Part shown: piece by piece, positions 1 to 36,139 of the stretch
Layout of the letters: each line of letters starts with the position of its first letter
Numbering within the stretch: the first letter of the stretch is position 1
DNA from: Deltaproteobacteria bacterium
GTDB taxonomy: Bacteria > Desulfobacterota > DSM-4660 > Desulfatiglandales > HGW-15
Reading direction: 5' to 3'
DNA: 36,139 bases
Assembly: GCA_016931115.1 (NCBI GenBank)
Contig: JAFGFM010000142.1
Span: 1 to 36,139, forward strand
The notes under the pieces: model-generated
What the model was told of the DNA's origin: nothing
What the model saw: only the letters and a program-made list of their open reading frames with translations
Databases searched by the model: none
Program-made: the position numbers and the translations under genes

Positions 1-66
1 GCATTTCGGTTCAACGTGGGGAAAAGACAGCAAAGGATTATAAATTAGATTGAATTTATATTTTTA

Positions 67-174
67 ATGGTCGTCCCTCTACTCCCACAGGTTGTTGAGT
101 CAGGGACACATAAGGATCTGATGGATATTAACGGGAGATTCCGGCAATTGCATGATATGCAGTGCCAGATATAG
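67..174 (+). pseudogene. C-terminal remnant of an ABC exporter ATPase (MsbA-like)
   Basis: From position 91 the frame reads VVESGTHKDLMDINGRFRQL and ends at the stop at 172-174. This is the typical last segment of the nucleotide-binding domain of ABC exporters of the MsbA/lipid type, where a glycine and histidine after the H-loop region lead into a final 'NGRY.QL' helix. The residues before position 91 do not look like an ATPase, and the frame is closed by a stop at 46-48. No Walker A, signature or Walker B motif is present. I read it as a 3' scrap left by a deletion or rearrangement. The rest of the gene could instead lie to the left of the window with a frameshift. Confidence 0.55.
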
Positions 175-450
175 TTTTTAATTAATCCCATATGGATTAG
201 GGTACGTAGGTAAAAAGGTAAAAATAACAACTTATTTTACCAATTTACCAACGTGTTGGACGAAAGTAGGGACGTGAGGGGCATAAAAAACTAATAAACT
301 CTATAATTCGTTAATGCTAAGGCGGTTGAAGGTTATTATGTTCGATCGCCTTACTTTTATAATGGTATGGGTGAAGGAAAAATCAGATATCTTTTTATTA
401 ATGGCAGTCGTCATTTTCGGCAATAAAACGCTGAGTGCCAAACCAAAAAA

Positions 451-474
451 ATCCCATTGTGACCATGGGAATGA
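451..474. repeat. Short palindromic dispersed repeat, GGGAATGA family
   Basis: ATCCCAT and ATGGGAATGA face each other across a short loop. The same form (ATTCCC, variable tip, GGGAATGA) recurs at 722-752, 20632-20661, 20831-20863 and 20899-20926, always between genes. Confidence 0.55.
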
Positions 475-528
475 AAAAATATACTGGCAAATAGTAATTT
501 GCCCCTGTCGGAATACATTGTAAGAAGA

Positions 529-551
529 GGGCACAGGCCCTGTGCCCCTAC
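529..551. repeat. Short palindromic dispersed repeat, GGGCACA family
   Basis: Positions 529-547 are a perfect palindrome apart from the central base (GGGCACAGG facing CCTGTGCCC), followed by CTAC. Near copies lie at 15507-15530, 20746-20769 (opposite orientation) and 20775-20796. The arms change together so that pairing is kept, which points to a structured unit and not chance. Confidence 0.65.
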
Positions 552-579
552 GATATTTGATAATGTTACAGGGTCGAGG

Positions 580-833
580 ATTAAAACCTTTGTGGCTTTG
601 CGGCTTTGTGTGAACTTTATATTGACCCCTCGCGGGATGCATGGATTGAAAAAAATTCAACTGCGAACAGAGCGAACCTCACGAACGACGCTCCATGTGC
701 AGGAGCGTGGATTGAAAATCACTGGATTCCCGATCGAGTCGGGAATGACGACAGTGGGTGCCGGTAATGGCGATAGGTTAAGAATGGATTTTAGTTTTTA
801 TTGTTCGTGTGGTTCGTTTGTTTCGTGGTTAAA
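580..833. repeat. Long direct repeat, left copy
   Basis: Starts ATTAAAACCTTTGTGGC and ends near TTCGTGGTTAAA. Its partner at 1933-2243 shares the first ~140 bp and the last ~55 bp; the centres differ. Inside, 654-688 and 801-833 are imperfect inverted copies of one another (a 'CGAAC..ACGAAC' pattern). It also holds a I-C-CRISPR-like unit (687-718), a more decayed one (621-652) and a GGGAATGA palindrome (722-752). Together with its partner it brackets the gene at 975-1937. Confidence 0.7.
687..718 (+). repeat. Solo type I-C CRISPR-like repeat unit (left)
   Basis: The 32 nt unit has a CGCTCC/GGAGCG stem and ends GCGTGGATTGAAAA. Family knowledge: type I-C repeats are about 32 nt, start GTCGC, have a G/C-rich stem and end GCGTGGATTGAAAC. 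A weaker unit, identical only in its 3' part, ends at 652, leaving 34 nt between them (a usual I-C spacer length). There is no longer array and no cas gene in the window. Confidence 0.5.
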
Positions 834-974
834 CCTTTAGCTTTTCCCAACACACGGGTCATGAAATATGCCTTCGATTTATTCCACTTGCATTTAAAAA
901 GGATAAGATTTAAAAAATATCATACTGATACTGCATTAAAATTTTCTTTTAATCACTTTAAAAAGGGGGGTCAA

Positions 975-1937
975 ATGAAACGAAATTTGTTTATTACAGT
1001 AATCTTGGTGATGATGCTTGGAATTGTTGTGCAATCTGGTGCACAGACAAAACAATCCGAATGTACTCGTGAGAACCTGAAGGGTTTTATTGATAAATAT
1101 TTTGCCTCAATACAGGCGCATGATATTTCCGGGTTGCCTCTTGCCTCTGATGCTAAGTTCACTGAAAATGGAGTAGAACTTGCCGCTGGCAAGGGCTTCT
1201 GGCAGACTGCCGGTAAGATTTTGATCAGGCGTGATCTTATAGACACACCTAAATGCGGGACACACACCTTTGCGGTAATTGAAGAAAAATTTGATCCGGC
1301 TACTGTAGGGCAAGCTATGAGCATGGGTCTTCCTGGGGCCAAACAAAAACCCCTTCCTGAAAAAGGTACACCCAGGCCTATCCTGTTTGGTGTGCGTTTA
1401 AAGGTAAAAGATCAGAAAATATCAGAGATCGAGACAATCATTGCGCGTGAAAACGAGTTTGCATTTAATGCGGATGGTATTCTCGAAACAAAGGATCAGG
1501 ATTGGGAAAGCATTTTGCCCCCGGAGGAAAGAAGTTCACGGCTGGCAATGATTGCTGCTGCGGATGATTACTTTGATATGTTTGCTGCTGAACCGGTTGT
1601 TCATTCTCCATTTGCAGATGTCTGTGACCGCTGGGAAAACGGCACCCAGACCACAAAGAGCGGGATACTTACACTCGCCGGAGAGGATGGTAAAAAGGCG
1701 GAAATGCAGGCCCATAACTGTACACCCAAAGGGCTCGTGATCTCAAATCATGGTCCACGAAGGTTTGTGGTTGATGTTGAAACAGGCGTGGTAGCTGCAT
1801 TTGTCCATTTTGCAAGCGGACTTCCGGATTTTCATGTGTTCAAGATGAAAAATGGAAAAGTAATACTTATTAATGCGGTTATAGGATCAGGCAGCAAGAC
1901 AATGGGATGGCCTGATGAACCGATATTAAAACATTAA
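975..1937 (+). CDS. Secreted SnoaL/NTF2-like protein (DUF8021-like)
   Basis: The 320-residue protein begins with a clear signal peptide: basic MKRN, a hydrophobic stretch to about residue 20, then GAQ as a likely cleavage site, so it is probably periplasmic or secreted. I chose the ATG at 975 because it gives this signal peptide and follows a strong AAAAGGGGGG ribosome site; the frame is open further upstream. The segments around FTENGVELAAGKGFW and the closing GLPDFHVFKMKNGKV resemble SnoaL/NTF2-like proteins of the DUF8021 kind, seen from memory only. No catalytic residues can be assigned. It stands alone on this strand, and its stop codon lies within the start of the right-hand direct repeat, so the gene and repeats may have moved as a unit. 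Confidence 0.7.
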   Translation: MKRNLFITVILVMMLGIVVQSGAQTKQSECTRENLKGFIDKYFASIQAHDISGLPLASDAKFTENGVELAAGKGFWQTAGKILIRRDLIDTPKCGTHTFAVIEEKFDPATVGQAMSMGLPGAKQKPLPEKGTPRPILFGVRLKVKDQKISEIETIIARENEFAFNADGILETKDQDWESILPPEERSSRLAMIAAADDYFDMFAAEPVVHSPFADVCDRWENGTQTTKSGILTLAGEDGKKAEMQAHNCTPKGLVISNHGPRRFVVDVETGVVAAFVHFASGLPDFHVFKMKNGKVILINAVIGSGSKTMGWPDEPILKH

Positions 1938-2243
1938 AACCTTTGTGGCTTTGTGTGAATTTTATTTTGACCCATCGCGGGATGCATGGATTGAAAAAAG
2001 AATTAACCGCCAACAGCGCGAACCACACGAACGACGCTCCCTGTGCGGGAGCGTGGATTGAAAACCACCTTAATTCATTCACGCATAATCGTTGATAGAT
2101 AAAAGCGAGGTGCAGGGTGAAGGGCGCAGAGCGCAGGGTTTTAAGGACACTGGATTTTTGGGTCGATGCAGCAGAATAATGAATGCTTAAGAATGGATTT
2201 TGATTTTTATTGTTCGTGTCATTCGCGTGTTTCGCGGTTAAAA
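1933..2243. repeat. Long direct repeat, right copy
   Basis: It begins in the last codons of the preceding gene and ends TTCGCGGTTAAAA. The ends match the left copy at 580-833, while the middle carries different filler rich in GCAGGG/GCGCAG. Inner inverted arms lie at 2002-2035 and 2211-2241 and match better than in the left copy (TTAACCGC, CGCGAA and CACGAAC are shared). This copy also contains a I-C-like repeat unit at 2033-2064. Confidence 0.7.
2033..2064 (+). repeat. Solo type I-C CRISPR-like repeat unit (right)
   Basis: The closer of the two matches to the I-C form: CGCTCCC, TGTGC loop, GGGAGCG, then TGGATTGAAAA. The stem is a perfect 7 bp. A decayed partner ends at 1997, 35 nt upstream, mirroring the spacing in the left copy. 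The intervening 'spacer' is the arm of a nearby inverted repeat and similar in both copies, unlike a true acquired spacer. Confidence 0.5.
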
Positions 2244-2290
2244 ATGATAGATAAAAGCGAGGAGAAAGGTGCAGGGCGCAAGGAAAAACC

Positions 2291-2353
2291 ACTGGATTTC
2301 AGATCCAGCCTTCGCCAAGGCTACGGCGCGGCAGGCAAGTCGGGAATGATGAC
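2291..2353. repeat. Compound dispersed repeat (GGATTTCAGATCCAG to GGGAATGATGAC)
   Basis: The outer parts match the GGATTCCC/GGGAATGACG family, but the tip carries an insert of about 35 nt (CCTTCGCCAAGGCTACGGCG). A diverged relative of that insert is seen at 20931-21015. It is non-coding and completes the gap between the direct repeat and the pseudogene on the minus strand. Confidence 0.45.
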
Positions 2354-2408
2354 AGGTTTAAAATGAGGGATGGGCAAAAAAATTGTATTACTCTATCCAT
2401 ATACATCT

Positions 2409-3046
2409 CTAATTGTCCAGTAATAACATGATCACGGGTGTTATATGATGCCCCTCTCCCGGCTGTCCCTGATTATCCCTGTTTTCAAATGCACCTGTAT
2501 CAGGGGCTGCTCCTGCGTAATCATCATTGATACCAGGGATTATAAGCCCCCTGTCAATAAGAGGGCTTCCTGAAGAGAGGGTATAATCACCTGATGCAGG
2601 ATCAGAAAAGCCTGGCACGCATGATAACCCGTCCTTAAACTCATTATCCTGGATCACATTCCTATGGGATTTACGTTTAATGCTGATGCCAAGGTCATTT
2701 GAAGAAAAGAGGCACTTTTCTACAACAATATCACTTGATGTATCTATATATATTGCCTTGGCATAGGAGCCCTGTCCATAATACCTGAATGTGATATTGG
2801 AGATACGTATATGGGCGCGCCCGGATAAATAAAGGGCATTGTTATACCGTGACACCCGGAAGCTGTTTTATACAGGAGATCTACTGTGGAATCCTGATCC
2901 GGGTCATCTGCCGAATCAATTTCTACGATCATACCCATTGAGTTAAAGGTGCCGTAAAGCGACAGTGTGGCATCTCCAAGAGAGTGCTGAGGTAAAAACA
3001 GTATTAATGCAGCAGGTAAAAAATACAGGTAAAGGCGTATTTTCAT
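2409..3046 (-). pseudogene. Decayed right-handed beta-helix surface protein
   Basis: The 5' part starts at the ATG at 3044-3046 after a GAGGGGTG ribosome site and gives a signal peptide (MKIRLYLYFLPAALILFLPQ) and the start of an Ig/FN3-like segment ending near DLLYKTA. The 3' part, in another frame, gives beta-helix rungs (ISNITFRYYG, IVVEKCLFSSN, NVIQDNEF) and the usual closing segment (SGSPLIDRG, DTGAFE). The two frames overlap at about 2744-2855. Family members are several hundred residues long; here only ~210 codons remain, so large internal deletions plus a frameshift are implied. Family assignment is from rung pattern and ending, not from a search. Confidence 0.7.
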
Positions 3047-3180
3047 ATTACACCCCTCTCTTAACATTGAAAAAGGACGGATTATATCAGATTTTTACTT
3101 TTACTATATTAAGGAGTATGATTTCTCATAAGAGATTTCAATATCCTTTTAATGATTTGTAAATATATTAAGAGGTGCTT

Positions 3181-3205
3181 ATCCGGAATTTGCCCCTTTC
3201 CGGAT
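3181..3205. promoter_or_regulatory. Perfect 8-bp inverted repeat upstream of the HTH-EIIA operon
   Basis: ATCCGGAA (3181-3188) and TTCCGGAT (3198-3205) face each other across 9 nt, about 40 bp before the proposed -35 box. Such a dyad suits an operator for the operon's own HTH protein, but it could also be a hairpin. It has no T tract. Confidence 0.35.
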
Positions 3206-3244
3206 GGAGACTAAGGAGAAATTGTAATCTTTTAAAAAGCATCC

Positions 3245-3273
3245 TTGACAAAAAAAACAGATGGGCATAAAAA
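3245..3273 (+). promoter_or_regulatory. Candidate sigma70 promoter for the Ehr-type operon
   Basis: A perfect TTGACA (3245-3250) is followed at 17 bp by TAAAAA (3268-3273), a fair -10. The leader to the first ATG would be about 80 nt. The surrounding sequence is A-rich, so a chance match is possible. Confidence 0.4.
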
Positions 3274-3358
3274 ACATTTTTTTGTCCAATAATGACAGTC
3301 AGGGTTCAAAAAGAAGAATGATTGGGCTATAAAGACATAAATTAATAGAGATTGATAA

Positions 3359-4060
3359 ATGAAACTCAGGGTAAAAGATGCAGCAGAGCTGCTAAAGGTC
3401 TCAGAAAAGACCATATACAGGTGGATAGCACAGGACAAGCTGCCCATGCATCAGGTAAACGGGCAGTACAGGTTTAACCGTGCAGAACTCCTTGAATGGG
3501 CTACCTCAAACCGTGTGCCGATTTCACCCAGGATGATGGAAGAACCGGAGGATGCATTTATACCCTCTCTTGAGGAGGCATTAAGGTCTGGTGGTATCCA
3601 TTACAGGGTAGAGGGAACAGACAAGGTCTCTGTATTAAGGAGCGTAGTCAACATCCTTTCATTGCCGGACGGTGTTGACAGGGAGTTTCTATTCCAGGTG
3701 CTCCTTGCAAGGGAATCATTAGGCTCAACGGCTGTAGGCGACGGGATAGCGATCCCCCATGTGCGTAACCCTATTACCCTTCATGTGACAAAACCCCTTA
3801 TGGCCCTCTGTTTTCTTGAGACACCCATAGATTTTCAGGCAATGGATGGAAAACCGGTTCATACACTCTTTACCATTGTGAGCCCTACCATTAAGGCACA
3901 CCTGAACCTCCTGTCAAAACTCTCTTTAGGGCTGCGTTCACCCGCATTCGCCAGTGTAATAGCAAATACAGGTTCAAGGGAGGATATCTTCCTGGAGGCA
4001 GGCAGGCTTGATGCAACCCTGACAATGGTTCACTCAAAGGAAAAGAATCAGGTGAAATGA
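3359..4060 (+). CDS. HTH (excisionase/MerR-type) - PTS EIIA fusion regulator
   Basis: The 233-residue protein has two parts. Residues 1-55 form a helix-turn-helix of the excisionase kind (VKDAAELLKVSEKTIYRWI, then a wing with YRFNRAEL). Residues about 70-220 are a fructose/nitrogen-type EIIA domain, with the usual motif GDGIAIPHVR placing the phosphorylatable histidine at residue 134. In known EIIA domains this histidine takes a phosphate from HPr or NPr. Here the fusion suggests a transcription factor whose DNA binding responds to phosphorylation. No EI, HPr or sugar permease gene lies in the window, so a transport role is unlikely. Its stop overlaps the start of the next gene (ATGA), so it is co-translated with the membrane complex that it probably controls. 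Confidence 0.82.
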   Translation: MKLRVKDAAELLKVSEKTIYRWIAQDKLPMHQVNGQYRFNRAELLEWATSNRVPISPRMMEEPEDAFIPSLEEALRSGGIHYRVEGTDKVSVLRSVVNILSLPDGVDREFLFQVLLARESLGSTAVGDGIAIPHVRNPITLHVTKPLMALCFLETPIDFQAMDGKPVHTLFTIVSPTIKAHLNLLSKLSLGLRSPAFASVIANTGSREDIFLEAGRLDATLTMVHSKEKNQVK

Positions 4061-6033
4061 CAATATATCTGATATTACTCGCTCTTATTATTATCTGTGC
4101 AGGGGGGGTAGTGGCACTGTTTACAGGCGCTTCATATAAAGCCGCAACCTGGATTGGTGTTGCATCTTCCATTCTGGGGGCAGCATGCGCCATTTTTGCC
4201 GCCGGTTCTGCCCTGTTTTGCGGTTATCACACCTCTATACATATGGCCTGGCAGATCCCGTTCGGCTCATTCTATATCGGTCTTGACCCACTGTCCGCAT
4301 TTTTTGTTGTCACCATATCTATAGTATGCGCCATTGCGGCCATCTATGGCGCTGGTTATCTTAAGAGCTACAGCGGCAGAAAAAAGATCGGCGCTGCATG
4401 GTGTTTCTACAACCTCCTTTTTGCCTCAATGCTGCTGGTCGTTATCGCAAGAAACGGCATCCTCTTCCTGATTGCATGGGAGATAATGTCTATTGTCTCA
4501 TTCTTTCTTGTTATATTTGAGCATGAAAAAAAAGAGGTACGCGATGCAGGGTGGGTATACCTTGTGGCTGCACACATTGGGCAGGCATGCCTTATGTGTC
4601 TGTTTATTATGCTTGCAGGGGGGAACGGCAGTCTTGATTTTGATTTATTTTCAGTCTCTGCTGATAAAAGCGCCCTGTTTATGCTGGCACTCATAGGGTT
4701 TGGCGTTAAGGCAGGGTTTATGCCCCTGCATGTGTGGCTCCCTGATGCACATCCTGCTGCCCCTTCAAATGTCTCTGCTGTTATGAGCGGGGTGATGATC
4801 AAGACAGGTATATATGGCATCATACGCATAATATATATTTTAGGCATTCCCGCACAGTGGTGGGCCTATACACTTATCGTTATCGGTGCAGTATCTGCTG
4901 TTACAGGGATACTTTTTGCAATGGCACAGCGTGACATTAAAAGGCTGCTTGCATATTCAAGTGTGGAAAACATCGGGATTATCATCTCAGGTCTGGGGCT
5001 GTGGCTCCTTGGCCTCTCAATGAATAATATGGTTATTGCCGGTTTCGGGTTGATAGGCGCACTTCTGCATCTTGTTAACCATGCCTTTTTCAAGACCCTT
5101 TTATTTTTCGGGGCAGGCTCAGTTGTTCATGCAACAGGGACAAGAAATATTGATCTCATGGGGGGGCTTTTAAAACGTATGCCCCATACAGCCCTCCTTT
5201 TTGGGATAGGGGCCGCTGCTATATGCGGGTTTCCTCCCCTGAATGGTTTTATAAGCGAATTTTTTATATACATAAGCGCCTTTAATCTCCTCACCTGTAA
5301 AGTACAGGGAGGGCCTGTTGAAGGAGGGCTTATTGCCATAATATCGCTTTGTATCACCGGTGGGCTTGCTGCTGCCTGTTTTTCCAAGCTATTCGGTATA
5401 ATATTCTTAGGTGAACCGCGAAGCGAGCATGCAGCCTCCGCACATGAGGCAAACGGGTCCATGCTTGTGCCCATGATGATAGTTGCCATCCTCTGTATCT
5501 TTATCGGGCTTTTAAGCCCCATCGCAATCAGATTCATAGCCCCTGTAGTAGAACAGCTCACAGGGTCCGGAAATGCAACAGTGCCCTTAAGCATGGCAAG
5601 CGGCCTGCTTTACAAAATCAGCCTTGCCGGTCTGTCAGTGGTAGTAGTTGTATCTCTATTATGGTGGGTGCGTTATCTGCTCCTTAAAGGACGGGTTAAC
5701 ACGAAAGGGCCGACATGGGACTGCGGTTACCTGTTTCCATCATACCGCATGCAGTATACCGCTTCATCATTTTCATTGCCTGTAATTAACATGTTCAGGT
5801 GGATAATAAGGCCATCTCTGAATGTGGAGATAATGAAGGGATATTTTCCTGTTAAAGGAAAGGTCTCTACCCATACGGATGATATATTCCGAAAAAGGTT
5901 CTTTAATCCCATATTCAGATTTGTAGAGGTGGTGGCTCATAAGGTCCATAAGCTCCAGGAAGGGCGCAACCAGCTCTATGTGCTCTATATTGCCATAACA
6001 GTTCTTGTACTGTTACTTATCAAGTTGAGGTAG
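4057..6033 (+). CDS. hyfB: HyfB-like proton-translocating antiporter subunit
   Basis: A 658-residue polytopic membrane protein of the NuoL/NuoM/MrpA superfamily, with length and C-terminus typical of HyfB/HycC of group 4 complexes (GPTWDCGY followed by a long terminal extension). The residues needed for proton relay are present: Glu142 in WEIMSIVSF, Lys218 in GFGVKAGFMPLHVWLPDAH, His225 and Lys249 in GVMIKTGIYG. It should pump protons or sodium in the inner membrane when the peripheral arm transfers electrons. It overlaps the regulator by 4 bp and abuts the next gene directly. The symbol follows the E. coli hydrogenase-4 naming; the complex itself is not a typical hydrogenase (see the large subunit). 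Confidence 0.88.
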   Translation: MTIYLILLALIIICAGGVVALFTGASYKAATWIGVASSILGAACAIFAAGSALFCGYHTSIHMAWQIPFGSFYIGLDPLSAFFVVTISIVCAIAAIYGAGYLKSYSGRKKIGAAWCFYNLLFASMLLVVIARNGILFLIAWEIMSIVSFFLVIFEHEKKEVRDAGWVYLVAAHIGQACLMCLFIMLAGGNGSLDFDLFSVSADKSALFMLALIGFGVKAGFMPLHVWLPDAHPAAPSNVSAVMSGVMIKTGIYGIIRIIYILGIPAQWWAYTLIVIGAVSAVTGILFAMAQRDIKRLLAYSSVENIGIIISGLGLWLLGLSMNNMVIAGFGLIGALLHLVNHAFFKTLLFFGAGSVVHATGTRNIDLMGGLLKRMPHTALLFGIGAAAICGFPPLNGFISEFFIYISAFNLLTCKVQGGPVEGGLIAIISLCITGGLAAACFSKLFGIIFLGEPRSEHAASAHEANGSMLVPMMIVAILCIFIGLLSPIAIRFIAPVVEQLTGSGNATVPLSMASGLLYKISLAGLSVVVVVSLLWWVRYLLLKGRVNTKGPTWDCGYLFPSYRMQYTASSFSLPVINMFRWIIRPSLNVEIMKGYFPVKGKVSTHTDDIFRKRFFNPIFRFVEVVAHKVHKLQEGRNQLYVLYIAITVLVLLLIKLR

Positions 6034-6957
6034 ATGATGGATATGAAACTCTTTGGGCCTGTCATACATATACTGCTTGCGCTTGTAATATCGCCTCTTC
6101 TTATGGGTATAATAAACCGTACAAAGGCTAAATTTGCAGGGAGAAAGGGGCAACCCCTTTTACAGCCATATTATGACATCATAAAACTTTTAAGGAAGGG
6201 CTCGGTCTACAGCACTACCACTACATGGGTTTTCAGGCTTGGCCCTGTGGCAGGCCTTTCTGCCATGATCATTGCCATCCTGATTATCCCTTCGGGCGGG
6301 ATAAACAGCCTGCTTTCATTTCCATGCGATTTTATTCTTATGGCATACATACTCGGTGTGGCGCGGTTTCTTACAGTAACAGCCGCACTTGATACAGGAT
6401 CACCCTTTGAAGGGATGGGGGCAAGCCGTGAAATGCAGTTTGCCATCCTTGCCGAGGTGGTGATGTTTATGGGGGTTGCTGTTCTGGCTGTTGGAACAGG
6501 TAAGATAAGCCTTTCATCCATCTATTACACACTGTGGGACAGCAATTTTACCAATATTGCCCCGGCCGTTTTTCTTGTGGCCCTGTCATTTTTGATAGTA
6601 CTTCTGACTGAAAATGCCAGGATACCTGTGGATGACCCGAACACACATCTTGAACTTACCATGATACACGAGGTAATGGTACTTGACCACGGCGGGGTTG
6701 ACCTGGCCCTCATACAATACGGTTCATGTCTCAAGCTATGGCTCTTTTCATCACTCCTCGCTGGCATGGCAATCCCTGTAAGGACAGGCATTATGATAGT
6801 TGATATGGGGATAAATACAGTCGGGATTTTGCTGATATCAGTATTCGTGGGTATTATTGAATCAGGCATGGCCAGGCTGAAACTTCTGCACATCCCCCAG
6901 ATGCTTCTTGCTGCCTTCTCTGTTACAGCAGCCGCATTTCTATGGGTCTTGAGGTGA
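6034..6957 (+). CDS. hyfC: HyfC-like membrane anchor subunit (NuoH family)
   Basis: A 307-residue membrane protein of the NuoH/HyfC/EchB family, which joins the peripheral electron-transfer arm to the pumping subunits. Visible family motifs are GASREMQFAILAE, where conserved Arg and Glu line the subunit interface, and RIPVDDPNTHLELTMIHEV, the acidic loop seen in HyfC proteins. At least seven hydrophobic segments can be counted. The start codon follows the previous stop with no gap; three in-frame ATGs fall within the first four codons and the first is taken here, since GTTGAGG just upstream fits it. Length matches the usual ~310 residues. Confidence 0.88.
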   Translation: MMDMKLFGPVIHILLALVISPLLMGIINRTKAKFAGRKGQPLLQPYYDIIKLLRKGSVYSTTTTWVFRLGPVAGLSAMIIAILIIPSGGINSLLSFPCDFILMAYILGVARFLTVTAALDTGSPFEGMGASREMQFAILAEVVMFMGVAVLAVGTGKISLSSIYYTLWDSNFTNIAPAVFLVALSFLIVLLTENARIPVDDPNTHLELTMIHEVMVLDHGGVDLALIQYGSCLKLWLFSSLLAGMAIPVRTGIMIVDMGINTVGILLISVFVGIIESGMARLKLLHIPQMLLAAFSVTAAAFLWVLR

Positions 6958-6960
6958 TTT

Positions 6961-7602
6961 ATGACAACATGGATTGATATATTTTTACTGGCCCTTGTAC
7001 TAACTGATTTCCGTCTGCTGGCATCAAGCCGTCTGGGCGCTATTATACAGACCACCGTGTTCCAGGCCGTTTCATTGAGTGCATGTATGCTTTTGATGGC
7101 AGTGAGGCCTATCTCTATCTATATTATAGCGCTTTCTATTGTTACCTTTACAGTAAAGGGTATTATCCTGCCCTGGCTTTTAAGAAGGGCAATGAGGGAG
7201 GCTGATGTGCAGAGGGAGGTAAGGCCAATAATTGGTTACAGCGCATCTGTGCTCATAGGGGTTGTACTCCTGGGCCTGAGCTTCATTATCTTTATGCCAA
7301 TGAAAGAGACTGTATCAGGCTCTGCCTTTCTTATGCCAGGGGCGCTTTTTACCACCCTGACCGGTCTTATGATGATTATTTCAAGAAAAAACGCACTCAC
7401 ACAGGTTGCAGGGTACCTTGTCATGGAAAACGGGATTTATGCCTTCGGTGTAATACTTGCTGTAGAGGAACCGCTGCTTATTGAGATGGGTGTACTCCTG
7501 GATGTCTTTGTGGCGGTATTTGTCATGGGCATTACCGTGTACCAGATTTCCAGGGAGTTTGACCATATTGACACGGACAGACTCTCAGAACTCAAGGATT
7601 GA
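6961..7602 (+). CDS. hyfE: HyfE-like membrane subunit (NuoK/MrpC-related)
   Basis: A 213-residue hydrophobic protein in the hyfE position. Family members of about 215 residues carry a NuoK-like core, seen here in the second half as ISRKNALTQVAGYLVMENG followed by EEPLLIEMGVLLDVFVAV, with conserved glutamates inside membrane helices. It starts 3 bp after the preceding stop and ends 4 bp before the next start. It should sit between HyfC and the antiporter subunits and extend the line of polar residues through the membrane. Confidence 0.85.
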   Translation: MTTWIDIFLLALVLTDFRLLASSRLGAIIQTTVFQAVSLSACMLLMAVRPISIYIIALSIVTFTVKGIILPWLLRRAMREADVQREVRPIIGYSASVLIGVVLLGLSFIIFMPMKETVSGSAFLMPGALFTTLTGLMMIISRKNALTQVAGYLVMENGIYAFGVILAVEEPLLIEMGVLLDVFVAVFVMGITVYQISREFDHIDTDRLSELKD

Positions 7603-7606
7603 TATT

Positions 7607-9085
7607 ATGCTTATTACCATTGTCCTTATTCCTGTTTTGCTTGGAGCCCTTTCCATTGTACTTCCATATAAAAAGATAAGGAGAGGAATCCTGGTTGCAG
7701 GTTCAATATCTCATTTGACCCTGACTGTTATCCTGGGTTTTATGCGGAATAATGCATATGATACAGGTGACTGGATCGGGCTCGATAATCAGGGGCTATT
7801 GTTTCTGGCTATAACCAGCATACTGTTTTTAATGGTCTCAATATATACGGCAGGCTATTTGTGGAGAGAGTCTGATCGCAATGTTGAGGACTCGGTTGAG
7901 GGGTTCTATTTCAGGAACGAACCGGAGAGAATGTTCATTGCCTGCCTGCTTTTTTTTCTGGCAACCATGAGTATGGTATGCATAAGCAGGCATATGGGGC
8001 TTTTGTGGGTTGCTATTGAGGCCACAACCCTGGTTAGCGCACCGCTTATAAGCTTTCATAAACATCACAGGAGCCTTGAGGCCACGTGGAAGTACCTGCT
8101 CATATGCTCTGTGGGTATTGCTGTAGCGCTCCTTGGCAATTATTTTATGGCCTTTGCAGCACACCAGGAGGTATCCTTGAACCTGGATAAACTTATAGGA
8201 AACGCAGGCTTTCTTGATCAAAAATGGCTGAAGGCCTCCTTTCTTATGCTGCTTGTAGGGTATGGCACAAAGGCAGGCATTGCGCCCATGCACACATGGC
8301 TTCCTGATGCACACAGCGAGGCACCTTCAATGGTCTCTGCATTGCTTTCAGGCGCATTGCTCAACTGTGCATTCCTGGGCATCATGAGATCACACTCGAT
8401 CCTTTTCGCATCAGGCCTTGGTGATTTCAGCGGGGGGCTAATGGTCTTCTTCGGGATGCTCTCAATCGTATTTGCCGCTGCTTTTATGATTCGCCAGACC
8501 GATTACAAACGCATGCTCGCATATTCAAGCATAGAACACATAGGCATACTTACACTTGGCGCAGGCATCGGAGGTATTGCAGGGACAGGCGCAATGCTCC
8601 ATGCTGTAAATCACTCACTTACCAAGGGCATGCTGTTTATTATTTCAGGGCAGATACTCTATTTGTACGGGAGCAAAAAGACCTCTGATGTACACAATAT
8701 AGCAAAAACAACACCTTTTACCGGGATATTCTGGATGGTCGGGTTTCTGGCCATTACTGGCACCCCGCCCTTTGGCACCTTTATAAGCGAGATTACCATA
8801 TTATATGGAATAATCGGCGCTGGCAGATGGGGGATCGCAGCAGGGTATCTGCTTGGGCTTGGTGTTATTTTTATAGCCATGGCAAGGATCATGATCAACA
8901 TGTCCTTTGGAGGAAACTTGAACAGCCGCATTATTGAAAAGCTAAAAGAGCTAAAGGGCGTACCTTTATGGTATACTGCCCCTGTGATAATCATGGCCTT
9001 CATAATATTATCTCTTGGAATCTATGTCCCTGATGCCCTCTTTCGTTTTCTTGCGAATGCAGCAGGGCTGACTGGAGGTTTATAG
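7607..9085 (+). CDS. hyfF: HyfF-like antiporter subunit
   Basis: The second NuoM/NuoN-like subunit, 492 residues from the ATG at 7607. The frame is open further upstream, but only inside hyfE. Conserved are Glu138 (WVAIEATTLVSAP) and Lys222 (YGTKAGIAPMHTWLPDAH). In contrast to HyfB, the position 31 residues after that lysine, where HyfB has Lys249, is Asn253 (GALLNCAFLG). This may be normal for HyfF-type proteins or could alter the proton path; I cannot decide without an alignment. The C-terminus has further helices and no long amphipathic arm. Spacing to both neighbours is under 5 bp. Confidence 0.86.
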   Translation: MLITIVLIPVLLGALSIVLPYKKIRRGILVAGSISHLTLTVILGFMRNNAYDTGDWIGLDNQGLLFLAITSILFLMVSIYTAGYLWRESDRNVEDSVEGFYFRNEPERMFIACLLFFLATMSMVCISRHMGLLWVAIEATTLVSAPLISFHKHHRSLEATWKYLLICSVGIAVALLGNYFMAFAAHQEVSLNLDKLIGNAGFLDQKWLKASFLMLLVGYGTKAGIAPMHTWLPDAHSEAPSMVSALLSGALLNCAFLGIMRSHSILFASGLGDFSGGLMVFFGMLSIVFAAAFMIRQTDYKRMLAYSSIEHIGILTLGAGIGGIAGTGAMLHAVNHSLTKGMLFIISGQILYLYGSKKTSDVHNIAKTTPFTGIFWMVGFLAITGTPPFGTFISEITILYGIIGAGRWGIAAGYLLGLGVIFIAMARIMINMSFGGNLNSRIIEKLKELKGVPLWYTAPVIIMAFIILSLGIYVPDALFRFLANAAGLTGGL

Positions 9086-9086
9086 G

Positions 9087-10592
9087 ATGCCGGGTTCCAG
9101 TTTTATCAGGACAGTAAACGCTGAGGCGGTTGATTTCAGGGATATCCCTGTTATGGATTTTGCTGATTTCCGGGAGTCAATAATTGAAGAGATAAGGGCA
9201 GGGGGGCGTATTTCAGCCATGCCTGCCTGTCCGGCTGAGGATGGCCTTCTAAGGATAATCGCAGTGCTATCCCTGCCAGTATCGGGTGAAATACTTATAG
9301 GGTCAACCTGCATAAATGGGTCATGGCCATCTATCACTCCTGACTGCACTGCTGCACACTGGTTTGAAAGGGAGATCGCCGAGATACATAGTGTCACACC
9401 AAACGGGCATCCCTGGTTAAAACCGATACGTTTCCAGCCACCACATGATATCTCTTTGCAGGAATATTCCCTGCAATGCGGCAATGCAAAATTCTTAGGC
9501 CTTGATGGGGAAGAGTCACATGAGGTGGCTGTAGGGCCAGTTCATGCAGGGATTATTGAACCTGGTCATTTCAGATTTTTATGCCATGGGGAGACAGTAT
9601 ACCACCTTGAGATATCATTAGGCTACCAGCACAGGGGCATCGAAAGGGCCATGAAAGGGGGGCCTGGTGTCAGAGCCCTGCACTATATGGAAACTTTAGC
9701 AGGAGATACAACAATAGGGCATGCTACAGCATACTGCATGGCGATTGAGGCATTGTCAGCTATATCTGTGCCGCCCCGTTCACTTGCCATAAGGGCCATA
9801 GCAGCGGAACTGGAACGGATAGCAAACCATGTTGGTGACCTGGGCGCACTTGCCGGTGATGTTGGTTTCTTACCCACAATGAGTTACTGTGGCAGGATTA
9901 GGGGAGATGTGTTAAACATGACCGCCCTTTTATGCGGGAATCGCTTTGGCAGGGGGCTTGTGCGCCCATCAGGCACGGCCTTTAATCTTGATAAAAATCT
10001 GATCGATGAACTCATGTTGCGGCTTAAATCAACAGAAAAGGATATTACCTCTGCTGTTGAACTCATGTTTGACACACCATCGGTGCTGTCAAGGTTTGAG
10101 GGAACAGGCGCATTATCAGAGGAAACAGCAAGGGAGGCAGGGCTTGTAGGTGTGGCTGCAAGGGCAACAGGCATGAACTGTGATGTGAGGAATGAATTCC
10201 CTTATGGTATGTACTGTTTTTCACAGCTGCATGCATGCACCTGGAATACAGGCGACTGTTTTGCCCGCGCCTATGTAAGATGGCTTGAGATCAGGAGCTC
10301 CATCGAGTTTATCAGAACACAGCTACTAAATTTACCAGACGGGCCTGTATCATGCAAAACCGCGCCAATCAGTAAAGAAAAGATTACTGTCAGCCTTGTA
10401 GAGGGGTGGAGGGGAGAGATATGCCATGTGGCGGTTACGGACAAAGAGGGGCGATTCGCATTTTATAAGGTGGTTGACCCCTCATTTCATAACTGGTTCG
10501 GGCTTGCTTTGGCCCTGAGAAATCAGCAGATATCTGATTTCCCATTATGTAATAAGAGTTTTAATCTGTCATATTGTGGACATGATTTATAG
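9087..10592 (+). CDS. Fused 30K-49K large subunit without Ni-Fe ligands (Ehr-type)
   Basis: A 501-residue protein. Residues ~1-135 form a NuoC/30K-like domain (HWFEREIAEIHSVTPNGHPW), and ~145-501 a NuoD/hydrogenase-large-subunit domain (GPVHAGIIEPGHFRF, GYQHRGIE, ELERIANHVGDLG). Group 4 [NiFe] hydrogenases bind the metal with two CxxC pairs. Here the first site reads METLAGDTTIGHA (201-213) and the second VVDPSFHNWFGLALA (463-477), so no cysteine is left in either. The fold is otherwise intact and the protein ends as Ehr-type subunits do (KSFNLSYCGHDL). It therefore cannot bind Ni-Fe in the usual way. It is best read as the catalytically recast subunit of an energy-converting hydrogenase-related complex whose substrate is unknown. 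Confidence 0.88.
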   Translation: MPGSSFIRTVNAEAVDFRDIPVMDFADFRESIIEEIRAGGRISAMPACPAEDGLLRIIAVLSLPVSGEILIGSTCINGSWPSITPDCTAAHWFEREIAEIHSVTPNGHPWLKPIRFQPPHDISLQEYSLQCGNAKFLGLDGEESHEVAVGPVHAGIIEPGHFRFLCHGETVYHLEISLGYQHRGIERAMKGGPGVRALHYMETLAGDTTIGHATAYCMAIEALSAISVPPRSLAIRAIAAELERIANHVGDLGALAGDVGFLPTMSYCGRIRGDVLNMTALLCGNRFGRGLVRPSGTAFNLDKNLIDELMLRLKSTEKDITSAVELMFDTPSVLSRFEGTGALSEETAREAGLVGVAARATGMNCDVRNEFPYGMYCFSQLHACTWNTGDCFARAYVRWLEIRSSIEFIRTQLLNLPDGPVSCKTAPISKEKITVSLVEGWRGEICHVAVTDKEGRFAFYKVVDPSFHNWFGLALALRNQQISDFPLCNKSFNLSYCGHDL

Positions 10593-10600
10593 AGAGAATT

Positions 10601-11371
10601 ATGATCAATATTATAAAGACACGCATACAGCAGAAATACAGGACCTTTGTTTATCCGGATGGCCCTCCTCCTGAATTACCCCCCAGGTTTGTTGGACGCC
10701 CTGTTGTGAGCAAGGCGCAATGCCTGCATGAGGAGTGCGGAAAGTGTGTATCCATATGTCCTGTGCAGGCAATTTATCTATCTCCTGAAACAAAAGGACC
10801 AATAATTGATACAGGCAAATGCATATTCTGCCGCCAGTGCGAAGGTGCATGTGTTAATGGGGTTATACAATTCAGCAGGAATTATCAGCTTGCTGTATCT
10901 GAGCCTGAAAATCTTCTTGTTAAGGCAGGGGTGCCTGATCATTGTGATGCAAGGAATAAAGTTGCAGAGAAACTGTTTAAAAAATCCCTGAAATTAAGGC
11001 AGGTATCTGCTGGTGGCTGCAATGCATGCGAGGCAGATACAATTGTTTTAGGTACACTCGCATGGGATTTAGGCCGTTTCGGGATGCAGTTTGTTGCGAG
11101 CCCGAGACATGCTGACGGGATACTTATTACAGGGCCAGTTACCCGGAATATGCATGAGGCGCTGTTAAAAACCTACAGGGCAGTTCCTGAACCAAAGATA
11201 GTTATTGCCGTTGGCTCATGCGCCATATCAGGTGGCCCATTTTATGATCACCCGGAGCAGAATAACGGGGCAGGGGGTATTGTTCCGGTTGATCTCTTTA
11301 TACCGGGCTGCCCTCCTCATCCGCTTACGATTTTTGATGGGCTTTTAAGGTTTACAGGCAGAATAAAATAA
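10601..11371 (+). CDS. HyfH-HyfI fusion: ferredoxin plus NuoB-like small subunit
   Basis: 256 residues. The N-terminal half holds two [4Fe-4S] sites: Cys41, 46, 49, 53 (an unusual CX4CX2CX3CP) and Cys74, 77, 80, 84 (standard). From about residue 130 it becomes a NuoB/HyfI small subunit with GGCNACE (Cys140, Cys143), GSCAISGGPF (Cys207) and PGCPPHP (Cys237), so all four ligands of the proximal cluster remain. Electron transfer through this subunit is thus still expected even though its partner lacks Ni-Fe. In hydrogenase-4 these are two separate genes. It is the last gene of the operon, 8 bp after the large subunit, with an AGAGAG-like ribosome site. Confidence 0.87.
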   Translation: MINIIKTRIQQKYRTFVYPDGPPPELPPRFVGRPVVSKAQCLHEECGKCVSICPVQAIYLSPETKGPIIDTGKCIFCRQCEGACVNGVIQFSRNYQLAVSEPENLLVKAGVPDHCDARNKVAEKLFKKSLKLRQVSAGGCNACEADTIVLGTLAWDLGRFGMQFVASPRHADGILITGPVTRNMHEALLKTYRAVPEPKIVIAVGSCAISGGPFYDHPEQNNGAGGIVPVDLFIPGCPPHPLTIFDGLLRFTGRIK

Positions 11372-11397
11372 TCCGGCAGATAGAGGTGTTGCTGGAT
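11371..11397 (+). terminator. Weak hairpin at the end of the Ehr-type operon
   Basis: ATCCGGCA and TGCTGGAT can pair (8 bp with one G-T) directly after the stop codon; a short T-rich run follows. It is less convincing than a classical terminator. The ~170 bp to potA otherwise shows no clear promoter consensus. Confidence 0.3.
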
Positions 11398-11544
11398 AGT
11401 TTTGGTTGAATTATCAGGGTGATAGCTGGTTAATAAATCAAAGGATAGGGTTTGAAAAAATATTTCGCCTTATACTTTTATTTATATTGCCATGCAATTT
11501 TATTTTTCGTATAAAACCGCATCATTTTTTGCAGGAGTTGCCAT

Positions 11545-12657
11545 ATGATCGGAGGCACTGTTAAGGTACATAATGTAAGTAAAAATTTTGGTACCACCCA
11601 GGTCTTGAAAGATATAAAACTTGAAATCAATGCAGGCGAATTCTTTTCGCTTTTAGGGCCATCCGGATGCGGTAAAACCACCCTGTTAAGGATCATTGCC
11701 GGGTTTGAAATCCCCACATCCGGAGATATACTGCTTGATAATGAGAGCGTGATCAACAAGGCGCCTAATGAGCGTCATGTAAACACCATATTCCAGAATT
11801 ATGCCCTGTTCCCTCATCTTACCGTTTTTGAAAATGTTGCCTTTTCCCTGAGACTTAAAAAGATAGATAAAAATATCATCAAGAGCCGTGTTGCAGAGTA
11901 TGTTAATTTGGTCAGGCTTCAGGAGCATATAAACAAGTACCCGGCACAGCTTTCAGGGGGGCAGAGGCAGCGTGTTTCAATAGCCAGGGCGCTCATAAAC
12001 GAGCCAAGGGTTCTGCTCCTGGATGAACCCTTAAGCGCACTTGATGCAAAACTGCGACAGGATCTTTTAATGGAGCTGGATCGCATACATGATATCATAG
12101 GCATTACCTTTATATATGTGACCCATGACCAGGAAGAGGCCATGAGTGTATCCGACCGGATAGCGGTAATGCAGGAGGGTAACCTGTTGCAGGTTGGAAC
12201 ACCCTTTGAGATATATGAAAGCCCGGCAGATATGTTTGTTGCAGATTTTATAGGGGCATCTAACAACATTGAAGGTAAGGTTATAGAGGTAACAGAAAAC
12301 AGGGCCTATATCGAGACCCCTGACATAGGGCGCATAACCGTTGATCTGGATAAAAAACTCAAGGCCAGTGACCATATAAAGGTAACGCTCAGGCCGGAAA
12401 AGATACACATATCAAAAAAGGCGCCATCACTGGATTCCCCTAAATGGAACTGCATATCAGGGAAGGTAGACCAGATGGTATATACAGGTTCTCATACAAG
12501 GTTTATAATAAAGACCGAACACGGGCGGGTATTCAAGACATTCAAGCAGCATGCCCAGTATTTTACCGATGAAGAACCCATACAGTGGGAAGACAATGTT
12601 TATATGTGGTGGCATGCGGATGACAGTTTTATTGTTGAGGTGAATGGCAATAGATGA
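11545..12657 (+). CDS. potA: Spermidine/putrescine ABC transporter ATPase
   Basis: A 370-residue cytoplasmic ATPase that drives polyamine uptake. Walker A is GPSGCGKT (38-45), the Q-loop IFQNYALFPHLT, the signature LSGGQRQRVSIARAL, Walker B VLLLDEPLSALD and the switch histidine THDQEEA. The last ~130 residues form a TOBE-type regulatory domain, as in PotA and other importer ATPases. The order ATPase, two permeases, binding protein matches the pot operon and separates it from sulfate, iron or maltose ATPases, which share the domain plan. GGAG lies 6 bp before the start, and the 3' end overlaps potB by 4 bp. Confidence 0.9.
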   Translation: MIGGTVKVHNVSKNFGTTQVLKDIKLEINAGEFFSLLGPSGCGKTTLLRIIAGFEIPTSGDILLDNESVINKAPNERHVNTIFQNYALFPHLTVFENVAFSLRLKKIDKNIIKSRVAEYVNLVRLQEHINKYPAQLSGGQRQRVSIARALINEPRVLLLDEPLSALDAKLRQDLLMELDRIHDIIGITFIYVTHDQEEAMSVSDRIAVMQEGNLLQVGTPFEIYESPADMFVADFIGASNNIEGKVIEVTENRAYIETPDIGRITVDLDKKLKASDHIKVTLRPEKIHISKKAPSLDSPKWNCISGKVDQMVYTGSHTRFIIKTEHGRVFKTFKQHAQYFTDEEPIQWEDNVYMWWHADDSFIVEVNGNR

Positions 12658-13502
12658 TCAAGAATTACGGACAGCGTTATACATTTCCTATTATGGTGTG
12701 GCTGACAGTATTTTTTGTAATACCATTTTCCATTATCCTGGTAGGTAGTTTCCTTGAAAAAGGGCTGTACGGCGGATTTGAGCCCGCCTTCTCCATTGAG
12801 GCTTACAAGGCGCTTATGTCAGATACCATGCGCAAGGTAACGCTGAACACAATATTTATCAGTGTTGCAACAACTGTGCTTACTGTACTGCTTGCCCTTC
12901 CCACTGCCTATCACATAGCAAGGTCACCATATAAGGAAAAACTGCTTTTCCTTGTTATTATCCCATTCTGGACCAATTTCCTGATACGCATATTTGCCTG
13001 GATCGCAGTGCTTGGCAATAACGGGCTTGTAAACAATTTTTTCGTAAATATCGGGATATTCAATTCCCCTGTTCAACTGTTATATAACAAGTGGGCTATT
13101 ATACTTATCATGATCTATACCTCTCTGCCCTTTGCCATACTGCCCCTCTATGCGGTTATAGAAAAGTTTGATTTTTCCCTGCTGGAGGCGGCAAGGGATC
13201 TTGGTGCAACTAAGTCCCAGTCCATGTTTAAAATACTTATTCCACTTATCCTTCCGGGGATATCCACTGCTGTTCTTTTTACCTTTATCCCGGCCTTTGG
13301 CAATTTTGCCATTCCTGATATTGTTGGTGGCACTGATGTGCGTATGCTGGGTAATATAATCAATGAAAGATTAAAAACCGCTCGTAACTGGCCTTCGGCA
13401 GCAGCCATATCCATGATCCTCACAACAATCTCTGTTGTGATGGTCCTGCTCTTTAACCGCATCATCTCATCCAAAGAGCGAAAGATTGGAGGAAATATCT
13501 GA
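12654..13502 (+). CDS. potB: Polyamine ABC transporter permease
   Basis: A 282-residue inner-membrane permease with six hydrophobic segments. The EAA loop that docks on the ATPase is seen as EAARDLGATKSQSMFKILIP at about residue 180. In two-permease importers of this type the PotB-like member comes first and starts with a short cytoplasmic tail, as here (MIKNYGQRYTFP). The ATGA overlap with potA implies coupled translation. Confidence 0.88.
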   Translation: MIKNYGQRYTFPIMVWLTVFFVIPFSIILVGSFLEKGLYGGFEPAFSIEAYKALMSDTMRKVTLNTIFISVATTVLTVLLALPTAYHIARSPYKEKLLFLVIIPFWTNFLIRIFAWIAVLGNNGLVNNFFVNIGIFNSPVQLLYNKWAIILIMIYTSLPFAILPLYAVIEKFDFSLLEAARDLGATKSQSMFKILIPLILPGISTAVLFTFIPAFGNFAIPDIVGGTDVRMLGNIINERLKTARNWPSAAAISMILTTISVVMVLLFNRIISSKERKIGGNI

Positions 13503-13503
13503 T

Positions 13504-14301
13504 ATGAAGGATGTATTGGTTCGGTCACATATCAAACACAGGATATCAGGGAGTTTTTTCTGGTTTACCATGTTGTTTTTTTATGCACCGCTCCTTGTGC
13601 TGATCGTCTTTTCGTTCAATGAAGGCCGTTCAATGAACTTTACCGGGTTTTCATTCAAATGGTACAAGGTGCTCTTTTTTGACTCTGCAAAGCTCTGGGG
13701 CTCTTTTTACAATACCCTGCTTATAGCAGTAACCTCTGCCCTTGTCTCAACTGTTATCGGTACACTCGGGGCAATCGGTATATACTGGTATAATTTTAAA
13801 ATGAAAAGATACCTTGAGGTGGTGTCATATCTGCCTATTATCCTGCCGGAGATAATCATCGGCGTATCAATGCTCATGTTTTTTGCAGGTATGAATATGC
13901 CCCTGGGGTTATCAACCATAATTATTGCACATATCACCTTCAATATCCCCTATGTGCTGCTTATTGTTATAGCGAGGCTTTCGGAATTTGATTATTCCAT
14001 AATAGAGGCTGCCCATGACCTGGGCGCAACAGAGATGGATACACTCCTGAAGGTAATTATACCCATGTGTATCCCGGGTATCCTTTCAGGTTTTCTTATG
14101 GCAATTACCCTCTCTGTTGACGATTTTGTTATTACCTTTTTTGTAACAGGGCCGGGCGCGTCAACCCTTCCGCTTCATATATATTCCATGCTGCGTTTCG
14201 GGTTGTCACCAGCGATTAATGCCCTTTCCGTGATCCTGATCGTTGGCAGCCTGGCCATGGCGTTTATGTCAAAGAAACTGTTCAAGCATATGTTCAACTA
14301 A
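13504..14301 (+). CDS. potC: Polyamine ABC transporter permease
   Basis: The 265-residue partner permease, with the EAA loop EAAHDLGATEMDTLLKVIIP. I place the start at the ATG at 13504, preceded by TTGGAGGAAA; a longer reading from a TTG at 13486 would put the ribosome site inside the gene. The motif LSVDDFVITFFVTGPG is typical of PotC. It begins 1 bp after the potB stop. Confidence 0.88.
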   Translation: MKDVLVRSHIKHRISGSFFWFTMLFFYAPLLVLIVFSFNEGRSMNFTGFSFKWYKVLFFDSAKLWGSFYNTLLIAVTSALVSTVIGTLGAIGIYWYNFKMKRYLEVVSYLPIILPEIIIGVSMLMFFAGMNMPLGLSTIIIAHITFNIPYVLLIVIARLSEFDYSIIEAAHDLGATEMDTLLKVIIPMCIPGILSGFLMAITLSVDDFVITFFVTGPGASTLPLHIYSMLRFGLSPAINALSVILIVGSLAMAFMSKKLFKHMFN

Positions 14302-14319
14302 TAAAAGGAGAATAAGGCT

Positions 14320-15342
14320 ATGAAAAAAATTAATTTGGTTTTGATTTGTTTAATGGCGCTTTTTATTGTGTTCAGTTGCAGTCAGCAAAAGGAAAAACTC
14401 TATATCTACAACTGGACCTATTATATTCCTGATGAGATAATAAAAAATTTTTCAGAGAAATATAATGTTGAAGTGGTTTATGATGAATTTGCCTCCAATG
14501 AAGAGATGTTTGCAAAGCTCAAGGCAGGAGGTTCAGGGTATGATATAACCTTCCCTTCAGCCGATTATGTCTCCATCATGATAAAAGAGGAGATGCTTGA
14601 AAAGATAGATAAATCAAAGGTCCCCAACTTTAAAAACATTGATCCTGAATTTTTAGCCGGTATTGAATATGATAAAGACTGTGAATATTCAGTGCCCTAT
14701 TACAAGGGTGCCTCAGGCATAGCGGTAAATAAGAAGTTTGTTAAGGATTATAATAAGGATATGAGCATTTACCTTAAACCGGAACTCAAGGGCAGGATGA
14801 CCCTGCTTGATGACATGCGCGAGGTTATGGGTCTTGCCCTTAAAGCTAATGGATATTCGGTCAACTCAATTAATCCTGCTGAGCTTGAAGTTGCAAAGAA
14901 TCTTGTACTTCAGTGGCGTGAAAATATCCTTAAATTCGATGCGGAATCCTTTGCAAAAGCCTTCGCATCCGGTGAGTCATGGGTAGTCCATGGATATGAA
15001 GAGGGTATCTTTCAGGAACTGGAAGAGTCTGCCAAGGCTGATGTGGACTTCTTTATACCGACTACCGGCGGTCCTTTGTATATAGATGCAATGGTTATCC
15101 TGAAGGATTCTAAAAACAAGGAACTGGCATACAAGTTTATAAACTACATACATGAACCGGATGTATATGCCAAGTTTGTTGATTTTTTCGGTTTTCCATC
15201 AATTAATGTGCCTGCCAGGAGCATTAGAACAGGAAAGCCGGTATATACAGAGGATGACCTGAAAAAATGTGAACTCAAGATAGACCTTGGCGAAAATCTT
15301 GAGCTGTATAACAAGATATGGGAAGAGATAAAGGTGAAATAA
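14320..15342 (+). CDS. potD: Polyamine-binding lipoprotein
   Basis: The 340-residue substrate-binding protein that delivers spermidine or putrescine to PotBC. A short hydrophobic leader ends at a lipobox-like VFSC, so Cys20 is probably the lipidated residue, in line with a lipoprotein rather than the free periplasmic PotD of E. coli. Family features are LYIYNWTYYIPDEI at the start of the mature protein, AKLKAGGSGYDITFPSADY, and the closing region with FPSINVPAR. The ribosome site AAAAGGAG fits the start. Which polyamine is preferred cannot be read from the sequence by eye. Confidence 0.9.
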   Translation: MKKINLVLICLMALFIVFSCSQQKEKLYIYNWTYYIPDEIIKNFSEKYNVEVVYDEFASNEEMFAKLKAGGSGYDITFPSADYVSIMIKEEMLEKIDKSKVPNFKNIDPEFLAGIEYDKDCEYSVPYYKGASGIAVNKKFVKDYNKDMSIYLKPELKGRMTLLDDMREVMGLALKANGYSVNSINPAELEVAKNLVLQWRENILKFDAESFAKAFASGESWVVHGYEEGIFQELEESAKADVDFFIPTTGGPLYIDAMVILKDSKNKELAYKFINYIHEPDVYAKFVDFFGFPSINVPARSIRTGKPVYTEDDLKKCELKIDLGENLELYNKIWEEIKVK

Positions 15343-15346
15343 TCCT

Positions 15347-15380
15347 GATGAATGGGCGCGGCGCGCCGTACCCATTCATC
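15347..15380 (+). terminator. Strong hairpin after potD
   Basis: GATGAATGGG and CCCATTCATC form a perfect 10-bp stem; the loop itself contains the self-complementary GGCGCGCC. It lies 4 bp after the potD stop codon. No T tract follows, so it may act as an mRNA 3' stabiliser as much as a terminator. Confidence 0.55.
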
Positions 15381-15450
15381 ATGCAATAACAATCAGCTTG
15401 AAGGGTTGGGCTGCTTCACTGTCCATCGAAGTTGTAGCTCTGATCTTTTT

Positions 15451-15506
15451 AATCGTTATCGAAATCGTTATCGAAATCGATTTGGATTTCGATTTAGATT
15501 TCGAAA
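15451..15506. repeat. 12-nt tandem and inverted repeat block
   Basis: The 12-mer GTTATCGAAATC occurs twice in a row, followed by its near inverse (GATTTGGATTTCGATTTAGA). The block is self-complementary and sits between two convergent transcription units. Confidence 0.55.
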
Positions 15507-15530
15507 GGGCACAATGCGTTGTGCCCCTAC
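15507..15530. repeat. GGGCACA-family palindrome between convergent genes
   Basis: GGGCACAA and TTGTGCCC form a perfect 8-bp stem around TGCG, followed by CCTAC. It lies 16 bp past the end of the helicase gene on the minus strand and could serve as a terminator for either side. Confidence 0.6.
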
Positions 15531-15545
15531 AGAAAACAAATTTTA

Positions 15546-18197
15546 TCACCGTTCAATATTCATCATCATGGCAAGGGATTTTGCAAGGTTATCCAGAACC
15601 GATTCATCCGGCAGTGTTACCTTTAATGTAATCTTGCCATTTTCATCCCTGTCAAGGCATTCTGAAAGCCGTGTCTTAAACCCTTCGGTCAATTGTTTGA
15701 TCTTTTCCGATTCCTCATCCTGAGTAAACATTGCCCCAAGAAAATTAAATGCTGCGCCAATAAGCTGGCCCCCTGCCTCTGATATCTTCTCTTTGGCTAT
15801 AAGCGCCTTTTGGGCCTCCTTTTCCTTCTCCTCCTTCATGCTGACATCAACAGGCGCATCAGGCTTTTCACCTATAAGTATCTCAAGTCTTCTCCTTAGT
15901 TCATCAATACCGGCAGTCAGATCAAGGGATTGGGTCTTTGATGACGGGTCAAGCGCAGCAATAAACAATGCCTGCTTTGCTGAGAGTTTTTCAAGAAGGG
16001 TTTCTTCAAGCGTTCCTTCAGTGATCAGGAGAAATATCTGTACCGGTCTCTTCTGCCCCATACGATGGGCGCGTCCTATCCTCTGTTCCAGCACTGCCGG
16101 GTTCCAGGGCAGATCAACATTTATTACAGTATTTGCAGCCTGTAAGTTAAGCCCTGTTGAACCTGCGTTTGTGGTAATAAAAAACCTGCAATCAGCCTCT
16201 TTCTGAAACCTGCTTACAAGTCCGAGCCTCTTTTTCTGGGGGACAGAACCGTCCAGCCTTACATAACCCAAATGCCTGTCCTTTAGTTTCGGTTCTATAA
16301 GGTCAAGCATGGTTGTCCATTCGCTGAACAGGACAACCTTTCTGTCATTCTCTGTCATCAGTTGATCCAGCAGGCTATCTATCTCCTTTAGCTTGCTTGA
16401 AAAACCGGGTGGCTGTTTATCCACCAGATAGGTGCTGTTTGCAGACATGCGGCATAGCAATAGCGCCTTTTGAAGTCTTAAAAGATCCATCTCGGAGATA
16501 TATTTCTTTTTTATGATCTGGCTCACAATCTTTTTATTCTGATTATGCACGCTGAGCTGCTCCTCTGTAGGAGGTATACGCCTGATCTCTGTTGTTCTTG
16601 GGGGTAATTCCTTTAAAACCTCGTTTCTGGTACGGCGGATAAGAACAGGCTTTAGCCTCTCACGAAGGAGATCAAGGTTTTTGTATCCAAGAAGCTTGCC
16701 CTTTTCATTTGTTATCCGGTACTGGTTTTGGAACCTGAAGGCCGGCCCCAGCCTCCTGTCATCTATGAACTCGATGATTGAGTAAAGCTCATCCAGGCGG
16801 TTTTCAAGTGGTGTGCCTGTAAGGACAAGGGCAAACGGGGATTTTAATGCCTTGATGGTCTGGCTGGTCTTTGATTCCCAGTTTTTTATCCTCTGACCCT
16901 CATCAAGGATGATAAGGTCCCATTTTACCTTTTCAATAACATTGATATCCTTTAATACCTGTTCGTAATTACATATCGTGTAAAAGCAATCGTTATAATA
17001 TTGTTCTGCCCTTTCTTTACCGCTCCCCAGTATAAGCTGGCAGGAGCGATCAGTAAAACGCATGATCTCTCCGCGCCACTGGCTTTTAAGGGATGCGGGG
17101 GTAATGATCAGCACCTTTTTAATATCTGCATCCTGGGCCAACAGCTCTGATACCCCGATACCCTGAATGGTCTTGCCAAGGCCCATATCATCTGCTATCA
17201 CGGCCCTTCCTCTTCCAGTGGCAAAGGCAATGCCATCCAGTTGATATGGTAGTAACTCTGTCTTGAGCAGTGTTTTTCTCAAGGGGTGATCTATAGGGTT
17301 TGCCCTTATCTCTTTTACCTTATTGTTTACACGTTCACGATAAAGGAGCTGATTTATGTATTCCTCAGCATCAGGATATATGATCACATTTTCCCCTGAT
17401 TGTTCCAGCAGGCGAATGGTATTAACGAGATGGATCACATCCTTAACAGGGGCATTTTTATAAGGGTAAAGAATTCTCAGTGCAGCTGTTTCAAGGTCAT
17501 CAGGAATAAGAATCCTCAAGTCCAGATCAAGGCCATAATAGAGATATACAGCAATATCCTTAATCCTGTATGGGGTATCCTTTATCTTTTTTGGGAATCT
17601 GTTTTTTACCCTGCTTATAACATGCAGGATATGTTTGCAGGTGCCAAGGGTATTTTTGCGGAAGTCAGGGCATGTACAAAATGATTCGCCCCTTTCCCAT
17701 CCGCGCAGGGCCACACGGTAACTCTTGCCTGATGTATTATTTGTTACCAGGTAATCTGTCCACAACTCACTGCTATCAATTGGCTTGATCCTCATCTTTT
17801 GAGTAGCAGCCCTTTCTACTCTGTCATTAAGCTCCTGTTTAATAAGCTCTTCATCAGAGAGGCTCTCTATGGGTACCCTGTCAGGGGGAGGGGCAGAAAG
17901 ACCCAGGGCGAGCTTTTCTTCAAGTATCAGAGAGAATGCAGCGCCAAGGTGCTCGCACACCTGGCTGCATTTACTGCACTTAAAATTGAGCTGCATGTTT
18001 TTTACCGGGTCCATGCGGATCTCAACAAAGGTATCGAACAGGTCAAGTTTGAACAAATCATTATTAAAAACTACCTGCTCATCTATATTTATTTCAAAAC
18101 TTCCTCCCTGGCGTATCAGGTTTTTTCCTTCATCACCAAGTAATTTGCACGCCTCAATATAGGTAAGGTGTGAGAGCTTGTCTTTTAATGTGATCAT
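15546..18197 (-). CDS. SNF2-family helicase-like ATPase with SWIM zinc motifs
   Basis: 883 residues. Residues ~74-83 (CSKCSQVCEH) look like a degenerate zinc knuckle. Residues 174-189 (FCTCPDFRKNTLGTCKH) form a SWIM zinc motif, CxC...CxH. The ATPase core starts near 315 with LLPYQLDGIAFA, Walker A-type DDMGLGKT (336-343), motif II DEGQ (432-435, where DEAH/DEGH is usual), LTGTPLENR, and a C-terminal helicase half ending in NVDLPWNPAVLEQRIGRAHR and GQ. SNF2 proteins of this class use ATP to move along double-stranded DNA or displace proteins; the bacterial role is mostly undefined. A C-terminal ~100-residue tail is family-specific. The start follows GGAG by 7 bp. It stands alone on this strand. 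Confidence 0.87.
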   Translation of the reverse strand: MITLKDKLSHLTYIEACKLLGDEGKNLIRQGGSFEINIDEQVVFNNDLFKLDLFDTFVEIRMDPVKNMQLNFKCSKCSQVCEHLGAAFSLILEEKLALGLSAPPPDRVPIESLSDEELIKQELNDRVERAATQKMRIKPIDSSELWTDYLVTNNTSGKSYRVALRGWERGESFCTCPDFRKNTLGTCKHILHVISRVKNRFPKKIKDTPYRIKDIAVYLYYGLDLDLRILIPDDLETAALRILYPYKNAPVKDVIHLVNTIRLLEQSGENVIIYPDAEEYINQLLYRERVNNKVKEIRANPIDHPLRKTLLKTELLPYQLDGIAFATGRGRAVIADDMGLGKTIQGIGVSELLAQDADIKKVLIITPASLKSQWRGEIMRFTDRSCQLILGSGKERAEQYYNDCFYTICNYEQVLKDINVIEKVKWDLIILDEGQRIKNWESKTSQTIKALKSPFALVLTGTPLENRLDELYSIIEFIDDRRLGPAFRFQNQYRITNEKGKLLGYKNLDLLRERLKPVLIRRTRNEVLKELPPRTTEIRRIPPTEEQLSVHNQNKKIVSQIIKKKYISEMDLLRLQKALLLCRMSANSTYLVDKQPPGFSSKLKEIDSLLDQLMTENDRKVVLFSEWTTMLDLIEPKLKDRHLGYVRLDGSVPQKKRLGLVSRFQKEADCRFFITTNAGSTGLNLQAANTVINVDLPWNPAVLEQRIGRAHRMGQKRPVQIFLLITEGTLEETLLEKLSAKQALFIAALDPSSKTQSLDLTAGIDELRRRLEILIGEKPDAPVDVSMKEEKEKEAQKALIAKEKISEAGGQLIGAAFNFLGAMFTQDEESEKIKQLTEGFKTRLSECLDRDENGKITLKVTLPDESVLDNLAKSLAMMMNIER

Positions 18198-18319
18198 TAT
18201 TATTCTCCATGTGTGTCCCGGCCAGATATGACAGCCTGAAATAGTAAAACAGTGTTCTTTTCTAATCGTATCAGTTCATAATTTCAACCTATATTCTTCA
18301 TTTTTTTAAGATTATTTGG

Positions 18320-18397
18320 ATTAGGTCATGTCATTATGAAGAAGATGATGAAACGAAGGAATGGACAGACGCAGCATTATCTGAGTGGCCAGTATGA
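18320..18397 (+). pseudogene. 3' remnant of the antitoxin gene paired with PemK
   Basis: This frame reads EEDDETKEWTDAALSEWPV and stops with TGA overlapping the ATG of the toxin gene (ATGA), the usual layout of an antitoxin followed by its PemK/MazF toxin. The frame is open back to a stop at 18263-18265, but no ATG, GTG or TTG start and no N-terminal DNA-binding domain is found. I infer that the 5' part was lost. A short functional peptide cannot be excluded. Confidence 0.45.
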
Positions 18398-18750
18398 ATA
18401 CGTTAAAGAGGGGGATGGTTATTGATGTGAATCTTGATCCAACCAGGGGTTCGGAAACCGGAAAGATCAGGCCTTGCGTTATTGTTACAAACAACACATA
18501 TAATGAGCTGGTCCCGATTATCCAGGTAGTTCCATTGACTGAATGGAGCGACAGAAAAGCCAGTATTATTACAAATGTAGAAATAGTCCCATCAACGAAA
18601 AATGGATTAATCAAGAAATCTGTGGCGGATTGCCTGCAGACACGTCCTGTTGATCATCGCGCTCGATTGGTCAAAATAAGAGGCGAACTAGAAGGCGGTA
18701 TTCTGGAAAAAATTGATGATGCCTTGAAGATTGTTTTCGATCTACTTTAG
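18394..18750 (+). CDS. PemK/MazF-family endoribonuclease toxin
   Basis: 118 residues, the usual size. Family marks are LKRGMVIDVNLDPTRGSETG, KIRPCVIVTNN (with the basic catalytic region), VVPLTEWSDR, and SVADCLQTRPVDHRARL. MazF/PemK toxins cut single-stranded mRNA at short motifs and are held in check by an antitoxin, here apparently degraded. I chose the ATG at 18394 because it overlaps the stop of the antitoxin remnant; a GTG 9 bp upstream is also in frame. No inactivating change is obvious, though reduced activity would be expected if no antitoxin remains. Its last 9 bp also encode the end of the opposing higA reading. Confidence 0.82.
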   Translation: MNTLKRGMVIDVNLDPTRGSETGKIRPCVIVTNNTYNELVPIIQVVPLTEWSDRKASIITNVEIVPSTKNGLIKKSVADCLQTRPVDHRARLVKIRGELEGGILEKIDDALKIVFDLL

Positions 18751-19057
18751 GGCTGTAAAAGGCTGAATCTTTAACAACTCTTCATGGTATTGTTTTTCAG
18801 CTTCCCATAGATCTCTCGCATGCTGGGCATTCAGCCAGAATTCGGGTGAGTTATTAAAAAATCTGGACAACCTTAACACCATGAGAGGTATTAGTGCCCG
18901 CTTTTCTCAGTATCTCATTTACTGTCTGACGTGAAACCCCAAGGATTTGAGCCAGGGAGCTTATGTTTAAATCATAATCAGGCATGAAATTCTCCCTGAG
19001 CATTTCACCGGGATGGGTTGGTGGTGTTTCTCGGTTTGTATTATTTTGTATAGCCAT
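18742..19057 (-). pseudogene. higA: Frameshifted HigA-type antitoxin
   Basis: From the ATG at 19055-19057 (ribosome site AAGGAAG) the frame gives a HigA start (PPTHPGEMLRENFMPDYDL), then SSLAQILGVSRQTVNEILR. Near 18901-18910 the correct frame shifts. The second frame continues KRALIPLMVLRLSRFFNNSP, then EFWLNAQHARDLWEAEKQYH, and ends at 18742. Together they give ~103 residues, the normal HigA length. The shift is explained by loss of 2 nt in a GA run. No HigB toxin gene is adjacent; the space upstream is taken by the ankyrin gene. A sequencing error could also explain the shift. Confidence 0.75.
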
Positions 19058-19505
19058 TATGTACTTCCTTACCGGTATGTACAAGCTGAGAAATATTTTC
19101 AATAAAATATTTTACCTCTATAAGCAACTCAGCTATTTCCTTATTACCTAGAAATGCTGCCAGTAAAATAGGGTTATCCCCATTGTTGTTTTTTGCGTTT
19201 ACGTCAGCACCTTTTGAAATAAGTAACTCAGCCGTTGCTTTATGTCCATTATTTGAAGATAGTATTAATGGCGTATCACCGTAGTATGTTCCTGAATTTT
19301 TTGTTGCCCCTTTTATTATCAATAGATCAGCTATATCTTTAAAACCTTTTCTTGATGCTAAAGTTAAAGGAGTCATGCCTTCTTTAGTTCGTGAATTCAC
19401 ATCAACAGGCTTGAGTAATCCCCAAATTGCCGGTTGCAGAAGTTTTTGCACTGTTAACTTATCATTTTCCTCAATGGCACGTAAAAAAGCGCTTATTCTG
19501 TTCAT
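19041..19505 (-). CDS. Small ankyrin-repeat protein
   Basis: 154 residues with about three ankyrin repeats after an N-terminal helix pair: GMTPLTLASRKGFKDIADLL, GDTPLILSSNNGHKATAELL and GDNPILLAAFLGNKEIAELL. There is no signal peptide, so it is likely cytoplasmic and used for protein binding. A GAGG ribosome site precedes the ATG at 19505. Beyond the last repeat the sequence (FIENISQLVHTGKEVHNG) runs across the higA start and looks unnatural for a repeat cap, which suggests that the gene end was altered by rearrangement. Partner and function are unknown. Confidence 0.75.
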   Translation of the reverse strand: MNRISAFLRAIEENDKLTVQKLLQPAIWGLLKPVDVNSRTKEGMTPLTLASRKGFKDIADLLIIKGATKNSGTYYGDTPLILSSNNGHKATAELLISKGADVNAKNNNGDNPILLAAFLGNKEIAELLIEVKYFIENISQLVHTGKEVHNGYTK

Positions 19506-19701
19506 TGGTTACAAATCCTCATAAAATTTAAAAGATAATGGATCAGATGCTCCAAGCCACTAAAGTAAGCATACAAGAATTAAACTTTCCCTGTATCGGT
19601 TAGAATGGTTCGTTAGAAACTATGAAAGTAATTGGTTATGCTTTTAATTACCTCAAAATGTAAACGATGAATTTACGCCCCACCCAATTTATCTCCAAGC
19701 C
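19506..19701. other. Short A/T-rich gap
   Basis: I see no gene, clear promoter or repeat here. Confidence 0.4.
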
Positions 19702-20130
19702 TTATTTTATGTTTCGAACTGCCCGAACGCCGACGTTAATTGATTCATCATTACCGTCTACAGCATAATCATAACCATTATTAAGATTAAGGGTCCAGAA
19801 CTCGGCTTTGGCGATATTTTCGCTTGACCAGTAGGTCCATGCTCCACCGCTGTTGAACAGCAGGCAGAAATGCATGGGGAAGTTTGCGTCATTGCCATTT
19901 GCTAACACTGAATACTGTGGATCATAGAGAGTCTTCAGCTCAGCAATAGTAGGCATCTGCCAATCACGATGCCCTCCAGTTGACAATCCTATCACCCATT
20001 CATTCGCCATATCCCAACTCATCCAATGTCCTGTCGCAGATCTCGAATCAAATTTTGTCCACATCAGCCCAGTTTTAGTGTCGGTAACAGTTTCATCTTC
20101 ATTGTCTTTATAATGGTCACATTGTAGGTT
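19702..20130 (-). pseudogene. 5'-truncated DUF1566 (Lcl C-terminal) domain protein
   Basis: The frame reads VTDTKTGLMWTKFDS, then GHRDWQMPTIAELKTLYDP, AWTYWSSENIAKAEFWTLNL and GVRAVRN, a complete DUF1566-type domain. Natural genes have a signal peptide and start well before the 'VTDTKTGLMW' segment. Here the frame goes on upstream of the only ATG for 22 codons and meets a stop at 20131-20133 with no start codon. The first exported part is therefore missing. The ATG at 20062-20064 could still give a 120-residue product, but it would begin inside the domain. Confidence 0.65.
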
Positions 20131-20231
20131 TCATGTCGTAGGCGCATTCCTTTAAACATGTAGATCTACCTATTTAGTAACCAGGTCAGCTTGAACGAAT
20201 GTGGATTCCTCTTCTGCAAAATTATAACAAG

Positions 20232-20429
20232 TCAAGCCGAACTTTTTGCTAACAACTCGCGAACCGCAGGAATAAGTTCATTCGGAATTTCAACAAAAGT
20301 CTGCGATATATCTTCCCAGGCAGCTTCATCTTCAGCAACAGCTTCTTCCTCAGTTTGGTTTTCATAATGGTCAAGGACATGATTTACTCGCTCTTCATCC
20401 CACCCTTTTGGAAATCTGTTTTTTTTCAT
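20232..20429 (-). CDS. Small acidic antitoxin-like protein
   Basis: 65 residues: MKKNRFPKGWDEERVNHVL at the start, an acidic middle (EEEAVAEDEAAWED) and ELIPAVRELLAK at the end. Small proteins of this shape are common next to RelE/ParE-like toxins and are assumed antitoxins; this is from memory and not tested. An AGGAGA ribosome site lies at a good distance from the ATG at 20429. No toxin gene can be recognised on either side. Confidence 0.6.
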   Translation of the reverse strand: MKKNRFPKGWDEERVNHVLDHYENQTEEEAVAEDEAAWEDISQTFVEIPNELIPAVRELLAKSSA

Positions 20430-21206
20430 CAGTTTACTCTCCTTTTACCCCTACGCTTAAACGCCTTTAGAGGCTTTCCTTTTAATTCATAAGCAGTAAT
20501 TACGAAGATACTACATATGTTTGGTCAAGAAAAGAAAATTGGGAATAAAGGTGTTGTATCAAGATATCTTAATAGGTTTTGATTTTTTTACTTTTTGGTA
20601 ACTTCGGGATATCAGATAAAATGATTATTAAAATGGATTCCCATTTGCATGGGAATGACGAATAAACAGAATAGCAGATGAATGAGAAAGAAAACTGGAT
20701 AAAGGATTTTTCATCACAACATTTCCAGTATGTTACAGGGTTTATGTAGGGGAACGCAGCAGCGTGCCCGTAACGGCACAGGCTCTGTGCCACTACAAAT
20801 AAATATAATGCAATGGAATGAGAAAGAAATATGGATTCCCCGATCGGTGTCGGGGAATGACGACTATGAGAGAATAGGTCGTGGGATAAAAAGTTAAAAT
20901 GGATTCCCATATTCATGGGAATGATGTAAAGACTGGATTCTCCGATCCAGCGTCGCTAACCACCTTTGCTAAAGCTTCCCTCTTTGTCAAAGGCTACGAC
21001 ATGACAAGATGGCGGGCAAAAAAGATTACATATAAAACTTTATTTTTCCGTGTCCCTCCGTGTTCTCCGTGGTAAATGGAATTTTTTGGTAGTTTTAAAT
21101 CCTTAATCAAGTTTTAAAATCAGGGTGCTTGAATCTATAATAGTGCCCGGGACTATATTTGATCTGCCTGCTCAGTCACGATTATACTTAGTGATTTTAT
21201 ATGAGA
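20430..21206. repeat. Gene-free field of dispersed palindromic repeats
   Basis: About 780 bp with no credible gene. Units I can separate: GGGAATGA-type palindromes at 20632-20661, 20831-20863 and 20899-20926; two GGGCACA-type units in opposite orientation at 20746-20769 and 20775-20796; a diverged compound unit at 20931-21015 (CTTTGCTAAAG, AAAGGCTACGACATGACA); and a 12-nt-periodic block (CCGTGTCCCTCCGTGTTCTC) at 21046-21076. The open frames seen across it are translations of these repeats. The last ~130 bp before lnt shows nothing distinct. Confidence 0.6.
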
Positions 21207-22754
21207 TTATTTTTTTACAGATGCCTTACTGTAAAACAGGGGTATAAAAAATATTAATAAACATATTATTGATAAGGATAATGCAAATATATCGCCATTT
21301 CTGGTGTAAAAGGTTTTCTCGTTATAGCCGGTGGAGACCCTGCCTGTGATGATCTCATCTGTAAAGATATCTCCCTGTGCAGTTACAATGCCTCTCGGAT
21401 CAATGATTGCGCTTACACCGGTATTTGCGGAACGTATCATTGGCCTCCTGTTTTCTATTGCCCTGAATACCGAGATGAACAGGTGCTGAAATGGCGCGCC
21501 TGAGTAACCGAACCATGCATCATTTGTTATGTTTATAAATATAGATGCCCCTTTACGCACCTGCTCTCGCGCCAGGTCAGGAAAGATCGCCTCATAGCAG
21601 ATAAGTATCCCGGATGATATGCTGCCAAGCATTAGCGGGGCATCGGACTCCCCCTTTGAAAAATCCCCTGCTGATGGCACAAGCCTGTAGACAAATGGAA
21701 TAAGATTATGGAATGGAACATATTCCCCAAATGGTACAAGATGATTCTTGCTATACTTGCCCTTTATCTCGCCCTCAGGAGAGATGTACCATGCAGTATT
21801 ATAGTAGAGTATCCTGTCGCTATCCCTTTTGTATCCTGGGCTCCCGAATATAAGATGTGTATTACCCTCCTTTGCAATCTCGTAAATTATTTCTGTCAGG
21901 GGGTTCTCATCCTGGAAAAAGAGAGGGACAGCGGTTTCAGGCCATACAACAATATCAGGAGAGGTGTTAAAACTTTTTTTGGTCATGTCCGAATATTTTA
22001 TTATGGTCTTATCCTGGAAGCTGATATCCCATTTGACTGACTGGTCAATATTCCCCTGGATAATAGCGGCATTGATCATGGTGTTTTCAGGTTTAATGAT
22101 GCTGTATCGTGCCAGGGCCATTTTCCCATAGCTAAGGGAGAGGGCAAAAACCACTATTAACAGGATGGTTTCTATTATCAGGTATCTGTTTTTCAGAATA
22201 TGCCTTCGTTGGTTTATGATCTCAAATATAGAGATATTAACAGCAGCTATAATAAAGGATGGTCCGTATACCCCTGTAATATCCGCAATCTGTATTAGTG
22301 ATAGCCTGCTGTAGAGGCTGTGACCTAAAAGCCCCCATGGAAACCCGGTAAGAAAAAAGGTTCTTAAATATTCAAGGGATACCCAGATGGCGGCAAACAG
22401 GAATATCTTTATCCTGCTGTGCATTTTAATGGTTATCAATGCTGAGAAGGCGCCTGTAAACAGTGAAAGATAGAGGGCCAAAAGCAGCAGGACAAAAATA
22501 CTGGTGATCATGTCCAGCCCCCCATAGTTGGCTAACACGTTAATAATCCAGTAGAGCAGGGTGACATAATGAGTTAGACCTGTAATAAGGCCGAGCCTGA
22601 ATGCCCTTTTAGGGGTTTCGTTATTAATGGATATCAAAAGGGGTATTAAAGCAATCCAGATCAGCCAGTCTGTTTTAAGGGGCGGAAATGAGGCTGTTAA
22701 CAGGAGACCTGACGCAATTGCAAGAAGGTTTTTATTAGCTGATATCTGGCTCAT
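21207..22754 (-). CDS. lnt: Apolipoprotein N-acyltransferase
   Basis: 515 residues, the family's usual length. Lnt adds the third acyl chain to lipoproteins in the inner membrane. About six N-terminal membrane helices are followed by a periplasmic nitrilase-like domain and one C-terminal helix. The catalytic triad is in place: Glu in VVWPETAVP, Lys in KNHLVPFGEYVPF and Cys in GILICYEAIFPDLA. The upstream neighbour is corC, the same pairing as in enterobacteria (ybeX-lnt). The ribosome site before ATG 22754 is weak (A-rich), consistent with dependence on readthrough from corC 75 bp upstream. Confidence 0.92.
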   Translation of the reverse strand: MSQISANKNLLAIASGLLLTASFPPLKTDWLIWIALIPLLISINNETPKRAFRLGLITGLTHYVTLLYWIINVLANYGGLDMITSIFVLLLLALYLSLFTGAFSALITIKMHSRIKIFLFAAIWVSLEYLRTFFLTGFPWGLLGHSLYSRLSLIQIADITGVYGPSFIIAAVNISIFEIINQRRHILKNRYLIIETILLIVVFALSLSYGKMALARYSIIKPENTMINAAIIQGNIDQSVKWDISFQDKTIIKYSDMTKKSFNTSPDIVVWPETAVPLFFQDENPLTEIIYEIAKEGNTHLIFGSPGYKRDSDRILYYNTAWYISPEGEIKGKYSKNHLVPFGEYVPFHNLIPFVYRLVPSAGDFSKGESDAPLMLGSISSGILICYEAIFPDLAREQVRKGASIFINITNDAWFGYSGAPFQHLFISVFRAIENRRPMIRSANTGVSAIIDPRGIVTAQGDIFTDEIITGRVSTGYNEKTFYTRNGDIFALSLSIICLLIFFIPLFYSKASVKK

Positions 22755-22828
22755 ATTTTTATTGATCTATACAAAGATGCTGGCCTGTAGTTTTCATGAA
22801 AAGGGCAGGGCAAGCGTCAGGCAAAAGG

Positions 22829-23680
22829 TTAGTTTGCTTCATCCTGATCATCACAGAAGGTGATCAACACCTTATCTATCCTTCTTTCATCAGCCGATTT
22901 GATCTGAATCTTCAGGTCATTGTAGATAAGCTGATCACCTGCTTTAGGTATCTTGCCCATGATATGTATAATAAACCCCCCAACAGATTCAAAATCACCA
23001 TCCGGAAGTTTTATATTAAAGATCTCCTCCAGATCTTCAGCCCCGAGGCGTGCATCCGCAAGGATGGTATGATCATCTATTCTACTCATGAGTGGGTCCT
23101 CATGATCATGCTCATCCATTATTTCGCCTACTATTTCTTCCAGGATATCCTCTATGGTGATAATGCCTTCTGTACCGCCATATTCGTCGGTGACCACTGC
23201 CATATGATTTTTTTTGGTTTTGAGATCCCTCAGCAGGGTGCTGATTTTCTGGCTACCCGGCACAAAAAAGGCCTTTCTCAGGATATTAGCGGTAATTTTT
23301 GTATCTGGGGGGCTGCCAAACAGTTTCAATAGATCCTTGGCATGGAGTATGCCTATAATTTCATCTATATTTTCCCCGAAGATCGGTATCCTGGTGTGGC
23401 CGCATGTGGTAATAAGATTTATAAGCTCACCAAGTGTAGTATCAATAGGCGCTGAAATAAGATCGGTTCTGGGTATCATTATTGACAGGGCTGTGGTCTC
23501 TTTTAGCTCCAGTACACCATGAACCATATCCGATTCTTCATCAGTGATAAACCCCTTTGCCTGTCCTTCATCTATAAGATCATTGATCTCATCAGTGAGG
23601 TCTGTGCCATTCTGAGGATGGTGCTTATTCATGAAGGATAAAATTTTATTCAAAATACTTCGGTTTGAATCTTCTTCCAA
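22829..23680 (-). CDS. corC: CorC/HlyC-family CBS-domain protein
   Basis: 283 residues and soluble. Residues ~65-185 hold two CBS domains (MIPRTDLISAPIDTTLGELI; HMAVVTDEYGGTEGIITIED), and the last ~80 residues the CorC/HlyC domain (FESVGGFIIHIMGKIPKAGD). CorC/YbeX proteins are linked to magnesium/cobalt homeostasis and ribosome quality; no membrane DUF21 part is present, so it belongs to the short CorC class. The start is a TTG (complement of 23678-23680) preceded by GGGAG. It forms an operon with lnt. Confidence 0.86.
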   Translation of the reverse strand: MEEDSNRSILNKILSFMNKHHPQNGTDLTDEINDLIDEGQAKGFITDEESDMVHGVLELKETTALSIMIPRTDLISAPIDTTLGELINLITTCGHTRIPIFGENIDEIIGILHAKDLLKLFGSPPDTKITANILRKAFFVPGSQKISTLLRDLKTKKNHMAVVTDEYGGTEGIITIEDILEEIVGEIMDEHDHEDPLMSRIDDHTILADARLGAEDLEEIFNIKLPDGDFESVGGFIIHIMGKIPKAGDQLIYNDLKIQIKSADERRIDKVLITFCDDQDEAN

Positions 23681-24060
23681 GGAACCCTTTTTCTCCCAGT
23701 ATTAAAAATTTTCTGAAAAATAAATTAACATACAATTATTCAAAATGGTATGATTTTTTTTTCATCGTTGACAATAAAAAACAAAAATACTATTTTCCAG
23801 ACATATTTGTATTACTGATACTTATTTCAGGTTAATTTGTCCAATGGGTAAACAATTATCCGGAAATGATCGATTATTGTATTATTTTTCTCATAAGATA
23901 TTCTCTTGACAATGTTTTCTCTTATGATAAAAATGCCAAATTACTTTTTATGAGTATAAGCATCATCTCTATTTTTTGTTATAGAGTGATGATACAGGAT
24001 TCTAACTGACGCCTTTTATTATTTTTAGTAAGGCGAAGATATAAAAGACATAAAACGAAT
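23681..24060. other. A/T-rich divergent intergenic region
   Basis: 380 bp between corC (minus) and the tRNA (plus), very rich in A/T. Besides the promoter-like site at 23768-23796 there is a second TTGACA at 23906-23911, about 150 bp before the tRNA, followed by A/T-rich sequence without a good -10. No gene is seen. Confidence 0.4.
23768..23796 (+). promoter_or_regulatory. Candidate sigma70 promoter
   Basis: TTGACA (23768-23773), 17-bp spacer, TATTTT (23791-23796), on the strand of the tRNA and the rimP-nusA-infB cluster. Both the perfect -35 and the spacing support it; its distance to the tRNA (~265 bp) is long. Confidence 0.35.
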
Positions 24061-24136
24061 GCGGGCATAGCTCAGTTGGTAGAGTACAAGCTTCCCAAGC
24101 TTGGTGTCGCGGGTTCGACCCCCGTTGCCCGCTCCA
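24061..24136 (+). tRNA. tRNA-Gly (anticodon CCC)
   Basis: 76 nt including the encoded CCA. The acceptor stem is GCGGGCA/TGCCCGC, the D arm GCTC AGTTGGTA GAGT, the anticodon stem CAAGC/GCTTG with loop TTCCCAA (anticodon CCC, reads GGG), and the T arm CGGGG-type with TTCGA. It resembles E. coli glyU. It stands directly before the rimP-nusA-infB cluster, the place taken by metY in E. coli. Confidence 0.93.
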
Positions 24137-24284
24137 TATATGTCTTATAAATCCTGATTCCCTTTTTGAGGTTGTTGGCCATTAAGGTTGATCTTCTTCG
24201 AATTGTGGGCACAATGTTTTGCAATATGCTGATAAAGTTTTTTAATCAATGCATATTTGCCAAAGATAGAGTTCATGATTCTGA

Positions 24285-24309
24285 AGCGGGTCTTAAAACC
24301 CGCTTTTTT
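24285..24309 (+). terminator. Rho-independent terminator or attenuator before rimP
   Basis: AGCGGGT and ACCCGCT pair perfectly over 7 bp around a 6-nt loop and run into TTTTTT. It lies ~150 bp after the tRNA and 25 bp before the rimP start, so it would end tRNA transcripts or act as an attenuator in the rimP-nusA-infB leader. Confidence 0.8.
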
Positions 24310-24333
24310 ATTAGTTTTTGGGGAAAATAGAGA

Positions 24334-24852
24334 TTGACAGATATTTCTACTATAAGGGATCGGGTATTTGAGCTTATTGAGCCGCTGCTTTATGACATGG
24401 GGTATGAACTGGTTGAGGTGGAATACCTGTCAATTTACGGGCGCTGGGTTTTAAGGCTGTACATAGACAAGGAAAATGGTGTCACCATAGATGACTGCGC
24501 TGATGTAAGCAGAGAGCTTGGTGACATAATTGATATAAAAGAGATCATTGATCATGAATATGTACTGGAGGTTTCATCCCCCGGTCTTAATCGCCCATTA
24601 AGAAGAGAGAAGGATTTTGTGAAGGCTACAGGCAGTAAGATTAAACTTAAAATGAAACAGGCTGTCAACGGGCAAAAGAGTTTTACAGGCATATTGAAAA
24701 AGTGCGCTGACCGGACAGTTTTTCTTGAATCATCTGGAAATATAATAGAATTGCCTTTTAACGATATTGAGAAATCAAACATAGTATATGATTTTGATAA
24801 TATTAAAGAAGGTACAGTTAACAGCACAAATAATGGAGTGAATCTAAAATGA
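24334..24852 (+). CDS. rimP: Ribosome maturation factor RimP
   Basis: 172 residues. RimP helps mature the 30S subunit. The N-terminal domain (LIEPLLYDMGYELVEVEY, RLYIDKENGVTIDDCADVSR) and the ending of the first domain (DHEYVLEVSSPGLNRPL) are textbook family motifs, followed by an SH3-like C-terminal part. The start is a TTG at 24334, fitted by the family's N-terminus and a GGGGAAA upstream; no ATG is available in the right place. The end overlaps nusA by 4 bp. Confidence 0.9.
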   Translation: MTDISTIRDRVFELIEPLLYDMGYELVEVEYLSIYGRWVLRLYIDKENGVTIDDCADVSRELGDIIDIKEIIDHEYVLEVSSPGLNRPLRREKDFVKATGSKIKLKMKQAVNGQKSFTGILKKCADRTVFLESSGNIIELPFNDIEKSNIVYDFDNIKEGTVNSTNNGVNLK

Positions 24853-26150
24853 CTTCAGATTTATTGAAAGTATTGGAGCAGGTAGGCCGTGAAAAGGGTG
24901 TTGAGAGAGAGACTTTAATTGAGACCCTTGAAGAGGCAGTAAAGGCTGCTGCAAGAAAAAAGCTTGGGCAGAACTATGATCTTGAAATAAAGTTCAATGA
25001 AGAGATGGGTGAAATCGAGGTGTTTGAATTCAAGGAGGTCGTTGAAAAGGTAGAAAATGAAAGCCTTGAGATATCACTTGAGGATGCCCATGAGGTTGAC
25101 CCGGATGCTGTTATAGGTGACAGCCTTGGAATAAGGATGGAAACAGATGAACTCGGCAGGGTTGCTGCACAATCGGCAAAACAGGTGATAATGCAAAGGC
25201 TCCGCGAGGCTGAAAGAAATGGTGTCTTTGATGATTTCAAGGACAGGCGCGGTGAGATCATAAACGGTATTGTCCAGCGTTTTGACAAAGGCGCTATTAT
25301 AGTAAATCTTGGCAAGGCAGAGGCAGAGCTTCCCACCAAGGAGCAGATACCCAAAGAGACCTACAAACAGGGTGACAGGGTAAGGGCTTACATACTTGAG
25401 GTCAGGCAGTTCAGCAGAGGGCCTCAGATAATACTTTCCAGAACACATCCCAACTTTTTATCCATGCTATTCGAGAATGAGGTGCCTGAAATTTCAGAAG
25501 GTATTGTAAGCATTATGCAGGTTGCACGTGAACCGGGCAGCAGGGCCAAGATTGCAGTAATGTCAAAGGATAGCGATGTTGATCCGGTAGGGGCATGTGT
25601 TGGTATGAAGGGTTCCCGGGTTCAGGCTGTTGTGCAGGAATTGAGGGGGGAAAAGATAGATATTGTTACATGGGATAATGACCCTGCAAAATTTATATGC
25701 AATGCCCTTGCACCTGCTGAAATTACCAGGGTAATCGTGGATGAAATCAATCACTCTATGGTTGTTGTTGTGCCTGACGATCAGCTTTCTCTTGCAATAG
25801 GCAGGAGGGGTCAGAATGTAAGGCTGGCATCCAAGATATCAGGCTGGAATCTTGATGTGACCAGCGAGACTGACTACAATAAAAATCTCAAAGACTCATA
25901 TACTTCACTCTTAAGCCTTGAGGGCGTGGGTGAGGCTATAGCAACTGAACTTTATCAGGAAGGATACCGGTCAATAGCGGATGTCGCATCAGCCAATTTG
26001 GCTGAACTGGCAAATGTAGAGGGACTGAATGAAAAGGATGCGGCCCAGTTGATTGCTACTGCAAAAGAATATCTTCAGGATTCTGGCGCGAATGTAACAG
26101 GGGCAAAGGCGGACAGCGATAAAAAAGATTCAGATAACGCTGATGAGTAG
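24849..26150 (+). CDS. nusA: Transcription elongation/antitermination factor NusA
   Basis: 433 residues. Domain order: N-terminal RNA-polymerase-binding domain (~1-125), S1 domain (~135-200, GIVQRFDKGAIIVNLGKAE), KH1 and KH2 (~205-345, GACVGMKGSRVQAVV and LAIGRRGQNVRLASK), then a single helix-hairpin-helix region (~365-415, SLEGVGEAIATELYQEGY) in place of the two acidic repeats of E. coli NusA. A charged tail ends the protein. NusA also binds the leader RNAs of its own operon in some bacteria, and the hairpin before rimP may be a target. The 3' end overlaps the next gene by 8 bp. Confidence 0.93.
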   Translation: MTSDLLKVLEQVGREKGVERETLIETLEEAVKAAARKKLGQNYDLEIKFNEEMGEIEVFEFKEVVEKVENESLEISLEDAHEVDPDAVIGDSLGIRMETDELGRVAAQSAKQVIMQRLREAERNGVFDDFKDRRGEIINGIVQRFDKGAIIVNLGKAEAELPTKEQIPKETYKQGDRVRAYILEVRQFSRGPQIILSRTHPNFLSMLFENEVPEISEGIVSIMQVAREPGSRAKIAVMSKDSDVDPVGACVGMKGSRVQAVVQELRGEKIDIVTWDNDPAKFICNALAPAEITRVIVDEINHSMVVVVPDDQLSLAIGRRGQNVRLASKISGWNLDVTSETDYNKNLKDSYTSLLSLEGVGEAIATELYQEGYRSIADVASANLAELANVEGLNEKDAAQLIATAKEYLQDSGANVTGAKADSDKKDSDNADE

Positions 26151-26388
26151 ATTTACAGGGCATGTCCCGATAAGGACATGTGTATCATGCAGATCAAAAA
26201 TGGCGAAAATGGAGCTGATCCGGCTGGTTGTCAATGGGGATAACAGGATAGTTGTTGATAAGCTCAAAAAGGTTAATGGCAGGGGAATATACATCTGCAA
26301 TGATTCAACATGCATGGAGAGATTTCTTAAGAACAGGGATTATGGCAGGTTTTTCAGGACAGATAAAGATATTAAACCTGGATTTTAA
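26143..26388 (+). CDS. ylxR: YlxR/RnpM-family RNA-binding protein
   Basis: 81 residues. It has the two marks of the family: PIRTCVSCRSK near the start and NGRGIYICND in the middle. RnpM/YlxR proteins modulate RNase P in firmicutes and occur between nusA and infB in most bacteria, as here. It starts inside the end of nusA. The cysteines (C13, C16, C52, C57 by count) may bind metal, as suggested for some members. Confidence 0.87.
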   Translation: MSRFTGHVPIRTCVSCRSKMAKMELIRLVVNGDNRIVVDKLKKVNGRGIYICNDSTCMERFLKNRDYGRFFRTDKDIKPGF

Positions 26389-26538
26389 GCCATGAAAAGG
26401 CAGGATGATTTTTTTTACACTTTTAAGGTACAGGTAATCAGGTTTCAGGTGGGAAAAGCCTTTAAGCATTAATTATTTTATAAGCATCTGTTTTATTCCT
26501 AAGGAATGGAAAACAAGAAGGGTTTTGCGGGGGATTAA

Positions 26539-29358
26539 ATGTCTAAAGTAAGGGTCTATGAACTGGCCAATGAACTAAAAATTGACAACAAGGAACTGGT
26601 TGACAGATTGAAAGCCGGTGGCATGTCTGTAAAAAATCACATGAGCACCCTTGATGACAATGATATTAGAAGGGCAAAAGAAATAATTAAGGCCGGAAGT
26701 GTGTCCGAAGTCATTGAAGAAAAACGGCTCCAGAGAAATGTAATACGCAGGAGGAAGGTCGTTCAGGTTGAAGAAGCTGAGACAATAGAAGAAACCATGA
26801 AGGCAGAGCCTTTGCCTGAAATGGAGCCTGAAATTGCTGCCCCGGCTAAAGAACCATCTGCCAGGATTATTAAAAAGGCATCCACCCCCGAAACTGGAAA
26901 AAAAGTCAAAGAGGTTGCCACCCATGTTTCCCAGGATATGGCAGCCATTGAAGATCATATGGAATCCGGGGCCGGGGTTAAGGAGGTAGCTGAAGAGGAA
27001 AAGACAATCGAAGTTGAAGCGCAGCTTGAAATTGATGATACAACCGGGGAGGCCGAAACCGGGGCACCTGATATAGAAGAGGCTGAGACAGAGCAGGATG
27101 AAGCGCTGGACAGTGAGAGAGCTGAAGAAAAGGGCCAGGAAAGGGTATCAGGCAAAAAGCAAAAAAAGAGGCTTAAAGACAGACCCGCCAGGATTATCAG
27201 ACTGCCGGAACCGGTTGTTGTAAGCCCTAAACAGGACACATCAAGGGACAAGGTTAAACAGACGATCGTTAAGGAATCAAATGAGTACAAACGGAAGGAA
27301 ATAGTAAGAGAATCAGGTGAGTACAAACGAAAAGAAATTATTCCAGTCGCTGCTCCCGGTATGGAATTGTTTGACGATGAGTCTGATGGTAAGAAATCTA
27401 AAAAAAGGAAAGACAGAAAAAAGGGTGAAAAACCTAAAAAGGAAGTGGAGTCAGATGTCCGCTTAAAGCACAGGAAGCTTGAGGTATTTGAACGTGCTGA
27501 TCTATATGAAGACAGAGGCCCAAGATTAAAGGACAGAAAAGCAACAAAGAAGTCAAAGGACGGTGTTAAAAGACTTAAACAAACCGAAATTACTACGCCG
27601 AAGGCAAGCAAGAGAAGGCTCAAGGTACCTGAAAATGTAACTGTTTCTGATCTTGCCAAGGCAATGGGTGTAAAGGGCGCAGATCTAATAAAATTGCTAA
27701 TAAAGATGGGTGTTATGGGAAACATCAATATGCAGATCGATTTCGAGACCGCATGCCTTGCAGCCGATGAATTCGGGTATGAGCTTGAACTCGATCAGTT
27801 TGAAATGGAGGTTAAACTGGATGAGCTTACAGATAAACCTGAGGATCTAAAACCCAGGCCGCCTGTTGTGACCATAATGGGGCATGTTGATCATGGCAAG
27901 ACCTCACTTCTGGATTACATACGCAGTTCCAATATAATTGCCGGTGAATCAGGTGGTATCACTCAGCATATAGGCGCCTATTATGTTGAAAGAGAGAGCG
28001 GTGATATTGCTTTTCTGGATACCCCAGGGCATGAGGCCTTTACAGCAATGAGGGCAAGGGGCGCAAAGGTAACAGATATAATTATACTTGTTGTGGCTGC
28101 TGATGATGGCGTAATGCCGCAGACAAGGGAGGCAATCAATCATGCAAGGGCCGCAAAGATACCAATAATTGTGGCCATCAACAAGATGGATAAACCAGAG
28201 GCAAATCCTGACAAGGTTATAAGGGAGCTGGCAGAGCTTGAACTTACACCAGAAGAATGGGGCGGTGATACCATATTCGGTAAGATATCCGCTAAAACAG
28301 GACAGGGCGTTGATGAGCTGATGGAGCTTATACTCTTGCAGGCAGAGATACTTGAATTAAAAGCAAATCCAAACAAGCATGCAAAGGGAACGATCATTGA
28401 GGCTCAGCTTGATAAGAGCAAAGGCTCTGTTGCAACGGTACTTATTAAGGAAGGAACACTCAGGCAGGGCGACCATTTTATATGCGGTGAGAACTACGGA
28501 CGTATCAGGGCCATGCTCAATAACCGCGGTAAAAAGCTTAAGGAGGCCACACCCTCTGTGCCTGTAGAAATATACGGCATTTCAGGTGTGCCAAAGGCCG
28601 GAGACGAATTTTATGTTGTCCCTGATGAAAAAACCGCTAGACAGATTGTTGAACACCGCCAGGCCAAGATAAAAGAGAAGGAGAGGGGAAAGAGTGACAT
28701 TGTAAGCCTTGATGACCTCTATGAAAAGATACGTGAAGGGGCTATCAAAGAGCTCAATATTATCATCAAGGCGGATGTACAGGGTTCACTTGAGGCGCTG
28801 ACTGAGTCTCTAAATAAACTGGCCACAGAAGCTGTAAAAATCAGGGTTATACATTCATCAACAGGGGCCATCACTGAATCTGATGTCATGCTTGCTACAG
28901 CATCAGGGGCCATAATCATTGGCTTCAGGGTAAGGACCAACGCCAGGGTGGTTCAGATAGCTGAAAGAGAAAGTATAGATATCAGGTACTATGATGTAAT
29001 CTATGATCTTATTGAAGATATCAAGAAGGCAATGGCAGGTCTGCTTGAGCCAATATACAAGGAACATGTTATAGGTCATGTTGAGATCAAACAGATATTT
29101 ACTGTGCCAAAGATAGGCAAGATTGCCGGTTGTTTTGTATCAGACGGAGTGGTTGAACGAAACTCAATGGTCCGTCTCCTGAGAGATAATGTTGTTATTT
29201 TCAGCGGTAAATTAGCATCCCTCAGGCGGTTACAGAATGATGCCAGGGAGGTTCAGGCAGGCTATGAATGCGGTGTGGGGCTTGAATCATTTCAGGATAT
29301 AAAGCCGGGTGACATCATTGAGGCATACAGGGTAGAGGAGATTAAGGCGGAGCTGTAA
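26539..29358 (+). CDS. infB: Translation initiation factor IF-2
   Basis: 939 residues. An IF2N domain (1-50) is followed by a long charged linker (50-370) with a 12-residue duplication, a second IF2N-like domain (~370-430), and the GTPase: [37 protein letters not shown] and SAKTGQGV. The C-terminal domains bind initiator tRNA. The ribosome site is a GGGGG run 5 bp before the start. A 150 bp gap separates it from ylxR; it holds only A/T-rich sequence and could contain a second promoter. Confidence 0.95.
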
Positions 29359-29363
29359 ATAGG

Positions 29364-29651
29364 GTGGTTATAGGAGCAATGTCCATAGAGCTTTTTATCC
29401 ATGAAAATAATTCGCTTAAAGGTAAGAGAAGGATCGTTAAAAGCATTATTGGAAAGGTAAAAAGCAGGTTCAATTTGGCCATAGCCGAGGTCGAATACAA
29501 TGATAAGTGGCAGAGGATAGGTCTGGGCATAAGCGCAGTAGGTAATGACAGGGGACATATAGATTCTGTACTTGCAACTGTACTAACCTTTATAGAATCC
29601 CTATACCTTGCTGAGATAATCGATTCCAGGATCGAGATAATTAATGTTTAA
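29364..29651 (+). CDS. ylxP: DUF503 (YlxP-like) protein
   Basis: 95 residues. The family begins 'MVVG..KIELFIPES.SLKEKR' and here the frame gives MVIGAMSIELFIHENNSLKG from a GTG at 29364; I prefer it to the ATG 15 bp later, whose AGGAG is only 2 bp away. WQRIGLGISAVGNDRGHIDS is the conserved centre. DUF503 proteins lie between infB and rbfA in many bacteria and are thought to help ribosome assembly, without a proven role. Confidence 0.84.
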   Translation: MVIGAMSIELFIHENNSLKGKRRIVKSIIGKVKSRFNLAIAEVEYNDKWQRIGLGISAVGNDRGHIDSVLATVLTFIESLYLAEIIDSRIEIINV

Positions 29652-29697
29652 ATAACCTGTTTTGATGTGCTGGTTATAAAAGGGTTTAATACGAAAA

Positions 29698-30054
29698 ATG
29701 GCGTCAGGAAAGAGAGCGACAAGGGTAGGTGAACAGATCCTGAGATTTGTAGCCGAACTTCTTATGACCAGGGTAAGAGACCCGCGATTAAAGGGAGTAA
29801 CCCTTACCGGTATTAACCTGAGCAATGACCTGAAAAATGCCAGGATATTTTACAGTGTTCTGGGTTCCAAAGAGGAGGCAAAGCAGGCGTTAACCGGACT
29901 TGACAGTGCAAAGGGTTTTATCAAGAGGGAGTTGGGTTCAGGACTTAAACTCAGAAATGTGCCTGACATTATATTCGATCATGACCTGACACTTGAAACC
30001 GGTAACCGTATTGAACAGCTTTTTAAGAAGATTCAGGATGATGATAAAGAATAA
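29698..30054 (+). CDS. rbfA: Ribosome-binding factor A
   Basis: 118 residues with a KH-like fold. Motifs: RATRVGEQILRFVAELLMTR, VRDPRLKGVTLTGINLSNDL, and the C-terminal VPDIIFDHDLTLETGNRIEQ. RbfA assists late 30S maturation and cold adaptation. The gene for the DHH phosphoesterase NrnA, which often follows rbfA, is absent; truB comes next after 11 bp. Confidence 0.92.
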   Translation: MASGKRATRVGEQILRFVAELLMTRVRDPRLKGVTLTGINLSNDLKNARIFYSVLGSKEEAKQALTGLDSAKGFIKRELGSGLKLRNVPDIIFDHDLTLETGNRIEQLFKKIQDDDKE

Positions 30055-30065
30055 GAAGAGAGCGT

Positions 30066-31001
30066 TTGTCTGAAAAAATATATGAAATTCCTCCGGATGG
30101 TATACTGCTGATCGATAAGGAAAAAGGGAGGAGCTCCTTTGATTCGGTCAGGATGGTTAGACGGATACTAAAGTGCAAAAAGACGGGTCATGCCGGCACG
30201 CTTGACCCTTTTGCCACAGGGCTTTTGATACTGCTCCTGGGACAGGGAACAAAATTATCTCCCTATATTATGGGGGGAAGAAAAAAATACAGGGCAGAGA
30301 TCAGGCTTGGTATTGAAACTGATACGTATGATTCTACCGGGCTGGTAACAAAAGAGATGCCTCTCCCTGAGCTGGGAGCAGAGAGTATACATAAAGAGAT
30401 TGCTGGTTTTACAGGGGTTATTGAACAGGTTCCCCCCGCTTTTTCAGCATTAAAGGTCAATGGTGAGAGGGCATATAAACTTGCCCGCAGGGGCATAAAT
30501 GTAGAGCTGAAAAAGAGAGAGGTTACTGTTTATTCCATAGATGTAATGGATATAAAACTGCCCCTGATCACAGTTGATGTAATATGCTCCGCAGGGACAT
30601 ACATAAGGAGCCTTGCACTGGACATAGGTAAAAGGCTTGGTACTGTTGCCCATTTGCAGGATTTAAGGAGAATATCGAGCGGGCAGTTTAATGTTGATGA
30701 TGCCATTGTATTAAAGAACCCGGATTCGATTGATAAAAAGGGGCTGTTAGAAAGGGTAATACCCCTGGAAAGGGCTCTCCCGGAGATGATAACAGTAAGT
30801 ATTGATAATCATCTGGCAAAGAGGATCAGAAACGGTTACAGGCCCCTGTGGAATGAACTTGATTTGAATAATAAATTATCCAGTGTTGAGCAGGGTAATA
30901 TAAAACTGATGGCAGGTTCTGACTTTGTGGCTATGCTTGAGATAGAGACCGCCATGATCAACAGTGATAGATGGCTTAAGAAGATAAAGGTGTTTAATTA
31001 A
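30066..31001 (+). CDS. truB: tRNA pseudouridine-55 synthase
   Basis: 311 residues. TruB makes pseudouridine 55 in the T loop of tRNAs. The catalytic aspartate is in GHAGTLDPFATGLL, and KKYRAEIRLGIETDTYDSTG and CSAGTYIRSLALDIG are also family motifs. A PUA-like tail closes the protein. The start is a TTG at 30066 with AAGAGAG upstream; the reading from there matches the usual start 'GILLIDKEKG' about ten residues later. Confidence 0.92.
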   Translation: MSEKIYEIPPDGILLIDKEKGRSSFDSVRMVRRILKCKKTGHAGTLDPFATGLLILLLGQGTKLSPYIMGGRKKYRAEIRLGIETDTYDSTGLVTKEMPLPELGAESIHKEIAGFTGVIEQVPPAFSALKVNGERAYKLARRGINVELKKREVTVYSIDVMDIKLPLITVDVICSAGTYIRSLALDIGKRLGTVAHLQDLRRISSGQFNVDDAIVLKNPDSIDKKGLLERVIPLERALPEMITVSIDNHLAKRIRNGYRPLWNELDLNNKLSSVEQGNIKLMAGSDFVAMLEIETAMINSDRWLKKIKVFN

Positions 31002-31014
31002 AAACAGAAATAGA

Positions 31015-31047
31015 GGCTAAAAGATTTTTATTAAAATATTGTTAGCC
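31015..31047 (+). promoter_or_regulatory. Hairpin in the rpsO leader
   Basis: GGCTAA (31015-31020) and TTAGCC (31042-31047) pair, with ATTTT/AAAAT inside. It lies ~50 bp before the S15 start and may be part of an autoregulatory leader or a weak terminator after truB. The A/T-rich inner sequence also contains promoter-like elements. Confidence 0.35.
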
Positions 31048-31098
31048 AGAGGTAATTAATTAATTTTATGGTTTCCAATTTTTAAGGAGGTATGGAAA

Positions 31099-31368
31099 GT
31101 GGTACTAACTACAGAAACAAAAAAAGAGATAATCGAAAAATTCAAACTGCATGGAAAGGATACTGGTTCACCGGAGGTGCAAATTGCCCTTTTGAGCAAC
31201 AGAATCAGTTATCTGACAGATCATTTCAAGACCCATAAAAAGGATCATCACTCAAGAAGGGGTCTGTTGAAACTGGTAGGGCAGAGAAGAAAACTGCTTA
31301 ATTATTTAAAAAAGTCTGAACTGGCAAGGTATCAGCAGATAATAAGTGAGCTTGGAATAAGAAAGTAG
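31099..31368 (+). CDS. rpsO: 30S ribosomal protein S15
   Basis: 89 residues, full length. Typical sequence: [20 protein letters not shown], then [21 protein letters not shown]15 binds the central domain of 16S rRNA early in 30S assembly and often represses its own mRNA. The start is a GTG at 31099, decided by a perfect AAGGAGG ribosome site 8 bp before; the ATG at 31092 is in another frame. Confidence 0.95.
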
Positions 31369-31409
31369 TAAAAGGGCGTGTGATTTTGCATAGCCCTGTT
31401 AAATGATTA

Positions 31410-31428
31410 GACCATTATACTTATGGTC
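31410..31428 (+). other. Hairpin between rpsO and pnp
   Basis: GACCAT and ATGGTC pair around TATACTT, just before the pnp start. In enterobacteria an RNase III site at this place controls pnp mRNA; whether this small stem does the same is unknown. A second possible stem, AGGGC/GCCCT, lies at about 31373-31397. Confidence 0.35.
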
Positions 31429-31445
31429 ATGAAAGGTAAAAAAAT

Positions 31446-33536
31446 ATGATAAAAATGTCGACAATTGAGATAAATGGTAAGAGCTTGTCGATTGAGACCG
31501 GTCGTATTGCCAAGCAGGCAAGCGGTTCCGTTGTTGTCACCTTTGGTGAAACAGTGGTGCTGGTGACAGCGGTATCAACCGATGATGTCAGGGAAGGAAT
31601 AGACTTTCTGCCCCTTTCATGTGAATACCAGGAAATGTCATACGCCGGAGGAAAGTTCCCCGGTAATTATTTTAGAAGGGATATGGGCAGGCCAGGTGAA
31701 AATGAGACACTGACAGCAAGGCTTATAGATCGGCCTTTAAGGCCCCTTTTCCCAAAGAACTATCACAATGAGATACAGATAATTGCCAATGTGCTTTCAA
31801 CAGACAGGCAGAATGATGCGGATATGCTGGCCATCCTGGGCGCCTCTGCTGCCCTTGAGGTATCGGATATCCCATTTGAAGGCCCTGTTGCCGCAGTTCG
31901 TGTGGGCAGGATTAATGGTGAATTTGTCATCAACCCGACCTTTGCGGAGCTGGAAGAGAGTGATATCAACCTTATCGTTGCTGGCAACAGGACAGCTGTT
32001 GTAATGGTAGAGGGCGGTGGTCAGTTTGTATCAGAGGCTGATATGATTGATGCCATATTTTACGGTCATCGTTCTATTCAGCCGATGCTGGATATGCAGA
32101 TTGAGCTGAAACAGGCGGCAGGAAAGCCCAAAAGGACAGTACCAGCAGGCACAGAAAATGGTGAGCTCTGCCAGAAAATAGAGGCAATTGCAGCACCGCT
32201 TCTGAACAATACCATACGCATTGCTGATAAAAAGCAGAGGAACCAGAGCAGTAAAGATGCCCTTAAGACCCTCCTTGATACACTCGGCGAGGAATATGCT
32301 TCAAGAAAGTCAGAGATTGACGCCCTTTTCCATGACCTCGAAAGGAAATTGGTCCGTAAGATGATGCTCGATGAGCATAAAAGGATAGACGGGCGCGCGT
32401 TTAATGAGGTCAGACCTATTGAATGTCTTGTTGGGGTATTACCAAGGGTGCATGGCTCTGCCCTCTTTACAAGAGGCGAGACGCAGGCAATGGTGCTTAC
32501 CACAATAGGCACTGAAAGGGATGAACAGCGCATAGACTCTATCTATGGCGAGGTGCACAGAAACTTTATACTGCATTACAACTTTCCCCCCTATTCTGTT
32601 GGAGAGGTCAAAAGGCTTGGTTCTCCCGGCAGGAGGGAAATAGGTCATGGCGCACTGGCAAGACGCGCCCTTGTGCCTGTTATCCCCCCAAAGGAAGAGT
32701 TCAGTTATGCAATCAGGGTTGTTTCTGAGATACTTGAATCAAACGGCTCTTCATCAATGGCAAGCGTATGCGGAGGCTCTCTTTCTCTGATGGATGCAGG
32801 CGTGCCAATCAAAGATGCTGTGGCCGGCGTTGCAATGGGTCTTGTTTCTGATGGCACTAAAACTGTAGTACTTACAGACATCATAGGTGATGAAGATCAT
32901 TACGGTGATATGGATTTCAAGGTTACAGGGACTAAGGATGGCATTACCGCTCTTCAGATGGATATCAAGATAGACGGTGTTACAAGAGAGATCATGGAGC
33001 AGGCGCTTAGCCAGGCAAAAGAGGGCAGGCTTCATATCTTAGGCAAGATGAATGAGTCTATCTCAAGGTCAAGAAGCAAGCTCTCTGAATATGCCCCTGT
33101 AATAGCCAAGTTAAAGATCAAACCTGACAAGATAAAGATACTCATCGGCCCGAGCGGGAAGATGATAAAGGAGATCAGCGCCAAGACTGAATCCTCCATC
33201 AATGTTGATGATGATGGTAATGTAGTGGTTGCATCCCCTGATGAAGAGCTGTCAAATGCCGCCATTGAATTGATCAATGCAATCGTGCAGGAGGCAGAGG
33301 TAGGAAAACTTTACAATGGCAAGGTCAGAAAGATCATGGATTTTGGCGCCTTTGTGGAGATACTTCCCGGAACTGACGGCCTGATCCATATCTCACAGCT
33401 TGACAAGGAGAGGGTCAATAAGGTTACAGATATCCTTCAGGAGGGTGATGATGTACTTGTCAAGGTAATAGAAATTGACAAGAAGTCAGGCAAGATTGCC
33501 CTGTCGCGTAAAGCTGCGCTTGGTGAAAGTCTTTAG
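31446..33536 (+). CDS. pnp: Polyribonucleotide nucleotidyltransferase (PNPase)
   Basis: 696 residues. Two RNase PH domains (~10-230 and ~310-540) flank an all-helical linker; then KH (KIKILIGPSGKMIKEI) and S1 (GKVRKIMDFGAFVEILPGTD). Active-site and phosphate-binding motifs such as NGSSSMASVCGGSLSLMDAG and DEDHYGDMDFKVTGT are intact. PNPase degrades RNA from the 3' end by phosphorolysis and is a degradosome member in many bacteria. A second ATG 9 bp downstream (MSTIEINGK) is an equally possible start. Confidence 0.95.
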   Translation: MIKMSTIEINGKSLSIETGRIAKQASGSVVVTFGETVVLVTAVSTDDVREGIDFLPLSCEYQEMSYAGGKFPGNYFRRDMGRPGENETLTARLIDRPLRPLFPKNYHNEIQIIANVLSTDRQNDADMLAILGASAALEVSDIPFEGPVAAVRVGRINGEFVINPTFAELEESDINLIVAGNRTAVVMVEGGGQFVSEADMIDAIFYGHRSIQPMLDMQIELKQAAGKPKRTVPAGTENGELCQKIEAIAAPLLNNTIRIADKKQRNQSSKDALKTLLDTLGEEYASRKSEIDALFHDLERKLVRKMMLDEHKRIDGRAFNEVRPIECLVGVLPRVHGSALFTRGETQAMVLTTIGTERDEQRIDSIYGEVHRNFILHYNFPPYSVGEVKRLGSPGRREIGHGALARRALVPVIPPKEEFSYAIRVVSEILESNGSSSMASVCGGSLSLMDAGVPIKDAVAGVAMGLVSDGTKTVVLTDIIGDEDHYGDMDFKVTGTKDGITALQMDIKIDGVTREIMEQALSQAKEGRLHILGKMNESISRSRSKLSEYAPVIAKLKIKPDKIKILIGPSGKMIKEISAKTESSINVDDDGNVVVASPDEELSNAAIELINAIVQEAEVGKLYNGKVRKIMDFGAFVEILPGTDGLIHISQLDKERVNKVTDILQEGDDVLVKVIEIDKKSGKIALSRKAALGESL

Positions 33537-33537
33537 C

Positions 33538-34800
33538 ATGTATGAAAAAACAGTTTTAAGTAATGGCATCAGGATAGTTACCGAAAAGATTGACCATTAT
33601 AAGTCCGTGTCCCTTGGTATCTGGGTCGGTACAGGTTCAAGGGATGAAAACAGTATTAACAACGGGGTCTCTCATTTTATAGAGCATATGCTTTTTAAAG
33701 GGACCCCGTCCCGCGATACACTCCTTATAGCCAGGGAGCTAGATGCCATTGGCGGCCTGGCAAATGCCTTTACAGGCAAGGAATACACCTGTTTTCATTC
33801 AAAGGTGCTTGATAAGGATTTTAACAAACTTGTCGAAATCCTCTCTGATATATTCCTCAATTCCAGTTTTGACCCCGCTGAAATAGAAAAGGAAAAACAG
33901 GTTGTTCTTCAGGAAATAAGCATGGTTGAAGACTCCCCTGAAGAGCAGGTGCATGAGTTGTTCAATGCACAGTTTTTCAGCAGCCACCCGCTTGGGTTGC
34001 CTGTTCTTGGCACACCTGAAACGGTTTCCTCCTTTACAAGGGATGGAATCCTTGAATATATGATGAGTTATTACAACCCTGACAGGATAATCATATCAGC
34101 AGCAGGAAACATTGATCATCAGGATGTTGTGAAGGCCTTTGAACAAAGGTTTAAAAGGCTGGAACCATTAAAGAGAGAGATCAGAAAATATTCCCATGCC
34201 CCTTCCTCAAGTATTATCTGCTCATATAAAGAGCTGGAACAGATAAATATAATTATGGGGGGCAAGGCCCCGACCCTTACAAGTAAAATGCGGTTTGCCG
34301 GCGCCATACTGAACACCATACTCGGTGGAAACATGAGTTCAAGGCTGTTTCAGGAGATCAGGGAGAAAAGGGGGCTGGCCTATTCTATATATTCCTTTAT
34401 TTCATCATATATTGATTCAGGTATCTTTGGCGTCTGTGTAGGGAGTGATCCTGATGAGGTTAATAATGTCATTGATGTAATTAATAAAGAGATAATGAAG
34501 ATCGAAGAGGGTGACCTGTCTGAGGCGGATATAGATGAGGCAAGAGAGCACATTATAGGCGGCATACTCCTTGGCTCTGAAAACACTGACTCAAGGATGA
34601 TGCGCATCGCCAAGAATGAATTTATATTCGGCAGATATATAGAATACGAGGAGGTTGTAGATTATCTCAAAAAGGTTACCCTTGATGATATAGTGGAATG
34701 CATGAAACAGTCATTTTTACCAGGGGGTGTAGCCATAACCACACTGGGCTCAGTAAACCGTGATGATCTTGACCTGAGCAGTAATATCTTTTTTTCATGA
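33538..34800 (+). CDS. M16-family zinc peptidase (processing-protease-like)
   Basis: 420 residues from the ATG at 33538, one base after the pnp stop; the frame is open further back but lies inside pnp. The inverted zinc motif HFIEH (46-50) with a downstream glutamate in [20 protein letters not shown] marks an active M16 subunit. [20 protein letters not shown] is the substrate-binding R/Y region. Family members next to pnp and dut (YmxG-like) are common in bacteria. A cytoplasmic role in peptide turnover is assumed; no signal peptide is present. Confidence 0.88.
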
Positions 34801-35255
34801 TCCTAATGGAAACGATCGAACTTAAAATAAAAAAACCTGATAATTATGATCTTCCCCTTCCTGCCTATGAGACAAAGGGCTCATCAGGCATGGATGTCAG
34901 GGCATGGACAGAAAAAGATATTGTCTTAAACCCCGGTGAGATAAGGCTTGTTCCCACAGGTATATCCATTTCAATTCCAACCGGGTATGAGGCACAGATA
35001 AGGCCAAGGAGCGGTCTTGCCCTTAAACACGGCATAGGGATGGTAAACAGCCCCGGCACCATAGATTCAGACTACCGCGGTGAGATAGGTATAATAATGA
35101 TAAACCATGGGGATAAACCATTTACTGTAAGAAGGGGTGACAGGATAGCACAGATGGTTATTGCAAGGGTCTGTAATGCCGAGATACTTGTGGTTGATGA
35201 CCTTGATTCAACTACAAGGGGAGGTGGCGGATTCGGCCACAGCGGTTTAGAATAA
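34797..35255 (+). CDS. dut: dUTP diphosphatase
   Basis: 152 residues, trimeric class. All five motifs are seen: [42 protein letters not shown] and [11 protein letters not shown]. The enzyme turns dUTP into dUMP, keeps uracil out of DNA and feeds dTMP synthesis. The start overlaps the stop of the peptidase gene (ATGA); an ATG 9 bp later (METIELK) may be the true one. Confidence 0.94.
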
Positions 35256-35279
35256 CCAGTGAAACAAAAAGGGTCATAG

Positions 35280-36053
35280 ATGAGATTTTCAGTTCTTGCC
35301 TCGGGCAGTAAAGGCAATGCCTGCTATATAGAAACAGATAGTACAAGTATCCTGATAGACGCAGGTTTAAGCTGTCGCGAAATAAACAGGCGGCTGGGGT
35401 TAATAGGTGTTATTCTAACTTCGATTGACGGAGTAATAATAACTCATGAACACAGCGACCATACTAAAGGGCTGGGCCCCATCTCCAGAAAATTTGATTC
35501 AACCATATATGCAAACAGCTCCACTATTAGCAGGTGCCACAATCATCTTAAAAACACCAGGGTGTATGACAGTGTTAACACCGGCGATACCTTTATAATA
35601 AACGATATTACCATAGAGACCTTTGCTAAAAGCCATGATGCTGCTGACCCGGTTGGGCTCATAATTTCATCGAATGGTTCAAGGTTAGGGATACTTACCG
35701 ATGTCGGAGAAAGCACCCCCGCACTTGAAGAGAGGCTTCAGGGTTGCACATCTTTAATGCTTGAATTTAATCATGATCTTGAGATGCTGGAAAACGGGCC
35801 ATATCCATATCACCTTAAAAAGAGGATAAGGGGTTCATACGGGCATCTGTCAAATGCACAGGCTGGTGATCTGCTCAAAAGGCTCAGCCATAACAGGCTT
35901 AACAATGTTGTCCTGGCACATTTAAGTGAGGTGAATAACACCCCTGAAAAGGCGCTCGCACAGGCAAAGGCATCACTTCTTGAATGCAATATGGGTGATA
36001 TACCGGTTCATGTAAGTTATCAGGATTATCCCTGCGCGCTGATAGAGGTGTGA
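35280..36053 (+). CDS. YycJ/WalJ-type metallo-beta-lactamase-fold exonuclease
   Basis: 257 residues. The zinc motif is HEHSDH (56-61), with SKGNACYIE at the start and AHLSEVNNTPEKAL at the end, all as in the YycJ/WalJ branch of the metallo-beta-lactamase superfamily. These proteins are 5' exonucleases linked with mismatch repair in some bacteria, while the same fold serves many RNases. It starts 24 bp after dut and closes the gene row. A likely group II intron end follows 10-15 bp after its stop. Confidence 0.85.
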   Translation: MRFSVLASGSKGNACYIETDSTSILIDAGLSCREINRRLGLIGVILTSIDGVIITHEHSDHTKGLGPISRKFDSTIYANSSTISRCHNHLKNTRVYDSVNTGDTFIINDITIETFAKSHDAADPVGLIISSNGSRLGILTDVGESTPALEERLQGCTSLMLEFNHDLEMLENGPYPYHLKKRIRGSYGHLSNAQAGDLLKRLSHNRLNNVVLAHLSEVNNTPEKALAQAKASLLECNMGDIPVHVSYQDYPCALIEV

Positions 36054-36061
36054 GGTTCAAG

Positions 36062-36139
36062 ATTTCCGGGTAGAATTGGGAAGTTTCCTTCCCAATCCCC
36101 CCACAGACCCGTACGAGCGCGATTAACGCATACGGTTCC
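36062..36139 (-). mobile_element. 3' end of a group II intron (domains V and VI), cut by the window edge
   Basis: Read on the minus strand, 36138-36106 gives GAACCGTATGCGTTAATCGC followed by GCTCGTACGGGTC, closely matching the ~34-nt domain V hairpin of bacterial group II introns (GAGCCGTA...TACGGTTC). The next part is a perfect 9-bp stem (36075-36083 with 36088-36096) capped by a GAAA tetraloop, and then TTCTACCC with a possible bulged branch-point A at 36071: a domain VI shape. The catalytic AGC triad reads AAC here and the upper stem has two mismatches, so the intron may be decayed or divergent. The intron body and maturase would lie beyond the right edge. Confidence 0.65.

Follow-up and report, generated by a model that had tools for sequence, protein, structure and literature searches.

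The gene cluster

The window, by which we mean the whole 36,139-nucleotide stretch of DNA analyzed here, carries a co-directional run of contiguous or overlapping genes for a membrane complex of the complex I superfamily (Table 1), and every gene of the cluster is open and intact. The sequence-only reading of this DNA had described a six-gene complex-I-like operon at 4057 to 11371. The arrangement stands, but a seventh gene, the first in Table 1, was overlooked and belongs to the cluster. The same reading reported no hyp or formate dehydrogenase gene adjoining the operon, and this is borne out at the locus. For the HyfF-like subunit, a longer TTG frame from 7481 that overlaps hyfE is a less likely start. 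Promoter and terminator scans gave a signal no better than chance, and a pattern search of viral contigs returned 27 matches, none of them a relative.

Table 1. Genes and sites of the Ehr cluster, in window coordinates
Feature	Coordinates	Strand	Remarks
HTH_17 (excisionase-type HTH) plus PTS EIIA-2 (PtsN-like) gene	3359..4060	+	overlaps hyfB by 4 bases
Predicted phospho-acceptor His134 (AIPH)	3758..3760		within the HTH-EIIA gene
HyfB/EhrA-like antiporter-type subunit	4057..6033	+	E142, K218, E401 kept
HyfC/NuoH-like subunit	6034..6957	+	altered TMH5-6 loop
HyfE-like subunit, C-terminal part NuoK-like	6961..7602	+	
HyfF-like antiporter-type subunit	7607..9085	+	E138, K222, E395 kept
Ehr large subunit, 501 aa, 30-kDa + 49-kDa fusion, HycE/HyfG-like	9087..10592	+	without Ni-Fe cysteines
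First CxxC site, A205-G206-D207-T208	9699..9710	+	within large subunit
Large-subunit residues 463-477	10473..10517	+	aligns with HycE AATYANW; not a CxxC site
Second CxxC site, S495-Y496-C497-G498	10569..10580	+	near large-subunit C terminus
Ehr small subunit, two Fer4 [4Fe-4S] motifs plus NuoB/HycG-like proximal-cluster domain	10601..11371	+	12/12 ligand Cys

The large subunit

The large subunit had been said to lack all Ni-Fe cysteines, and the alignment to HycE agrees: none of the four is kept, so that neither of the two CxxC motifs expected of a group 4 [NiFe]-hydrogenase is present. HycE C241, C244, C531, and C534 are replaced by A205, T208, S495, and G498, respectively, each invariant or nearly so among 81 sequences. 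The first of the two sites had been placed correctly, at METLAGDTTIGHA (residues 200 to 212), but the second had not. The stretch proposed for it, VVDPSFHNWFGLALA (residues 463 to 477), pairs instead with HycE CRAATYANW (T502 to N505), a segment common to NuoD and hydrogenases throughout, and the DPSFHNW within it is the counterpart of AATYANW. The real second site is the C-terminal NKSFNLSYCGHDL, which terminates exactly at the end of mature HycE. Here HycE DPCYSC aligns gap-free with SYCG, and the structural alignment sets model residue 489 opposite HycE 526, the model tail (residues 488 to 501) being of low confidence (pLDDT below 50).

The sequence-only reading had also allowed for metal-binding cysteines to reappear once a frameshift was corrected. 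There is no frameshift, and sequencing error is likewise ruled out because relatives carry identical letters at the altered sites: a genome of the same genus (90% identical), one of the same family (74%), and 80 relatives spread over many phyla. The idea that C488 and C497 pair up to give a new metal site or disulfide is weakened by the loss of each cysteine singly in different lineages (3 of 81 sequences in each case) and further by the lack of both in other Ehr groups.

The hydrogenase proton path is kept, with E158, H248, E401, and R442 each present in 81 of 81 sequences and R359 in 80 of 81 (residue roles are taken from PMC9474812). The head-group ligands for quinone of complex I are gone, Nqo4 H38 being aligned with I157 and Y87 with G206, and the canopy aspartate, HycE D529, is N493 here, though it has been described as strictly conserved across the superfamily. 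Judged by sequence, the loss of both head-group residues and of the canopy aspartate would count against a quinone substrate.

Family membership and hydrogen metabolism

In a tree built without the motif columns, 38 Ehr rows form one clade (support 100/99) that is sister to HycE/HyfG and separate from it, so that the grouping inside active hydrogenases raised by the sequence-only reading is not found. The large subunit is homologous to that of group 4 NiFe hydrogenases without either CxxC pair, and it clusters with Ehr rather than with hydrogenases or NuoD; antiporter-like (NuoL/M/N, HyfB/F) and NuoH-like membrane subunits are encoded in one operon with it, as is a NuoB-like small subunit bearing Fe-S ligands. 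Tree, motifs, and literature (PMC6349859, PMC10284858, PMC5037454, PMC7894505) together make it virtually certain that the complex is a member of Ehr, a family already described, and within it the complex is a bacterial Ehr near the Geobacter type. The family is spread over many bacterial phyla, with at least 574 relatives confirmed. Its carriers also include nitrifiers and methanotrophs that are aerobes (PMC10284858, PMC6688271).

We are almost as sure that the complex is not a hydrogenase. No NiFe large subunit (PF00374) was found anywhere in the source genome, which is 98.5% complete, and HypD, a Hyp maturation protein to be expected in a genome with a group 4 [NiFe]-hydrogenase, was not found there either. 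HypD is likewise absent from four other genomes that carry Ehr, all five being at least 97% complete, which argues that a Ni-Fe center is not needed. Such genomes separate Ehr from hydrogen metabolism and, at the level of gene content, would indirectly support an Ehr that operates apart from H2.

The small and membrane subunits

The Fe-S ligands of the small subunit are intact, as had been read (12 of 12 cysteines, enough for three clusters), and the proximal cluster has four cysteines with hydrogenase-type CxxC spacing and a GGCNACE loop of the same length as in HycG. The ion-path residues claimed for HyfB are likewise in place, namely, the TM5 Glu, TM7 Lys, and TM12 Glu, and they are found in both antiporter-like subunits. 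In HyfC, the TMH5-6 loop is DDPNTHLELTMIHE, replacing the E-rich loop of complex I and HycD, and coupling may therefore differ from that of complex I.

Electron transfer and ion pumping had been proposed to be under continued selection. The proposal fits the present locus, where the ligands are intact, but it is too strong for the family. At least two proximal-cluster cysteines are lost in four metagenome-assembled relatives and on one isolate plasmid (Allomeiothermus silvanus), such losses occurring in some planctomycete, verrucomicrobial (Opitutia), and Allomeiothermus complexes, and Geobacter-type relatives have lost part of their Fer4 cysteines. We found no earlier description of proximal [4Fe-4S] cysteine loss in Ehr in the literature searched. 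The relatives without these cysteines indicate that not every Ehr needs electrons to reach its cavity, a point against a general electron-fed mechanism.

A conserved PTS-type partner gene

The HTH-EIIA gene is the only conserved partner of Ehr. Among 40 strong copies, 35 lie within 11 kb of a large-subunit gene; counted by genome, the association holds in 37 of 39, and the linkage spans many phyla. The corresponding hypergeometric P value, 3e-26, treats genomes as independent when they are not. His134 is present in 30 of 30 members of the strong HTH-EIIA family, and the source genome encodes HPr and enzyme I. No earlier description of this linkage was found in the literature searched. All-against-all clustering of the flanking open reading frames of 80 loci yielded no other conserved family besides the Ehr genes themselves; the remaining flank frames are mostly antisense shadows. 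We favor the view that the EIIA protein is a regulator of the Ehr operon, in which case the phosphorylation state of the PTS would probably set Ehr expression.

Proposed function

What, then, does the complex do? We infer that a new redox partner takes the place of H2, as the sequence-only reading did, and we consider it probable that Ehr is a redox-driven ion pump. In the mechanism that we posit, a soluble carrier of low potential, with ferredoxin as the best candidate, would reduce the two Fer4 clusters, and electrons would then cross the hydrogenase-type proximal cluster into the rebuilt cavity, a polar one made up by the GD[T/S] and NKSFNLSYxGxD motifs. A substrate in this cavity would accept the electrons together with protons delivered via Glu158, and this redox step would set HyfC and the antiporter-like subunits in motion, so that H+ or Na+ is pumped. 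The lack of a conserved dehydrogenase neighbor in 80 loci (flanks of up to 10 kb on each side) points to a diffusible donor. No donor gene is linked, and ferredoxin is suggested by the Fer4 domain; it is the likeliest candidate, at about even odds. For the acceptor, we suggest more tentatively a quinone, most likely menaquinone bound in a noncanonical manner; the source genome encodes a futalosine menaquinone gene cluster. It also encodes an RnfC homologue, which fits the proposed mechanism. To the whole picture, in which a Geobacter-like Ehr with a rebuilt active site pumps ions, fed by electrons and coupled to protons, we assign a probability of roughly 55%.

Could the electrons come from formate instead? 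A formate-linked module (FDH-Ehr), fed by a formate dehydrogenase encoded elsewhere, was proposed earlier for Riflemargulisbacteria (PMC6349859), and every Ehr subunit is more abundant in Geobacter grown on formate (PMC7894505). The source genome encodes several molybdopterin oxidoreductases, but none on the Ehr contig, and the 80 loci have no conserved dehydrogenase neighbor. The C-terminal metal-site cysteines of HycF that contact HycB (Cys117/120/155/158; PMC9474812) are absent here, as is HycB/HyfA itself. We regard a formate link as unlikely.

The reaction may also run in reverse, with the ion gradient pushing electrons from quinol to ferredoxin as a low-potential supply for biosynthesis. 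This direction is consistent with Ehr in aerobes (PMC10284858, PMC6688271), and reverse electron transport has been suggested for Geobacter Ehr (PMC7894505). The anatomy would be identical to that of the forward pump and no sequence feature sets the direction, but an RnfC homologue encoded in the source genome could already supply reduced ferredoxin, and we think it improbable that this is the main role.

Less likely still is a sulfane-sulfur (polysulfide) reductase like MBS, in which, without the NiFe center, the proximal cluster itself would reduce a hydrophobic sulfur substrate. The MBS of Pyrococcus furiosus is a precedent in having lost NiFe chemistry along with Nqo4 H38 and Y87 (PMC7684303), and the Ehr cavity is likewise without equivalents of both. 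However, MBS retains two of the four NiFe cysteines and Ehr none, its proximal cluster has three cysteines in a loop three residues shorter than the full-length four-cysteine loop here, and the presence of Ehr in aerobes, namely, nitrifiers and methanotrophs (PMC10284858, PMC6688271), speaks against sulfur reduction. With even less confidence, we speculate that Ehr may be a third functional class of the complex I superfamily, a protonation-gated, PTS-controlled pump whose peripheral arm lacks the metal site and quinone ligands and, in the Opitutia, planctomycete, and Allomeiothermus forms, the proximal ligands as well, so that no electrons would reach the cavity. That the locus is a silent hydrogenase remnant or decaying pseudogene, as the loss of four of four Ni ligands might suggest, is scarcely credible and already contradicted by conservation: open genes, 50 to 60% identity over many phyla with some 80 invariant residues, new invariant motifs at the former cysteine sites, and a proton path kept in 80 to 81 of 81 sequences.

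Comparison with known systems

The present complex shares with the MBS of Pyrococcus (PMC7684303) the complex I superfamily, the loss of NiFe, and the lack of quinone ligands, but MBS has different membrane subunits, and neither its short three-cysteine loop nor its two remaining NiFe cysteines is seen here. With respiratory complex I (NuoCD/NuoB/NuoH/NuoL-N), it has fold and subunit plan in common; in contrast, the quinone ligands H38/Y87 by which complex I is recognized are replaced, the proximal cluster is of the hydrogenase CxxC type rather than tandem Cys, NuoEFG is missing from the cluster, and the large subunit falls outside the NuoD clade. Group 4a HycE/HyfG (Escherichia coli FHL-1/FHL-2) is the sister clade and shares the proton path, and it gives the best structural match to the model of the large subunit (7z0s_E; Z 40.9; 476 residues aligned at rmsd 2.4), whereas the present complex is without Ni ligands, C-terminal maturation peptide, HypD in the genome, and HycB/FdhF.

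The closest system is Geobacter Ehr, known from G. sulfurreducens GSU0739-0745 (EhrA/C/L/S; PMC7894505, PMC8691401). Large-subunit clade, subunits, and motifs are shared, as compared with the proteins of Geobacter argillaceus and Geobacter sp. AOG1 (53 to 54% identical). The locus here differs in having one HyfB-like subunit, all of its Fer4 cysteines, and an HTH-EIIA gene that is co-directional with the operon, whereas the adjoining gene in Geobacter lies on the opposite strand. New details here are the conserved gene for a probable PTS-type regulator beside Ehr, a hint to the conditions under which the complex is produced, and the corrected active-site map, with its residue-level account of what is kept (the proton path) and what is lost (metal and quinone ligands). 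Together with the Ehr-bearing genomes that lack NiFe maturation, they make the Ehr reaction testable.

A large subunit without Ni-Fe ligands

The six Ehr (energy-converting hydrogenase-related) genes abut or almost abut one another, and the sequence-only reading of them as a complex-I-like operon whose large subunit lacks the Ni-Fe cysteines is upheld, with one motif misplaced. HycE C241, C244, C531, and C534 correspond to A205, T208, S495, and G498, as judged by three concordant methods, i.e., HMMER against PDB chains, MAFFT with Escherichia coli HycE, HyfG, NuoCD, and others, and structural alignment of an AlphaFold2 model (mean pLDDT, 90) that matches HycE 7z0s_E with a Z of 40.9 and an rmsd of 2.4 over 476 residues. 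That reading was thus correct in placing the first CxxC site at residues 200 to 215. The second, placed at residues 463 to 477, has to be moved: DPSFHNW there pairs with HycE AATYANW, and the actual position is the final seven residues, SYCGHDL. The C terminus coincides exactly with the HycE maturation cut, which we take to follow R537, and because the protein ends there, it has no maturation peptide. The mature HycE range is 182 to 537 (PMC9474812). Sequence error as the source of the missing cysteines is ruled out, as GD[T/S] and NKSFNLSYxG are common, almost without exception, to 81 relatives from many phyla.

Features of the window
Feature	Position	Strand	Remark
β-helix/NosD-like frames	2409-3067	-	short; appear to be what is left of a larger surface protein gene
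HTH-EIIA gene (HTH_17 + PTS EIIA-2)	3359-4060	+	seventh gene; 4-base overlap with hyfB
HyfB-, HyfC-, HyfE-, and HyfF-like membrane subunits	within 4057-11371		
Large subunit, HycE/HyfG-like	9087-10592	+	501 aa; 30-kDa + 49-kDa fusion
Small subunit	10601-11371	+	two Fer4 motifs fused to NuoB-like domain
Polyamine-type ABC transporter genes	from 11545		3' of the Ehr cluster; look unrelated to it
NusA, IF-2, PNPase, M16 peptidase, metallo-β-lactamase-fold protein	24849-36053		ordinary housekeeping cluster
Strongly positive GC skew	from 24 kb onward		

In a tree built without the motif columns, all 38 Ehr sequences, that of the window included, form one clade (support, 100/99) that is sister to HycE/HyfG and separate from NuoD. 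Ehr complexes are defined as group-4-like, with CxxC lost, not H2 metabolizing, and of unknown function (PMC6349859, PMC10284858, PMC5037454, PMC10432482); the Geobacter sulfurreducens subunits are expressed, with higher abundance on formate than when hydrogen is present (PMC7894505). The large subunit occurs in 84 of 395 sampled same-phylum genomes, counting near and far matches to ~35% identity, and in the GTDB collection at least 574 stretches carry it. Among relatives, L058, L071, L074, L080, L092, and other loci have two HyfB-like genes in tandem (the window has one), which may correspond to the Geobacter EhrA-1 numbering, and a Verrucomicrobia MAG (L098, 12284-19050) and Variovorax plasmid 3 (L133, 14616-19443) carry, shortly downstream of the first, another Ehr-like operon that belongs to a different subfamily.

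The window is a single contig from a 5.18-Mb assembly of 98.5% completeness, and neither a NiFe large subunit nor HypD was found in that genome. HypD is absent from 5/65 Ehr-bearing genomes, each with a completeness of 97% or higher (the window's own, that of its genus mate, and three more), and therefore Ehr is independent of NiFe assembly. The presence of HypD in the other 60 says little, because Geobacter, for example, has true hydrogenases in addition to Ehr (PMC7894505).

Active site and electron path

The complex-I quinone ligands are replaced in the large subunit (Nqo4 H38 by I157 and Y87 by G206), but the hydrogenase proton path (PMC9474812) is kept, with N247 and the chain H248/E401/R359 in place. 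In the same path, the β1-β2 loop Glu (E158) is kept in 81/81 sequences, as is the canopy Arg (R442), where the complex-I Lys is not found; the canopy Asp, termed strictly conserved (PMC9474812), is replaced by N493, with Asn in 80/81. A HyfC TMH5-6 loop, DDPxTHLELTMxHE, is specific to Ehr. With the proton path kept and the quinone and metal ligands replaced, proton delivery is retained and the metal/quinone place rebuilt. We infer from these residues that the site would perform proton-coupled chemistry on an unknown substrate. Aprotic sulfur reduction of the kind performed by MBS, the Pyrococcus sulfane-sulfur reductase, is disfavored, because the three-Cys cluster loop of MBS (PMC7684303) is not present in the window small subunit.

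That subunit has 12/12 cluster ligands and lacks the C-terminal metal site of HycF; delivery of electrons to the cavity looks intact. Such delivery is not universal among Ehr, given the cluster-Cys losses in relatives. The planctomycete locus L057 and loci L105, L109, and L114 (Opitutia and kin), which sit at two or more places in the tree, have substitutions at two to four of their four proximal [4Fe-4S] cysteines. All four metagenome loci have Trp for Cys237, L057 and L114 share an identical Glu/Glu/Trp at the last three proximal-cluster positions, and the proton-path residues are conserved in all four large subunits. The L057, L105, and L114 genomes yielded no additional close copy; the L109 genome has a further homologue, 42% identical. 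A small subunit on an Allomeiothermus silvanus isolate plasmid (L134, 9269-10141) has none of the four cysteines. Several Fer4 cysteines are lost in the Geobacter-like loci L121, L044, and L039, so that at least one distal cluster is probably missing from Geobacter Ehr.

The TM5 Glu, TM7 Lys, and TM12 Glu are retained in both HyfB and HyfF. The genome encodes an RnfC homologue and several molybdopterin oxidoreductases; NuoD was not found in this draft of 240 contigs. Menaquinone would be made by the futalosine route, since a UbiA gene adjoins MqnA/C/E-like genes (names read from translations). Ferredoxin as the donor and menaquinone as the acceptor would be the most economical guesses.

A conserved putative regulator gene

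Of 52 loci whose sequence extends 1.5 kb or more upstream of hyfB, 36 have an HTH-EIIA gene next to or within the Ehr cluster, and these span Planctomycetota, Verrucomicrobiota, Lentisphaerota, Zixibacteria, Acidobacteriota, Spirochaetota, and others; no other conserved neighbor of the Ehr loci appeared. In Verrucomicrobiota loci such as L107, L109, and L096, it is a more distantly related HTH-EIIA gene, and it is found between hyfB and hyfC rather than upstream of hyfB. The phylum sample holds 40 strong copies in 39 genomes, 37 of which have Ehr (hypergeometric P of 3e-26, uncorrected for relatedness); 35 copies map no farther than 11 kb from the large subunit, 29 of them on its strand. The HTH-EIIA proteins retain the phospho-acceptor His in 30/30 cases, and HPr and enzyme I are encoded in the window's own genome. 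On the link between the HTH-EIIA gene and Ehr, a literature search of partial coverage turned up nothing relevant. The phosphorylation state of the PTS may regulate Ehr via this protein.

The locus is a well-preserved complex of the known Ehr kind; with the putative regulator link and the active-site map that it contributes, the old question of the Ehr reaction becomes easier to test.

Follow-up and report, generated by a model that had tools for sequence, protein, structure and literature searches.

An HTH-EIIA fusion protein accompanies Ehr operons in several phyla, as judged from genome sequences, and probably acts as a BldC-like autoregulator, a repressor, that is tuned by a nitrogen-type PTS. 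We analyzed a 36,139-nucleotide stretch of DNA (here, the window) in which the fusion gene heads an Ehr operon. The fusion gene and its parts are located as follows.

3359 to 4060, + strand: HTH-EIIA fusion gene, 233 aa, ATG start (ORF with Pfam and NCBIfam domain calls)
3365 to 3514, + strand: HTH_17 (BldC/excisionase-like) domain, residues 3 to 52 (Pfam; RacA and BldC structures match weakly in sequence)
3590 to 3991, + strand: EIIA-Ntr-like domain, residues 78 to 211 (Pfam, NCBIfam, and a fold match to PtsN 3urr)
3758 to 3760, + strand: codon of His134, the predicted phospho-acceptor (invariant in 16/16 alignment rows; aligns with the IPH of PtsN)

Pfam placed HTH_17 (PF12728) on fusion residues 3 to 52 with 62.2 bits against a cut-off of 27 and PTS_EIIA_2 (PF00359) on residues 78 to 211 with 85.1 bits against a cut-off of 27. 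Among the NCBIfam models, TIGR01764 (excise) exceeded its cut-off (49.1 versus 28.8), and the best EIIA model was TIGR01419 (nitro_reg_IIA), at 67.6 bits. Because this score is below the equivalog cut-off of 138.7, we describe the domain as EIIA-Ntr-like and do not call it PtsN. An AlphaFold2 model of the fusion protein (mean pLDDT 86.3, pTM 0.71) matched PtsN 3urr over 147 aligned residues (Z 16.9, rmsd 2.5, 29% identity), and the HTH sequence gave weak matches to BldC chains (E 0.46 to 0.49) and RacA (0.085). In GIAIPHVRNP, the H is His134, which is aligned to the IPH of solved PtsN proteins. This motif, including His134, together with Arg118, Ser123, Thr124, and His181, was invariant in 16/16 aligned members drawn from several phyla. 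The Pfam domains and the alignment to the PtsN IPH bear out the initial annotation of the gene as an HTH fused to an EIIA domain in which His134 is kept. A chance ORF or chance fusion is ruled out by 15 full-length homologues with 50 to 84% identity, all of which keep GIAIPHVRNP.

The rest of the operon follows on the same strand.

4057 to 6033, + strand: hyfB-like antiporter subunit, with a 4-bp overlap with the fusion gene (ORF, Pfam, NCBIfam)
6034 to 6957, + strand: hyfC/NuoH-like subunit (PF00146)
6961 to 7602, + strand: hyfE-like subunit (PF00420; scores under the cut-off of the hydrogenase 4 membrane subunit model)
7604 to 9085, + strand: hyfF-like antiporter subunit (Pfam, NCBIfam)
9087 to 10592, + strand: hyfG-like (NuoC-NuoD) subunit, no CxxC, Ehr-type (Pfam; CxxC check)
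10601 to 11371, + strand: hyfI-like subunit, a ferredoxin domain fused to a NuoB-like domain (Pfam)

The 4-bp overlap with hyfB described previously is confirmed, with the fusion stop at 4060 and the hyfB-like ATG at 4057. We looked for CxxC motifs in the HyfG of the window and found none; therefore, by the definition in the accessible sections of PMC6349859 and PMC10284858, the complex fits the Ehr type and not a [NiFe] hydrogenase. The function of Ehr complexes is called unknown or suspected in the same sections of these papers. When we clustered the genes of the Ehr loci in search of recurrent extra partner or oxidoreductase genes, no general partner emerged, and the clustered neighbors were mainly reverse-strand shadow ORFs and lineage-specific genes. 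Downstream of the Ehr operon in the window (11545 to 15342) is a set of genes that, by inspection, we take to be a polyamine potABCD-like ABC transporter.

A scan of named genome contigs yielded 22 relatives of the fusion, 16 of them close (L005 to L020). In 16/16 close loci, hyfB is the next gene downstream of the fusion. These loci come from Deltaproteobacteria, Desulfobacteraceae, Desulfovibrionales, Planctomycetota, Phycisphaerales, Sedimentisphaerales, Verrucomicrobia, Lentisphaerae, Treponema, UBP4, and others. The gene order is permuted in L016, L017, and L019 (hyfG-hyfI-fusion-hyfB), which indicates that the fusion remains with hyfB despite rearrangement. The 6 other relatives are two fusions without hyf genes (L021 and L022), one distant relative (L023), and three EIIA proteins with no matched HTH (L024 to L026).

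Profile searches of 297 genomes from the host phylum detected 42 fusion places in 40 genomes, which fall into a strong class (≥254 bits, 32 places) and a weak class (≤206 bits, 10 places). HyfG was present within 10 kb at 30/32 strong places compared to 0/10 weak places. The two strong places without a nearby HyfG are in G005, where the contig has hyfB, hyfC, and hyfE, and in G244, at a contig end. The strong class thus shows the co-occurrence with hyfB/hyfG-like genes that the initial annotation had proposed as a check, and the alternative that the fusion lies mostly elsewhere is rejected for this Ehr-linked class; it holds for the weak class, which is CLC-linked. The reverse linkage is looser, with a fusion within 30 kb of HyfG in 27/35 host-phylum places where HyfG scored at least 700 bits. 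Among the remaining places of this kind, G145 and G261 have the His-less form described below, and G042 is cut by a contig end. HyfG scores of 450 to 650 bits were found at 17 places, where a fusion is present at G059 only and the His-less form at G101.

A second sample consisted of 246 genomes around the Phycisphaerales record L010, with thresholds of ≥244 bits for a strong fusion and ≥680 bits for HyfG. A strong fusion was detected in 21 genomes, 18 of which also have HyfG, and 5 more genomes have HyfG without the fusion. Considering the 21 fusion places besides that of L010, hyfB was near in 16, a contig end intervened in 1, and 4 strong homologues (L146, L149, L150, and L151) had no hyf gene in the 17 to 19 kb fetched. 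A partial second fusion copy in G453 (L145) was excluded from the class counts. The association between the fusion and HyfG gave Fisher p values, not corrected for phylogeny, of 5e-23 in the host phylum and 5e-20 in the second sample. Across 44 loci, fusion distances correlated with HyfG distances at r 0.47, a value reached by 3/5000 permutations; the corresponding correlation between HyfC and HyfG was 0.85, which suggests that the fusion is linked to HyfG less rigidly than the Ehr subunits are linked to each other. In addition, one genome (G315) has a tandem pair of HTH-EIIA genes (L157:9420-11011), with 51% and 60% identity to the window protein, before two hyfB copies.

The low-scoring fusions comprise the 10 from the host phylum, L021, L022, and 5 from the second sample (L021, L022, L088 to L097, and L152 to L156). 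A CLC chloride-channel gene with a CBS domain comes after the fusion in 17/17 loci of this weak class, as called by Pfam at three loci and via clustering or tblastn at the remainder. Several of the CLC-class loci have an additional conserved gene of approximately 280 aa, one copy of which (L088:5482-6324) had no Pfam match. A Spirochaetes locus (L023:9018-11899) encodes, consecutively, an HTH-EIIA protein (27%), a second EIIA protein, and a Na/H exchanger. Given a sister class with CLC genes, the fusion is linked to ion transport more broadly than to Ehr alone. EIIA domains are reportedly fused to CLC proteins and to antiporters elsewhere.

Upstream of the fusion gene, we identified a candidate promoter and operator.

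3245 to 3250, + strand: putative -35 box TTGACA (TTGACA-17-TAAAAA pattern; also in L057 and L005)
3268 to 3273, + strand: putative -10 box TAAAAA (pattern match; not in the promoter-scan hits)
3281 to 3297, + strand: putative operator TTTGTCCAATAATGACA (a direct repeat with a 10-bp period, TGTCC-N5-TGACA; L057 and L005 conserve it)

The TTGACA-17-TAAAAA call depends on conservation among four relatives, and the counterpart in L020 is TTGACA-17-TAAGGG. A general promoter scan gave 4 hits compared to a shuffle mean of 2.6, no clear excess, and TTGACA-17-TAAAAA was not listed among them. The repeat in the window begins 9 nt past the putative -10 box, an arrangement that is common to L057 and L005. 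It is two mismatches from the consensus TGTCC-N5-TGTCC and is the counterpart of the exact repeat of other members. In the 5.18-Mb host genome, TTTGTCCAATAATGACA has one exact match, the operon's own. A wider host regulon was considered and rejected: the pattern at ≤1 mismatch occurs in 25 places, the exact match among them, and a reversed control gave more (68), so only the operon's own site stands out.

The consensus, whose 10-bp period corresponds to one helical turn, was first noticed in 29 upstream regions, where it is exact in 10/29 (mean of 0.02 and maximum of 1 over 100 shuffled sets) and present at ≤1 mismatch in 17/29 (shuffles: mean 0.3). Other spacers from 0 to 12 gave no exact copy in these regions and, at one mismatch, ≤3 regions each. 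In 21 later regions, which are independent of the discovery, the repeat is exact in 4/21 and present at ≤1 mismatch in 8/21 (shuffles: 0 and 0.18). A 32-region set, made by adding L069, L076, and L077 to the 29, gave 13 exact and 20 at ≤1 mismatch, figures that are favored because the three added regions were already known to carry the motif. For all Ehr-class upstream regions examined (29, 19 further fusions, 3 His-less, and the later 21), the totals are 18/72 exact and 32/72 at ≤1 mismatch. By comparison, 200-nt tiles elsewhere in the same loci contain the exact repeat in 0/2456 cases and the repeat at ≤1 mismatch in 21/2456. The repeat was sought at one mismatch in Ehr operons without the fusion and found in 0/14, and the CLC class together with L023 (13 loci) has a single repeat site, in L089. 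The upstream regions were 200 nt, or 300 nt for the set with the 19 further fusions, the 3 His-less members, the fusion-less Ehr operons, and the CLC class; for L079 and L087, the start positions used were approximately 25 to 45 nt off.

For 24 members that gave a fair promoter match, each promoter being the top-scoring script match limited to the motif vicinity, we compared the repeat start with the -10 box. In 11 members, the repeat starts on the final base of the box (-2 to 0); in 6/24, it starts approximately one turn farther downstream (+8 to +10); and in 4/24, it lies on the other strand, close to the spacer (-19 to -17). A repeat over or near the -10 box is a geometry that suits a repressor.

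The repeat tracks residues of the recognition helix. Tyr20-Arg21 is present in 31/32 motif-positive members compared to 14/33 motif-negative members (p 1.4e-6, not corrected for phylogeny), a count in which the window fusion was scored motif-negative because its repeat has two mismatches. In members with diverged recognition helices (L075, L078, and L080 to L086), the repeat is absent. Arg21 of the fusion aligns with BldC Arg30, a correspondence taken from the alignment; according to the accessible sections of PMC5859096, it is through Arg30 that BldC reads the C-G pair in each of its repeats. These sections also describe binding of BldC to direct repeats, for which the complement of the whiI-opt optimum CAATTCGGACAATTCGGACA reads TGTCC-N4-TGTCC. 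Given the tracking of the repeat with Tyr20-Arg21 and the match of Arg21 to Arg30, direct binding by the fusion is the simplest account.

The host genome, 5.18 Mb in size and 98.5% complete, encodes one HPr (66.3 bits in a profile search) and one EI (N-domain, 103.3 bits), and the two genes are adjacent. EIIA_2 matches were found at two places, the fusion gene and a separate ptsN-like gene, whose neighbors we take, by inspection, to be rpoN, hpf, and an EIIA-Man gene. We searched the host genome for an HPr kinase and did not find one. The phosphate donor on which the initial annotation had relied is thus present, with EI, HPr, and PtsN all encoded by the host. EI was detected in 46/49 fusion-bearing genomes searched, including 30/30 of the high-quality ones. 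Because 277/297 genomes of the phylum have EI, this co-occurrence is barely informative, being necessary rather than telling. The fusion is absent from 4/4 HyfG-bearing genomes without EI (G016, G117, G156, and G171), which are too few to weigh.

Some Ehr-linked relatives have lost the phospho-histidine. Three HTH-EIIA relatives located directly upstream of hyfB (L101:10888-11628, L103:4114-4854, and L115:16005-16772) have 25 to 29% identity to the window protein, with the IPH and the second histidine replaced and the active-site neighbors gone. A His-less profile search of the 297 genomes returned just these three. A TGTCC-type repeat is present near the start codon of each, exact in L103 and with one mismatch in L101 and L115, which argues for DNA binding by the unphosphorylated form. 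In L020 (10001-10396), also upstream of hyfB, an in-frame gap over residues 72 to 155 removes the EIIA core, and no repeat was found; the gap may be an assembly error. Together, the His-less clade and the L020 gap suggest that phosphorylation is not needed in every host, weakening the case for an essential role, and DNA control may persist without phosphorylation in the His-less clade.

A mechanism can be proposed in which fusion protomers would bind cooperatively to the repeats in a head-to-tail arrangement like that of BldC. Bound protomers would block RNA polymerase, and the fusion would thereby repress its own operon. Phosphate would pass from PEP to EI, then to HPr, then to His134 of the fusion EIIA. 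Phosphorylation of His134 might weaken DNA binding, such that a charged PTS would raise expression of the ion-translocating complex. This direction, the least certain step, is chosen because the His-less clade, which is unphosphorylatable at this position, keeps the operator. The initial annotation had suggested that PTS state sets expression of the complex; the half of this claim that concerns expression is supported by a promoter repeat that tracks the fusion, and the phosphorelay half we keep conditional, given the His-less clade of three.

Alternatives to this mechanism differ in which part of the fusion they discount. If the HTH autoregulates the operon while the EIIA domain is a scaffold or ligand sensor and phosphorylation has no role, three Ehr-linked relatives could be expected to keep the operon, the HTH, and the repeat without His134 and its catalytic surroundings, as they do, and L020 without its EIIA core would fit as well. 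However, His134, Arg118, Ser123, Thr124, and His181 would be needless in a mere scaffold and are invariant in 16/16 members, and the host has kept EI and HPr; we regard this explanation as unlikely. The fusion could instead act at the protein level, with the HTH merely setting the regulator's own dose. The neighbors of each class are ion transporters (Ehr, CLC with CBS, and the Na/H exchanger beside L023), hyfB is next in 16/16 close loci, and unphosphorylated PtsN inhibits YcgO, according to the accessible sections of PMC11808508. All of this is compatible with a protein-level role, but the repeat overlaps a promoter ahead of the whole gene row rather than the regulator alone, and we consider such a role quite improbable.

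It is also conceivable that another factor binds the TGTCC repeat and that the fusion is not a regulator of this promoter. This would accommodate the 14 members with Tyr20-Arg21 in which the motif is missing at one mismatch; it is hard to reconcile with a repeat that covaries with recognition-helix residues, occurs in none of the 14 fusion-less Ehr operons, and appears in the CLC class at L089 alone, and we give it very little credence. We consider it very likely that the fusion autoregulates the operon and reasonably likely that PTS phosphorylation is a working input to it. With moderate confidence, we favor the fusion as a one-component regulator dedicated to the Ehr operon at whose head it lies, in which an HTH that would act on the repeats is combined with input from PTS phosphorylation.

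More tentatively, and with confidence that falls a little short of even, HTH-EIIA proteins could form a branch of the nitrogen-type PTS whose output is DNA binding, with classes for different ion systems (the Ehr pump and the CLC channel). The Ehr class would act on BldC-like promoter repeats, and the PEP-charged PTS would set ion-pumping capacity in several phyla, with one clade blind to phosphorylation. If true, the regulatory PTS, which controls K+ transport through protein-protein interactions, would also act directly on the promoter of an energy-converting ion pump. Ehr complexes occur widely, and a dedicated regulator whose operator is defined would offer a handle on when they are made. 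The His-less clade provides natural variants for probing the role of phosphorylation. Effects of PtsN on ion transport (PMC11808508, accessible sections) and PTS-domain regulators are already known. We found no HTH-EIIA fusion linked to Ehr in our searches of the open-licence literature, including the accessible sections of PMC13104625, PMC6349859, and PMC10284858. Nor did these searches, including the accessible sections of the 2026 PTS-Ntr review (PMC13104625), turn up a minimal HTH with EIIA-Ntr that has an operator of its own at Ehr or CLC genes.

The operon in the window shares with Ehr complexes (PMC6349859 and PMC10284858, accessible sections) a hyfBCEFGI-like set, antiporter-like subunits, and a large subunit without CxxC; it differs in having a PTS-type regulator at its head, which is absent from these sections. 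With the BldC family, the fusion shares an HTH_17-type wHTH, an Arg at the position of BldC Arg30, and a direct repeat with TGTCC as its operator, which is putative for the fusion. However, the repeat period is 10 bp for the fusion and 9 bp for BldC, the fusion adds a C-terminal EIIA domain, and the sequence match is weak (E 0.46). PtsN and the fusion have in common the fold and the IPH histidine, in a host with EI and HPr, but the fusion also has a DNA-binding domain and a site in an Ehr operon, and it has GIAIPHVRNP where PtsN has IPHG. In Chlamydia, PtsN reportedly carries an HTH domain. Like the fusion, PRD regulators of the MtlR and LevR type are transcription regulators with PTS domains that can be phosphorylated by the PTS. 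These proteins join PRDs to EIIB and, in many cases, to a sigma-54 AAA domain. Sigma-54 activators carrying PTS domains have been described (PMC3162934, accessible sections). In contrast to the PRD regulators, the fusion is a minimal HTH plus EIIA, has no PRDs, and is encoded beside an ion pump rather than a sugar operon.
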